Assembly (NCBI GenBank): GCA_902805545.1
Contig: CADCTD010000143.1
Coordinates: 1-45,711 of the forward strand
DNA: 45,711 bases
Source: an uncultured Craurococcus sp.
GTDB lineage: Bacteria; Pseudomonadota; Alphaproteobacteria; Acetobacterales; Acetobacteraceae
Direction: 5' to 3'
In this document: in pieces, positions 1 through 45,711 of the stretch
Layout: each line of letters begins with the position of its first letter
Numbering within the stretch: position 1 is the stretch's first letter
The notes under the pieces: model-generated
The model's input: the letters and a program-made list of their open reading frames with translations, nothing else
The model's database searches: none
Told to the model about the DNA's origin: nothing
Made by a program: the position numbers and the translations under genes

Positions 1-158
1 CACTGGCCGCCGCCCCCGCCGTGCTGGCGGCAGTCGAGGCGCTGCCGGGCGCGCTCGCCGAGGCGGCGGAGGCCATCGGCCAGCCCCTGCAACTCCGCCC
101 CGACCCCGCACGTCCCTGGGCGCACTGGTCCATCGAGGAGGCCGCCCATGGCGGATAA
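1..158 (+). CDS. C-terminal end of a probable ribonuclease E/G-type protein (partial)
   Basis: An open frame enters from the left edge (codons in phase with base 3) and ends with TAA at 156-158. About 51 residues remain, alanine/proline rich, ending in ..WSIEEAAHGG. No catalytic part is in the window, so the product cannot be read directly. The suggestion of an RNase E/G-family enzyme rests on the order ribonuclease - yacG - tRNA-Phe that is common in Rhodospirillales. The stop overlaps the yacG start by 11 bp, so the two are probably cotranscribed and translationally coupled. Confidence 0.5.
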   Translation, partial: LAAAPAVLAAVEALPGALAEAAEAIGQPLQLRPDPARPWAHWSIEEAAHGG

Positions 159-333
159 GCCACCCGCCCGCCGCTGCCCCGTCTGCAGCAAGACGGTGGA
201 GCCGCCCGCGCCGCACCGCCCCTTCTGCTCGGCCCGCTGCCGGCAGGTCGATCTCGGCCGCTGGCTGGCGGGCGACTACGCCATCCCGGGGGAGGACCTC
301 GAACGTCAGGATGATGACACCGAAGGCCGCTGA
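148..333 (+). CDS. yacG: YacG-type zinc-binding protein (DNA gyrase inhibitor family)
   Basis: A 61-residue protein with the zinc knuckle CPVC at residues 10-13 and CSARC at about 27-31, followed by the family signature QVDLGRWLAGDYAIPG. Length and motif order fit YacG, a small zinc protein shown in E. coli to bind GyrB and inhibit gyrase; its role in alphaproteobacteria is less clear. The ATG overlaps the end of the upstream gene, and a tRNA-Phe gene follows 74 bp downstream, a conserved arrangement in this group. Identification is by motif and is firm. Confidence 0.93.
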   Translation: MADKPPARRCPVCSKTVEPPAPHRPFCSARCRQVDLGRWLAGDYAIPGEDLERQDDDTEGR

Positions 334-383
334 ACGGGTGGACAGGCGCCCGGGCTTCGGCTACATCCCCGGCCCTCTGCCGC

Positions 384-400
384 GCCCCCGATGCGGGGGC
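384..400 (+). terminator. GC-only hairpin between yacG and tRNA-Phe
   Basis: GCCCCCG (384-390), loop ATG, CGGGGGC (394-400): perfect 7-bp arms, 7 bp before the tRNA. No T-run follows, so it may equally be a processing or pausing structure ahead of the tRNA. Confidence 0.4.
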
Positions 401-407
401 CGCTTGG

Positions 408-483
408 GCCCAGGTAGCTCAGTTGGTAGAGCATGCGACTGAAAATCGCAGTGTCGGTGGTTCGATTCCGCCCCTGGGCACCA
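408..483 (+). tRNA. tRNA-Phe (anticodon GAA)
   Basis: A complete 76-nt cloverleaf: acceptor stem GCCCAGG (408-414) with CCTGGGC (473-479), D arm GCTC..GAGC, anticodon stem TGCGA/TCGCA around loop CTGAAAA (anticodon GAA), T arm GGTGG-TTCGATT-CCGCC, discriminator A and an encoded CCA end (481-483). T54, T55, C56 and A58 are present, so the gene looks functional. Its 3' part from 436 is repeated at 3054-3102, which marks the tRNA as an integration target: the present 3' end was probably supplied by the inserted element. Confidence 0.98.
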
Positions 484-484
484 T
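436..484 (+). repeat. attL-like direct repeat (inside tRNA-Phe)
   Basis: Starts CGACTGAAAATCGCAG and ends with the encoded CCAT. Matches 3054-3102 at a constant offset of 2618 bp, with one difference (A465 here, G3083 there). It covers the anticodon loop, variable region, T arm and acceptor 3' strand of the functional tRNA. Confidence 0.85.
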
Positions 485-607
485 CTTTTCAGAGACTTAG
501 AGGCACCGCCAGCGCGGCAGGCTGAAATCACATCAAATCACACATCGGCTTCGTGTTCACGGGCGGCGCGGGCCGTAGGGTTGCATGTGAACCGGCAGCT
601 TGCGGTG

Positions 608-1840
608 TCAGCCCGGCGTGGCGTTCGGGTCGCGGAAGGTGACTTCCACGATGGTGCCCTGGCCATCGCGCCCCGCCTCCATCCCGGCCCGGCCCTTCAC
701 CTGCTTGGCGAACATCTCGATCAGCCGCAGCCCGAGCGAGCCCGCCCGGCGCTCGGCTGGCATGCCTATTCCATCGTCCTCGACGAGGAGGCGCATCGTC
801 CCGCCGCTGTCGGCGCGCAACTCGACGCGGACCCGCCCCTCACGTCCCTCCGGGAAGGCGTGCCTGAGCGCGTTGGTCACCGCCTCGCCGACGATCAGGC
901 CGAGGGGGACCACGAAATCCGGGCTCCACACCGCCTCCTCCTCGGCATCTACCTCGACCGTCACCCGCCCGCCCGAGGGCGACAGGCTTTCCTCCATCTC
1001 CCGGCATAGGCGGCGGAGATAGTCGGCGCAGTCAATCACGTCCGGGCTGCCGCTCTGGTAAGTGAGCAGGGCATGGACGCCACCCACGCGCCGGAGCCGC
1101 CCCATGGCGGCCTCTAAGGCGTCGCGGCAGGACTGGCTATCGACATGGCGCGCCTGCACCCCCAGCAGCGAGACCGCCAGTTGGAGAGCGTTCTTGGTGC
1201 GGTGGTGGACTTCGCGGACGAGGAAATCGCGGTAGCGGATGTCCTCCTGGCCCTGGGCGAGGGCATCACGCAGTGCGGCTTCGGTCCGTTGCCGCCGCTC
1301 GACCTCCTTTTGCAGCCGCGTGTTGACCTCTTGGAGGCGTCTCGTCCGGGTAGCGACGCGCCGGTCCAGCGTCTCGTTCGCTTCCCGCACGTCGCGCTCG
1401 CGCGCCACTCGGTCTGTTACGTCGAGGAAGGAAGCGAAGTGCTGGATCACCCGGTCGTCCTCGATCACCGGGCTGACGAACATCGATACCCAGACCTCGC
1501 GGCCGTCATCGGCGCGGAACGGCACCTCCTCGATGAAGTGACGGCGCGCGGCCATGGCCGCCTCGACGCGCCCCGCCACCTCCGGGTTGGCATGCTGGCC
1601 GAGGAGGAAGAAGTAGTCCTGCCCGAGCACGTCATCCCGGTCGTAGCCGCACAGTTCCAAGAAGGCAGGGTTGGCGTAGATGATCGGGTTGTCGGCCACT
1701 GTGGGGTCGGTAAGCGCCATCGGCATGCGGGTGGCTTCGACCGCCGCCACGAAAGGGCCGCCCCGCCCCTCGATGACGCGGACGCCCCGCTCGGCGGCGG
1801 CCTGACCTTCACGGTTCCGGGGCTGGTCGTTGACGGGCAT
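608..1840 (-). CDS. Sensor histidine kinase with a cysteine-less LOV-like PAS domain and HisKA_2
   Basis: Residues about 35-145 form a PAS domain that follows LOV sequences closely (NPIIYANPAFLELCGY, later SPV..HFASFLDVT). The photoactive motif GxNCRFLQ is replaced by GQDYFFLLG, with Tyr76 at the cysteine position, and the Asn of the usual WN..L..SPV strand is Val. Flavin photochemistry is therefore unlikely. A coiled coil (about 145-200) leads to a HisKA_2 dimerisation domain with REVHHRTKNALQ (His212/213) and a HATPase domain with EAVTNALRHAFP and DDGIGMP. The protein is 410 residues and lacks membrane segments, so it is cytoplasmic. The ATG follows AGAGAGGAGCGTC. It lies 117 bp downstream of the Crp/Fnr gene on the same strand. 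No response regulator is adjacent; the partner is unknown. Confidence 0.88.
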   Translation of the reverse strand: MPVNDQPRNREGQAAAERGVRVIEGRGGPFVAAVEATRMPMALTDPTVADNPIIYANPAFLELCGYDRDDVLGQDYFFLLGQHANPEVAGRVEAAMAARRHFIEEVPFRADDGREVWVSMFVSPVIEDDRVIQHFASFLDVTDRVARERDVREANETLDRRVATRTRRLQEVNTRLQKEVERRQRTEAALRDALAQGQEDIRYRDFLVREVHHRTKNALQLAVSLLGVQARHVDSQSCRDALEAAMGRLRRVGGVHALLTYQSGSPDVIDCADYLRRLCREMEESLSPSGGRVTVEVDAEEEAVWSPDFVVPLGLIVGEAVTNALRHAFPEGREGRVRVELRADSGGTMRLLVEDDGIGMPAERRAGSLGLRLIEMFAKQVKGRAGMEAGRDGQGTIVEVTFRDPNATPG

Positions 1841-1957
1841 GACGCTCCTCTCTGGGCGATCCGCCCTATTTCGAAAAAAATGTGCTCCGTCTTGTCGGCT
1901 ACAGCGAGGCCGTTTCCACTGGGGGCTTGCCCCGCGAGAGGGGGAGCGAGGGCAGCC

Positions 1958-2704
1958 TCAGCGGCGGTAGACATCCCTCGCCGTCGCTGCCTGCCCGAGT
2001 AGAGCATCGCATGCCCGGCGGACTACGCCGTAACATTCGCAGGTGACGCTTTCCAAGCCGGGCCGGTCGGTGACCTCGATGTGGCCCCCTTTATAGCGGA
2101 TGAAGCCCGCCTTTGAGAGTTGCCCGGCCGCGACGGTGACCCCGGCGCGGCGAACCCCGAGCATCATGGACATGAACTCATGGGTCATCGTGAACTCGCC
2201 GCCGTCGGCCCGGTCGTGCGCCATCAGTAGCCAGCGGGCGAGGCGCTGTTCGAGTTGGTGCCGCCCGTTGCAGGCTGCTGTCCGCGCCACCTGCCCGTGA
2301 TGGACCAGCGCGTAGCGAAGCAGAAGGGTGCGAAAGGCGGGTAGGAACTGCAACTCCTCGCGGAACGCTCCGGCGTCCATTCGAAGGGCGGTGCCAGGGG
2401 CCTGCACCATGCCTTCCAAGTCCTCGGTATCGCCACCAAGCAGGACCGGCAGCCCGAGCATGCCTTCGCGGCCGACAAGCCCGACCTCGGCGGCGTCGCC
2501 GTCCTCCATGTAGGCCAGTATCGAGAACCAGCCAGTCTCGGGGAAATAGACCGACGTGAGCGGCTTGCCCGGCTCTTGGAATACCTTGCGGAGGGGGAGT
2601 TCGACGGGCTCAAGCTGAGGCCAGAGCCGGGCAAATTCCTCGGGCGGCAGAGTCATGAGCAGGCGATTGCGGAGGATGGGTGGCGGCTGATCGGCGAGGG
2701 CCAT
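1958..2704 (-). CDS. Crp/Fnr-family transcriptional regulator
   Basis: 248 residues. The N-terminal half is a cyclic-nucleotide-binding-like beta barrel (VFQEPGKPLTSVYFPETGWFS, VGLVGREGMLGLPVLLGG), followed by a dimerisation helix and a C-terminal winged helix (MTHEFMSMMLGVRRAGVTVAAG as recognition region). No Fnr-type N-terminal cysteine cluster is present. The GREGMLG..LLGG and HEFMSMMLGVRRAGVT sequences are typical of a large Methylobacterium/Roseomonas Crp_2 subfamily often encoded next to HWE/HisKA_2 kinases, as here. It is the first gene of the island and is probably cotranscribed with the downstream kinase. A promoter with an inverted repeat between -35 and -10 lies at 2792-2820, suggesting autoregulation. 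The effector is unknown. Confidence 0.92.
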   Translation of the reverse strand: MALADQPPPILRNRLLMTLPPEEFARLWPQLEPVELPLRKVFQEPGKPLTSVYFPETGWFSILAYMEDGDAAEVGLVGREGMLGLPVLLGGDTEDLEGMVQAPGTALRMDAGAFREELQFLPAFRTLLLRYALVHHGQVARTAACNGRHQLEQRLARWLLMAHDRADGGEFTMTHEFMSMMLGVRRAGVTVAAGQLSKAGFIRYKGGHIEVTDRPGLESVTCECYGVVRRACDALLGQAATARDVYRR

Positions 2705-2791
2705 GAGGGCGCTCCTGCGACGGGGTGTCGGCGGGAGTGCTGGACTCTCTCTGCCGCCCGCGCCGGAGAACTGTCGGCGGGCGATGGCCTA

Positions 2792-2820
2792 CATATAATG
2801 ACGCGGACGGTCATTTTCAG
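2792..2820 (-). promoter_or_regulatory. Candidate promoter and operator for the island Crp/Fnr gene
   Basis: On the minus strand CTGAAA (2820-2815), a 17-bp spacer and TATATG (2797-2792) make a sigma70-like promoter 88 bp upstream of the Crp start. The inverted repeat AATGAC (2797-2802), 7-bp spacer, GTCATT (2810-2815) spans the spacer, where a bound regulator would block polymerase. It is not a standard CRP (TGTGA-N6-TCACA) or FNR box. Confidence 0.55.
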
Positions 2821-3053
2821 TCCGAAATCGCACGGTGGCGGAGAAGCGCCTATCCGCAATGCTCCGGCGCGATCTCATGCCTTCCATTTCTCACACAGGC
2901 TTGCCCTGGTGAGACCTGAGAAGCGGCTCGAAATGTGTCTTATTGATATGGGTATTTCTATTTCGATGCGACATTTTTACAATGTCTACGAGCCTATTGG
3001 TACGGTAAAGAAGCACTCTCGTATCAAGAATCAGTAAATATAGGGGTTGACTT
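2821..3053. other. AT-rich non-coding tail of the island
   Basis: No convincing gene. The stretch from about 2930 to 3050 is markedly A+T rich compared with its surroundings and contains only short frames with no recognisable product. It may be the eroded site of an integrase or attachment-arm region, but nothing in the sequence proves this. Confidence 0.5.
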
Positions 3054-3102
3054 CGACTGAAAATCGCAGTGTCGGTGGTTCGGTTCCGCCCCTGGGCACC
3101 AT
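3054..3102 (+). repeat. attR-like direct repeat: displaced 3' end of tRNA-Phe
   Basis: Copy of tRNA-Phe bases from the anticodon stem to CCA, without the 5' half, so it cannot make a tRNA. Its single difference from 436-484 is G3083 at T-loop position 58, which is almost always A in working tRNAs. This fits a displaced end free of selection. Confidence 0.85.
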
Positions 3103-3144
3103 TCCCCTGATCCGACTGGCCTCGTCCCGAGGCGGACGAGCCCC

Positions 3145-4311
3145 ATGCCCCGCTGGCTTCCCCTGCTGCTCGGCTTCCTGACGGCGATCGGCCCCGTCTC
3201 GACCGACATGTACCTGCCCGCCTTCCCCGCCATCGAGGCGGAGCTTGGCAGCGGCTGGGGCGGCGCGCAGGTGACGCTCGCCGCCTGGTTCCTCGGCCTC
3301 GCGGTCGGGCAGCTCGTCCAGGGCACGCTGGCGGACCGGCTCGGGCGGCGGCGGCCGCTCATCCTCGGCACGGCGATCTACACCCTTGCCTCGCTCGGCT
3401 GCGCCCTGGCGGTGAGCATGACGGCGCTCTCGGCCTGGCGCTGCATCGCGGCCTTCGGCGGGGCGGCAAGTGCCGTCATCCCGCGCGCCATGGTGCGGGA
3501 CCGGGCGGATGGGCATGAGGCGGCGCGGATGATGTCGCGGCTGATGCTGGTGATGGGCGCCGCGCCGATCCTCGCGCCCACGCTCGGCGGGCTGCTGCTG
3601 CAGGCCGGGGGATGGCGCATGATCTTCTGGGCCTGCGCCGGCTACGGGCTGCTCTCCTGCCTGCTCGCCGCCATGCTGCTGCCCGAGACCCTGCCGCCCG
3701 CCCGGCGCGTGCGCCGCGCCCCGGCGGCGCTGCTCGGCGATTTCGCCCGCATCGGGCAGGAGCGCGGCTTCCTCGCCAATACGGTGATGGCGGGGGCGAG
3801 CAGCTTCGTCGTCTTCGCCTTCATCGGCGGCGCGCCGGAGGTCTATATCCGCCAGTTCGGGATCTCGCCGGAGCGCTTCGGCCTGCTCTTCGCCATCAGT
3901 GCGGTGGGCTTCATCGCCACCTCGCAGGCCAATCCCTGGCTGCTGCACCGGCTGGGCGCCCGGATGGTGCCGATGCTCGCCCTCCAGGTCTGCGCCGTGG
4001 CGGTGCTGGTGCTGGTGCTCTCGGTCTTCACCGGGGTCGGCGGCTTCCTCGGCATCTTCCTGCCGGGGGCGGTGGCGCTGGCCTGCACCGGGCTGATCTT
4101 CCCCAATGCCGCGGTCGGGGCGATGTCGCGCCATGCGGCGCGGGCGGGCAGCGCCTCCGCCCTGATGGGCACGCTGCAGTTCAGCCTGGCCGCGGCCGGC
4201 AGCGCCCTGGTCGGGGCGCTGACCGACGGCACGCCGCGGCCCATGGCGCTGCTGATGCTCCTCGGCGTCGCGGTCGGCATCGCGGCGAGCCTGACGCGGC
4301 CGAGGGGCTGA
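3145..4311 (+). CDS. Bcr/CflA-family multidrug efflux MFS transporter
   Basis: 388 residues with 12 predicted transmembrane segments. The start (LGFLTAIGPVSTDMYLPAFPAI) carries the STDMYLPAFP signature of the Bcr/CflA drug:proton antiporters, and the MFS A-motif GTLADRLGRRRPL lies between helices 2 and 3. Family members export bicyclomycin, chloramphenicol or sulfonamides; the substrate here cannot be told. The ATG is preceded by a purine-rich GAGGCGGACGAG. The gene starts 42 bp after the displaced tRNA-Phe end, so before insertion it probably sat directly behind the tRNA gene. A strong hairpin follows its stop. Confidence 0.92.
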   Translation: MPRWLPLLLGFLTAIGPVSTDMYLPAFPAIEAELGSGWGGAQVTLAAWFLGLAVGQLVQGTLADRLGRRRPLILGTAIYTLASLGCALAVSMTALSAWRCIAAFGGAASAVIPRAMVRDRADGHEAARMMSRLMLVMGAAPILAPTLGGLLLQAGGWRMIFWACAGYGLLSCLLAAMLLPETLPPARRVRRAPAALLGDFARIGQERGFLANTVMAGASSFVVFAFIGGAPEVYIRQFGISPERFGLLFAISAVGFIATSQANPWLLHRLGARMVPMLALQVCAVAVLVLVLSVFTGVGGFLGIFLPGAVALACTGLIFPNAAVGAMSRHAARAGSASALMGTLQFSLAAAGSALVGALTDGTPRPMALLMLLGVAVGIAASLTRPRG

Positions 4312-4331
4312 GGAGGGGGCGAGCCCCCTCC
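4312..4331. terminator. Bidirectional hairpin between convergent genes
   Basis: GGAGGGGG (4312-4319), loop CGAG, CCCCCTCC (4324-4331): perfect 8-bp arms directly after the exporter stop and 7 bp before the stop of the leftward secreted-protein gene. No T-run. Confidence 0.6.
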
Positions 4332-4338
4332 GTCCTGG

Positions 4339-4680
4339 TCAGCCACCCTGGCCGGTGGGCTGGCCGGCGAGCGTCGGGCTCGCGGCCCGGGCGGGGAGAT
4401 GGACCAGCGCCTGCTCGCGGCCGCCGCCGACCAGCCGGGCGACATAGCCGGTCTCGCCCTGGGTCGTGGTCGGGCCCGAATAGGCGAGGCTGCGGTTGCT
4501 GGCCTCGCCGGTGATGCGGGCATGGCCGCCGCCGACGACATTCCGGCTGGGCTCGGCATACTCGACGCGCGGGCCGCCATCGGCGCCGCCGCCGACCAGG
4601 CGGGGGCCGGCATCCTGTGCCTGGGCCGCACCGGCCGCGGCGAAGGCGATCAACGAAGCAAATACGGTGTAACGGATCAT
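4339..4680 (-). CDS. Small secreted GGG-repeat protein (paralogue of 7329-7676)
   Basis: 113 residues. MIRYTVFASLIAFAAAGAAQA is a Sec signal peptide with likely cleavage after AQA. The mature part holds three similar units built on a glycine triplet and a beta-like strand: LVGGGADGGPRVEY, VVGGGHARITG..SLAY and RLVGGGREQALVHL. The same pattern occurs in the 115-residue protein at 7329, so the two are paralogues. I do not recognise the family; export to the periplasm or outside is likely and the repeats suggest a small beta-structured or surface-associated protein. The start was set at the ATG (4680) before the signal peptide, behind AAGGAAA; the reading frame upstream stays open but lacks support. 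Confidence 0.75.
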   Translation of the reverse strand: MIRYTVFASLIAFAAAGAAQAQDAGPRLVGGGADGGPRVEYAEPSRNVVGGGHARITGEASNRSLAYSGPTTTQGETGYVARLVGGGREQALVHLPARAASPTLAGQPTGQGG

Positions 4681-4797
4681 GGTGCTGCTTTCCTTCTGGG
4701 AGGCAGCCGGATCGGGTTGGAAAACCCCTCCGGCCCTGCCTGTTGCCCGGAAGGTGGCCTCCGCCGCCGGGGAAGGCCAATGCGGAGCCTGGATGAG

Positions 4798-4816
4798 ATC
4801 CATCCACCGGATGGAT
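4798..4816. promoter_or_regulatory. Inverted repeat in a divergent intergenic region
   Basis: ATCCATCC (4798-4805), ACC, GGATGGAT (4809-4816): perfect 8-bp arms, in the 271-bp gap between the leftward secreted-protein gene and the rightward lactonase gene. Candidate operator serving either gene; no regulator is assigned. Confidence 0.4.
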
Positions 4817-4951
4817 GGCGCCCCCGTGCCCCCGACACCGCCATCGCCTGTTACTGCGCCGCCTTCGGCCACGACGCGCCGCCCTGCAGGCCGTCTGGCG
4901 CGGGCGGCGAGGCGGGGGCAGGATCGGCGCCCACTTTGGGAAGGAATCGCC

Positions 4952-5896
4952 ATGACCGACCGCTGGCAGCCGAGCGAGCGCTATCCGGACCCCTCGATCG
5001 TCGCCCTCGATCCCGCCTTCAAGACGTATCACCTGGCCCTCTCGGCGGTGGAGCGGCTCTGGACCGGCTCCCGCTGGGGCGAGGGGCCGGTCTGGCTCGG
5101 CGACATGCGCTGCCTGCTGTGGTCCGACATCCCCAACAACCGCGTGCTGAAATGGGACGAGGCGACGGGGCAGGTGTGCGACTGGCAAAAGCCCTCCAAC
5201 AACGCCAACGGCCATACGCGCGACCGCGAGGGACGCATCATCGCCTGCGAGCATGCCGGGCGGCGGGTGGTGCGCTTCGAGCATGACGGCAGCACCACGG
5301 TGCTGGCCGACAGCTTCCAGGGCAAGCGGCTCAACAGCCCGAACGACGTGGTGGTGAAGTCGGACGGCTCCATCTGGTTCACCGACCCGCCTTTCGGCAC
5401 CTACGCCTTCTACGAGGGGATCAAGACCGAGGCGGAGCTGCCGCCTACCCATGTCTATCGCGTCGACGGCAGGACCGGCGCGATCACCTGCGTCGCCGAC
5501 GACATCGACCACCCGAACGGCCTCGCCTTCAGCCCGGATGAAAGCCTGCTCTACGTCATCGAGAGCCGGGGCAATCCGCGCAACATCCTCGCCTATGACG
5601 TGGTGGGCGACGGGCTGCGCAACCGCCGCATCTTCGTCGCCTGCGAGCCGGAGGAGACGCCGGACGGCTTCCGCGTCGATGTCGACGGCAATCTCTGGTG
5701 CGGCTGGGGGATGACGCCGGCGCTCGACGGCGTGCGGGTCTACAACAGCGCCGGGGCGGCGATCGGGCATATCCACCTGCCGGAGCGCTGCGCCAATCTC
5801 TGCTTCGGCGGGCGGCACCGGAACCGGCTCTTCATGTCGGCGGCGCAGTCGCTCTTCTCGCTCTACGTCAACACGCAGGGCGTGGCGGGGGGCTAG
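4952..5896 (+). CDS. SMP-30/gluconolactonase-family lactonase
   Basis: 314 residues forming a six-bladed beta propeller. Expected metal-binding positions are visible: the Glu in WGEGPVW, the Asn in NSPNDVVV, and the HPNGLAFSPDE..LYVIES blade with its Asn and Asp. The family hydrolyses sugar lactones (gluconolactone, xylonolactone, related acids) using one divalent metal, normally in the cytoplasm; no signal peptide is seen. The start at 4952 follows GGGAAGGAATCGCC and gives the usual family length. It converges on a glycoside hydrolase, and its TAG lies inside the palindromic repeat 5893-5936. The exact lactone is not determinable. Confidence 0.88.
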   Translation: MTDRWQPSERYPDPSIVALDPAFKTYHLALSAVERLWTGSRWGEGPVWLGDMRCLLWSDIPNNRVLKWDEATGQVCDWQKPSNNANGHTRDREGRIIACEHAGRRVVRFEHDGSTTVLADSFQGKRLNSPNDVVVKSDGSIWFTDPPFGTYAFYEGIKTEAELPPTHVYRVDGRTGAITCVADDIDHPNGLAFSPDESLLYVIESRGNPRNILAYDVVGDGLRNRRIFVACEPEETPDGFRVDVDGNLWCGWGMTPALDGVRVYNSAGAAIGHIHLPERCANLCFGGRHRNRLFMSAAQSLFSLYVNTQGVAGG

Positions 5897-5936
5897 AGCG
5901 GGCCTCGTGAGCCAGGTCGAACGGAATCCACTCTAG
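5893..5936. repeat. Dispersed palindromic repeat at a convergent gene junction (copy 1)
   Basis: A 44-bp imperfect palindrome with outer arms CTAGAGCGG and CCACTCTAG. The core GTGAGCCAGGTCG is found in reverse orientation at 26685-26728 (GACCTGGCTCACGG). The two CTAG ends provide the TAG stops of both flanking genes (5894-5896 plus, 5935-5933 minus). It probably acts as a two-way terminator or is a REP-like mobile repeat. Confidence 0.65.
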
Positions 5937-7180
5937 ACGCCCTCGCCCTCCGGCCAACCGTCCCGGTCCCGCAGCATGTGGACCGGGACCTGGAGGCAGA
6001 GGCTCTGCGCCGGCAGCACGTCGCGCCAGTCGGCGATGAGCTTCTTGTAGGCCGTGCCGACGCGGCGGATGCGGCGGTCGAGGTCGTAGAGGCCCAAGGG
6101 GTTGGCGCGCCCGTTCCGCTCCCGCAGCGCCGTGTCCCAGTCCACCTGGTCGATGAGCGAGAACCAGGTGAAGCCGACGATCGGCATGCCGTCATTCCTG
6201 ACGCGCAGCACGTTGGCCCATTGCTTCCAGAGCCATTGCTCGGCCTCGTCGCCGCGCGGGCCTTCCATCAGGTTGGTCTCGGTGTGCATCACCGGCATGC
6301 GGTAGCGGTCGTGGTACTGGCGGGTGATGGTGGAGTAGCCGAAGATCTCGCCCGAGGCGCGCGTGCCGCCATCGGGCGAGACGAGGTGCTCGTTCGTCAC
6401 GTAGTAGTCGTTGCCCATGATGCACCAGCGCTTCAGCCGGTGCTTCATGAAGAAGCGGTACTCCTCCCGCGTCATGCCGTTGTCGAGCAGGTACTCGTAC
6501 ATCTCCGAGGAGACGCGCATGCCGTAGTTGAGGTCGAGCGAGAGGAAGCGCTCGGCGTTCTTCACCTCGGCGGGGCCGATCGCCGCCGGGCTGTCGGCGT
6601 GGTAGTACTCCGTCGACTCGCTCTGGATGAAGAGCGCATCGGGCCGCACCTCGAGGATCGCCTCCATCGCCAGGACGTTGGCCCGGACGACATGCTTGAG
6701 CGCGGTGACGAAGCCGCGGTCGCTCGAGAGCTGCTCGTTCCACCAGCCGTAGCGGGCGGAGAAGAGCGCCGTGATGTACATCTCGTTGACCGGCGTATAG
6801 AGCTGCACCCAGGGGAAGCGCTCGGCGAAAGCCCGCGCATAGTCGGCAAAGGCCGCCGGGAAATCCGGGTTCTGGAAGTCCCCCAGCCAGTCCGGCAGGC
6901 CGAAATGGCAGAGATCGACGATGGGGACGATGCGCAGCCGCCGCAGCTCGGCGAAGACCACGTCGGCATAGTCCCAGTCGTGCCGGCCCGGGCCGAGCAG
7001 CGTGCGATGGATGGGCGGGCCGATGCGGAGGAAGCCGCAGCCGGTTTCCGCGACCAGCGCCAGGTCTTCCTGCCAGCGTGCGTAGTGGCCGCATTCCTCC
7101 ATCTGGTCACGCCGCACCCGCCCGCCCTCGACGGTCGGGTTGCTGTTCTCGATGCCGGTGGCGAACATGAAGTAGGTCAC
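5933..7180 (-). CDS. Glycoside hydrolase family 1-like beta-glycosidase
   Basis: 415 residues with a TIM-barrel pattern of family 1. The acid/base glutamate is in LYTPVNEMYIT (Glu133; family motif T.NEP), and the likely nucleophile is in VMHTETNLMEG (Glu301; family motif I/VTENG), at a plausible distance. The variations from NEP and TENG mean the substrate may differ from simple beta-glucosides. No signal peptide, so cytoplasmic. The 5' codon at 7180 is GTG; an ATG four codons on (7168) is an alternative, neither with a clear ribosome site. It converges with the lactonase, and both may act on plant-derived sugars. Confidence 0.82.
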   Translation of the reverse strand: MTYFMFATGIENSNPTVEGGRVRRDQMEECGHYARWQEDLALVAETGCGFLRIGPPIHRTLLGPGRHDWDYADVVFAELRRLRIVPIVDLCHFGLPDWLGDFQNPDFPAAFADYARAFAERFPWVQLYTPVNEMYITALFSARYGWWNEQLSSDRGFVTALKHVVRANVLAMEAILEVRPDALFIQSESTEYYHADSPAAIGPAEVKNAERFLSLDLNYGMRVSSEMYEYLLDNGMTREEYRFFMKHRLKRWCIMGNDYYVTNEHLVSPDGGTRASGEIFGYSTITRQYHDRYRMPVMHTETNLMEGPRGDEAEQWLWKQWANVLRVRNDGMPIVGFTWFSLIDQVDWDTALRERNGRANPLGLYDLDRRIRRVGTAYKKLIADWRDVLPAQSLCLQVPVHMLRDRDGWPEGEGV

Positions 7181-7251
7181 GCCGACGCAACGCGCGGCCC
7201 GGCGCGCCGGTTCGAAATCGGACGAAGCCAGGAACCCAGAAAATGTACGGA

Positions 7252-7271
7252 AGTTAATCCGGCCGTTAACT
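7252..7271. promoter_or_regulatory. AGTTAA/TTAACT inverted repeat
   Basis: AGTTAA (7252-7257), 8-bp spacer TCCGGCCG, TTAACT (7266-7271), in the divergent gap between the glycosidase and the secreted-protein gene starting at 7329. A+T-rich arms stand out in this GC-rich DNA; candidate operator. Confidence 0.4.
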
Positions 7272-7328
7272 CCGGGCCATGCGGCATGGGGCCGCCACGG
7301 CGCCGGAGAGGGAGAAAGTCACGAGTCG

Positions 7329-7676
7329 ATGTTCCGTACCAGTCTGCTTGCCACCATCCTTGGCCTGTCCCTCAGCACGACGGCCCTGCTGGCGCCCGCC
7401 GGGGCAATGCCGATGCTCTCGGGCGGCGGCACCGAGGCGGCGGTCACCTATGGCGATGCCGCCCGGGAGTCCATCGTCGGCGGCACGCTTGCCACCATCC
7501 AGGGTGGCGGCCGCGATACCAGCTATCTCGCGCAGCCGGGCGGCCAGGCGCGGGAAGCGCGCATCGGCCAGGCGATCGGTGGCGGGCGTGACAAGGCCGT
7601 GGTCTATGGCGATGGACAGCCGCATGGCTGGGCCGCGACCGACGCCGAGATCGACCCGCGCGGCCATCGCGGCTGA
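7329..7676 (+). CDS. Small secreted GGG-repeat protein (paralogue of 4339-4680)
   Basis: 115 residues. A signal peptide (MFRTSLLATILGLSLSTTAL..PAGAM) is followed by glycine-triplet units: LSGGGTEAAVTYGD, ATIQGGGRDTSYLA and AIGGGRDKAVVYGDG. These align with those of the protein at 4339-4680, most clearly GGGRDKAVVY against GGGREQALVH. Function unknown; the signal peptide points to export. The two paralogues are 2.6 kb apart on opposite strands, separated by the lactonase and glycosidase genes. The start follows GGGAGAAAG. A frameshift is not seen and the stop is at 7674-7676. Confidence 0.72.
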   Translation: MFRTSLLATILGLSLSTTALLAPAGAMPMLSGGGTEAAVTYGDAARESIVGGTLATIQGGGRDTSYLAQPGGQAREARIGQAIGGGRDKAVVYGDGQPHGWAATDAEIDPRGHRG

Positions 7677-7762
7677 ACGGGGCGCCGCGGGGCGGGCGAT
7701 GCGCGGCATCGCCTGCCTCCCGGCCGGGAAGCCCCCTCGACAAGCCGGGCTGCCGGCGCTTT

Positions 7763-7781
7763 GGTCTGGGTGAACCAGACC
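7763..7781 (+). promoter_or_regulatory. Hairpin next to the start of the amidohydrolase gene
   Basis: GGTCTGG (7763-7769), GTGAA, CCAGACC (7775-7781): perfect 7-bp arms ending 10 bp before the ATG at 7792. It could be an operator or an mRNA hairpin that limits ribosome access. Confidence 0.45.
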
Positions 7782-7791
7782 GGAACGCCCC

Positions 7792-8964
7792 ATGCCCATC
7801 ATTAACCGCATCGCCGATTTCGCCGCCGAGATGACGGCCTGGCGGCGCGATTTCCACCAGCATCCCGAGCTCGGCTTCGAGGAGCGGCGCACCAGCGACA
7901 TCGTGGCTGCGAAGCTCGCGGAATGGGGCATCGAGGTGCATCGCGGCCTGGCCACCACCGGCGTGGTCGGCGTGCTGCGCAACGGCCCGGGCGGGCGGAG
8001 CATCGGCCTCCGCGCCGACATGGACTGCCTCCCCATGCAGGAGGCCAGCGGCGTGCCGCATGCCTCGACCATCCCGGGGCGGATGCATGCCTGCGGCCAT
8101 GACGGTCACACGGCGACGCTGCTCGGCGCGGCGAAGTACCTGGCGGAGACGAAAAACTTCGACGGCACCGTCACCTTCATCTTCCAGCCGGCCGAGGAGG
8201 GCGGCGGCGGCGGACGGGTGATGGTGGAGGAGGGGCTGTTCGACCGCTTCCCCTGCGACAGCGTCTACGGCATCCACAACGCGCCGGACCTGCCGCTCGG
8301 CGAGTGCTCGGCGGGGACGGGGCCGATCATGGCGGCCTCCGATGGGCTCAGCATCACCGTGCGGGGCCTGGGCGGGCATGCCGCGAAGCCGCACACCACC
8401 ATCGACCCGGTGATGGTCGGCGCGCAGATCGTGGTCGGGCTGCAGGCGCTGGTGGCGCGCCGCGTCGATCCGTTGCAGAGCGCCGTCATCAGCGTCACGC
8501 AATTCCATGCGGGCAGCGCGATGAATGTCATCCCCGAGGTGGCGGAGCTCGGCGGCACGGTGCGTACCCTCCTGCCGGAGGTGCGCGACGCGATGGAGCG
8601 GCTGATTCCGGTCGTGGCGCAGAACACCGCCGCGGCGCATGAGGCGGTGGCGGAGGTGGTCTACACGCGGAAATACCCGGCGACGGTGAACCACGTGGAG
8701 GAAAGCGACCGCGCCGCGCGGGCCGCGGCGCGGGTGCTCGGCGATGCCAGGGTTCATCGCAACCTGCCGCCGGTGATGGGCGGCGAGGACTTCTCCTTCA
8801 TGCTCCTCGAGCGGCCGGGCGCCTTCCTCTTCATGGGGCAGAAGGGTGCCGAGCGCGGCGGGGTGCCGGTGCACCATCCGCGCTACGACTTCAACGACGA
8901 TCTGCTGCCGATCGGGGCGAGCTACTTCGCCACGCTCGTCGAGCAGGAACTGCCGCGGGGCTAG
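7792..8964 (+). CDS. M20-family amidohydrolase (hippurate/N-acyl amino acid hydrolase type)
   Basis: 390 residues with the M20D pattern: WRRDFHQHPELGFEE near the N-terminus, the metal-binding HACGHDGHTA, QPAEEGGGGG with the catalytic Glu, the dimerisation-domain GLGGHAAKPH and the C-terminal MGGEDFSFML. These enzymes use two divalent metals to cleave N-acyl amino acids; hippurate hydrolase, IAA-amino acid hydrolase and N-acetyl-diaminopimelate deacetylase are all in the family and cannot be separated here. Cytoplasmic, single gene. A hairpin (7763-7781) lies just before the start. Its TAG shares CTAG with the stop of the small convergent gene behind it. Confidence 0.9.
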   Translation: MPIINRIADFAAEMTAWRRDFHQHPELGFEERRTSDIVAAKLAEWGIEVHRGLATTGVVGVLRNGPGGRSIGLRADMDCLPMQEASGVPHASTIPGRMHACGHDGHTATLLGAAKYLAETKNFDGTVTFIFQPAEEGGGGGRVMVEEGLFDRFPCDSVYGIHNAPDLPLGECSAGTGPIMAASDGLSITVRGLGGHAAKPHTTIDPVMVGAQIVVGLQALVARRVDPLQSAVISVTQFHAGSAMNVIPEVAELGGTVRTLLPEVRDAMERLIPVVAQNTAAAHEAVAEVVYTRKYPATVNHVEESDRAARAAARVLGDARVHRNLPPVMGGEDFSFMLLERPGAFLFMGQKGAERGGVPVHHPRYDFNDDLLPIGASYFATLVEQELPRG

Positions 8965-9119
8965 GCCTTCGGCTGCGGCCCGGCCTCCGGCGTCGTCGCC
9001 ACGGAATGCTCGTTGGTGCGCTTGGCCTGCTTGGTGCGGGTCCATTGCCAGACGCCAAGCGCGGCGCCGACGATGAGGGTCATGGCGAAGAGCCAAACGA
9101 CGAGGTTGTCGGAATTCAT
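8961..9119 (-). CDS. 52-residue single-pass membrane protein
   Basis: Starts MNSDNLVVWLFAMTLIVGAA, giving one transmembrane helix of about 20 residues, followed by a positively charged stretch (QWTRTKQAKR) and a polar, proline-containing tail ending PQPKA. The charge pattern suggests N-out/C-in topology. The ATG at 9119 follows CGGAGAAACTGC, a good ribosome site. The stop codon (8963-8961) overlaps the TAG of the convergent amidohydrolase in a shared CTAG. No family is recognised. Clear start signal, codon use and TM segment argue that it is real. Confidence 0.65.
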   Translation of the reverse strand: MNSDNLVVWLFAMTLIVGAALGVWQWTRTKQAKRTNEHSVATTPEAGPQPKA

Positions 9120-9195
9120 GCAGTTTCTCCGGGGGGCTTACGGTACTCGGCAGACGCACCAGGGATGCTTCCGGTTTCGCCGCTCCCGCCTGGAG

Positions 9196-10272
9196 TCACG
9201 CTTCCGTGCGCGCGAGACCCGATTCTGGGACGAGGCTGTGGCGGTTGGCCGCCCGCAGGGCAGCCGCCGCATCGTCGTAGAGGAAGGGCAGGGTGGCGTA
9301 GCGCGAGCCGCGTGTCACCGGCGTCGCCTCATGCAGGAGCGAACAGGAGAAGACGCAGGCGCCGCCCATCGGCGGGCGGTAGCGGCGCGGGCGGAATTCC
9401 GGGAACCAGAGCTCGCCGCCCGCGAAGCCGTCATTCAGGTTGACGGTGACGGCGAAGCGCCGATGCGCCGTGCCAGGCGTGGTGTTGTCGCGGTGCGCGC
9501 GGAAATGGCCGCCCTCGGCCGCGTCGTGGCAGGCGACGATGTAGCGCTCGATCCGCGTGGCGCGGACCTGGAAGGCCTTCTGGATCTCCGGCACCAGGCG
9601 GCGCTGGATTCGGGCGCGGAGCTGGGCCTGGACCTCGGCATCCTCGATCAGCAGGTCGCGGCGGACCTTGTGGTTGGGGTCCAGCCGGCCGACCCTGCGC
9701 GCCCCATCCGTCACCATGAAGCCGCTCTCCTCCCCACCCTGGGCCTCGTAGAGGGCGATGAGGCGGCGGCAGAACTCCGGCTCCAGGATGCGCGGCAGGA
9801 GCAGGACGGGCGCCGGGCATTCCTGCCCGGCATGCAGCGCGGGCGGCGGCAGGCGCGTGAGCAGGGCGAGGAGCGATGGCAGCTCCGCGAGCGGCCCGCA
9901 GGCGATGACGCGCAGCAAGGGGTCGAGCAGGAAGGCGAGCGGGCGCTCGGCGGCGCCGTAGGCGGTGGCGACCTGCCGGTCCGCATCGAGCATGGTGCGG
10001 AGGCCGGGGATGGCGTCGGGCGGCGCCTCGGCGAAGCTCGCGGCGTGGCTCGGCAGGATGGCGGTGGCGCGGTCATCCTCCAGCAGACCGGCGCGGCGGG
10101 CGGCGAGCAGCGCCCGGTGGGCGGCCCCCTGCCCGGCCGGGTCCGTCCCGGCGAAGGCGAGCACGACGTAGCGGCCGGCGAGGGTGGCGAAGGCGAAGCG
10201 CGGGTTGCCGCCATGGGCGGCGTGGAACCAGGGCGCCGGGTCGCCGGGCAGGAGGCGGGGTGGGACGGGCAT
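9196..10272 (-). CDS. Fusion of a cysteine-less peroxiredoxin-like domain and a 2OG-Fe(II) dioxygenase
   Basis: 358 residues. Residues 7-140 resemble the AhpC/TSA fold (LLPGDPAPWF..LAGRYVVLAFAG, then a typical FLLDPLLRVIA strand), but the region where the peroxidatic TxxC should stand reads AGTDPAGQGAAHR with no cysteine. Residues 155-335 are a PKHD-type prolyl-hydroxylase domain: iron ligands His260 and Asp262 (HRDN) and His314 (LLHEATPV), 2-oxoglutarate Arg324 (RGSRYA). Such enzymes hydroxylate a protein or small-molecule substrate. The N-terminal domain may be a substrate- or partner-binding module rather than a peroxidase. Possibly the PiuC-type oxygenase family, though these lack the fused domain. 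Single gene, divergent from 10407. Confidence 0.82.
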   Translation of the reverse strand: MPVPPRLLPGDPAPWFHAAHGGNPRFAFATLAGRYVVLAFAGTDPAGQGAAHRALLAARRAGLLEDDRATAILPSHAASFAEAPPDAIPGLRTMLDADRQVATAYGAAERPLAFLLDPLLRVIACGPLAELPSLLALLTRLPPPALHAGQECPAPVLLLPRILEPEFCRRLIALYEAQGGEESGFMVTDGARRVGRLDPNHKVRRDLLIEDAEVQAQLRARIQRRLVPEIQKAFQVRATRIERYIVACHDAAEGGHFRAHRDNTTPGTAHRRFAVTVNLNDGFAGGELWFPEFRPRRYRPPMGGACVFSCSLLHEATPVTRGSRYATLPFLYDDAAAALRAANRHSLVPESGLARTEA

Positions 10273-10406
10273 GCGGGACCATGTCTGGACTGACCGCCCC
10301 GGTCTATCCGATCCGACGATGAACTGAACCTCGGCGGCGCGCCACCTGGGCTTGCGCCGGGAAGGGCGCTACACCAGCCTCTCGGTCGAACTTCGGAGTG
10401 TTGCGG

Positions 10407-10874
10407 ATGCGTCGTCGGGCCCTGCTTGTCACCATGGCGACGTTGGCCTCTTCCCTGGCTGCCCCGGGCATCCTGCGGGCGCAGGGCCGGCAGGGGCCGC
10501 CGCATGAATGGGTCTTCGGCCCCTGGACGGGCGGGCTCTTCCCGCCGAACGACGCCGATACCCCGGCCTGCTTCGGCAGCCCGACGGTGGTCTTCACCAA
10601 GGATGTGGTGATGCGGGCCAGCCTGCTCGACACGCCCTACCGGCAGCGGGTGATCGAGACGGTGGCCCTGCTGCCGAACGGCCTCGAATTCCGCTTCCTG
10701 CCGGCGGCGCCGCAGGGCAGCGCCTTCAGCAGCCGCCTGCCGCCGGATTTCGGCTTCGGCTGCGGCGGCTCCCCGGATGTGCTGCGGGTCGAGCGGCGGG
10801 GGGCGGACGAGATCGTCTTCCCCGACTGCGGCGACTTTCCCTCCCCGTTGCGGCGCTGCCTGAAGCGGCCCTGA
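10407..10874 (+). CDS. Secreted protein of unknown function
   Basis: 155 residues from the ATG at 10407, with signal peptide MRRRALLVTMATLASSLAAP..LRAQG. A GTG at 10398 is in frame but overlaps the likely ribosome site CGGAG (10394-10398), so the ATG is preferred. The mature protein has four cysteines (ACFGS, FGCGG, DCGDF, RRCLK) that could form two disulfides, and a conserved-looking HEWVFGPWTGGLFPP start. I do not recognise the family; periplasmic location is likely. Its TGA overlaps the ATG of the racemase-family gene, making it the first gene of a four-gene operon. Confidence 0.7.
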   Translation: MRRRALLVTMATLASSLAAPGILRAQGRQGPPHEWVFGPWTGGLFPPNDADTPACFGSPTVVFTKDVVMRASLLDTPYRQRVIETVALLPNGLEFRFLPAAPQGSAFSSRLPPDFGFGCGGSPDVLRVERRGADEIVFPDCGDFPSPLRRCLKRP

Positions 10875-11542
10875 TGCGCATCGCGCTCATCCACGCCCTG
10901 CGGCACTCGCCGCCGCCGATCGAGGCGGCCTTCCGCCGGTCCTGGCCGGAGGCGGTGCTGATGAACCTGCTGGATGACAGCCTCTCGGCCGACCTGGCGC
11001 GGGCCGGGGCGCTGACGCCGGCGATGACGGAGCGCTTCCTCGCCCTCTCCCGCTATGCGGCGGGGACGGGGGCGGATGGCATCCTCTTCACCTGCTCCGC
11101 CTTCGGCCCCTGCATCGAGGCGGTGGCGGCGGAGCTTGCGCCGATGCCGGTGCTGAAGCCGAACGAGGCAATGATCGAGGCGGCCGTCGCCGAGGCGCGG
11201 CGCATCGCCAAGGGATCGACCGATGGGCGGCGGCCGCGGATCGGCCTGCTGGCCAGCTTCCAGCCGACGCTCGAGACCATGCCGCCCGAATTCCCCGGCG
11301 ATGTGGAGGTGGTGACGCAACTCGCCGGGGGGGCGCTCGCTGCGCTCGATGCCGGCGATGCCGAGGGGCATGACCGGCAGGCGGCGGAGGCGTCGAAGGC
11401 GCTGGCCGATTGCGACGTGGTGGCGCTGGCGCAGTTCAGCCTGGCGCGGGCCGCGCCGCTGGTCGAGGCGGCGGCGGGCCGGCCGGTCCTCACCACGCCC
11501 GACAGCGCCGTCATCAAGCTGAGGCGGCTGCTGCGCGGCTGA
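10874..11542 (+). CDS. Aspartate/glutamate racemase-superfamily protein
   Basis: 222 residues. It has the Asp/Glu/hydantoin racemase layout, with the first cysteine site in DGILFTCSAFGPCIEA and MPVLKPNEAMIEAA typical of the group. The second catalytic cysteine, expected near the DVVALAQFSLARA strand, appears to be Gln, so true racemase chemistry is doubtful; a decarboxylase- or isomerase-like activity is possible. Start ATG overlaps the preceding TGA (TGATG at 10872-10876). The next gene, an MBL lactonase, starts 17 bp after its stop. Confidence 0.78.
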   Translation: MRIALIHALRHSPPPIEAAFRRSWPEAVLMNLLDDSLSADLARAGALTPAMTERFLALSRYAAGTGADGILFTCSAFGPCIEAVAAELAPMPVLKPNEAMIEAAVAEARRIAKGSTDGRRPRIGLLASFQPTLETMPPEFPGDVEVVTQLAGGALAALDAGDAEGHDRQAAEASKALADCDVVALAQFSLARAAPLVEAAAGRPVLTTPDSAVIKLRRLLRG

Positions 11543-11559
11543 ACGGGGGCGTCCGGGGC

Positions 11560-12315
11560 ATGTATGCGATCGACGTGCTGGTGCAGGGCTATCCGGGGCG
11601 GTCGCTCTGCCATGGCGGCCTCGGCTGGAGCACCATCGCCCTGCTGCGCGGCCAGGGGCGGACCATCCTGCTCGATGTCGGCGCCTATGGGGTGCGGCCG
11701 GAATTCGGCCGGCAGCTCGCCGCGGCCGGCGTCGCGCCGGAGGCGGTGACGGATGTGGTCCTGACCCATGCGCACTGGGACCATTCGGTCAACGTCACCC
11801 TCTTCCCGGATGCGGCGATCTGGATCGGCCGGGCGGAGATGGACTGGGCGGTGCGCGAGCCGCCGGGCTTCAACCCGCTGCCGGAGCTGCATGTGCGCGA
11901 GATCGCGCGCCACCCGGAGCTGCACCTGCTGGAGGATGGCGAGCGCTTCCTCGGCGGCTTCACCGCGCATCTCTGCGCCGGGCATACGCCGGGCTGCCTC
12001 GTGTTCCGGCTGGAGGGCAACGAGGTCCCGGTGCTGTTCAGCGGCGATGCGGCGAAGAACCGGGCGGAGCTGCTCTCGCTCGCCACCGACATGACGATGG
12101 ATGCCGCAGCCAGCCGCGCCAGCCTCGAACGCATCTGGGCGCTGTGGCGGGCGGTGCCGGGCACGCTGCTAATCCCGGGGCATGACCTCACCATGCGGCT
12201 CGATGCGGCGGGGCGGCCCGGCTATATCGGCCAGCGGCGCGCGGGCATCGCCGCCTGGTTCAGCGAGGACCTGGCGGTGATGCAGGAGTTCGACATCACC
12301 GAGCCGCGCTTCTGA
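11560..12315 (+). CDS. Metallo-beta-lactamase-fold lactonase-like hydrolase
   Basis: 251 residues with a complete two-metal site: THAHWDHS (His70, His72, Asp74, His75), CAGHTPG, LFSGDAAKN and LIPGHDL. The order and spacing match AHL-lactonase (AiiA)-like and related MBL hydrolases. The natural substrate cannot be read; the neighbouring racemase-family gene suggests small-molecule catabolism rather than quorum quenching. Cytoplasmic. The HD-domain gene starts on the base after its stop, so translation is coupled. Confidence 0.86.
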   Translation: MYAIDVLVQGYPGRSLCHGGLGWSTIALLRGQGRTILLDVGAYGVRPEFGRQLAAAGVAPEAVTDVVLTHAHWDHSVNVTLFPDAAIWIGRAEMDWAVREPPGFNPLPELHVREIARHPELHLLEDGERFLGGFTAHLCAGHTPGCLVFRLEGNEVPVLFSGDAAKNRAELLSLATDMTMDAAASRASLERIWALWRAVPGTLLIPGHDLTMRLDAAGRPGYIGQRRAGIAAWFSEDLAVMQEFDITEPRF

Positions 12316-12921
12316 ATGGCTGGCCCGATGCGCGCCTGGGTGCGGCTGCCCTCCGGCCGGCGGCTCGACCTGCTCTCGCCCACGCCCTTCGACTGGACGG
12401 AGGAGGATCTGGCGATCGGCCTGTCGCGGACCTTCCGCTGGGGCGGGCATTCGGTCTGGACGGGGGCGCCGCTCTCCGTCGCGCAGCATTCGCTGGCGGT
12501 GCTGGCGCTGCGCCAGGCGAAGGCACGGCTGACGCCGGCCCAGGCGCGGCGCGAACTGCTGCACGATGCCGAGGAGGGGTTGCTCGGCTTCGACTGCATC
12601 TCGCCGCTGAAGCCCTTCCTCGGCGCCGGCTTCGCCGAGCTGCAGGCGCGGCTGCAGGGCGTGGTGGCGCTGCGCTACGGCCTGCCGCCCTGGACGCCGG
12701 AGGAGAAGCGCGCCCACAAGGCCTGCGACATCGCCCTCGCCGCGGCGGAGGCGGTGCATGTCGCGGGCTGGACGCCGGCCGAGCTGCGCGGGACGCTCGG
12801 CATCAAGGCGAAGGTCATGGAGGAGGATCCGCTGGCTGCCGCCTATGGCGGCGAGCCATGGCGGCCCTGGGCGCCGGAGCTGGCGGCGGAGCGGTTCCTC
12901 CAGGCGCTGGCCGGGCTATGA
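12316..12921 (+). CDS. HD-domain metal-dependent phosphohydrolase (YfbR-like)
   Basis: 201 residues with HD-family motifs: His in WGGHSVWTG, LSVAQHSLAV, and the paired LLHDAEEGLLG (H-D). The arrangement resembles YfbR 5'-nucleotidases and the phosphohydrolases annotated widely in alphaproteobacteria, here with the phrase LLHDAEEGLLGFDCISPLKP. Predicted to remove phosphate from a nucleotide. It abuts the MBL gene with no gap and ends the operon that began at 10407; how the four products cooperate is not evident. Confidence 0.83.
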   Translation: MAGPMRAWVRLPSGRRLDLLSPTPFDWTEEDLAIGLSRTFRWGGHSVWTGAPLSVAQHSLAVLALRQAKARLTPAQARRELLHDAEEGLLGFDCISPLKPFLGAGFAELQARLQGVVALRYGLPPWTPEEKRAHKACDIALAAAEAVHVAGWTPAELRGTLGIKAKVMEEDPLAAAYGGEPWRPWAPELAAERFLQALAGL

Positions 12922-13056
12922 ACGGGCCGGGACGCGCAACAATGCGACAGCCGGACGGGGCGCGGCGCCTCCTCGGTTGAAGGGGAGCGGCAGGCGCGGC
13001 AACCTCGGCGCCTCGATGGAGAGGACCTCCGTGACGGCTCACCGGGAGGCCATGGC

Positions 13057-15342
13057 ATGAGCGCCGACCGCACGGCGGGGGCGCTCGACCTGGCCAGCGA
13101 GGCGCTGTTCCAGGCGCTCGGCGACAATGCCTACGAGCTCGACCACGACTTCCGCTTCCTGACCTTCAACGCGGGCTGTGTCGCCTATTACGGCGTGCCG
13201 GCCGAGGCGGCGCTGGGCCGGCCGATCTGGGAGGTGCTGGCCGGGGCGCGCGGCAGCTGGCTCGAGCCCTGGCTGCGCGAGGCGATGGCGACGCGGCGGC
13301 CGATGCGCATCGAGCGGGAAGGCGTGGTGCATCCGGGGCTCTGGCTCGAGATCACCGCCTTCCCGACCGCGCGCGGCCTCGGCGTCGCCTTCCGCGACCG
13401 CACGGCGGAGCATCATGCGGTCGAGGCGCTGCGGCAGGGCGGGGCGCGGCAGGCCTTCCTCCTCGCGCTGGAGGAGCGGCTGCGCGGGCTTGCCGATCCC
13501 GGCGAGGCGATGGCCGCGGCGGCGGAGCTGCTGGGGCGGCATCTCGGCGCCGCCCGGGCCGGCTATGCCGAGATGGATGCCAAGGGCGAGGAGTTGCTGG
13601 TGGTCCGGGACTGGACCGACGGGCGCCTGCCGCGGCGCACCGGCGAGCGGCGGCCGCTCGACGCCTTCGGCCCGGCCGCCGCGGCCGAGCCGCGCGCCGG
13701 GCGGGTGCTGGTGGTGGAGGATTGCCTCGCCGACCTGCGGACCGCCGGCGCGGCCGTGGCAGCCACCTGGGCGGGCATCGGCATCCGCGCCCTGGTGGTG
13801 GCGCCGCTGGTCAAGGCCGGGGCCTTCACCGCCTTCCTCTACGCCCATGACCTGGAGCCGCGGCGCTGGAGCGCGGCGGAAGCGGACCTCGTGCGCGACG
13901 TCGCCGAGCGGACCTGGGCGGCGGTCGAGCAGGCGCGCGCCGAGGCCGAGCGGCGGGAGAGCGAGGCACGGCTCGCCCTCGCCACGGAGGCCGCCGGGCT
14001 CGGCATCTGGGACTGGGACCTGGTGGCGAACCGCTTCGTCTACTCGGCCCGGGCCAAGGCGATCTGCGGCTTCGATCCCGGGCGGGAGCCGAGCTATGAG
14101 GAGGTCCAACGGGCGACGCATCCGGAGGACTTCCCGCAGACCTCGGCGGCGGCGCAGCGGGCCTTCGACCCGGCGCGGCGGGAGCAGCCGGCCTTCGACT
14201 ACCGCGTGGTGCGGCCGGATGGCAGCGTGCGGCGCGTCGTCGCGCATGGCCGGGCGGTGTTCGGGCAGGTCGGCGGCGAGGAGCGGGCGCTGCGCTATGT
14301 CGGCACCCTGCAGGACGTCACCGAGGCCTGGGAGGCGGCCGAGGCGCTGCGCGAGAGCGAGGCGCGGCTGCGGCTCGCGGTCGAGGCGGGGCGGATGGCG
14401 ATCTGGGAATACGACGTCGCCACCGACCGGGTCACCCGCTCGCCGGAGCTGAACCGGCTGCTGGGCTTCCCGGAGGATGCCGACCCAAGCATCGCCGAGA
14501 TGCGGGAGCGCCACTGGCCGGGCGAGCAGAAGCGGCTGCAGGCCATCGGCCAGGCGGCGCTGGCCCGCGGCGAGCGGCATTTCGAGGCGGAGTACCGCTA
14601 CCTCTGGCCCGATGGCTCGGTGCGCTGGCTGATGATGCGGGCGGAGGTGCGGTTCCGTACAGAGGGAGGGGCGAGCAAGGTCGTCGGCGTGGTGCTCGAC
14701 GTCACCGCGCGCAAGGCGGCGGAGGAGCGCCAGGCGCTGCTGATGCGCGAGGTCGACCACCGCGCCAAGAACGCCCTCGCCGTGGTGCAGGCGGCGGTGC
14801 GGCTGACCCTGGCGCCGGACCTCGAGAGCTACCGCCGGGCGATCGCCGGGCGGGTCGCGGCGCTGGCGCGGGCGCAGACGCTGCTGGCGGAGGACCGCTG
14901 GTCCGGGGCGGAGCTGCGGACGCTGGTGGAGGGGGAGCTGTCGGCCTTCGTCGGCGAGCGGCAGCGGGCGGTGCTGGAAGGCCCGCCGGTCGCCCTGCCG
15001 GCGCGGGCGGCGCAGCCGCTCGCCATGGCGATCCACGAGCTGGCGACCAATGCGGTGAAGTACGGGGCGCTGTCGGTGCCGTCCGGCAGCGTCGCCCTGC
15101 GCTGGCGGGTGGAGGGCCGGACGGCGCCGGTGCTGGCGCTGCACTGGACGGAGACGGGCGGGCCGCGGATCGAGGCACCGCCGGCGCGGCGCGGATTCGG
15201 CTCGCGCGTGCTCGAGGGGACGGTGCGGGGGCAGCTCTCGGGGGCGGTGACGCTCGCCTGGGAGACGGGCGGGCTGGTCTGCACGCTGGAGGTGCCGCTG
15301 CGGCGGGCGGGCGAGGCCGGGTCGGCGCCGGAGATCGGCTGA
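13057..15342 (+). CDS. HWE-family sensor histidine kinase with PAS-GAF-PAS-PAS input
   Basis: 761 residues, no membrane segments. Domains in order: PAS (about 15-125), GAF (about 140-300), PAS (about 310-430, ending YVGTLQDVTEA), PAS (about 440-550, ending VVGVVLDVTARK) and an HWE kinase core. The phospho-acceptor is His568 in REVDHRAKNALAVV; HELATNAVKYGALS is the N box, and the family-naming HWTE motif (His696, Trp697, Glu699) is present. Soluble signals such as redox state, light or ligands are the likely input, but no cofactor residues stand out. ATG at 13057 follows GGGAGG with 7-bp spacing. No response regulator is adjacent. Confidence 0.92.
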   Translation: MSADRTAGALDLASEALFQALGDNAYELDHDFRFLTFNAGCVAYYGVPAEAALGRPIWEVLAGARGSWLEPWLREAMATRRPMRIEREGVVHPGLWLEITAFPTARGLGVAFRDRTAEHHAVEALRQGGARQAFLLALEERLRGLADPGEAMAAAAELLGRHLGAARAGYAEMDAKGEELLVVRDWTDGRLPRRTGERRPLDAFGPAAAAEPRAGRVLVVEDCLADLRTAGAAVAATWAGIGIRALVVAPLVKAGAFTAFLYAHDLEPRRWSAAEADLVRDVAERTWAAVEQARAEAERRESEARLALATEAAGLGIWDWDLVANRFVYSARAKAICGFDPGREPSYEEVQRATHPEDFPQTSAAAQRAFDPARREQPAFDYRVVRPDGSVRRVVAHGRAVFGQVGGEERALRYVGTLQDVTEAWEAAEALRESEARLRLAVEAGRMAIWEYDVATDRVTRSPELNRLLGFPEDADPSIAEMRERHWPGEQKRLQAIGQAALARGERHFEAEYRYLWPDGSVRWLMMRAEVRFRTEGGASKVVGVVLDVTARKAAEERQALLMREVDHRAKNALAVVQAAVRLTLAPDLESYRRAIAGRVAALARAQTLLAEDRWSGAELRTLVEGELSAFVGERQRAVLEGPPVALPARAAQPLAMAIHELATNAVKYGALSVPSGSVALRWRVEGRTAPVLALHWTETGGPRIEAPPARRGFGSRVLEGTVRGQLSGAVTLAWETGGLVCTLEVPLRRAGEAGSAPEIG

Positions 15343-15441
15343 CGGGCAGGGCCGGCACGCGAAAAGGGCTGGACTTCCCGGCGCTTGGGCGGGAATCTTC
15401 ATGCTCCGTTCCAGGCACTTCCGGCAAGGACCTGCACGCCC

Positions 15442-16014
15442 ATGATGGCGGGCTCCCATGTTGCGCTCGGCATGGCGGCCTGGATGGCCGCGGCGCCGCA
15501 TCTCGGCCAGCCGCCGCTGGCGCCGGGGGCGCTTGCGCTGGCGGCGCTGGGCGGGCTGCTGCCGGATATCGACCACCCGAAATCCTGGGTCGGGCGGCGG
15601 GTGCGGCCGGCCTCGGACGTGCTGGCCGCGCTGCTCGGCCACCGGGGCGTGACGCATTCGCTGCTCGCGGTGCTGGCCTGCGGCTGGCTGCTGCGGCGCG
15701 GGGCGGTGCCGGCGGCCTATGCGGGGCCGGTGGTGGTCGGCTATCTCAGCCATCTCGGGGCGGACCTGCTGACGCCCGGCGGCCTGCGGCTGGCCTGGCC
15801 GCTGAAGGGGACCTGGGCCCTGCCGCTGGTGCGGACCGGCTCCGCCTTCGAGCCGCTGGTGGTGGCGGCGCTGATCGCGGCCGCCTGGCTGAGCCTGCCG
15901 CAGCGGCCCGACCCTTGGGCCCTGGCGGAGCGCTGGGGCCTCTGCATCACCTGCGAGGCGCTCCCCTTGCCCCCGCCGCCGCCGCCCCTGCCCCCGCGCC
16001 GCCGCGTCGCCTGA
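15442..16014 (+). CDS. YdjM/DUF457-family membrane-bound metal-dependent hydrolase
   Basis: 190 residues, four or so transmembrane helices. Family motifs: MAGSHVALGM, LLPDIDHPKSWVGRR, GHRGVTHSLL and HLGADLLTPGGLRLAWPL, with histidines and aspartates arranged as a membrane metal site. E. coli YdjM is LexA-controlled; the function is poorly defined. The tail is a run of prolines then RRRVA, cytoplasmic and unlike the family core. The ATG at 15442 follows AAGGA. The stop overlaps a hairpin (16014-16030). Confidence 0.85.
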   Translation: MMAGSHVALGMAAWMAAAPHLGQPPLAPGALALAALGGLLPDIDHPKSWVGRRVRPASDVLAALLGHRGVTHSLLAVLACGWLLRRGAVPAAYAGPVVVGYLSHLGADLLTPGGLRLAWPLKGTWALPLVRTGSAFEPLVVAALIAAAWLSLPQRPDPWALAERWGLCITCEALPLPPPPPPLPPRRRVA

Positions 16015-16030
16015 GGCCGGCTTCCGGCCT
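16014..16030 (+). terminator. Hairpin at the end of the YdjM-like gene
   Basis: AGGCCGG (16014-16020), CTT, CCGGCCT (16024-16030): perfect 7-bp arms that start in the stop codon. No T-run follows, so termination strength is uncertain. Confidence 0.45.
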
Positions 16031-16041
16031 GCGAGGGTCCT

Positions 16042-16121
16042 GCCACCCCGGGGGGTACATCACCAATGCGTTGCATCGGCGATGGGAACCCTGCCGGGGT
16101 GGCCTGGAGGGGCAAAGCCCC
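16042..16121 (+). promoter_or_regulatory. Strongly structured leader in front of glk
   Basis: A nested 62-nt hairpin occupies 16042-16103: GCCACCCCGG pairs with CCGGGGTGGC (16094-16103), GGGT (16053-16056) with ACCC (16088-16091), CATC (16058-16061) with GATG (16081-16084), and ATGC (16066-16069) with GCAT (16073-16076) around a GTT loop. A second hairpin GGGGC-AAA-GCCCC (16109-16121) ends 14 bp before the glk ATG. Possible mRNA control element or a small inserted palindrome; no known riboswitch is recognised. Confidence 0.5.
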
Positions 16122-16135
16122 GTCAGAATGCTGGA

Positions 16136-17059
16136 ATGACAACGCTCCTCGCCGATATCGGCGGCACCAATGCCCGCTTCGCCCTGTCCGAGGGCGAGGT
16201 CCCGGCCGACCACGCCAGCGTCGCCCTCGACGGCTTCCCCGACATCGTCGATGCCATCGCGCATTTCCTGGGTGGCGCGAAGCCGCCGGAGGCCGCGGTG
16301 CTGGCCGTCGCAGGCCCGGTCGTGCGGAACAGCGTGCGGCTGACCAACCGCGGTTGGCTGGTGGATGGGGCGGCGATCGAACGGGCGCTCGGCATCGGGC
16401 ATGTGCGGGTGGTGAACGACTTCGCCGCGCAGTCCTGGGCCCTGCCGAGCCTCGCCGGGCCCGATCTCCATCCGCTCGGCGGCGGGGCGGCGGAGGAGGG
16501 GGCGCCGCTCGCCGTGGTGGGGCCGGGCACCGGGCTCGGCATCGGCGCCTTTCTCCCGCCTGGCCAGGCGCTGGTGACGGAGGGCGGGCATGCCAGCATC
16601 GCCACCCATGAGCCGCGCGAGGCGGCGGTGGTGGAATGGCTGCGCGGCCGGCACGGGCATGTCTCGGCGGAGCGGGTGCTCTCCGGCCAGGGGATCGAGA
16701 ATCTCCATGCCGGGCTGGCGGCGGTGGACGGGGTGACGGTGGAGGCGCTGGACGCCGCCGAGATCACCCGCCGGGCACTGGCCGGGGAGGATGCGCGGGC
16801 GGTGGAGGTGCTCGACATCTTCTGCGCCATGCTCGGGAGCGTGGCCGGGGACCTGGCGCTGCTCTACGGGGCGAAGGGCGGCGTCTACGTGGCGGGCGGC
16901 ATCTGCCCGCGCTTCCCGGACTACCTGGCGGCCTCGCGGTTCCGGGCGCGGTTCGAGGCGAAAGGCCGGTTCCGCGACTGGCTGGCGCCGGTGCCGGCCT
17001 GGCTGGTGATGCGGCCCGACCCGGCGATGCTGGGGCTGGCGGCCATCGCCCGCGGCTGA
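16136..17059 (+). CDS. glk: Glucokinase (Glk family)
   Basis: 307 residues. The ATP-binding LLADIGGTNARFAL opens the protein; VNDFAAQSWALP contains the catalytic Asp, VVGPGTGLGIGA the phosphate loop, TEGGHASIA the sugar-binding Glu/His region, and VYVAGGICPRF the adenosine-binding end. This matches the bacterial Glk family (not ROK), which phosphorylates glucose to glucose-6-phosphate in the cytoplasm. The start at 16136 is chosen because the protein then begins MTTLLADIGGTN; the ribosome site is weak. An elaborate hairpin leader precedes it. Confidence 0.93.
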   Translation: MTTLLADIGGTNARFALSEGEVPADHASVALDGFPDIVDAIAHFLGGAKPPEAAVLAVAGPVVRNSVRLTNRGWLVDGAAIERALGIGHVRVVNDFAAQSWALPSLAGPDLHPLGGGAAEEGAPLAVVGPGTGLGIGAFLPPGQALVTEGGHASIATHEPREAAVVEWLRGRHGHVSAERVLSGQGIENLHAGLAAVDGVTVEALDAAEITRRALAGEDARAVEVLDIFCAMLGSVAGDLALLYGAKGGVYVAGGICPRFPDYLAASRFRARFEAKGRFRDWLAPVPAWLVMRPDPAMLGLAAIARG

Positions 17060-17091
17060 GCGAAACGACTTGCCCGGCGGACGCGGCGATG

Positions 17092-17106
17092 CTTGCATGA
17101 TGCAAG
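17092..17106 (+). promoter_or_regulatory. Palindromic operator in front of the HxlR gene
   Basis: CTTGCAT (17092-17098), G, ATGCAAG (17100-17106): a perfect palindrome with 7-bp arms, 19 bp before the HxlR start. Position and symmetry fit autoregulation by a dimeric HxlR repressor that also controls the downstream exporter. Confidence 0.65.
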
Positions 17107-17125
17107 TTGCAGGAGCGCCGCGCCG

Positions 17126-17611
17126 ATGGGCCGCACTGACTTCACCCAGATGCGCTGCCCGGTGGCCCGCGCCATGGCCGTGCTCGGCGAGCGCTGGGCC
17201 ATGCTGGTGCTGCGGGAATGCTTCTACGGCACCCGCCGCTTCGACGAGTTCGAGCGCAACCTCGGCATCGCGCCGAACATCCTCTCGGCCCGGCTGCGCG
17301 ACCTGACGGCGCATGGGCTGCTCGAGAAGGCGCCGGCGACCGGGGCGCGGCACGAATACCGGCTGACCGAGAAGGGGCGCGACGCCTTCCCGGTCTTCCT
17401 CGCGCTGAAGGGCTGGGCCGACCGCTGGATGACCGGGCCGGAAGGCCCGCCCCTGGTGCTGGAGGAGCGGGCGACGGGCGAGCCGGTGCGGAGCCCGCCG
17501 GCGCTCTCCTCCACCGGAAGCCCGCTGCGGCCGGAGGATATCCGCGTGCTGGCCGGGCCGGGGGCGAGCGCGGCGCTGCGGGCGCGCTTCGAGGCCTCTG
17601 TCGATGGCTGA
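17126..17611 (+). CDS. HxlR-family transcriptional regulator
   Basis: 161 residues from ATG 17126. The winged helix is typical of HxlR: MRCPVARAMAVLGERWAMLVLRE, RRFDEFERNLGIAPNILSARLRDL and the wing GLLEKAPATGARHEYRLTEKG. The single N-terminal Cys (RCPVA) is at the position often used for redox sensing in this family. A C-terminal extension of about 50 residues is unusual in composition. AGGAG lies 12 bp before the start; an upstream in-frame TTG within the palindrome is rejected as start. The gene overlaps the MATE exporter by 8 bp, indicating an operon and probable control of it. Confidence 0.9.
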   Translation: MGRTDFTQMRCPVARAMAVLGERWAMLVLRECFYGTRRFDEFERNLGIAPNILSARLRDLTAHGLLEKAPATGARHEYRLTEKGRDAFPVFLALKGWADRWMTGPEGPPLVLEERATGEPVRSPPALSSTGSPLRPEDIRVLAGPGASAALRARFEASVDG

Positions 17612-18944
17612 CGGCTCGACGGCGCTGGCGGCGCCTGCCTCGCGCGAGCTGTTCCGCCGCGTCTGGGTGCTGGCGGCGCCGACCACCGCCGTCGCGGCGC
17701 TACAATCGGCGGCGCAGCTGGTCGAGCCATGGCTCGCGGCGCGGCAAGGCACGGCGGCGCTCGCCGGCTGGGCGGTGGTGCTGCCCTTCGCCCTGCTGAT
17801 GATGCAGATGTCGACGGGGGCGATGGGCGGCGGCGTGGTCTCCGCCATCGCCCGGGCGCTGGGGGCGGGGAAGCGGGAGGAGGCCTCCGCCCTCGTCGTG
17901 CATGCGCTGGTGATCGCCTTCGGCTTCGGCCTCCTCTTCGCGCTGGGGCTCGCGGTCTTCCCCCGCACGGTGCTCGGCGCGATCGGCGGGCCGGAGGCGG
18001 CGGAGGCGGCCGCGGCCTATTGCGCCTGGCTGTTCGGCGCCGGGGCGGTGCCCGCCTGGATGGCGAACACGCTGGCCTCCGTGCTGCGCGGCGGGGGGCG
18101 GCATGCGCTGGCCTCGCGGGTGCTGCTGCTGGCCTGGGTCGGCTATCCGCTGCTGGCCTGGGCGCTGATGGAGCCGGCGGGGCTCGGCCTGGCGGGGGCG
18201 GGGATGGCCTTCGCCGCGAGCATGGCGGCGGCCTCGGTCGGCATGGCGGTGGTGGTGCTGCGCGGCGGCGCGGGCTTCGTGCCGGACCTGCGGGTGCGGC
18301 TGAGCCGGGCGATGTTCGGGCGCATCCTCTCGGTCGGACTTGTCGCCTGCGCGATGGCGACGGTGGCCAACCTGGCGACGATCCTGGTGACGGCGCGCGT
18401 CGCCGCCTATGGGGCGGTCGCCGTCGCCGCCTATGGCGTCTCGGCGCGGATCGAGTTCCTGATGGTGCCGCTGGCCTTCGGTGTCGGCTCGGCGCTGACG
18501 GCGCTGGTCGGGCGCGCGGTCGGCGCCGGCGACTGGGCGACGGCGCGGCGGACGGCCTGGGCCGGGGCGGCGATGGCGCTCGGCGTGACCTTCCTGGTTG
18601 GCGTCTTCGTCGCCGTGGCGCCGGGCTTCACGGCCTCGGCCTTCAGCCGCGATCCGGCGGTGGTCGAGATCGCGACCCAGGCGCTGGCCGTGATCGGCTT
18701 CGCGCTGCCCGGCTTCGGCGTCGGCATGGCGCTCTACTTCGCCAGCATGGGGGCGGGGCGGATGGCGGGGCCGGTCGTGGCGGCGCTGGCGCGCATCGGC
18801 TGCGCGGTCGGCGGCGGCTGGCTGCTGGGCGATGTGCTGGGCTACGGGCTGCAGGGGCAGTTCGTCGCCGTGGCGCTCGGCCTCAGCGCCTATGGGCTGA
18901 TCACGGCGCTGGCGGTCCGGCCGGGGGTGTGGTCGGCGCGGTGA
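17604..18944 (+). CDS. MATE-family efflux transporter
   Basis: 446 residues with 12 hydrophobic helices in two homologous halves (first half ending about residue 225). Features such as the N-terminal FRRVWVLAAPTTAVAALQSAAQLVEPW and the repeated SxxxxALGAG and ALVGRAVGAGDW loops (GA-[KD].. after helix 2 of each half) fit the NorM/DinF superfamily of Na+ or H+ antiporters for drugs and cationic metabolites. The start overlaps the HxlR gene. The stop TGA directly abuts the opposite-strand TCA of the following receptor gene. Confidence 0.88.
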   Translation: MADGSTALAAPASRELFRRVWVLAAPTTAVAALQSAAQLVEPWLAARQGTAALAGWAVVLPFALLMMQMSTGAMGGGVVSAIARALGAGKREEASALVVHALVIAFGFGLLFALGLAVFPRTVLGAIGGPEAAEAAAAYCAWLFGAGAVPAWMANTLASVLRGGGRHALASRVLLLAWVGYPLLAWALMEPAGLGLAGAGMAFAASMAAASVGMAVVVLRGGAGFVPDLRVRLSRAMFGRILSVGLVACAMATVANLATILVTARVAAYGAVAVAAYGVSARIEFLMVPLAFGVGSALTALVGRAVGAGDWATARRTAWAGAAMALGVTFLVGVFVAVAPGFTASAFSRDPAVVEIATQALAVIGFALPGFGVGMALYFASMGAGRMAGPVVAALARIGCAVGGGWLLGDVLGYGLQGQFVAVALGLSAYGLITALAVRPGVWSAR

Positions 18945-19898
18945 TCAGCCGCGCTGCACCCAGGGCGTGCGTTGCCAGAGGCCGCGATAGTCGGCTTCCT
19001 CGCGGCGGAGGCGGGCGAACCAGGCCTCGCCCGGCTCATAGGCCGGCTCGGTGAAGCGGCTCTCCAGGGCGCGGATGAACTCCGGGTCGCGGGCGATCTC
19101 CTCCGTCACTTCGCGCAGCCGGGCGAGGATGGCGGGCGGCGTGCCGACGGGCGCGACCAGGCCGCGCTCCGAGGCCATGGTGACCGGGTAGCCGAGCTCC
19201 GTCAGCGTCGGCACCGCCGGCCCGAAGCGGCTGCGGCTGGCGGCCGCCTGGACGAGGATGCGGAAGCCCTGCGGCGCGGCGGTGACGGCGCCGAGGTTGA
19301 GCCCCATCAGGTCCACCTGGCGGCCGAGCACGGCGGTCCGCAGCTGCGGATCGCCCTGGAAGGCGACATGGGTGAGGCGGATGCCGGCCGCCTGCTGCAG
19401 CAGCACGAGCTGCAGATGATCGTCCGTGCCGATGCCGGGGGAGGCGTAGGTGATGCTGTCGGGCGCCGCCTTCGCCCGGTCGACCACGTCCTGCAGGCTG
19501 CGATAGGGGCTGTCGGCATGGGCGGTGATGGCGCTCGGGTCCGTCACCAGGTTGGCGATGGGGGCGAAATCATCGAGCCGGAACTGCGCCTGCCGCTCGA
19601 TGGGGATGGTGAGCAGGCCGGGATAATTGGTGGTGCCGAGGGTATGGCCGTCGGGCCGGGCGCGGGCGACGGCGCCGAGCGCCAGCTCCCCGCCCGCGCC
19701 GGGGCGGTTGGTGATGACGACCGTGCCGCCGAGCTTCTGCTCCAGCGCGCGGCCATAGGAGCGGGCATCGAGATCGGTGCCGCCGCCGGCGGTGAAGCCG
19801 ACGATGATCTCGATCGGCCGCTCCGGGTAGCGGGTCGTCTGGGCCAGCGCGGGCGTCGCCAGCGTCGTGGCGAGGAGGGTGCGGCGGAGGAGGGTCAT
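18945..19898 (-). CDS. Bug/TctC-family solute-binding receptor 1
   Basis: 317 residues. Signal peptide MTLLRRTLLATTLATPALAQ; then YPERPIEIIVGFTAGGGTDLDAR, GGTVVITNRPGAGGELA and ARPDGHTLG, the hallmarks of periplasmic Bug receptors that bind dicarboxylates, amino acids or similar anions. Tripartite tricarboxylate transport partners TctA/TctB are not in the window, so this is an orphan receptor. Its ATG overlaps the TGA of the upstream epimerase (ATGA at 19898-19895), so they are one operon, suggesting a ligand related to a sugar acid or sugar. Confidence 0.93.
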   Translation of the reverse strand: MTLLRRTLLATTLATPALAQTTRYPERPIEIIVGFTAGGGTDLDARSYGRALEQKLGGTVVITNRPGAGGELALGAVARARPDGHTLGTTNYPGLLTIPIERQAQFRLDDFAPIANLVTDPSAITAHADSPYRSLQDVVDRAKAAPDSITYASPGIGTDDHLQLVLLQQAAGIRLTHVAFQGDPQLRTAVLGRQVDLMGLNLGAVTAAPQGFRILVQAAASRSRFGPAVPTLTELGYPVTMASERGLVAPVGTPPAILARLREVTEEIARDPEFIRALESRFTEPAYEPGEAWFARLRREEADYRGLWQRTPWVQRG

Positions 19899-20905
19899 GC
19901 GCCGCGCCCCTCGTTGCTCTCGCGCCAGGCGATGAGGCGGCGCAGCCCCTCCCGCATGTCGACCTCCGGCGCCCAGCCGATGGCCTCCTTCGCCCGCTCA
20001 TGCGCGATGCGGAAGGCGCCGCCCGAGGTGAGGCGCACTTTGCCCGGCTCGCTGCCGATGAACTCCGGCGCGGGCCCGCCACCGACCAGCTCGGTGATGA
20101 GCCGCACGAGCTCGAGCGTGGTGGTCGGCGCGGGGCCGGAGGTGTTGACCGCGACATCCGTCGCCGCGCTCCCGAAGGCCATGCGGTTGGCCCGCGCCAG
20201 GTCGCCGACATAGACGAAATGCTTGGTCTCGGAGCCGTCGCCGAAGACCTGCGGCGCCTCGCCGCGCTTCAGCCGGTCGATGGTCTCGATGATGTAGAGC
20301 GCATTGGCGGCGCGGTAGTGCTGGCGCTCGCCATAGACCGTGCTGTAGCGCAGGACGACATAGTCCTGGCCCCATTTGCGGTGGGCATCGCGGCAGAGCT
20401 GCTCGCCGATGATCTTGCTGGCGCCGTAGAGGATGGCGGCGGGCGGGGCGCCGGCGGAGTGGAAGGGCGTGTCCTCCACCAGCTCCCCGGCGACGCCGGG
20501 GCCGTAGCCATAGGTGGCGTTGGATGAGGCGAAGACCACCTTCCGCACGCGGTTGGCGCGGCAGGCCTCCAGCATGTTCTGCACGCCGCGGATGTTGACG
20601 TCGAGCCCGCCCCAGGGGTCGCGGTCCATCGAGAGCGTCATGTAGGCGGCGAGATGGAGCACGCCCGCCAGGCCCTCCGTCGCGCGCAGCAGGTCCGCCA
20701 TGCGCATGACGTCGCCGCGGATGAGCGTCAGGCGCGGATGGTCCTTCAGGTGGGCGACGGCGGCGTCGGAGCCGAAGGCGAAATTGTCGAGCAGGACGAC
20801 CTCGGCCGCGCCATGGTCCAGCAGCTCGCCGGCGGTGGCGGAGCCGACCAGGCTCGCCCCGCCGATGATGGCGAAGCGGTTGCCCGCGATGGGGACCGAG
20901 GCCAT
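19895..20905 (-). CDS. NAD-dependent sugar-nucleotide epimerase/dehydratase (extended SDR)
   Basis: 336 residues from ATG 20905, which follows GGGAGGGAAACGC; the frame extends 10 codons further but without a ribosome site. Rossmann motif IIGGASLVGSATA, LLDNFAFGS for the adenine ribose, LHLAAYMTLSMDRDP, SSNATYG, and the catalytic YGASK (Tyr-x3-Lys). The C-terminal VYGERQHYRA and GDGSETKHFVYVGDLARA fit GalE/WbpP-type epimerases or dehydrogenases. The substrate is unknown. It heads a two-gene operon with Bug receptor 1; the divergent neighbours also carry Bug and enolase-family genes. Confidence 0.88.
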   Translation of the reverse strand: MASVPIAGNRFAIIGGASLVGSATAGELLDHGAAEVVLLDNFAFGSDAAVAHLKDHPRLTLIRGDVMRMADLLRATEGLAGVLHLAAYMTLSMDRDPWGGLDVNIRGVQNMLEACRANRVRKVVFASSNATYGYGPGVAGELVEDTPFHSAGAPPAAILYGASKIIGEQLCRDAHRKWGQDYVVLRYSTVYGERQHYRAANALYIIETIDRLKRGEAPQVFGDGSETKHFVYVGDLARANRMAFGSAATDVAVNTSGPAPTTTLELVRLITELVGGGPAPEFIGSEPGKVRLTSGGAFRIAHERAKEAIGWAPEVDMREGLRRLIAWRESNEGRGA

Positions 20906-20939
20906 GCGTTTCCCTCCCGTCTTTTCGCCCGCCATCCAA

Positions 20940-21914
20940 TCAGGGTGCGGCGCCGAGGGAAATCCCCTTTGCCATGATCACCCCGCCCCAGCGCTCCCGC
21001 TCCTCCGCCAGATAGGCCTCGATGGCGGCCGGCTCGCGCGGCGGCTGCACGGCGAGGCCGAGATCGCCGAAGCGCCGGGCGAACTCCGCATCCTGCTGCA
21101 CCGCGGCCAGCGCGGCGCGCAGCCGGGCCATGACCGGCTCCGGCACCGCCCGCGGCAGGGCGAGGCCGAACCAGGTGGCGGCCTGGTAGCCGGGCAGGCC
21201 GCTCTCGGCGACGGTCGGCACATCGGGGAGGACGGCGAGGCGCTCGCGCGTCGTCACGGCCAGGGCGCGCAGCCGCCCCTCCCGGATCTGCGGGAGGGAG
21301 GTGCCGATGACGTCGAACATCACCTGCACATCGCCCGCGGCCAGCGCCAGGAGGGAGGGCGCGCTGCCGGGATAGACCACGTTCGTCATGCCGATGCCGG
21401 CGCCCATGGCGAAGAGCTCGGCGGCGAGCTGGATCGGGTTGCCGAGGCCGACCGACGCGTAGTTCACCGCATCCGGCCTCGCCTTCGCATAGGCGACGAA
21501 TTCCGCGACGCTGCGGGCCGGCAGCGAGGGCGGCACCACCATCACCAGCGGCGTCTCGACGATGATGCCGGCGACGGCCAGGTCGCGCGCCGCGTCATAG
21601 GGAAGCTGCCGGTAGAGCATCGGGTTGAGCACGATGCTGGCGCCGCTCGCCATCAGCAGGGTGAGGCCATCCGGCGCCGCCTGGGCGACGGCCTGGGCGC
21701 CGATGATGGTGTTCGCGCCGGGGCGGTTCTCCACCGTCACCGGCTGGCCGAGCTGCGCGCCGAGGCCCGCGGCGGTGGCGCGGCCGAGGATGTCCGTCAC
21801 CCCGCCCGGCGCATAGGGCACGACGAGGCGGAGCGGCCGCGGCGGCCAGGTCTGTGCGGCAGCCGGCAGGGCGAGGAAGGGCAGGGCGAGGGCGGCGCGG
21901 CGCGGCATCGGCAT
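20940..21914 (-). CDS. Bug/TctC-family solute-binding receptor 2
   Basis: 324 residues. Signal peptide MPMPRRAALALPFLALPAAAQ, then PPRPLRLVVPYAPGGVTDILGR, GQPVTVENRPGANTIIGAQ and AAPDGLTLLMAS, the standard Bug motifs for anion binding. It precedes the epimerase on the same strand (34-bp gap) and is divergent from the enolase-superfamily gene at 21996, so the promoters are in the 81-bp region 21915-21995. No TctAB genes are nearby. Ligand inferred, not known: probably a sugar acid handled by the neighbour. Confidence 0.93.
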   Translation of the reverse strand: MPMPRRAALALPFLALPAAAQTWPPRPLRLVVPYAPGGVTDILGRATAAGLGAQLGQPVTVENRPGANTIIGAQAVAQAAPDGLTLLMASGASIVLNPMLYRQLPYDAARDLAVAGIIVETPLVMVVPPSLPARSVAEFVAYAKARPDAVNYASVGLGNPIQLAAELFAMGAGIGMTNVVYPGSAPSLLALAAGDVQVMFDVIGTSLPQIREGRLRALAVTTRERLAVLPDVPTVAESGLPGYQAATWFGLALPRAVPEPVMARLRAALAAVQQDAEFARRFGDLGLAVQPPREPAAIEAYLAEERERWGGVIMAKGISLGAAP

Positions 21915-21995
21915 GGTCGTTTCTCCTCCGCCCCGATGGCTAGCCGATGCGGCGGGGGTTTCCTACCCTCGTGCCGCGGGAAGGGGACGAAGCCC

Positions 21996-23105
21996 ATGAA
22001 GATCGACCACGTGTCGCTGACGCTGTTCGGCTGGGAAGGGATCCCGCCGACCAAATACCATGCGGCGAGCCGGCTGGACTCCGGCAGCTCGGCGCTCGGC
22101 CTGCTGCGGATCGGAACGGATGCGGGCATCGAGGGCCATGCCTTCCTCGGCTCGGCGACGCATACGGCGGCGAATGACGGGCCGGGCCTCATCCGCTACC
22201 TGAAGCCGCTGCTGATGGGCCAGGACCCGCTGGACCGGGAGCGGCTGAACGCGGCGCTCTGGCCGTGGTCGCGGCTGGTCTCGGTGCGCTCCATCGGCGC
22301 GGTCGACGTGGCGCTCTGGGACATCGCCGGCAAGGCGGCGGGGATGCCGATCCACCGGCTGCTCGGGACGACGCGGCACAGCATCCCGGCCTATGCCAGC
22401 TCGGCGATCCTTTCCGGCATGGAGGAGTATGCCGAGGAGGCGATCCGCTTCCGCGAGGCGAACTGGGCCGCCTACAAGATCCACCCGCCGCAGCGCCCGC
22501 GCGAGGACATCGCCGTCTGCCAGGCGGTGCGGCGTGCCGTGGGCGACGAGTACACGCTGATGCTCGACAGCACCTGGGCCTACGACTTCCCCGCCGCCAT
22601 GCGCGTCGGGCGCGCCATCGAGGAACTCGGCTTCCTCTGGTACGAGGACCCGCTGCACGACCAGGACATCACCAGCTACGTCAAGCTGCGGCAGAAGCTC
22701 GACATCCCGATCATGGCGACGGAATACCCGGCGACGGGGCTCGAGAGCTACGCGCCCTGGATCATGCTGCAGGCGACGGACTACCTGCGCGGCGACGTGG
22801 CGGTGAAGGGCGGCATCACCACGCTGATGAAGACCGCCCATCTCGCCGAGGCCTTCCGCATGAACTACGAGGTGCACCATGGCGGCAACTCGCTCAACAA
22901 CGTCGCCAACCTCCATGTCTGCTGCGCCATCCGCAACACCAGCTTCTTCGAGGTGCTGCTGCCGGATGGGGCGCATAAATACGGGTTGGCGGAGGACATC
23001 ACCGTGGGGCCGGACGGCATGGTGCAGGCGCCGCAGGGGCCGGGGCTCGGCGCCGCCATTGATTTCGAGTTGATCGACCGGACGCGGATCGCGGTACTGG
23101 AATAG
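21996..23105 (+). CDS. Enolase-superfamily (mandelate racemase-like) sugar acid dehydratase
   Basis: 369 residues. Lid domain (1-125) then a TIM barrel with KIH (Lys161, His163) on the second strand, metal ligands Asp191 (MLDST), Glu217 (YEDPL) and Glu243 (ATEY), and a late YEVHHGG histidine. This is the mandelate racemase subgroup layout; most such proteins dehydrate acid sugars in the cytoplasm. KxH rather than KxK on the second strand argues against racemisation and for dehydration. ATG follows AAGGGGACGAAGCCC. Flanked by Bug receptors on both sides, so it probably acts on the imported ligand. Confidence 0.88.
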   Translation: MKIDHVSLTLFGWEGIPPTKYHAASRLDSGSSALGLLRIGTDAGIEGHAFLGSATHTAANDGPGLIRYLKPLLMGQDPLDRERLNAALWPWSRLVSVRSIGAVDVALWDIAGKAAGMPIHRLLGTTRHSIPAYASSAILSGMEEYAEEAIRFREANWAAYKIHPPQRPREDIAVCQAVRRAVGDEYTLMLDSTWAYDFPAAMRVGRAIEELGFLWYEDPLHDQDITSYVKLRQKLDIPIMATEYPATGLESYAPWIMLQATDYLRGDVAVKGGITTLMKTAHLAEAFRMNYEVHHGGNSLNNVANLHVCCAIRNTSFFEVLLPDGAHKYGLAEDITVGPDGMVQAPQGPGLGAAIDFELIDRTRIAVLE

Positions 23106-23161
23106 GCGCCGCGGCGTTGTAGAAGCGCCACCATCGACAACGAGACGCAAGGGCGCCGGGA

Positions 23162-24154
23162 ATGGTTGAGATCATGCAGGGAATATCGCGCCGCGGCGCA
23201 TTGGCCGGGGCGCTGGGCCTCGGCCTCGCCACGCCGGCGATCGCGCAAGGCGGTTATCCGAACAAGCCGGTCACCCTGGTGGTGGGCTTCCCGCCCGGCG
23301 GACAGACCGATTTCGCCGCGCGCATCCTCCAGCCCGGCCTCTCCAACGCGCTGGGGCAGAGCGTCGTCATCGACAACCGCGGCGGCGCCGGCGGCAATCT
23401 CGGCACCGAGGCGGTGCTGCGCGCGCGGCCGGACGGCTATACGCTGCTCGCCGGCAATGCCAACCCGCTCACCATCAACCCGCACACCTTCCAGGGCATG
23501 ACGATCGACCCGCTGCGGCTCACGCCGATCGGGTTGATGCTGCAGTCCTCGCTCATCCTCTGCGTGCATCCCTCGGTGCCGGCGAAGACGCCGCAGGAAT
23601 TCGCCGCCTGGGCGCGCAGCCAGCCGAAGGGCGTCGACTACGGCTCGGCCAGCGCGGGCAGCCTCTCCCATGTGGCGATGGAGATGCTGAAGAACCGCAT
23701 CGGCAACCCGCCGCTCGAGCACATCCCCTATCGCGGCAGCGGGCCGGCCATGCAGGACTTCATCGCCGGGCGGTTCAGCCTGATGTTCGACGGCGCCTCG
23801 GTCGTCGCCCCCTTCGTCCGGGCTGGGCAGGTGAAGGGCATGCTCTCGACCGGCGCGCAGCGCATCCCGGCCTTCCCCGACCTGCCGACCTCGGCGGAGC
23901 AGGGGCTGCCGGACTTCACCTTCACCGCCTGGATCGGGCTGTTCGGCCCGCCGGGCCTGCCGCCCGAGATCGTGCAGCGGCTGAACGCGGCGCTCAACCA
24001 GGCGGTGCAGGAGGCCTCGGTGCGCGAGCGCATCACCAGCCAGGGCGACGAGCCGGGCGGCGGCACGGCCGACTCCCTCGGCGAGACGGTGCGGCGCGAC
24101 CATGCCCGCTGGGGCGAGGTGGTGCGCGCCAACAACATCCGGGCGGATGGCTGA
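23162..24154 (+). CDS. Bug/TctC-family solute-binding receptor 3
   Basis: 330 residues. Twin arginines (ISRRGALAGALGLGLATPAIAQ) make a Tat- or Sec-type signal peptide, followed by YPNKPVTLVVGFPPGGQTDFAAR, GQSVVIDNRGGAGGNLGTE and ARPDGYTLLAGNANP. It follows the dehydratase gene by 56 bp on the same strand, so the two are likely coexpressed. The ATG at 23162 or one four codons on (23174) could be used. As with the other two, membrane subunits are missing from the window. Confidence 0.92.
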   Translation: MVEIMQGISRRGALAGALGLGLATPAIAQGGYPNKPVTLVVGFPPGGQTDFAARILQPGLSNALGQSVVIDNRGGAGGNLGTEAVLRARPDGYTLLAGNANPLTINPHTFQGMTIDPLRLTPIGLMLQSSLILCVHPSVPAKTPQEFAAWARSQPKGVDYGSASAGSLSHVAMEMLKNRIGNPPLEHIPYRGSGPAMQDFIAGRFSLMFDGASVVAPFVRAGQVKGMLSTGAQRIPAFPDLPTSAEQGLPDFTFTAWIGLFGPPGLPPEIVQRLNAALNQAVQEASVRERITSQGDEPGGGTADSLGETVRRDHARWGEVVRANNIRADG

Positions 24155-24160
24155 GGCATC

Positions 24161-24213
24161 GAGGGGGGCGCTGCCCCTCTCACCCTCACCTCGCCAGAGG
24201 CCGAAGGGCCTTT
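24161..24213. terminator. Two hairpins between convergent genes
   Basis: GAGGGG (24161-24166) pairs with CCCCTC (24174-24179); AGGCC (24198-24202) with GGCCT (24207-24211) followed by TT. They lie between the receptor stop (24154) and the MFS stop (24227), the usual place for a bidirectional terminator. Confidence 0.5.
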
Positions 24214-24226
24214 GGACCCCTCGGGT

Positions 24227-25432
24227 TCAGCGGCGGGGCGGTGAGTCGGCGCCGGTCAGGTAGCCGGCGAGGCCCAGGGCCAAGGCTCCGGCCAGGGTGG
24301 CGAAGGCGACGGGCCAGGCCGTCCCGGCCGGCGCGGCGGCGACCGCCCAGCCTGTCGCCGCCGGCAGCGCCGCGCTGCCCAGCGTCTGCGCCAGGTTCAC
24401 CGTTGTCGCGCCGCGCCCGACGAGATGGTCGGGGAACAGCGACCGCCCCTGCGCCACCACCACCACCGGATAGCAGCTCAGCAGGCAGAGCAGCACCAGC
24501 AGACCCGCCGCCACCGGCAGCGGCGCCTGCGGCCAGAGGGCGAGCGCCAGCAGCACGAGCACCGCCCCGCCCGCCATCCCCGCGACCAGCCATTTCCGCG
24601 TGTTCAGCCACCGCTCCAGCGGCCCGACGCAGAGCAGGCCGAGCACCAGCGCCACCCCCATCGCCCCGAGCACCGCCCCGCGCGGCCCCGGCGCCAGCCC
24701 GTGCACCTCCGAGAGATAGGGCCCGGCCCAGACCGCCAGCACCGTCGCCATGGCCGCATAGCCGACTAGGTGCATCGCCAGCACCGGCAGCAGCCCCGGC
24801 GTCTTCCAGACGGTGAGCTGCCCGCGCAGGGCGCCGCCCAGCGTCTCCCGCGGCCGCATCGGCGCCGGCCGGTCCGGCGGGTCGTCGCGCACCCAGGCCC
24901 ACCACAGCGCCGCCAGTCCGAGCGTCAGCCCGGCCGAGAGCGCATAGGCGCCCCGCCACCCAAGCTCCGCCGCCACCCAGGCGAACGGGGCGCCCGCCAG
25001 CAGGATACCGAGCTGGCTGAAGGCGAAGACCCGGGCGAGGGCCGTCGTCAGCCCCTCCCCCGCATGCCAGCGGGCGCAGAGCACCACGCTCGCCATGAAG
25101 GAGGCCGCGCAGCCAATGCCGAGCAGGAACCGCCCGGCCAGGAACATCGCCGCATCCGGCGCCAGCCCCTGCGCCAGCGCCCCGGCCGCCGCCGGCAGGC
25201 TGAGCGCCGCCACCGTCCGCCGCGGCCCGATACGGTCGAGCGCCAGCCCGACCGGGATCTGCAGCAGGAGCAGGGCGAGGAAGAAGGCGCCGTTCGCCGC
25301 CCCCAGCAGCCCCGGCCCGGCGCCGAGGTCGCCGGCCAGCTCCGGCCCGATCACGCCGAGCGCCGCCCGGTGGAACTGGCTGGCGCTGGTCGCCAGCGTC
25401 AGCGCCAGCAGCAGGCGCGTCGCCGGCCTCAT
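24227..25432 (-). CDS. MFS transporter under ArsR-type control
   Basis: 401 residues with 12 hydrophobic helices. LLLLQIPVGLALDRIGPRRTVAA is the MFS A-motif between helices 2 and 3 and RFLLGIGCAASFMASVVLCARW is typical of helix 4-5 of the MFS_1 family. The protein resembles the nitrate/cyanate-type and general metabolite branch more than drug:proton pumps. Start by ATGA overlap with the ArsR gene (25432-25429), so operon-coupled. The substrate is not identifiable; the regulator is not clearly a metal sensor, so metal transport should not be assumed. Confidence 0.87.
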   Translation of the reverse strand: MRPATRLLLALTLATSASQFHRAALGVIGPELAGDLGAGPGLLGAANGAFFLALLLLQIPVGLALDRIGPRRTVAALSLPAAAGALAQGLAPDAAMFLAGRFLLGIGCAASFMASVVLCARWHAGEGLTTALARVFAFSQLGILLAGAPFAWVAAELGWRGAYALSAGLTLGLAALWWAWVRDDPPDRPAPMRPRETLGGALRGQLTVWKTPGLLPVLAMHLVGYAAMATVLAVWAGPYLSEVHGLAPGPRGAVLGAMGVALVLGLLCVGPLERWLNTRKWLVAGMAGGAVLVLLALALWPQAPLPVAAGLLVLLCLLSCYPVVVVAQGRSLFPDHLVGRGATTVNLAQTLGSAALPAATGWAVAAAPAGTAWPVAFATLAGALALGLAGYLTGADSPPRR

Positions 25433-26130
25433 GCGGCGATGCCGAGCGCCTCGCCCAGCCGCCGCGCCCCTTCCGGCGTGACCCGCAGCCGCCGCCGGGC
25501 CAGCGGATCGCCCTCCCGCTCGGCCGGGATGCGGGTGATCCAGTGGCGGCGCAGGCAGCAGGCGGCGATCTCCCGCCCGAGCCCGCCGGACAGATGCGCC
25601 CGCCGCTCCGACCAGTCCATGCAGTCGCAGGCGAAGCGCCTGGCGCCGCGCGCCGCCGCCAGGTCGACGCCGAGCGCGGCGAGCCCCGCCTCGCCCGCCT
25701 CCGTGGCCACCCAGCCGCCGGCCGCGGGCGTGATCCAGCCCCGCCCGGTCAGCCCCGCATGCAGCGCGACGCCGAGCCGCCCGGCCAGGTGGTCGTAGCA
25801 GAGCCGGGCGGTGCGGAAGGCCTCGCCATGCGGCCAGCGCCGCGCCGGGGAGACGGCCTCGGTGAGGCCGCCCAGCGTCTCGAGCATCGCCGCCACCTCC
25901 TCCGAGGCGAGGCGGTGGTAGCGGTGCCGCCCCTGCGGTTGGACGGCGATCAGCCCGCCTTCCGCCAGCCGCGCGAGATGCGCGCTGGCCGCAGGCGCCC
26001 CGATGCCGGCGACCCGCGCCAGCTCGCCCGCGGTCAGCGCCTCGCCCGAGAGCAGCGCGGTCAGCATGGCGGCCCGCGCCGGGTCGGCGAGGAGGACGGC
26101 GGTGGCGGCGAAAGCGGCGGGGCTGGTCAT
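25429..26130 (-). CDS. ArsR-family winged-helix regulator
   Basis: 233 residues from ATG 26130. Residues 1-90 form an ArsR helix-turn-helix (ALLSGEALTAGELARVAGIGAPAASAHLARLAEGGLIAV..GRHRYHRLAS). The long C-terminal half (FRTARLCYDHLAGRLGVALHAGL..W, FACDCMDWSERRAHLSGGLG) matches a widespread subgroup of larger ArsR proteins containing the phrase ARTCYDHLAG. The CDCMDW cysteines could bind metal but this is not shown. GAGG precedes the start. Operon with the MFS gene. A striking hairpin stands upstream at 26202-26247. Confidence 0.88.
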   Translation of the reverse strand: MTSPAAFAATAVLLADPARAAMLTALLSGEALTAGELARVAGIGAPAASAHLARLAEGGLIAVQPQGRHRYHRLASEEVAAMLETLGGLTEAVSPARRWPHGEAFRTARLCYDHLAGRLGVALHAGLTGRGWITPAAGGWVATEAGEAGLAALGVDLAAARGARRFACDCMDWSERRAHLSGGLGREIAACCLRRHWITRIPAEREGDPLARRRLRVTPEGARRLGEALGIAA

Positions 26131-26201
26131 GCGGCGAAGCCTCAAGCGCGATCGTCGAAGGCAGGAACGGCCGGGGACGTGAAGCGCGCGACAAAACAAA
26201 A

Positions 26202-26247
26202 GCTAAACCAGGAGACGCGATTCTTGGATCGCGGCGCCTGGTTTAGC
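26202..26247 (-). promoter_or_regulatory. 46-bp two-tier hairpin upstream of the arsR-MFS operon
   Basis: GCTAAACCAGG (26202-26212) pairs perfectly with CCTGGTTTAGC (26237-26247). Inside, across a 3/3 internal loop (AGA/GCG), CGCGAT (26216-26221) pairs with ATCGCG (26228-26233), loop TCTTGG. Read leftward the hairpin is followed by CTTTTGTTTTGT, which makes it look like an intrinsic terminator or attenuator 72 bp before the ArsR start. A large operator or small inserted palindrome is the alternative. Confidence 0.6.
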
Positions 26248-26329
26248 GCGGATCGCCGCACGGCGCTTCGCCGCGGAGCGAAGGACAGGCGCCGCGTGGC
26301 ATGCCAGTCTCCATGGCGGGAGGACCCGC

Positions 26330-26680
26330 ATGATCGCCGTCATCTTCGAGGTCGAGCCGGCCGAGGGCCGCTTCGACGACTACCTGGACCACGCCGCCCG
26401 GCTCAAGCCGGAGCTCGAGAAGGTGCCGGGCTTCATCTCGGTCGAGCGCTTCCGCAGCCTGACCAACCCGGCGAAGCTGCTCAGCCTTTCCTTCTGGGAG
26501 GATGACGCGGCGGTCGCCTGCTGGCGCAACCACGACGCCCATCGCGGCAGCCAGGCGGCGGGGCGGGGGGGCATCTTCGCCGGCTACCGGCTGCGCGTCA
26601 CCGCCGTGCTGCGCGATTACGGGATGAGCGAGCGGCGGGAGCAGGCGCCGGCCGACTCCCTCGCCCTGCACGGCTGGTAG
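26330..26680 (+). CDS. ABM-domain (antibiotic biosynthesis monooxygenase-like) protein
   Basis: 116 residues; the ferredoxin-like ABM fold is clear from MIAVIFEVEPAEGRFDDYLDHA, LEKVPGFISVERFRSLTNPAKLLSLSFWEDDAAV and WRNHDAHRGSQAAGR. Members degrade or oxidise small aromatic or haem substrates without metal, or simply bind them; a C-terminal tail (RREQAPADSLALHGW) follows. The start follows GGGAGGA. Divergent from the ArsR gene, with which it may share control. The repeat 26685-26728 lies directly behind it. Confidence 0.85.
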   Translation: MIAVIFEVEPAEGRFDDYLDHAARLKPELEKVPGFISVERFRSLTNPAKLLSLSFWEDDAAVACWRNHDAHRGSQAAGRGGIFAGYRLRVTAVLRDYGMSERREQAPADSLALHGW

Positions 26681-26684
26681 GGCG

Positions 26685-26728
26685 CCAGAGCGGTCTCCGT
26701 CCGACCTGGCTCACGGAACCCGCTCCAG
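26685..26728. repeat. Dispersed palindromic repeat (copy 2)
   Basis: CCAGAGCGG at the left and CCGCTCCAG at the right frame the core TCCGACCTGGCTCACGG. The element matches the reverse complement of 5893-5936 at roughly four of five positions and again lies between two convergent genes, 4 bp after one stop and 13 bp before the other. Confidence 0.6.
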
Positions 26729-26741
26729 CCTGTTGTTTGCC

Positions 26742-27464
26742 CTACCCGCCGCAGCCGCTGGCGACGATCGCGCAGGCGGCGGTCCGGTCCCGCCCGCCGC
26801 AGCTCGCCATCGCCTGGCTCTCCGCCGCCTCGCGGCTCGGGCCGGCGCCGCCGGCGGCGAAGGTGATGGTGTAGGTGCTCGGGTCGGCGGTGCGGACCAC
26901 CCCGTTGCTGCGCCGCGCCTGCGCCACCGCGCCGCAGCGGTCGGTGAATTCGAGGGCGAGGCGGCAGTCGGTGCCCTGCGCCTGGCAGCGCCGCTCCGCC
27001 TGGCCATGGGCGGCGATTCGGTCCGCCATGCCATAGGTGATGCCGTAGCTGCCGCTCGGCGCCGGGGCGAGGTAGACGGCGCCGCTCCGCCCGCTGCCCG
27101 AGGGCGTGGCCAGGCCGCGCACCTGCGGCGTGTAGGGGCCGCCGCCGATGGAGGCCAGGCGCTGCCCGGTCGGGCCGCGGAGCGCGGCGTCGTTCGGGTC
27201 ATGGGCCGGGGCGCCGCGGCCGGTGAGCGCCGCCTGCCCGCCATTCCGCTGGAAGTTCTGCCCGGCGGCGCAGCGGATCAGGCAGGCCTGCACCGGGGCC
27301 GGATTGACGCGGATCGCAGAGGTCGCCGCGGCGCAGCTTCGTACGCAGGCCGGCGGCGCGGTGATGTACTGCTGCGCCCGTGCGGTGGCCGTGGCCAGCA
27401 GGAGGCCGAGCAGCACCGCTCCAATTCCGAGGCTGCGAAACGGCCCTGGCATGCGATCCCCCAT
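26742..27464 (-). CDS. Secreted DUF4189-domain protein
   Basis: 240 residues from ATG 27464 (27452, after GGGGGATC, is an alternative; the frame reaches 27497 but that ATG lies inside a palindrome). Signal peptide ending ATARAQQ. Residues about 35-70 contain paired cysteines (PACVRSCAA..QACLIRCAAG), then a linker and a C-terminal DUF4189 domain (YGITYGMADRIAAHGQAERRCQAQG..CRLALEFTDRCGAVAQAR, ending ACAIVASGCGG). Many cysteines suggest disulfides in the periplasm. DUF4189 has no assigned function. Confidence 0.8.
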   Translation of the reverse strand: MGDRMPGPFRSLGIGAVLLGLLLATATARAQQYITAPPACVRSCAAATSAIRVNPAPVQACLIRCAAGQNFQRNGGQAALTGRGAPAHDPNDAALRGPTGQRLASIGGGPYTPQVRGLATPSGSGRSGAVYLAPAPSGSYGITYGMADRIAAHGQAERRCQAQGTDCRLALEFTDRCGAVAQARRSNGVVRTADPSTYTITFAAGGAGPSREAAESQAMASCGGRDRTAACAIVASGCGG

Positions 27465-27493
27465 GATGCGTGCCGCTTTCCGGCCCACCAGGC

Positions 27494-27511
27494 CCATCTC
27501 GCGCGAGATGG
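27494..27511. promoter_or_regulatory. 18-bp perfect palindrome upstream of the DUF4189 gene
   Basis: CCATCTCGC joined directly to GCGAGATGG, 30 bp before the likely ATG at 27464, next to an A+T-rich stretch (27525-27565) that probably holds the promoter. Candidate operator. Confidence 0.5.
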
Positions 27512-27574
27512 ATTACGGGGAGAAGGCGTTATCAACTTATGGATTAATTTCCAGCCGCAAAACTACGCGGCCTG

Positions 27575-28756
27575 TTACGTTGACAGGAAGCGGGCGATCC
27601 GCGCCGGGGCTGCCGCCATCGCCGCCTCCGGCCCGCAATAGGAGAGGCGGAGGAAGCGCCCGCCCCGGTCCGCGTCGAAATCGACGCCGGGCGTCGCCGC
27701 GATGCCGGCCTCGGCCAGCAGGCGGCGGCAGAAGGCCGAGGCGTCATTGGTCAGGTGGCCGATATCCGCCCAGAGATAGAAGGCGCCGTCGGCGGGCGAG
27801 AGCCGGTCGAGCCCGGCGGCCGGCAGGCCGGCCAGCAGCGCATCCCGGTTGCGGCGGTAGCGGGCGAGGTTGGCCTCGAGCTCGGGCCGGCAGGCGAAGG
27901 CGGCCTCGGCGGCGACCTGCGCCACATGCGGGGCGTTGATGAAGAGGTTCTGCGCCAGGCATTCGACCGGGCGCACCAGGTCCTCCGGCAGCACCAGCCA
28001 ACCGATGCGCCAGCCCGTCATCGAGAAGTATTTCGAGAAGCTGTTGACGACAACGGCGCTGGAGGAGTGCGCCACCGCCGTCCGCTCCTCCACCGTGCCG
28101 TAGGTGAGGCCGTGATAGATCTCGTCCGAGACCAGCCGCACCCCCTCCGCCTCGCACCAGCGGGCGATGGCGATGAACTCCTCCGCCGGCAGCATGGTCC
28201 CGGCCGGGTTGCAGGGGCTGGCGATGATCAGCCCGGCCGGACGGGGGTCGAGCGCCTCCAGCATGGCGAGCGTCGGCTGCCAGCGGGTCGTGGCGTCGCA
28301 GGGGAGGATCTGCGGCCGCATGCCGAGCGCGGTCAGGATGTTGACGTAGGGCGGGTAGTAGGGCGCCGCCATGGCCACCGCATCGCCCGGGTCGAAGGCG
28401 GCGAGGAAGGCGAGCGGGAAGGCGCCGGACGCGCCGACCGTCACCGCGATCCGCTCGGCCGGCACCGCGGCGCCGTAGCGCTCGGCATAGTGGGCGGCGA
28501 TGCGCTCCCGCAGCGAGCGGAGGCCGAAGGCCTCGGTATAGCCCATGGGCGCCCCGGCCTCGAGCGCCGCCACCACCGCTGCGGCCGCGCCGCGCGGGGC
28601 GCCGGTGCCGGGCTGGCCGACCTCCATCCGCAGGATGCCGAGCCCGTCCGGGAAGGCGCCCGGCGGCAGCGCCGCCGCCCGCGCATTGGCCGCGGCGATG
28701 ACATCCATCACCAGGAAGGGCGGCGCCGCGGCCCCGCGGCCAACCTTGAGGGCCAT
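27575..28756 (-). CDS. PLP-dependent class I/II aminotransferase
   Basis: 393 residues, fold type I. Substrate-binding NPAG (SPCNPAGTML), Asp-Tyr pair in VSDEIYHGLTY, PLP lysine in NSFSKYFSMTGWRIGW and the arginine in RLSYCG. This is the aspartate-aminotransferase-like subgroup 1; the amino donor and acceptor cannot be chosen from sequence. Cytoplasmic. The GGT-like gene ends 4 bp upstream, so both are probably on one leftward transcript, which could link peptide-derived amino acids to transamination. Confidence 0.9.
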   Translation of the reverse strand: MALKVGRGAAAPPFLVMDVIAAANARAAALPPGAFPDGLGILRMEVGQPGTGAPRGAAAAVVAALEAGAPMGYTEAFGLRSLRERIAAHYAERYGAAVPAERIAVTVGASGAFPLAFLAAFDPGDAVAMAAPYYPPYVNILTALGMRPQILPCDATTRWQPTLAMLEALDPRPAGLIIASPCNPAGTMLPAEEFIAIARWCEAEGVRLVSDEIYHGLTYGTVEERTAVAHSSSAVVVNSFSKYFSMTGWRIGWLVLPEDLVRPVECLAQNLFINAPHVAQVAAEAAFACRPELEANLARYRRNRDALLAGLPAAGLDRLSPADGAFYLWADIGHLTNDASAFCRRLLAEAGIAATPGVDFDADRGGRFLRLSYCGPEAAMAAAPARIARFLST

Positions 28757-28760
28757 GCCG

Positions 28761-30230
28761 CTACTGGTCGATCGCGCCCAGCGCGACGCCGGCGCCGCGC
28801 GGGTCGGTGGCGATGGAGCAGCGGTCCGGGTAGCCCGGCAGGTAGTTCGGGCAGACGCCGATCTGCGTCCGCGCCGGCTCGGGCGAGCCGCCCTCGATGG
28901 CCGCCGTCGGCGCCGCCGAGCGCAGCAGCTGCAGCGCCGCCGGCCCCGCGATCCCGGCCGGCGCCGCCTCCTGCCCCGAGGCCGCGACGGCGAGGCGGAA
29001 GCTCCGGATGTTCGGGTTGTAGGCCAGCGCGGCCGCGAGCAGCGGCGGCCGCACCTGGCCGATATTCGGCGCCGGCGCCAGCAGGAAGCCGAAGCCCGGC
29101 ACCATCCGCCCGGTGCCGAAGAGGTTGTTCATGGTGAAGGCGCAGCTCACCGCATTGCCGCGGCGGTCGAAGACGACGAGGCCGGTGGAGGCGCCGACCG
29201 GCCCCGGCTCCGCCGCCGGCAGGCTGGTGGCGGCGAGGATCGCCCGCGGGTCGCCCCCGCCACCATTTCCCCCTTGGCGCCAGGCGGCGGAGGCGGCGAG
29301 GCCGCGGCGGGCGGCATCGCCGAGATTCGCCCCGCCCTGCAGCGCGGCGAAGGTGGCGGCGGCGGCCAGCCCGCCATCGGCGGGGGGCGGAAGGAAGGCC
29401 AGGCGGTCGCCATTGCGGGTGGGCAGCTCGATCGGCGCGGCGAGGTTCGGCAGGCCGGCGCGCAGCTCGTCCAGCGTCAGGTTGCCGCCGGCGGTGCGGG
29501 AGGCCTCCTCCAGCCGCCGGGCAAGCGTCCCCTGGTGCAGGTCGCCGACGCCGGTGATGCGGAGCTGGCCGAGCGTGCCGGCGAGCTCCGGCTGCATCAT
29601 GGTCTCGCCCGCGCCCTTCGGGCGCCCGTCCGGCCGGGCGAAGACCGACCGCGCCCCGGGGTCGGCGAAGAGCGGGCCGGAGACGGCGGCGAGGTCGCCC
29701 GCGAGGCCGCGGCTGACTTCCGTGCCGAAGCGGGCGAGCTGCTCGGCCGGGGCCATCAGCTCCTCGAAGGGCCGGCCGGGGTTACGGGTGTAGAGGCCGA
29801 AGAGGCCGCGGGCGAGCAGCGGCACCGCCGCCGGCCGGTCGGCCCCGGCGGGCACCCCGGCGCGGCTGCCGGGGAGGAAGAGCACCGCCTCGGTCGCGCC
29901 CTTGGCCGGGTCGAAAGAGAGGCACGCCCCGCCGCCGCCGAGCCCGGCGCGGGAGGGCAGGGTGACGGCGAGGGCGAAACCGGCCGCCACCGCCGCATCC
30001 GTCGCCGTGCCGCCGGAGGCGAGCACGTTGCGGGCGATCAGCGCCGCCGCCGGATCCTCCGTCGCCACGCCGCCCAGGAAGCCGCGGACGAAGCCGGGCG
30101 CGCCGACCGGCGGGCCACCGCCTACGATGGGGGAGAGGAGGTTGTTCACCGTGCCGCAGCCGGGGAGGGCGAGGGCGGCGGCCAGCAGGACGAACCTGGC
30201 CCGCCTGAAGCCGCTGGCGCTGGTGGTCAT
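28761..30230 (-). CDS. Gamma-glutamyltransferase-family lipoprotein, active site atypical
   Basis: 489 residues, shorter than the usual 560-580. LLAAALALPGC at the N-terminus is a lipobox, so it should be anchored as a lipoprotein. GGT-like features include ASGGTATDAAVAAGFALAVT..SRAGLGGGGACL, and FDRRGNAVSCAFTMNNLFGTG, matching the VVDKDGNAV..T.N..FGTG of E. coli GGT. At the self-cleavage site the canonical TTHYSVVD reads STGLVVFD, so Ser or Thr may replace the nucleophile but the DTTH context is absent. Activity is uncertain. First gene of an operon with an aminotransferase. Confidence 0.75.
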   Translation of the reverse strand: MTTSASGFRRARFVLLAAALALPGCGTVNNLLSPIVGGGPPVGAPGFVRGFLGGVATEDPAAALIARNVLASGGTATDAAVAAGFALAVTLPSRAGLGGGGACLSFDPAKGATEAVLFLPGSRAGVPAGADRPAAVPLLARGLFGLYTRNPGRPFEELMAPAEQLARFGTEVSRGLAGDLAAVSGPLFADPGARSVFARPDGRPKGAGETMMQPELAGTLGQLRITGVGDLHQGTLARRLEEASRTAGGNLTLDELRAGLPNLAAPIELPTRNGDRLAFLPPPADGGLAAAATFAALQGGANLGDAARRGLAASAAWRQGGNGGGGDPRAILAATSLPAAEPGPVGASTGLVVFDRRGNAVSCAFTMNNLFGTGRMVPGFGFLLAPAPNIGQVRPPLLAAALAYNPNIRSFRLAVAASGQEAAPAGIAGPAALQLLRSAAPTAAIEGGSPEPARTQIGVCPNYLPGYPDRCSIATDPRGAGVALGAIDQ

Positions 30231-30325
30231 GCTGCTGCCTGGTCCCCCTGTCGAGCCGGCGCGGAGGCGAGGCCTGCCCCCGCGCGCCGCGCTGATCCAG
30301 GCGCGGCCATAAACGCCTTCGTCAT

Positions 30326-30340
30326 CACCGGCAACCGGTG
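30326..30340. promoter_or_regulatory. Inverted repeat in a divergent promoter region
   Basis: CACCGG (30326-30331), CAA, CCGGTG (30335-30340) in the 164-bp gap between the GGT-like and DsbA-like genes. A TTGATT follows at once (30341) and TAGACT at 30361, but their spacing is short for a standard promoter. Confidence 0.35.
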
Positions 30341-30394
30341 TTGATTCCCGGGCATCGGGCTAGACTGGGCGGCGATCCTCGGGAGACCGCCGGT

Positions 30395-31123
30395 TTGAAA
30401 CGCATCCTCGTCGCCCTCCTGGCCCTCGGGTTGGTGGGCACCGCCGTCGCCCAGGGCTTCACGCCCGAGCAGCGGCAGGAGATCATCGCCATCCTGCGCG
30501 AGGCGCTGGTGCGGGACCCGACCATCCTGCGCGAGGCCATGACCGCGGCGGAGCAGGCCGACCAGCGCGACCGCGAGGGGGCGACGCGCCTCGCCATTGC
30601 CATGCAGGGCGAGGCGCTGTTCCGCGACCCGGCGGACCCGGTGAAGGGCAACCCGCAGGGCACCATCACCATCGTCGAGTTCTTCGACGCGCGCTGCGGC
30701 TACTGCAAGCAGATGCAGCCGGCGATGGAGCAGCTGCTGCGCCGCCAGCGCGACGTGCGCCTGGTGCTGAAGGACCTGCCGATCCTCGGCCCCAACAGCG
30801 TGCTGGCCAGCCGGGCGCTGATCGCCGCCCAGCGGCAGAACAGGTATGCCGAGCTGCACGAGGCGCTGATGAAGCTGCGCGAGGAACCGGCCGAGCCCGT
30901 GCTGCGGCGCGAGGCGGAGCGCGCCGGCCTCGACTGGGCGCGGCTCAGGCGCGACATGGACGATGCCGGCGTCCAGGCCCGGCTGAACGCCAATATCCGC
31001 CTCGCCCAGACGCTCCGGATCGAGGGCACGCCGGCGCTGGTCATCGGCGATGCGCTGGTGCCGGGCGCGGTCGACCTCGCCACGCTCGAGCGGATGGTGG
31101 CCGAGGCCCGGCGGAGGGGCTGA
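30395..31123 (+). CDS. DsbA-family thiol:disulfide oxidoreductase (TTG start)
   Basis: 242 residues. The TTG at 30395, 9 bp after GGGAG, starts a clear signal peptide KRILVALLALGLVGTAVAQG; the next upstream ATG-like start lacks a ribosome site. A helical N-terminal region (22-75) precedes a thioredoxin fold with the CGYC active site (Cys101-Cys104, FFDARCGYCKQM) and the cis-proline loop GTPALVIGD. The arrangement resembles Com1/BdbD-type DsbA proteins that form or shuffle disulfides in the periplasm. It precedes the MBL gene by 4 bp, so an operon is likely. Confidence 0.88.
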   Translation: MKRILVALLALGLVGTAVAQGFTPEQRQEIIAILREALVRDPTILREAMTAAEQADQRDREGATRLAIAMQGEALFRDPADPVKGNPQGTITIVEFFDARCGYCKQMQPAMEQLLRRQRDVRLVLKDLPILGPNSVLASRALIAAQRQNRYAELHEALMKLREEPAEPVLRREAERAGLDWARLRRDMDDAGVQARLNANIRLAQTLRIEGTPALVIGDALVPGAVDLATLERMVAEARRRG

Positions 31124-31127
31124 GGCG

Positions 31128-31937
31128 ATGCCGTGCTTCATCTGCCAGGCCTGCGGCATCCAGTTCGAGGAGGGCGCGGCGCCGCCCCCGCATTGCCCGA
31201 TCTGCGAGGATGAGCGGCAATTCGTCCCGGCCCGCGGCCAGTCCTGGACCACGCTCGAGGCGCTGCGCGGCGGCCACGGCAATGCCTGGCGGCAGCTCGC
31301 GCCGGGGCTGCTGGCGATGCAGACGGTGCCCGCCTTCGGCATCAACCAGCGGGCGCTGCTGGTGCGGACGCCGGCGGGCAACCTGCTCTGGGACTGCATC
31401 GCCCTGCTGGATGAGGCGACGGAGGCGATCATCCAGGGGCTCGGCGGGCTGGCGGGCATCGCCATCAGCCACCCGCACTACTACACCACCATGGTGGAAT
31501 GGGGCCGGGCCTTCGGCGTGCCGGTCTGGCTGCATGCCGATGACCGGCAGCATGTGACGCGGCCCGACCCCTGCCTCCGCTTCTGGGAGGGCGAGGTGCA
31601 GCCGGTGCTGCCGGAGGTGGCGCTGCACCGGCTCGGCGGGCATTTCGCCGGCGGGGCGATCGCCCACTGGTCGGCGGGGCAGGGGGCGCTGCTCTCGGGC
31701 GACATCCTGCAGGTGCTGCCGGACCGGCGGCATCTCGGCTTCATGCGGAGCTATCCCTGCCTCATCCCGCTGCCGCCGGCCGAGGTGCGGCGGATGGCGG
31801 AGCAGTGCGGCCGCCTCGCCTTCGACGCGATCTACGGCGCCTTCCATGAGCGGGAGATCGTGACGGGGGCGAAGGCAGCGCTCGTCCGCTCGGCCGCGCG
31901 CTACTGCGCCTGGGTGGAGGGCATGGCCGAGCCCTGA
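31128..31937 (+). CDS. Zinc-ribbon plus MBL-fold hydrolase with HPHYY variant site
   Basis: 269 residues. Residues 3-26 hold CFICQAC and CPIC, a likely zinc ribbon. An MBL fold follows, but the first metal motif is SHPHYYT (His115, His117, then Tyr-Tyr) instead of HxHxDH, so the second metal ligand pair is missing and a one-metal or non-hydrolytic protein is likely. Other ligands are plausible: GGHFAGGAI, LLSGDILQVLP and GAFHEREI. HPHYY-type MBL proteins occur in several bacteria, function unassigned. Cytoplasmic; follows the DsbA-like gene. Confidence 0.75.
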   Translation: MPCFICQACGIQFEEGAAPPPHCPICEDERQFVPARGQSWTTLEALRGGHGNAWRQLAPGLLAMQTVPAFGINQRALLVRTPAGNLLWDCIALLDEATEAIIQGLGGLAGIAISHPHYYTTMVEWGRAFGVPVWLHADDRQHVTRPDPCLRFWEGEVQPVLPEVALHRLGGHFAGGAIAHWSAGQGALLSGDILQVLPDRRHLGFMRSYPCLIPLPPAEVRRMAEQCGRLAFDAIYGAFHEREIVTGAKAALVRSAARYCAWVEGMAEP

Positions 31938-31972
31938 GGCCAGGCCGTGCCCCCTTCCCTCTTCCACCCGGA

Positions 31973-32000
31973 TTGCCCGCGCCGCTCCCGTGTATAGGAT
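31973..32000 (+). promoter_or_regulatory. Candidate promoter for the ArgE-like gene
   Basis: TTGCCC (31973-31978), 16-bp spacer, TAGGAT (31995-32000), 21 bp before the ATG at 32022, which follows CGGGAGACACAG. A reasonable sigma70-type match in this 84-bp gap. Confidence 0.4.
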
Positions 32001-32021
32001 GCGCCGCGGGAGACACAGAGA

Positions 32022-33179
32022 ATGACGCAGCTCGGCGAGGCTTTGGGGCTGCTCGACCGGCTGGTGGGGTTCGACACCACCAGCCGCAACAGCAATCTCG
32101 ACCTGATCCGCGACGTGGAGGCGTGGCTGGCGGCGCACGGCATCGCCAGCCGCGTCACCCTGGATGCTGAAGGCCGCAAGGCCAACCTGCATGCCGTGGC
32201 CGGGCCGCGCGTGGCCGGCGGCGTGGCGCTGTCGGCGCATGTCGATTGCGTGCCGGTGGACGGGCAGGACTGGAAGGCCGATCCCTTCCGGCTGCGGCGT
32301 GAGGCGGGGCGGCTGATCGGCCGCGGCACCAGCGACATGAAGGGCTTCGCCGCCTGCGCCATCGCCATGATGCCGGAATTCGCCGCGATGGACCTCGCGC
32401 GGCCGGTGCATCTCTGGCTGACGCATGACGAGGAGACCAACGCCGCCGGCGCCTGGCGCCTGGTGACCGAGCTGGAGCCGGATCCGCTGCCCGGTTGCTG
32501 CATCGTCGGCGAGCCGACGGGCATGGCGCCGGTGGTCGGCCACAAGGGCTATGCCAGCTGGGATGTCACGGTGACGGGCCTCTCCGGCCATTCATCCCGC
32601 GCCACCGAGACGGCGAATGCGCTGCATGCGGCTGCCGAGGGCGCCGCCTTCCTCGCCCGGCGTGCCCGGGTGTTCGCCGCGCGCGGGCGGCGGGCGGAGG
32701 GGTTCGAGCCGCCCTTCACCACGGTGCATGTCGGCACCCTCCGCGCCGGAAGCGTCCTCAACATCGTGCCCGACCGCGCCGAGCTCACCTTCGAGGTGCG
32801 GACGGTGCCGGGCGATGATGCCGAGGCGGTGCTCGCCGAATTCCAGGGCTTCATGGAGGGCGAGGCGATGCCGCCGCTGCGCGCGGTGCATCCCGCGGCG
32901 GAGCTGCGCATCGCGCCGCGCTCCCTGCTGCCGCCGCTCGATCTCGCGGAGGCAGCGCCGCTCACCCTGCTGGTGCAGCGGCTGACCGGGCGCAACGCCG
33001 CCGGCCGCGTCAGCTACGGGACGGAGGCAGGGGTTTACCAACGCGCCGGCATCCCCACCATCGTTTGTGGGCCGGGGCACATCGCGCAGGCGCATCAGCC
33101 GGAGGAATGGGTGGCGGAAAGCGAGATCGAATCCTGCCTCGGCTTCCTCGGCCGCGTCGCGGGCACGCTGGCGGGGTGA
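32022..33179 (+). CDS. argE: ArgE-like M20 N-acyl amino acid deacylase (acetylornithine deacetylase)
   Basis: 385 residues. M20A signature: VALSAHVDCVPVDGQDW..DPF, GRGTSDMKGFAAC, THDEETNAAGAW with the catalytic Glu pair, GEPTGMAPVVGHKGY, the GLSGHSS dimerisation region, TLRAGSVLNIVPD and CGPGHIAQAHQPEEWV. These match ArgE, which hydrolyses N-acetylornithine to ornithine using cobalt or zinc in the cytoplasm. In many alphaproteobacteria ArgJ supplies ornithine, so catabolic deacylase is an alternative. The AstE-like gene follows 2 bp later. Confidence 0.88.
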   Translation: MTQLGEALGLLDRLVGFDTTSRNSNLDLIRDVEAWLAAHGIASRVTLDAEGRKANLHAVAGPRVAGGVALSAHVDCVPVDGQDWKADPFRLRREAGRLIGRGTSDMKGFAACAIAMMPEFAAMDLARPVHLWLTHDEETNAAGAWRLVTELEPDPLPGCCIVGEPTGMAPVVGHKGYASWDVTVTGLSGHSSRATETANALHAAAEGAAFLARRARVFAARGRRAEGFEPPFTTVHVGTLRAGSVLNIVPDRAELTFEVRTVPGDDAEAVLAEFQGFMEGEAMPPLRAVHPAAELRIAPRSLLPPLDLAEAAPLTLLVQRLTGRNAAGRVSYGTEAGVYQRAGIPTIVCGPGHIAQAHQPEEWVAESEIESCLGFLGRVAGTLAG

Positions 33180-33181
33180 GC

Positions 33182-34153
33182 ATGGCGCGCTCCTCGACCC
33201 AGGCCCAGGGCGGCTCCGGCGTGTTGCGCCTCGAGGTGCAGATCACGGCGCCCGACCTGCGCCCCTTCCTCAGCGGCAACGTGCTGCCGGGCGTCTGGAG
33301 CTTCGCCGCCGAGGCGCCGGGGCCGCATGTCGCCGTGGTCGCGCTGGTGCATGGCAACGAGATCGCCGGCGCCATGGTGCTCGACCGCTGGCTGCGTGCC
33401 GGGCTCCGGCCGGTGCGCGGGCGGCTCTCCCTCGTCTTCGCCAATATCGACGCCTTCGCCCGCTTCGACCCGGCGGACCCGACGGCCAGCCGCTTCCTCG
33501 ACGAGGACATGAACCGCCTCTGGGACGAGGAGACGCTGGAGAGCGGCCGCCGCTCCGCCGAGCTGCGCCGGGCGCGCGTGCTGCGGCCCTTCTTCGACGG
33601 CGTCGACATCCTGCTCGACCTGCATTCCATGCTCTGGCCGTCGGACCCGCTGATGCTGGTCGGCCGCTCGGCGCGGGCGGCGGAGCTGGCGCTCGGCCTC
33701 GGCGTGCCGCCCCTCATCGTCTCCGACGAGGGGCATGCGAGCGGCCGGCGGCTGATCGACTATGCGCCGCTCAGCCAGCGCCCCGCGATCCTGGTCGAGG
33801 CCGGCGCGCATTGGGAGGCGGCGACGGTCGCCACCATGGAGGCGACCTCCGCCGCCCTGCTCCGGGCGAGCGGCGTGGTGGCGCCGGAGGACCCGGTGCT
33901 GGCCCCGGTGCCGACCGAGCGGGCGAAGCCGCGCCTCGCCCAGGTGACGCGGACCATCTGCGCCCGCACCCCGGGCTTCGCCTTCGTCCAGGCTTTCCGC
34001 GGCGGCGATGTGGTGAAGCGGCGCAACACGCTGATCGCCCTCGATGGCGAGCTGGAGATCCGCTCGCCCCATGACGACTGCCTGCTGGTGATGCCGAGCC
34101 TGCGGACCATGCCGGGGCAGACGGCGGTGCGGCTGGCGCGCTTCGTCGGGTAA
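33182..34153 (+). CDS. Succinylglutamate desuccinylase/aspartoacylase-family (M14) enzyme
   Basis: 323 residues. Zinc ligands in VALVHGNEIAG (His, Glu) and LLDLHSM (His); EDMNRLWDEETLESGR provides the conserved arginine and asparagine; LVEAGAHW contains the catalytic Glu. The family removes acyl groups from N-acyl amino acids (AstE) or acetylaspartate. With the preceding ArgE-like deacylase (2-bp gap) it suggests a two-enzyme pathway for acylated amino acids. The start at 33182 is chosen because it lies directly behind the ArgE stop; the frame is open upstream but inside argE. Confidence 0.85.
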   Translation: MARSSTQAQGGSGVLRLEVQITAPDLRPFLSGNVLPGVWSFAAEAPGPHVAVVALVHGNEIAGAMVLDRWLRAGLRPVRGRLSLVFANIDAFARFDPADPTASRFLDEDMNRLWDEETLESGRRSAELRRARVLRPFFDGVDILLDLHSMLWPSDPLMLVGRSARAAELALGLGVPPLIVSDEGHASGRRLIDYAPLSQRPAILVEAGAHWEAATVATMEATSAALLRASGVVAPEDPVLAPVPTERAKPRLAQVTRTICARTPGFAFVQAFRGGDVVKRRNTLIALDGELEIRSPHDDCLLVMPSLRTMPGQTAVRLARFVG

Positions 34154-34155
34154 CG

Positions 34156-34168
34156 CCAGGCCGCCTGG
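34156..34168. terminator. Short hairpin between convergent genes
   Basis: CCAGG, CCG, CCTGG directly after the AstE-like stop; GCCC..GGGC follows. Convergent gene end at 34199 on the other side; weak terminator candidate. Confidence 0.35.
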
Positions 34169-34198
34169 ACACGCCCCCGGCCGGGCGATCAGGCCCTG

Positions 34199-34972
34199 TC
34201 AGCCCTCCGGCGGCGGCTCGCCCTCGCGCGCCTCGCCATATTGCGCGAGCAGGGCGAGCATCGCCCGCGCCGCAGCCTCGACCGCCTCCGCCTCGGTGCC
34301 CTTGGCGACCAGCGCGACGCCGCCGCCCTTGCCGCGGTAGTAGGGGTAGCTGCCGAGGTCGAGCGCCGGATGCTGCTGCTGGATCGCCGTCAGCCCTGCG
34401 GCGATCTGGCCCTCATAGACATAGTCGGCATGGACGGTGTGGGAGAGGATCGGCCGCCCGCGCTCGAGGCCCGGCGCCAGCGCCTCGAACATCGAGCGCA
34501 TGATGCGTGGCACGCCGGCCATCACATGGACATTGCCCATGCTGAAGCCGGGCGCCGTCGTCTCCATGCAGCGGATCGGCGCGGCGCCGCGCGGCAGCGT
34601 CGCCATGCGCAGGCGGGCCTCGTTGAACTCGATCGGCGGGTCGCGCCGCGCGTAGTCGGCGGCCATGATGGCGCGCGTCTCCTCGTGGACCTCCCAGGGC
34701 ACGCCGAAGGCCCCGGCGATGCACTCGCTGGTGATGTCGTCATGCGTCGGGCCGATCCCCCCCGTGGTGAAGACATGGGTGAACCTCGCCCGGCATTCGT
34801 TCACCGTGGCGATGATCGTCTCCGGGACGTCGGGGATGACGCGGGCCTCGCGCATCGGGATGCCGAGCTCGCCGAGGCGGGTCGCCAGGAATTGGAGGTT
34901 GGCGTCGCGCGTCCGGCCCGAGAGGACCTCGTTGCCGATGATGAGCAGGCAGGCGGTGGGATTGTCGGTCAT
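34199..34972 (-). CDS. CinA/MoaB-type molybdopterin-binding-domain protein
   Basis: 257 residues. The molybdopterin-binding fold is plain: CLLIIGNEVLSGRTRDANLQFLATRLGELGI, TTGGIGPTHDDIT and APGFSMGNVHVMAGVPRIM, the last typical of CinA. The C-terminal nicotinamide-nucleotide amidase of full-length CinA is missing; many alphaproteobacteria carry such a single-domain protein next to unrelated genes. Likely role is nucleotide or cofactor related. Start ATG follows GGAGCCTCC. Gene stands alone, divergently arranged with the small gene beside it in the same direction. Confidence 0.87.
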   Translation of the reverse strand: MTDNPTACLLIIGNEVLSGRTRDANLQFLATRLGELGIPMREARVIPDVPETIIATVNECRARFTHVFTTGGIGPTHDDITSECIAGAFGVPWEVHEETRAIMAADYARRDPPIEFNEARLRMATLPRGAAPIRCMETTAPGFSMGNVHVMAGVPRIMRSMFEALAPGLERGRPILSHTVHADYVYEGQIAAGLTAIQQQHPALDLGSYPYYRGKGGGVALVAKGTEAEAVEAAARAMLALLAQYGEAREGEPPPEG

Positions 34973-35005
34973 GGAGGCTCCGGGCCCAGGGCAGGGTCCG
35001 GGAGC

Positions 35006-35272
35006 TTAGTCCCCGGCGAGACGGAGCGTCACCGCCTGGCGCACCGCCGGGTGGCGGAGGCCGATGCGGCCCTGGGCGACGGCTGCCTGCCAGCCGCTCG
35101 CCCGCGCATGGCGGATGAGGCGCGAGGGCAGGACGATGACCCCCGGCCGGGCCCGGCGGTTCGAGACCTGCACCTGGTCGGCCTCGAATTCCACGCGCCA
35201 GCCCTCGCGCTGGGCCAGGCGGAGGAGGGTGGAAAGGACGGACCAGTCGGTCCGGGGGCTCGCGGCTTCCAT
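35006..35272 (-). CDS. Small protein of unknown function
   Basis: 88 residues from ATG 35272 (the frame extends to 35320, neither start has a clear ribosome site). Basic, with WRVEFEADQVQVSNR, a possible antiparallel beta pair, and VIVLPSRLIRHARASGWQAAVAQGRIGLRHPAVRQAVTL. No membrane segment or known motif. Read leftward it lies upstream of the CinA-like gene (33 bp) and may be cotranscribed. Codon use matches coding DNA of the region, which is the main support. Confidence 0.5.
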   Translation of the reverse strand: MEAASPRTDWSVLSTLLRLAQREGWRVEFEADQVQVSNRRARPGVIVLPSRLIRHARASGWQAAVAQGRIGLRHPAVRQAVTLRLAGD

Positions 35273-35418
35273 GCACTGGCGTAATGCCCGGCGGGGCCGG
35301 GCGTTGCCTGGCCCTCGCATTCGTGCAGCACGGCGACGCGAGCCATTTGCCCTGGCCTCACTGATCGGGCATGAGCGGGCCCCACGCCCCCGTGACTGCC
35401 GACAGGACCGACCGAACG

Positions 35419-36657
35419 ATGCGCGTGCTGTTCGTCCACCAGAATTTCCCTGCCCAGTACCGCCATGTCGCCCGCGCCCTGGCCCGGCGGCCGGGGATGC
35501 AGGTGATCGGCCTTGGCGAGAACCCGGGGGAGCCGCTGCCGGGGGTGCAGCACCTGCGCTACAAGGCGCCGCATCCGGGGGCGAAGGAGACGCACCGCTA
35601 CGTCCGGCGCTTCGAGAATGCAGTCTATCGCGGCCAGCAGGCGGCTCGGGCGGCGCTCACCCTGAAGGAGCGGGGCTTCACGCCGGACATCGTCTGCTGC
35701 CATCCGGGCTGGGGGGAGGGGCTCTTCCTCCGCGACGTCTGGCCGGAGACGAAGCTGCTCTACTACTGGGAGTTCTACTACCACTCGACCGGCGCCGATG
35801 TCGGCTTCGACCCGCCCGGGCAGATCACGATGGACGATGCCTGCCGGGTGCGCATCCTGAATGCCAACCACCTGGTCTCGCTCCAGGTGGCGGATTGGGG
35901 GCAGACGCCGACGCAGTGGCAGGCCAGCCGCTTCCCCGACTGGGCGCGCGAGCGGATCTCGGTGGTGCATGAGGGGGTGGACACGCATGCCATCCGCCGG
36001 CGGCGCGGGGTGCGGATCACCCTGCCGGATGGCTGCACCCTCGCCGAAGGGGATGAGGTGGTGACCTTCGTCGCGCGGGGGCTCGAGCCCTATCGCGGCT
36101 TCCATGTCTTCATGCGCGCCCTGCCGGAGATCCTGGCGCGGCGGCCGGCGGCGCAGGTCGTCCTGGTCGGCGGGGAGGACCCGCATTACGGCAGCAAGCC
36201 CCGCGATGCCGCGAGCTGGAAGGACCTGCTGCTCGCCGAGCTTGGCGAGCGGCTGGATCTCTCGCGGGTGCATTTCACCGGCAAGGTGCCGCATGAGACG
36301 CTGCTCGGCCTGCTCAGCCTCAGCATGGCCCATGTCTACCTGACCTATCCCTTCGTCCTCTCCTGGTCGATGCTCGAGAGCATGTCGCTCGGCTGCCTGG
36401 TCATCGGCTCCGCCACCGCCCCCGTGCAGGAGGTGATCGAGCACGGGAGGAACGGGCTGCTGGTGGATTTCTTCGCCCCCGACCAGTTGGCGGAAACGGT
36501 GGTCGGGGCGCTGGCGGACCCGGCCGCCTATGCCCCGCTGCGCGAGGCGGCGCGGCGCACCGTGGTCGAGCATTACGACCTGGACAGCGTCTGCCTGCCC
36601 CAGCACCTGGCGCTGATCGACGCCGTCGCGGCGGGCCGGCGGCCGGGCCTGGGGTAG
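35419..36657 (+). CDS. Family 4-like glycosyltransferase (GT-B fold)
   Basis: 412 residues from ATG 35419, behind AGGACCGACCGAACG. N-terminal MRVLFVHQNFPAQYRHVARALARR is the typical GT-B start. The C-terminal donor domain has FVARGLEPYRGFHVFMRALPEIL, VVLVGGEDPHYG, VHFTGKVPHETLLGLLSLS and SWSMLESMSLGCLVIGS with the Ex7E-type ESMSLG, then VIEHGRNGLLVDFF. It transfers a sugar from a nucleotide donor, probably in polysaccharide assembly, as supported by the GDP-mannose gene 1 kb downstream. No membrane helix. Confidence 0.9.
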   Translation: MRVLFVHQNFPAQYRHVARALARRPGMQVIGLGENPGEPLPGVQHLRYKAPHPGAKETHRYVRRFENAVYRGQQAARAALTLKERGFTPDIVCCHPGWGEGLFLRDVWPETKLLYYWEFYYHSTGADVGFDPPGQITMDDACRVRILNANHLVSLQVADWGQTPTQWQASRFPDWARERISVVHEGVDTHAIRRRRGVRITLPDGCTLAEGDEVVTFVARGLEPYRGFHVFMRALPEILARRPAAQVVLVGGEDPHYGSKPRDAASWKDLLLAELGERLDLSRVHFTGKVPHETLLGLLSLSMAHVYLTYPFVLSWSMLESMSLGCLVIGSATAPVQEVIEHGRNGLLVDFFAPDQLAETVVGALADPAAYAPLREAARRTVVEHYDLDSVCLPQHLALIDAVAAGRRPGLG

Positions 36658-36828
36658 TGTTTCACGATTCCGTGTTGAAATGCGGGTCCAGTAACAGTCC
36701 ATTGAGGAAACCCCGGATAAGATTTCGGACGTGACAAGTCGTGCTGCGCTGCACACTATGGCGACGCATCAATCGCTGATTGACGGCCGGGGTCGCTCGC
36801 GGCTGCGGGGATGCCGTAGGGGATTGGC

Positions 36829-37539
36829 ATGGAACAGCTCGGGCTCGGGATCATCGAGACGGACGCCGGTTTTGGTCGGAAGTTGGCGGGTTTCTTCGAT
36901 CAGCATGGTATCCCGGCGGAATTGCACCAGGACCCGAAGTCGCTCCTCGCCCGGCTGCCGAACCGGCCGCCGAGCCTCATCCTGCTCGGGGAGGGCGAGA
37001 AACCCGCCAGCGCGTTGCAGACCCTGCGGCGCATCCGCGAGATTTCCGTCATCCCCTGCATCATGCTGGCCAAGCGCGGCGACGACCTCAGCGAGATCAT
37101 GGTGCTGGAGGCCGGCGCCGACGACCTGGTCGATCGCGACCTGCCACACCGTGCCCTGCTCGCCCGCATCCGCGCCGTGCTGCGGCGGGGGGAATGGGGC
37201 ACCGTCCAGGCGGAGCCGGCCATCGGCGTCGATGGCTGGCGGCTGATCCCCCAGCGCCGCCAGCTGCTGCGGCCGGACGGGTCCGAATGCGCGCTCACCA
37301 CCGCCGAGTATGACCTGATGTGCCTGCTGGTGGAGCATCGCGGCAAGCCGATCAGCCGCGACGCCATCGCCCGCGCCGTCTTCCGCCGCCCCTTCCGCGC
37401 CGAGGACCGGACGGTCGACAACCTCGTGCTCCGGCTGCGCCGCAAGCTCGGCCTGACCCAGCAGGACTGCATCAAGACCGTGCGCGGTGCCGGCTACATG
37501 TTCGCCGGCTTCGCCGATTGCGGCCTCAGGGTCGCCTGA
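36829..37539 (+). CDS. OmpR/PhoB-type response regulator lacking the phospho-acceptor Asp
   Basis: 236 residues. The receiver domain (1-118) follows the alpha/beta pattern, but the strand-3 aspartate is Gly54 (PPSLILLGEGE) and the acidic pocket is only Glu10, Thr11, Asp12; Lys82 remains. Normal phosphorylation is unlikely. The C-terminal winged helix (about 135-230) is well preserved: LTTAEYDLMCLLVEHRGKPISRDAIARAVF and DRTVDNLVLRLRRKLG..IKTVRGAGYMF. It may act as a constitutive or differently regulated DNA-binding protein. ATG follows AGGGGA. Not paired with a kinase; GDP-mannose gene follows 63 bp later. Confidence 0.88.
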   Translation: MEQLGLGIIETDAGFGRKLAGFFDQHGIPAELHQDPKSLLARLPNRPPSLILLGEGEKPASALQTLRRIREISVIPCIMLAKRGDDLSEIMVLEAGADDLVDRDLPHRALLARIRAVLRRGEWGTVQAEPAIGVDGWRLIPQRRQLLRPDGSECALTTAEYDLMCLLVEHRGKPISRDAIARAVFRRPFRAEDRTVDNLVLRLRRKLGLTQQDCIKTVRGAGYMFAGFADCGLRVA

Positions 37540-37602
37540 ACTTCGCCCTGTTTCCGACCATCTTTCCGGTGTACCTCGCCGCAACTACGACGGAGAAGCA
37601 TC

Positions 37603-39018
37603 GTGGCGATCGTGCCGGTCATCTTGTCAGGCGGAACGGGGACGCGGCTCTGGCCGCTGTCGCGGGAAGGGTATCCGAAGCAATTCTGGGCCCTGCTCGG
37701 CAGCGAGACCATGCTGCAGCAGACGGCCGGCCGGGCCATGGGCGAGGGCTTCGCGGCCCCCGTCGTCGTCTGCAACGAGGCGCACCGCTTCCTCGTCGCC
37801 GAGCAGCTGCGTGAGGCGAAGGTCGCCGGGCCGCGCATCCTGCTCGAGCCGGCCGGGCGGAACAGCGCCCCGGCCATCGCCGCCGCCGCCCTGCTGGTCG
37901 CCGAGCAGTCGCCGGACGACGTGATCTGGGTGAAGGCGGCCGATGCCGCCATCGCCGACGTGCCGGCGCTGCACGCTGCGCTGGAGAAGGCGGTGGTCGC
38001 GGCCCGGGCCGGACGCATCGTCACCTTCGGCATGCGGCCGACCGCGCCGGAGACGGGCTATGGCTATATCGAGCCGGGCGCCGAGCTGGCCGAGGCGCCG
38101 GGCGTCATGCGGCTCGAGCGGTTCATCGAGAAGCCGGATGCGGCCAAGGCGGCCGACCTGGTCGCCGATGGCCGGCACCTCTGGAACAGCGGCATGTTCG
38201 TGGCCACCGCCGCGACGCTGCTCGCCGAGCTGGAGCGCTTCGCCCCCGAGGTGGTCCGCAGCGTCACCGCCGCCATGGCCGAGGCCAGGCGCGACCTCGA
38301 CTTCGTCCGGCTTGGCGCGGGGGCCTTCGGCGCGGCGCCGGCCATCTCCATCGATTACGCGGTGATGGAGAAGACCTCGCTCGCCGCGGTGGTGCCGGCG
38401 GATATCGGCTGGTCGGACCTCGGCTCCTGGGCGGCGCTCTGGGAGGTCGGCGAGAAGGACGGGCGCGGCAATGTCGTCAGCGGCCCGGTCTCGCTGGTCG
38501 ATGCAGATGGGTGCCTGGTGCGGTCGGAGGGCATCCTCACCGGCGTGGTCGGGCTGAAGGATGTCGTCATCGTCACCACCGACGATGCGGTGCTCGCCAT
38601 GCCGCGCGAGCGGGCGCAGGACGTGAAGCGGCTGGTCGACCAGCTCCGCCGCAGCGGGCAGAAGGAGGCGACGGAGCATCGCCGGGTCTACCGCCCCTGG
38701 GGCAGCTATGAGGGGCTGATCCAGGGCGACCGCTTCCAGGTGAAGCGCATCCAGGTCCGGCCGGGACAGAAATTGTCGCTGCAGAAGCACTTCCACCGCG
38801 CCGAGCACTGGGTGGTCGTGCATGGCACGGCGATCGTCCACCGCGACGGCGAGAACGTGCTGCTGCGCGAGAACGAGAGCATCTACCTGCCGCTCGGCTG
38901 CATCCACCGGATGGAGAATCCGGGGATGATCCCGCTCACGCTGATCGAGGTGCAGGTCGGCTCCTATCTCGGCGAGGACGACATCGTCCGCTTCGAGGAT
39001 ACCTACGGGCGGACCTAG
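37603..39018 (+). CDS. manC: Bifunctional mannose-1-P guanylyltransferase / mannose-6-P isomerase
   Basis: 471 residues. The N-terminal nucleotidyltransferase has VILSGGTGTRLWPLSREGYP, EPAGRNSAPA, FIEKPDAA and WNSGMF; the C-terminal cupin has RPWGSYEGL..FQVKRIQVRPGQ and SLQKHFHRAEHWVVV, with QKHxHR..H of the PMI active site. The enzyme makes GDP-mannose from mannose-6-P routes for exopolysaccharide or lipopolysaccharide. GTG start at 37603 behind CGGAGAAGC. Stop TAG shares CTAG (39015-39018) with the convergent SprT-like gene. Confidence 0.94.
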   Translation: MAIVPVILSGGTGTRLWPLSREGYPKQFWALLGSETMLQQTAGRAMGEGFAAPVVVCNEAHRFLVAEQLREAKVAGPRILLEPAGRNSAPAIAAAALLVAEQSPDDVIWVKAADAAIADVPALHAALEKAVVAARAGRIVTFGMRPTAPETGYGYIEPGAELAEAPGVMRLERFIEKPDAAKAADLVADGRHLWNSGMFVATAATLLAELERFAPEVVRSVTAAMAEARRDLDFVRLGAGAFGAAPAISIDYAVMEKTSLAAVVPADIGWSDLGSWAALWEVGEKDGRGNVVSGPVSLVDADGCLVRSEGILTGVVGLKDVVIVTTDDAVLAMPRERAQDVKRLVDQLRRSGQKEATEHRRVYRPWGSYEGLIQGDRFQVKRIQVRPGQKLSLQKHFHRAEHWVVVHGTAIVHRDGENVLLRENESIYLPLGCIHRMENPGMIPLTLIEVQVGSYLGEDDIVRFEDTYGRT

Positions 39019-39449
39019 CCCAGGAAGACCGGCCGCGCCGCGGGATCGAACCCGATCCCCGCGGCGCGGAGCGAGGCGGCCAGCGCTGCCTCCGGCATCC
39101 GCGCGTGGCGGACCAGCAGGCGGAGATAGAGGCCGACGAAGGCCGGGCCGTGGCCCGCGCTCTCGCCCTCCGCCGTGCTGGTCATGGCATGCGCCAGCTC
39201 ATGCAGCAGGACCCAGCTCGGCAGCGCCGGCGGCGCCTCGATGGCGAGGCGGGTGGCGCGGGCGACGGTGCGGCGCGCCTGGCGCGGCAGGGGCCTGACG
39301 CGCGGCGGGTAGCGCAGGCCTTCCGCTGCCCAGACATGGTCCACCAGCGATTGCAGCTGCGCGAAGGGTACGAGGGAGGTGTCGCGCGGCGCCACCACCC
39401 GGTCCTCCCAGGCGTAGAGGCGCCGGGCCTCGGCATCGTCGCGGCTCAT
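39015..39449 (-). CDS. SprT-like zinc metalloprotease-domain protein
   Basis: 144 residues. VLLHELAHAMTST gives the HExxH-type site (His83, Glu84, His87), with HGPAFVGLYLRLLVRHA holding the usual third ligand region. SprT-like domains occur in DNA-protein crosslink repair enzymes (Spartan) and in phage genes. No zinc-ribbon follows, so it is the short form. It overlaps the DUF2786 gene by an ATGA, so the two are one operon; the pairing suggests a nucleic-acid-related role of unknown detail. Confidence 0.75.
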   Translation of the reverse strand: MSRDDAEARRLYAWEDRVVAPRDTSLVPFAQLQSLVDHVWAAEGLRYPPRVRPLPRQARRTVARATRLAIEAPPALPSWVLLHELAHAMTSTAEGESAGHGPAFVGLYLRLLVRHARMPEAALAASLRAAGIGFDPAARPVFLG

Positions 39450-40177
39450 CCCAGGCGGCGGGTGCCCGGGCCGGCGCCGACGGGGCGGTTCAGCCCGACG
39501 CGTCCGCCGGCTGCGGCGCCATCGCCCCAGGCGCTGCGGTCGCGCACCGTCGCCGTGCTGGTCACGCTGCGCAGGCGGATGCCGAGGCCGCGGAAGCCCT
39601 CCTCCACCTTCCGTTCCTTGGCCAGCACCAGGGCGGTGCCGGTCACGGCCGCCGCCTGCCGCGCCGCGGCGGCGGCCTGGCGCTCATCCGCCATGGCATC
39701 CAGCCGCTTCGCCACCCGGTCGGCGAAGCCGTAGCGGAAGCTGCGGAGGATGGCCTGGCCGGGCAGCGGGTTGTCGCGGTAGGCCGGGCTGCGGCGGTAG
39801 CGCGCCTCCTCGAAGGCCAGCGCTCCCTCGATGACGCGGAGCAGGTATTCCGCCATCTGCACATCCGGCTCGAGGCCGTAGAGGACGAGATCCTCCCGCC
39901 CATCGGTCCAGCCGCGGCATTCGCAGAGGCGAAGCACGGAGGGGAAGAGCCAGCGCAGCGCGATCCGCCCCGGGCCCTGGACGGAAAGCCGGGCCTGCAC
40001 GCAGGCCTCCTCCCGCAACTCCACCTCGCCCATCGACAGGCCGTAGACCTCGAGCAGCTCCCCGACCTTGGCCGCCGCCGCCATCGCCTCCGCCTCGGAA
40101 CAGCCGCGCTCGACGGTCTTGGCGGCGAGGGCCCGGATGCGGGCCTTCACCTTGGCGAGTTCGCTCTGCTGGTCCAT
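39446..40177 (-). CDS. DUF2786-domain protein
   Basis: 243 residues from ATG 40177. Residues 1-50 (LAKVKARIRALAAKTVERGCSEAEAMAAAAKVGELLEVYGLSMG, quoted in part) match DUF2786, a short helical domain seen in phage and chromosomal proteins. The remainder includes WLFPSVLRLCECRGW, GLEPDVQMAEYLLRVIEGALAFEEARYRR and a charged helix (VAKRLDAMADERQAAAAARQ). Function unknown. Cotranscribed with the SprT-like gene by an ATGA overlap at 39449-39446, an arrangement also seen elsewhere in phage-like DNA. Confidence 0.72.
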   Translation of the reverse strand: MDQQSELAKVKARIRALAAKTVERGCSEAEAMAAAAKVGELLEVYGLSMGEVELREEACVQARLSVQGPGRIALRWLFPSVLRLCECRGWTDGREDLVLYGLEPDVQMAEYLLRVIEGALAFEEARYRRSPAYRDNPLPGQAILRSFRYGFADRVAKRLDAMADERQAAAAARQAAAVTGTALVLAKERKVEEGFRGLGIRLRSVTSTATVRDRSAWGDGAAAGGRVGLNRPVGAGPGTRRLG

Positions 40178-40257
40178 CCCGGGCAGATGAGGCAGGGCCC
40201 GGGCGATGGTCAAGGCCGTCGTCGCGGCGCCAGGCTCGGCGCAGGCGGGAGGAGGCC

Positions 40258-40383
40258 ATGCCCCGCCGCCGCCTCGACCATGCGGAGCCGGACCCGCCCC
40301 GCCCGGGCATCCGCATCCGCTTCGTCCAAGGCCCGGAGAGCATCCCGGTCGAGCCGCCGGAGCGCAGCCCTGCCCAATCGTAA
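40258..40383 (+). CDS. Possible 41-residue protein
   Basis: ATG at 40258 after GGGAGGAGGCC, the strongest ribosome site in the gap, reading MPRRRLDHAEPDPPRPGIRI.. to TAA at 40381. The peptide is basic at its N-terminus, proline rich, with no TM helix or known motif. The gap 40178-40468 is otherwise devoid of genes. Coding status is uncertain; only the start signal and uninterrupted frame support it. Confidence 0.35.
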   Translation: MPRRRLDHAEPDPPRPGIRIRFVQGPESIPVEPPERSPAQS

Positions 40384-40394
40384 CGGAACGATGC

Positions 40395-40410
40395 CGTACG
40401 TTGTCGTACG
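40395..40410. promoter_or_regulatory. CGTACG-TTGT-CGTACG repeat upstream of the PQQ dehydrogenase
   Basis: Two copies of the self-complementary CGTACG separated by TTGT, also forming an inverted repeat, 59 bp before the dehydrogenase start. Candidate operator or promoter-embedded site. Confidence 0.4.
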
Positions 40411-40468
40411 CGGCTTCCGTCGATAGCCTCCAGGCCAAGGCGCCGCATGCGCCGAGCTGGAGGAAATG

Positions 40469-41680
40469 ATGACGCCCTACGCTGCGTGGCGCCTGGCGAT
40501 GGCCGGTGCGATGTCCCTCACCCTGACGGTCCCGGCGCTGGCCCAGCAGGCCGCTCCGCCCGCCTGGGCGCAGGGGCGCCCGGCCGAGCAGGCGAGCAGC
40601 CCGCTCGCACCGCATGCGCCCCGGCTGACGGCGACGCCGGCGGAGCGCATCCCGCTCGACGCGATCCGGCTGCCGCAGGGTTTCAGGGCGGAGCTCTGGG
40701 CTTCCGGCCTGCCCGGGGCGCGCATGATGACGCGTGGCGAGGACGGCACGGTCTATGTCGGCACGCGCACCATCGGCCGGGTCTATGCCGTGAAGGACGA
40801 GGGCGGCACGCGCAGCACGCGGGTCCTGGCGCAGAGGCTCGACAACCCGAACGGCGTGGCGGTGCGGGACGGGGCGCTCTACGTCATCGCCATCAACCGC
40901 GTGCTGCGCTACGACAACATCGCGCGGAACCCGAATGCCGAGCCGGTGGAGCTGACGGACGCCTTCGCCTTGCCGACCGAGGCGCATCACGGCTGGAAAT
41001 TCGCCGCCTTCGGGCCGGACGGCAAGCTCTACATGAATGTCGGCGTTCCCTGCAACGTCTGCACCTTCGACGAGAACCGGCATGCGCTGATCCTGCGCTA
41101 CAACCCCGACGGATCGGGGCGCGAGGTGATGGGGCACGGCATCCGCAACTCGGTCGGCTTCGACTGGCGGCCGGGGAGCAACGTGCTCTACGCCACCAAC
41201 AACGGCCGGGACTGGGCCGGCAATGAGTCGCCCGAGGACACGCTGCACCGGCTGTCGCGGCCGGGCGAGCATCACGGCTTCCCCTACTGCTCCGGCAATG
41301 CCTGGCAGGATCCCGGGCATACCGGGCGCCAGTGCTCGGAATTCCCGGCGCCGGTGGCGATGCTCGGGCCGCATACGGCGCCGCTCGGCATGCGCTTCTA
41401 CACCGGCACGATGTTCCCCGAGGCCTATCGCGGGCGGGCCTTCGTCGCGCGCCGCGGGTCCTGGAACCGCGACGTGAAGAGCGGCTTCGACGTGGTGACG
41501 GTTGCGCTGAACGAGGATGGCTCGCAGGGGCGGGTCGAGCCCTTCCTCGAGGGGCTGCTCGACACCGCCGAGAACAGCTTCAAGGGGCGGCCGATCGACG
41601 TCCTGGTGATGCCGGACGGCTCGCTGCTGGTCTCCGACGAGCAGAACGGCGCGATCTACCGCATCACCTACCAGCGGTGA
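40469..41680 (+). CDS. PQQ-dependent sorbosone-dehydrogenase-family sugar dehydrogenase
   Basis: 403 residues from ATG 40469; TGGAGGAA stands 5 bp before it, too close to the ATG at 40466. Signal peptide ending PALAQQAAP puts it in the periplasm. Six-bladed beta-propeller features: VYVGTRTIGRVYAV, LDNPNGVAVRDGALYV, EAHHGWKFAAFGPDGKLYMNVG, GIRNSVGFDW..LYATNNGRDWAGN, and FVARRGSWNRD, with the PQQ-binding arginines and His of this family. It oxidises aldoses or sorbosone and passes electrons to the cytochrome encoded by the overlapping next gene. Confidence 0.9.
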   Translation: MTPYAAWRLAMAGAMSLTLTVPALAQQAAPPAWAQGRPAEQASSPLAPHAPRLTATPAERIPLDAIRLPQGFRAELWASGLPGARMMTRGEDGTVYVGTRTIGRVYAVKDEGGTRSTRVLAQRLDNPNGVAVRDGALYVIAINRVLRYDNIARNPNAEPVELTDAFALPTEAHHGWKFAAFGPDGKLYMNVGVPCNVCTFDENRHALILRYNPDGSGREVMGHGIRNSVGFDWRPGSNVLYATNNGRDWAGNESPEDTLHRLSRPGEHHGFPYCSGNAWQDPGHTGRQCSEFPAPVAMLGPHTAPLGMRFYTGTMFPEAYRGRAFVARRGSWNRDVKSGFDVVTVALNEDGSQGRVEPFLEGLLDTAENSFKGRPIDVLVMPDGSLLVSDEQNGAIYRITYQR

Positions 41681-42279
41681 CCGGCTTGCGGGTTCTGGGG
41701 CTGGGCTTGGGGCTGGGATTGGGGCTGGCGCTGCTGGCGCCTGCCCTGCCCGCCGCGGCGGAGAGTGCCGCGGCGGCGCTGGTGGCGGAGCGCAATTGCG
41801 GCGCCTGCCATGGCGAGCGGGGCGTCTCGGCAACGCCCGCGATCCCGTCGCTGGCCGGGCAGCAGGCGGAGTTCATCGCCCTCCAGCTCGTGCTCTTCCG
41901 CGAGGGGCTGCGCGACGTGCCGGCGATGCAGGCGCCCGCCGAAGGGCTGACGGACCAGCAGGTGGAGGAGCTGGGCGCCTATTTCGCGGCCCTGCCCCAT
42001 GCGCCCCCGCCGGACCGGGGGCCGCGCGATGCCGCCGCCTATGATGGCGGGGCGGCGCTGGCGGAGCGGCTGCGCTGCGGCGTGTGCCACCTGCCGGGCC
42101 TGACCGGGCAGAACCAGGTGCCCCATATCGCGGGCCAGCGCGAAGATTTCCTGGCGGAAACGCTGATGGCCTACCGCGACAGCAAGCGGCACGGGTCGGA
42201 CACGCAGATGAACGGCGTCGTCCAAGGGCTGACGGACGCGCAAATCGCGCAGATCGCCCATTACGTGGCGCAGCGATAG
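41677..42279 (+). CDS. Periplasmic diheme cytochrome c (GTG start)
   Basis: 200 residues. The GTG at 41677 overlaps the dehydrogenase stop (GTGA). The signal peptide contains a Gly-Leu run made of a hexanucleotide repeat and ends near LPAAAES. Two haem sites: CGACH (Cys39, Cys42, His43) and CGVCH (Cys132, Cys135, His136), each in a c4-like domain, with downstream Met residues (AMQAP; DTQMNG) as likely axial ligands. It should carry electrons from the PQQ dehydrogenase to the respiratory chain. Confidence 0.92.
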   Translation: MTGLRVLGLGLGLGLGLALLAPALPAAAESAAAALVAERNCGACHGERGVSATPAIPSLAGQQAEFIALQLVLFREGLRDVPAMQAPAEGLTDQQVEELGAYFAALPHAPPPDRGPRDAAAYDGGAALAERLRCGVCHLPGLTGQNQVPHIAGQREDFLAETLMAYRDSKRHGSDTQMNGVVQGLTDAQIAQIAHYVAQR

Positions 42280-42289
42280 CCGGCGGGCG

Positions 42290-43264
42290 TCAGCCGCGCG
42301 GCGCCGCGGCGCGGGCGAGCCGGTCGTTGATGGCGGCGCCCAGCCCCGCCTCCGGCACCGGCATGGCGGCGATGCCGCGGCAGCCGCGCGCCGAGCCCGC
42401 CTCGTCCAGCCAGCGCAGCCCGGCGAAGAGGCGGGATGCGGCCTCGCGCAGGTCGCCGGCCTCGGAGAGGTTCCAGCTCACGGCGGCGCCGGGCAGGGTT
42501 GGGCCGAAGGCGAGCAGCGCCTCATCCGCCTCGACCATGCGGGCACCGAGCCGCACCGGCAGGCCGGGCGCATAGTGGGAGAGCAGCATCCCCGGCGAGC
42601 GCAGCGAGGCCGTCGCCGCCGCGGCCGAGAGGGGCAGGGTGCGTCCGACCGGGCCGAGCTCGGCCTCGATCGCCTCCGCCGGCACGCCGCCGGGGCGGAG
42701 CAGCACGGGACCGGCGCCGGTCAGGTCCAGCACGGTGGATTCGACGCCTACGGCGCAGGGGCCGTCGTCCAGAACCGCCGCGATCCGTCCGCCGAGGCCG
42801 GCCAGCACATGCTCCGCCGTCGTCGGGCTGACCTGGCCGGAGCGGTTGGCCGAGGGCGCCGCCACCGGGACGCCTGCGGCGCGCAGCAGGGCGAGCGCCG
42901 TCGGATGGGCCGGCACGCGCACCGCCAGCGTGCCGAGCCCCGCCCCGGCCAGCAGGTCCACCCGGCATTCCGGCCGGCGCGGCAGGACGAGGGTCAGCGG
43001 CCCCGGCCAGAAGCGGGCGGCAAGGCGGCGCGCGCGGTCATCGGCGCGGACCTCGGCGAAGGCGGCCTCCGCATCGGGGTAGTGGCAGATCAGCGGGTTG
43101 AAGTGCGGCCGGCCCTTGGCCTCGAAGATGCCGGCGACGGCGCGGGCATCATGCGCATCGGCGCCCAGCCCGTAGACCGTCTCGGTCGGGAAGGCGACGA
43201 GCGCGCCCCTGCGCAGCAGGGCGGCGGCGCGGTCCAGCGCGGCGGGGGTCAGCCGCTCCGTCAT
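42290..43264 (-). CDS. sua5: Threonylcarbamoyl-AMP synthase (Sua5/YrdC/YwlC family)
   Basis: 324 residues from ATG 43264. The YrdC domain (ALVAFPTETVYGLGADAHD, KGRPHFNPLICHYPD, WPGPLTLVLPRR, LAVRVPAHP, VAAPSANRSGQVSPT and STVLDL) is followed by a linker (SPGMLLSHYAPGLPVRL) and the C-terminal Sua5 domain. It makes threonylcarbamoyl-AMP for the t6A modification of tRNAs. The start overlaps the CysQ stop in ATGA (43264-43261). Confidence 0.95.
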   Translation of the reverse strand: MTERLTPAALDRAAALLRRGALVAFPTETVYGLGADAHDARAVAGIFEAKGRPHFNPLICHYPDAEAAFAEVRADDRARRLAARFWPGPLTLVLPRRPECRVDLLAGAGLGTLAVRVPAHPTALALLRAAGVPVAAPSANRSGQVSPTTAEHVLAGLGGRIAAVLDDGPCAVGVESTVLDLTGAGPVLLRPGGVPAEAIEAELGPVGRTLPLSAAAATASLRSPGMLLSHYAPGLPVRLGARMVEADEALLAFGPTLPGAAVSWNLSEAGDLREAASRLFAGLRWLDEAGSARGCRGIAAMPVPEAGLGAAINDRLARAAAPRG

Positions 43265-44019
43265 GCGCCGCGGCAGATGAAGTCTGGGTTGCGCCAGCCG
43301 GGCTTGCCGTAGCGGAGCGGGGTGCCGTCCAGCAGCGTCACCGCCCCGCCGGCGGCCTCTACCAGCGCCTGGCCGGCCGCCGAGTCCCATTCCATGGTCG
43401 GGCCGAAGCGCGGGTAGAGATCCGCCGCACCTTCCGCCACCCGGCAGAATTTCAATGCGGAGGAGGCGCTGCGCCGCTCCGCCACCGGCCGGCCGGCGAG
43501 GAAGGGGCCCATGCGCGGGTCGTCCGCATATTGGCGGCTGGCGAGCACGGTCAGCCCCTCGGGCGGCGGGCGGCGGGCCTGGATGGGGCGGCGCGCCTCG
43601 CCCTCCTGCTTCCAGGCGCCGGCGCCGAGGATTCCGCCGAACAGCTCCCCCGTCGCCGGCAGGGCCAGCGCGCCGAGCACCGCGCGGCCCTCCCGCACCA
43701 GGCCGATGCAGACGGCGTATTCCGTCCGGCCCTTGGCGAAGTCGCGTGTGCCGTCCAGCGGGTCGACCAGCCAGAAGGCCGGGCAGGCGGCGGTGACGAG
43801 GCCGCCGGCGACCTCCTCCTCCGCCACCACGGGGATGTCGGGCCGGGCGGCGCGCAGGCCCTCGACGATCAGTGCCTCGGCCACGCGGTCGGCCTCGGTG
43901 ACGGGGCTCTCGTCCGACTTGCGGTCGACCACGAAGCCGGCGCGGCGCACCGCCTCGATCGCGGCCGCGGCGCGGCGGGCGAGGCCGGCGGCGAGGTCCA
44001 GCAGCGGTGCATCGTCCAT
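43261..44019 (-). CDS. cysQ: CysQ/inositol-monophosphatase-family 3'(2'),5'-bisphosphate nucleotidase
   Basis: 252 residues from ATG 44019. Mg-binding motifs: VVAEEE, LVDPLDGTRDFAKGRTEYAV and the C-terminal MEWDSAAGQALVEAAGG, which is the WD..A signature of IMPase-fold enzymes. CysQ recycles PAP from sulfate assimilation; other IMPase members cannot be fully excluded. The frame runs upstream to 44370 without support, so the ATG in front of MDDAPLLDLAAGLA was taken. Coupled to Sua5 by ATGA overlap; divergent from pepA. Confidence 0.88.
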   Translation of the reverse strand: MDDAPLLDLAAGLARRAAAAIEAVRRAGFVVDRKSDESPVTEADRVAEALIVEGLRAARPDIPVVAEEEVAGGLVTAACPAFWLVDPLDGTRDFAKGRTEYAVCIGLVREGRAVLGALALPATGELFGGILGAGAWKQEGEARRPIQARRPPPEGLTVLASRQYADDPRMGPFLAGRPVAERRSASSALKFCRVAEGAADLYPRFGPTMEWDSAAGQALVEAAGGAVTLLDGTPLRYGKPGWRNPDFICRGA

Positions 44020-44110
44020 GACCCCAGCTTTACCCGCCCGGCCCGTCTCCCGCCAGCGGCGGAGGGTGCTATCTTTCCCGGCTGAACCCCAGCGCCGGAA
44101 TCCAAGCCGC

Positions 44111-45616
44111 ATGATCGACATCGCTTTCGTGAAGCCCGCCCTGCCCCGCCATGGCGCGTTGGTGCTGCCCATCGGCGAAGGGGCGGAGGCCCTGGCCGGG
44201 CTCGCGCAGGAGGTGGATGCGGCAACGGGCGGGGCGGTGCAGCGGGCGCTCGCGGCGGCCAAGTTCAAGGGCCGCAAGGGGCAGAGCTGCACCATCTGGG
44301 CCCCGGCGCTCGCGGATGGCGCCCCGGGGCCGGGCCGCATCGTCGCCATCGGCCTCGGCAAGGAGATCACGGCCGAGGCCGCCGAGGCCGCCGGCGGCGC
44401 GCTCTACGGCCTCATCCAGGCGGAACGCGAGGCGGTGGTCGCGGCCGAGGCGCTGCCGCCGCCGGTTGCCGCCGCGCTCGGCATGGGCCTGCTGCTGCGC
44501 AGCTACCGCTTCGACCGCTACCGCACCATGGAGAAGGACGAGGACAAGCCGAAGCTCGAGCGCCTCTCCGTCGCCACCGACGCGACGAGCGCGGCGAAGG
44601 CAGCCTGGGCGCCGCTGCGCGCCGTGGCCGACGGCGTCTTCCTCACGCGGGACCTGGTGACCGAGCCGCCCAACGTCCTCAACCCGCCCGAGATGGCGGA
44701 GCGCTGCCGCGCGCTTGAGAGCCTTGGCCTCACCGTCGAGGTCATGGGGCCGAAGGAGCTGAAGAAGCTTGGCATGGGCGCGATCCTCGGCGTGGCGCAG
44801 GGCAGCGCGCAGGAGCCGCGCCTGGTGGTGATGCAGTGGAACGGCGCCTCCAAGGGGAAGAAGGCCCCGGCGCAGCGGCCGGTCGCCTTCATCGGCAAGG
44901 GCGTGACCTTCGACACCGGCGGCATCTCCATCAAGCCCGCCCCCGGGATGGAGGACATGAAGTGGGACATGGCCGGCGCCGGCGCCGTCATCGGGCTGAT
45001 GGCGGCGCTCGCAGGCCGCAAGGCGAAGGTGGATGCGGTTGGCCTCGTGGGTCTCGTCGAGAACATGCCGAGCGGCAGCGCTCAGCGCCCGGGCGACGTG
45101 GTGACGACGGCGAGCGGGCAGACTGTCGAGGTCATCAACACCGATGCCGAGGGGCGCCTCGTGCTGGCCGATGTGCTGCACTACTGCCAGACGCGCTTCG
45201 CCCCGCGCTTCATGATCGACCTCGCCACGCTGACGGGCGCCATCATCGTCGCCCTCGGCCATGAGCATGCCGGCCTCTTCAGCAATGACGACGAGCTGGC
45301 CGGGCGGATCATGGCGGCCGGCAAGGCCGTGGGCGAGGCCTGCTGGCGGATGCCGCTCAGCGAGGCCTATGACAAGCAGATCAAGTCCGAGATCGCCGAC
45401 ATGAAGAATGTGGGCGGGCGGCCGGGCGGCTCCATCAGCGCGGCGCAGTTCATCCAGCGCTTCGTCGACACCAAGGCGGGGCCCATGCCCTGGGCGCATC
45501 TCGACATCGCCGGCACGGCCTGGAGCAGCAAGGACCTGCCGACCGCGCCGAAGGGGGCAACGGCCTTCGGCCTCCGCCTGCTCGACCGGCTGGTCGCCGA
45601 GCATTACGAAGGCTGA
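44111..45616 (+). CDS. pepA: Leucyl aminopeptidase (M17 family)
   Basis: 501 residues. Two-metal active site: FIGKGVTFDTGGISIKP (Lys, Asp), KWDMAGAGAV and the M17 signature NTDAEGRLVLADVL with Asp and Glu ligands plus the catalytic Arg. The usual N-terminal macro-like domain (1-165) is present. Cleaves N-terminal residues from peptides as a hexamer in the cytoplasm; PepA also binds DNA in E. coli. The ATG at 44111 opens MIDIAFVKPALP; the ribosome site is weak. The pepA/cysQ gap holds divergent promoters. Confidence 0.95.
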   Translation: MIDIAFVKPALPRHGALVLPIGEGAEALAGLAQEVDAATGGAVQRALAAAKFKGRKGQSCTIWAPALADGAPGPGRIVAIGLGKEITAEAAEAAGGALYGLIQAEREAVVAAEALPPPVAAALGMGLLLRSYRFDRYRTMEKDEDKPKLERLSVATDATSAAKAAWAPLRAVADGVFLTRDLVTEPPNVLNPPEMAERCRALESLGLTVEVMGPKELKKLGMGAILGVAQGSAQEPRLVVMQWNGASKGKKAPAQRPVAFIGKGVTFDTGGISIKPAPGMEDMKWDMAGAGAVIGLMAALAGRKAKVDAVGLVGLVENMPSGSAQRPGDVVTTASGQTVEVINTDAEGRLVLADVLHYCQTRFAPRFMIDLATLTGAIIVALGHEHAGLFSNDDELAGRIMAAGKAVGEACWRMPLSEAYDKQIKSEIADMKNVGGRPGGSISAAQFIQRFVDTKAGPMPWAHLDIAGTAWSSKDLPTAPKGATAFGLRLLDRLVAEHYEG

Positions 45617-45626
45617 GCGCCGCTTC

Positions 45627-45711
45627 ATGCTGACGGTGAAGCTGCGGCGGGCGCCGCGCGAGGATGCGCGGGCGCCGCTCGCCCTGCCGCTGCCGGATGC
45701 CGCCGCCGTGC
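45627..45711 (+). CDS. N-terminal part of an unidentified protein (runs off the window)
   Basis: ATG at 45627, 10 bp after the pepA stop, stays open to the right edge (28 codons; MLTVKLRRAPREDARAPLAL..). In many alphaproteobacteria the DNA polymerase III chi gene follows pepA, but these residues do not look like the chi N-terminus. Too little is present to assign a product. Confidence 0.4.
   Translation, partial: MLTVKLRRAPREDARAPLALPLPDAAAV

Follow-up and report, generated by a model that had tools for sequence, protein, structure and literature searches.

A 2.6-kb segment between two tRNA-Phe repeats in an uncultured Craurococcus sp., probably the remnant of a larger integrative element

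A tRNA gene that is followed, within a few kilobases, by a second copy of its own 3' end raises the question of how the DNA between the two copies arrived, and whether it ever moved as the unit that it now forms. Such a locus lies at the start of the window, i.e. the whole stretch of 45,711 nucleotides analysed here (uncultured Craurococcus sp., Acetobacteraceae; assembly GCA_902805545.1, contig CADCTD010000143.1). Its features, with window coordinates and strand, are:

148-333, + strand: yacG, with which the conserved left flank ends (Pfam YacG, 67 bits)
408-483, + strand: tRNA-Phe(GAA), intact, the target gene (ARAGORN; Rfam tRNA at 408-480, 71 bits)
436-484, + strand: left repeat copy, attL-like, inside the intact tRNA-Phe (repeat comparison)
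485-3053, no strand: island between the repeat copies, 2,569 bp
608-1840, - strand: histidine kinase with PAS, HisKA_2 and HATPase domains (domain matches)
1958-2704, - strand: Crp/Fnr-type regulator (domain matches)
2871-3053, no strand: non-coding stretch bordering the detached tRNA end on its left, GC 0.426, the window minimum (composition)
3054-3102, + strand: detached tRNA-Phe 3' end, attR-like, 48/49 identical (repeat comparison)
3145-4311, + strand: Bcr/CflA-family exporter, the gene next to the island on its right (above the NCBIfam cut-off)
4334-23000, no strand: start of core block B, with 87-89% identity to congeners, where it has another genomic position (search extended to 23000)

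The repeat and the segment it encloses

The initial annotation had described a 49-bp repeat of the tRNA-Phe 3' part, identical at 48 positions, around two regulator genes, and the repeat comparison confirmed this. Both copies have the same orientation, with the tRNA gene first and the detached copy second. Identity starts at tRNA base 29, in the 5' strand of the anticodon stem, and ends one base past CCA; the sole mismatch, A to G in the detached copy, lies in the T loop. A count of exact direct repeats of 30 bases or more in the 45.7-kb window gave zero, and the repeated 22-, 24-, 26- and 28-mers (8, 6, 4 and 2, respectively) all derive from one uninterrupted match of 29 bases within this pair. 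The 49-bp repeat is by far the longest in the window, and a chance match is thus excluded.

The enclosed 2.6 kb are foreign-looking DNA. GC content is 0.60-0.69 in the island genes and flanking spacers, compared with 0.728 for the window, and GC3 is 0.80 in the Crp/Fnr gene, compared with 0.96 in the exporter. The kinase and Crp genes, which both appear intact, are the only open reading frames of the island judged to be genes. The PAS domain of the kinase is LOV-like, with the flavin-adduct cysteine replaced by tyrosine, likewise in the four homologues inspected. The usual LOV photocycle is therefore unlikely, and light sensing was rejected as a function of this kinase.

That the island lacks an integrase, as already noted at the outset, was borne out by the domain search, which found none beside the kinase and Crp/Fnr, and by a PF00589 search of the whole draft genome (192 contigs). 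The latter gave two matches, probably XerC and XerD, neither of them on the island contig; each of seven congeners had 4-21. Domain searches found no relaxase or T4SS domains in the two genes, and a PHROGs search gave only weak matches for the kinase and none for Crp. Among the sequences retrieved, the 123-bp head of the island and the outer part of its tail had no match and bore no trace of an integrase, and the tail had no match among plasmid sequences either. Phage and plasmid DNA searched with tRNA-Phe yielded tRNA genes, complete or partial, from many groups and no relative of the island.

tRNA-Phe as an integration site

The tRNA-Phe gene is invariant in the genus (77 bases identical in 8/8 genomes). 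In all seven congener genomes compared, which represent part of the genus's species, the gene and its upstream flank (75-91% identity) are kept and the sequence past the tRNA varies. In G002, tRNA-Phe is followed by a rhodanese gene and then core; in G006, a recombinase remnant lies in the roughly 0.5 kb between tRNA-Phe and core; G005 carries large serine recombinase, coupling-protein and relaxase genes 9-13 kb past the tRNA. In G001, a 1,387-bp micro-island lies between tRNA-Phe and a detached 3' copy, followed by an integrase. No integrase match was found inside this micro-island, and the primase gene at its end is truncated at the repeat, a case of decay. A 48-bp detached tRNA copy in G001 lies 194 bp from a gene for a 438-aa protein of the Arm-DNA-bind_3/Phage_integrase type, and a 38-bp copy adjoins a frame-broken integrase gene. 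The tRNA-Phe site is thus a real integration hotspot. On G001 contig C239, the block that follows the detached copy to the right was considered as conserved core and discarded, as it is not conserved in the seven other genus genomes.

The kinase-Crp pair is beside tRNA-Phe in none of the seven congeners, with G003 and G004 visible only for about 310 and 1,288 bp past the tRNA, where their contigs end; the pair is hence not a fixture of the locus that all relatives carry or that none lacks. The initial annotation had also predicted an empty site, in which some 40 bp would separate tRNA-Phe from the exporter. This did not turn up in the seven congeners, nor among the loci of the best 80 of 563 exporter relatives, some of them short, where no tRNA-Phe was found. 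No orthologue of the exporter itself was found in the genus (best 47%, seven congeners). Gene order past tRNA-Phe is rearranged between species, so that no empty site is demonstrable, and the right neighbour differs in every congener, so that the right border is defined by the repeat alone. A fuller version of the island with kinase and Crp was not found among the relatives examined.

Detached tRNA-Phe ends recur in the family and in viral sequences. In a sample of 110 Acetobacteraceae genomes, in which shorter copies may be missed, at least four (G000, G021, G073, G081) have clean detached copies that start at base 29 or 31, and G033 and G056 have further possible copies at contig edges. That of G021 closes a micro-island of 1,393 bp, from tRNA-Phe to the detached 3' copy, with a Phd-type antitoxin and no integrase match inside, which brings the integrase-less tRNA-Phe micro-islands in the family to three (1.4-2.6 kb). 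Among viral sequences in IMG/VR, a search pattern of tRNA bases 48-76, which would miss detached copies of the T-loop class, found 65 tRNA-Phe occurrences, 45 of them detached copies. Thirty-three of the 45 begin at base 24-32, a zone that includes the start of the window copy; the other 12 differ in the anticodon stem, so that their identity is unbroken only from base 44 on, and were assigned to the same zone by eye. A tyrosine-integrase match lies within 1 kb of at least 21/45 detached copies, compared with 1/18 full tRNAs; the former number is a lower bound, since only two integrase queries were used. Seventeen of these 21 matches fall on the flank that Crp and the AT-rich stretch occupy in the window, and four on the opposite one. 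On one viral contig, about 45 kb separate a full tRNA-Phe close to one end from a 3'-only copy close to the other. The start at base 29 and the viral copies support the earlier suggestion that a repeat beginning in the anticodon stem reflects the mode of tyrosine recombinases.

Origin of the segment

Taken together, the 2.6-kb segment is probably the remnant of a larger integrative element in tRNA-Phe that has since decayed and is now CIME-like. We infer that a tyrosine integrase inserted this larger element (a prophage, ICE/IME or similar) with a crossover in the anticodon stem-loop. On integration, the 3' copy brought by the element (436-484) would have restored tRNA-Phe, and the original tRNA 3' end (3054-3102) would have come to lie at the right border. 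The integrase and other mobility genes would later have been lost by deletion, leaving the kinase and the Crp/Fnr regulator as cargo, together with the AT-rich stretch at the right att site. With its putative att sites, the CIME-like segment might be movable only by an integrase of the same specificity from another element.

The AT-rich stretch at 2871-3053 is perhaps what remains of an attP arm. At 19 of the 22 integrase-matched loci (the three with the integrase on the other side were left out, and the 19 include one full tRNA and one other-side case), the corresponding sequence is in every case lower in GC than its own contig, by 0.08 on average. However, the argument is not general, as the stretch is not AT-rich in the 1,387-bp island of G001 (0.705 compared with 0.640) and hardly so in that of G021 (0.661 compared with 0.672).

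Alternatively, kinase and Crp between two att sites could form a minimal non-autonomous cassette, inserted in trans by the integrase of a phage or ICE in the same cell. Intact genes, clean ends and the presence in the genus of integrases that act at this tRNA-Phe favour this, and the three family micro-islands would fit. The intactness of the two genes is a counterpoint to decay, as it would also be found in a cassette. However, the kinase-Crp unit has no second copy, and the comparable G001 island is itself decayed. Kinase homology is confined to 608-1850 and Crp homology to about 1950-2797, with different surroundings among relatives, which occur elsewhere in the congeners and on plasmids of other species; a T-arm 20-mer of tRNA-Phe was not found in ten loci around kinase or Crp relatives. 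The initial annotation's idea of a regulatory pair delivered together also fared poorly, as only one of five congener kinase loci (≥55% identity) has a Crp-family gene within 1 kb. In that one (G004, C74), both genes are fragments and differ in relative orientation, and a conserved two-gene operon was dismissed. Such a cassette is therefore unlikely, and it is quite improbable that tRNA-Phe in Acetobacteraceae serves as an exchange port, rather than a graveyard, where the integrases of phages and ICEs that share the site repeatedly swap integrase-less cassettes of 1.4-2.6 kb in trans. Broken Crp-family genes occur about 13.5 kb past tRNA-Phe in G005 and about 59 kb past it in G002.

The right repeat might instead be the border of another, older island, with kinase, Crp and exporter joined by rearrangement and the segment never moved as a unit. 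A comparison with G006 reveals both inversion junctions in the window genome, one end of the inversion lying just right of tRNA-Phe; block B, which follows the exporter here, is in reversed orientation in G006, at a distance of about 258 kb. On G000 contig C170, the G006 blocks D and C are neighbours, tandem islands are present in G001, and the exporter without a genus orthologue would also fit. However, the D-C adjacency is common to G000, G004 and G005, so that the rearrangement more likely took place on the G002/G003/G006 branch, and the order and orientation of the repeats are exactly those of a single insertion, which makes this scenario distinctly improbable. That the copy arose without site-specific recombination, by misassembly or because the tRNA end was duplicated locally, is barely credible even for a draft assembly, since the repeat is contig-internal, its identity starts in the zone of most viral copies and of the 48-bp G001 copy and stops just past CCA, and the same signature stands beside integrases in other genomes.

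Comparison with known systems

An att-bounded remnant at a tRNA landing site is an already known phenomenon. In the account of PMC5704250, CIMEs are decayed ICEs or IMEs that retain attL and attR. To judge from its sequence, the decayed segment proposed here resembles them in lying between two tRNA-derived att-like copies without an integration or transfer gene, and its site is used by other integrative elements. It differs in that a prophage ancestry is as possible as an ICE or IME, and the genome has no accreted neighbour element. In Dehalococcoides, 15 tmRNA-gene islands without integration modules were suggested to be cis-mobilizable elements (PMC3146451). As described there, these ssrA islands contain rdhA genes and adjoin intact islands in a tandem arrangement, whereas here a single unit with two regulators occupies tRNA-Phe. 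With both precedents published, it is not unusual for such a segment to lack an integrase.

The locus also has the layout that Islander looks for, namely an intact tDNA, followed downstream by its displaced and equally oriented 3' fragment, and a length (2,569 bp) within 2-200 kb; class A of that survey (tyrosine integrase, anticodon-centred attP) comprises 2,083 of 3,919 islands (PMC4383910). However, Islander as described requires an integrase gene, and since none lies in or overlaps the island, it is not placed in an Islander class. A brief look at the Roseomonas genomic-island literature gave no earlier account of the tRNA-Phe locus. Close parallels are the micro-islands of G001 and G021, similarly bounded and integrase-less at the same tRNA-Phe; they differ in their unrelated cargo, and in G001 a second unit with a broken integrase follows. 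On the reading as a remnant, the island is a well-marked case of a tRNA hotspot fixing regulator genes after the loss of the mobile element. The frequency of such cases is underestimated, because finders of the Islander kind reject integrase-less islands by design (PMC4383910). With three cases from the same tRNA gene within a single family, and a phage-like break zone, there is a small test set for decay versus trans-mobilised cassettes.

A repeat-bounded island at tRNA-Phe

The source draft genome comprises 4.53 Mb in 192 contigs, and the window is one entire contig of it (C143). A detached 3' copy of tRNA-Phe lies 2.6 kb downstream of the gene, and the two repeat copies enclose 2,569 bp (the island, 485-3053) with two genes, both on the minus strand:

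408-483, tRNA-Phe, the target gene
436-484 and 3054-3102, repeat copies, 48 of 49 bases identical
608-1840, minus strand, histidine kinase (PAS, HisKA_2, HATPase)
1958-2704, minus strand, Crp/Fnr-type regulator

The 49-bp tRNA-Phe repeat around a 2.6-kb segment, described in the initial annotation, was confirmed. No exact direct repeat of 30 bases or more occurs in the window; this pair is by far its longest direct repeat, and its 29-base exact part explains all repeated 22- to 28-mers. The island's composition is foreign-leaning: GC3 is 0.87 in the kinase and 0.80 in the Crp gene versus 0.96 in the Bcr/CflA-family exporter gene on the right side, and the stretch directly left of the detached copy (2871-3053), which includes the lowest 183-bp value of the window, has a GC content of 0.426 versus 0.728 window-wide. 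The PAS domain of the kinase is LOV-like, with Tyr replacing the photoactive adduct Cys, as in the four homologues inspected.

The tRNA-Phe site and its right flank in the genus

The tRNA-Phe site is an integration hotspot. The gene is 100% identical over 77 bases in all eight genus genomes and its upstream flank is kept at 75-91% identity in 7/7 congeners; the DNA downstream varies between them, and within reach of the contigs none of the seven has the kinase-Crp pair adjoining tRNA-Phe. Core block C, common to G006 and G002, is reached about 0.5 kb past tRNA-Phe in G006, with a serine recombinase remnant in between, and after 1.4-1.8 kb in G002, with a rhodanese gene in between. G003 and G004 have about 150 bp in common before the contigs end, and in G007 tRNA-Phe leads into block D in reverse orientation. 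In G005 a large serine recombinase follows; it is encoded on the strand opposite to the tRNA, and its frame ends within that gene. Coupling-protein and relaxase genes come 9-13 kb further on. In G001 the tRNA is followed by a 1,387-bp segment, a 38-bp copy and a P4-type integrase gene split over two frames. On a second G001 contig a DUF927/primase-like gene precedes one for a 438-aa integrase, which a gap of 194 bp separates from a 48-bp tRNA-Phe copy.

Within the genus the exporter lacks an orthologue (best match 47%); its nearest relatives belong to other members of the Acetobacteraceae, with Paracraurococcus sp. LOR1-02 at 85%. The empty site expected initially, with tRNA-Phe just before the exporter, did not turn up: tRNA-Phe is present at none of 80 exporter-relative loci (the best 80 of 563). 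Core block B begins at 4334. In G006 it lies reversed about 258 kb from tRNA-Phe with block D as neighbour, and block C succeeds tRNA-Phe; in the window's genome D and C adjoin on contig C170 (L177, G000:C170:56871-57476). Window 3103-4334 and L177 are thus both junctions of one inversion relative to G006, one end of which lies directly right of tRNA-Phe. Since the D-C adjacency also occurs in G004 and G005, the G002/G003/G006 order suggests itself as the derived one. G007 has yet another block order right of tRNA-Phe. Because the right flank is rearranged, the empty-site comparison is not readable at the window locus, and the island's right border rests on the repeat.

Two recombinase families at one tRNA

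The repeat starts at tRNA base 29. An IMG/VR search with an exact 29-mer (T arm and acceptor end of tRNA-Phe) yielded 63 stretches with 65 occurrences, namely 18 full tRNA-Phe genes, two truncated at contig ends and 45 copies of the detached 3' part. For 33 of these 45, unbroken identity begins at base 24-32; for the other 12, whose anticodon stem differs, it begins at base 44. With two integrase queries, a tyrosine-integrase match was found within 1 kb of at least 21/45 detached copies versus 1/18 full genes. Most of these matches lie to the left of the detached copy at a distance of about 140-290 bp, the side occupied in the window by the Crp gene and the AT-rich stretch. One viral contig carries a full tRNA-Phe and a detached copy near its opposite ends, with about 45 kb between them. 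The break point, judged by sequence, fits tyrosine recombinases, and the earlier proposal of that mode gains support from a start within the zone of the 33 viral copies. The Islander paper assigns such islands to an anticodon-centred class (2,083 of 3,919 islands; PMC4383910).

Large serine recombinases whose frames run antisense into tRNA genes form a further family, listed with similarity to the G005 protein:

L042:3806-5386, minus strand, G005, frame antisense into tRNA-Phe
L253, G069, 76%, alignment runs into tRNA-Phe
L254, G098, 50%, one internal stop, alignment runs into tRNA-Arg
L255, G116, 50%, alignment runs into tRNA-Ser

Beyond these, more remote relatives (L258, L261, L265, L268) are separated from tRNA-Gln, tRNA-Asn and tRNA-Ser by about 80-300 bp. 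The same tRNA-Phe is targeted by two unrelated recombinase families, because serine recombinases also sit there in G005 and G069, with remnants in G031 and G006. A statement in the Islander paper of 2014 has tyrosine recombinases alone known to target tRNA genes (PMC4383910); in a 2011 paper, integration into tRNA genes by serine recombinases is described as rare and examples are named (PMC3218068). For the 49-bp repeat the tyrosine kind fits better, as no detached tRNA end was found in G005 within the limit of the search.

Probable decay and known kinds of island

The initial annotation had the regulatory pair delivered together. This view is not supported: relatives of the kinase align to 608-1850 only, those of the Crp gene to 1950-2797 only, and they are situated in different places, so that by homology the two parts are of separate origins. 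A kinase relative (57%) occurs on two Roseomonas marmotae plasmids and a Crp relative (57%) on a Skermanella plasmid; on these plasmids (L249, L250, L251) such relatives are sometimes near cold-shock protein or hflX genes. The Crp/Fnr family has 3 to 15 matches in each of the eight genus genomes, fragments included and several broken.

Clean detached tRNA-Phe copies occur in at least four of 110 family genomes (G000, G021, G073, G081), and G033 and G056 have one each at a contig edge. In G073 an integrase match lies 467 bp from the copy; near those of G081 and G021 none was found with the two queries. Micro-islands without an integrase at tRNA-Phe number three in the family (window, G001, G021), with unrelated cargo. 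The G021 one is:

L310:10523-11915, 1,393 bp between tRNA-Phe and detached copy

It encodes an antitoxin of the Phd/YefM type and a protein of 227 aa; the frame after the antitoxin gene, by eye a partner toxin, extends into the detached tRNA end. The G001 micro-island is clearly the product of decay: its primase-like gene is truncated at the repeat, with 108/158 residues identical to residues 628-772 of the 817-aa gene on the second G001 contig. The simplest reading for the window segment is decay: with two PF00589 matches in its own genome versus 4-21 in congeners, there is nothing available at present that could mobilise it.

The most likely course is that an integrase recombined tRNA-Phe with an element's attP, a site that contained the tRNA sequence from around base 29 on. 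Insertion would have left the tRNA whole and shifted the old 3' end to the right, and the element would afterwards have lost its integrase. The remaining genes, a kinase with a LOV-like PAS without the adduct Cys and a Crp/Fnr regulator, would be ordinary cargo. With its putative att sites and proposed ancestry the island appears CIME-like (a cis-mobilizable element) in the sense of PMC5704250, and Dehalococcoides islands described in PMC3146451 as having no integration module provide a precedent for an integrase-less island.
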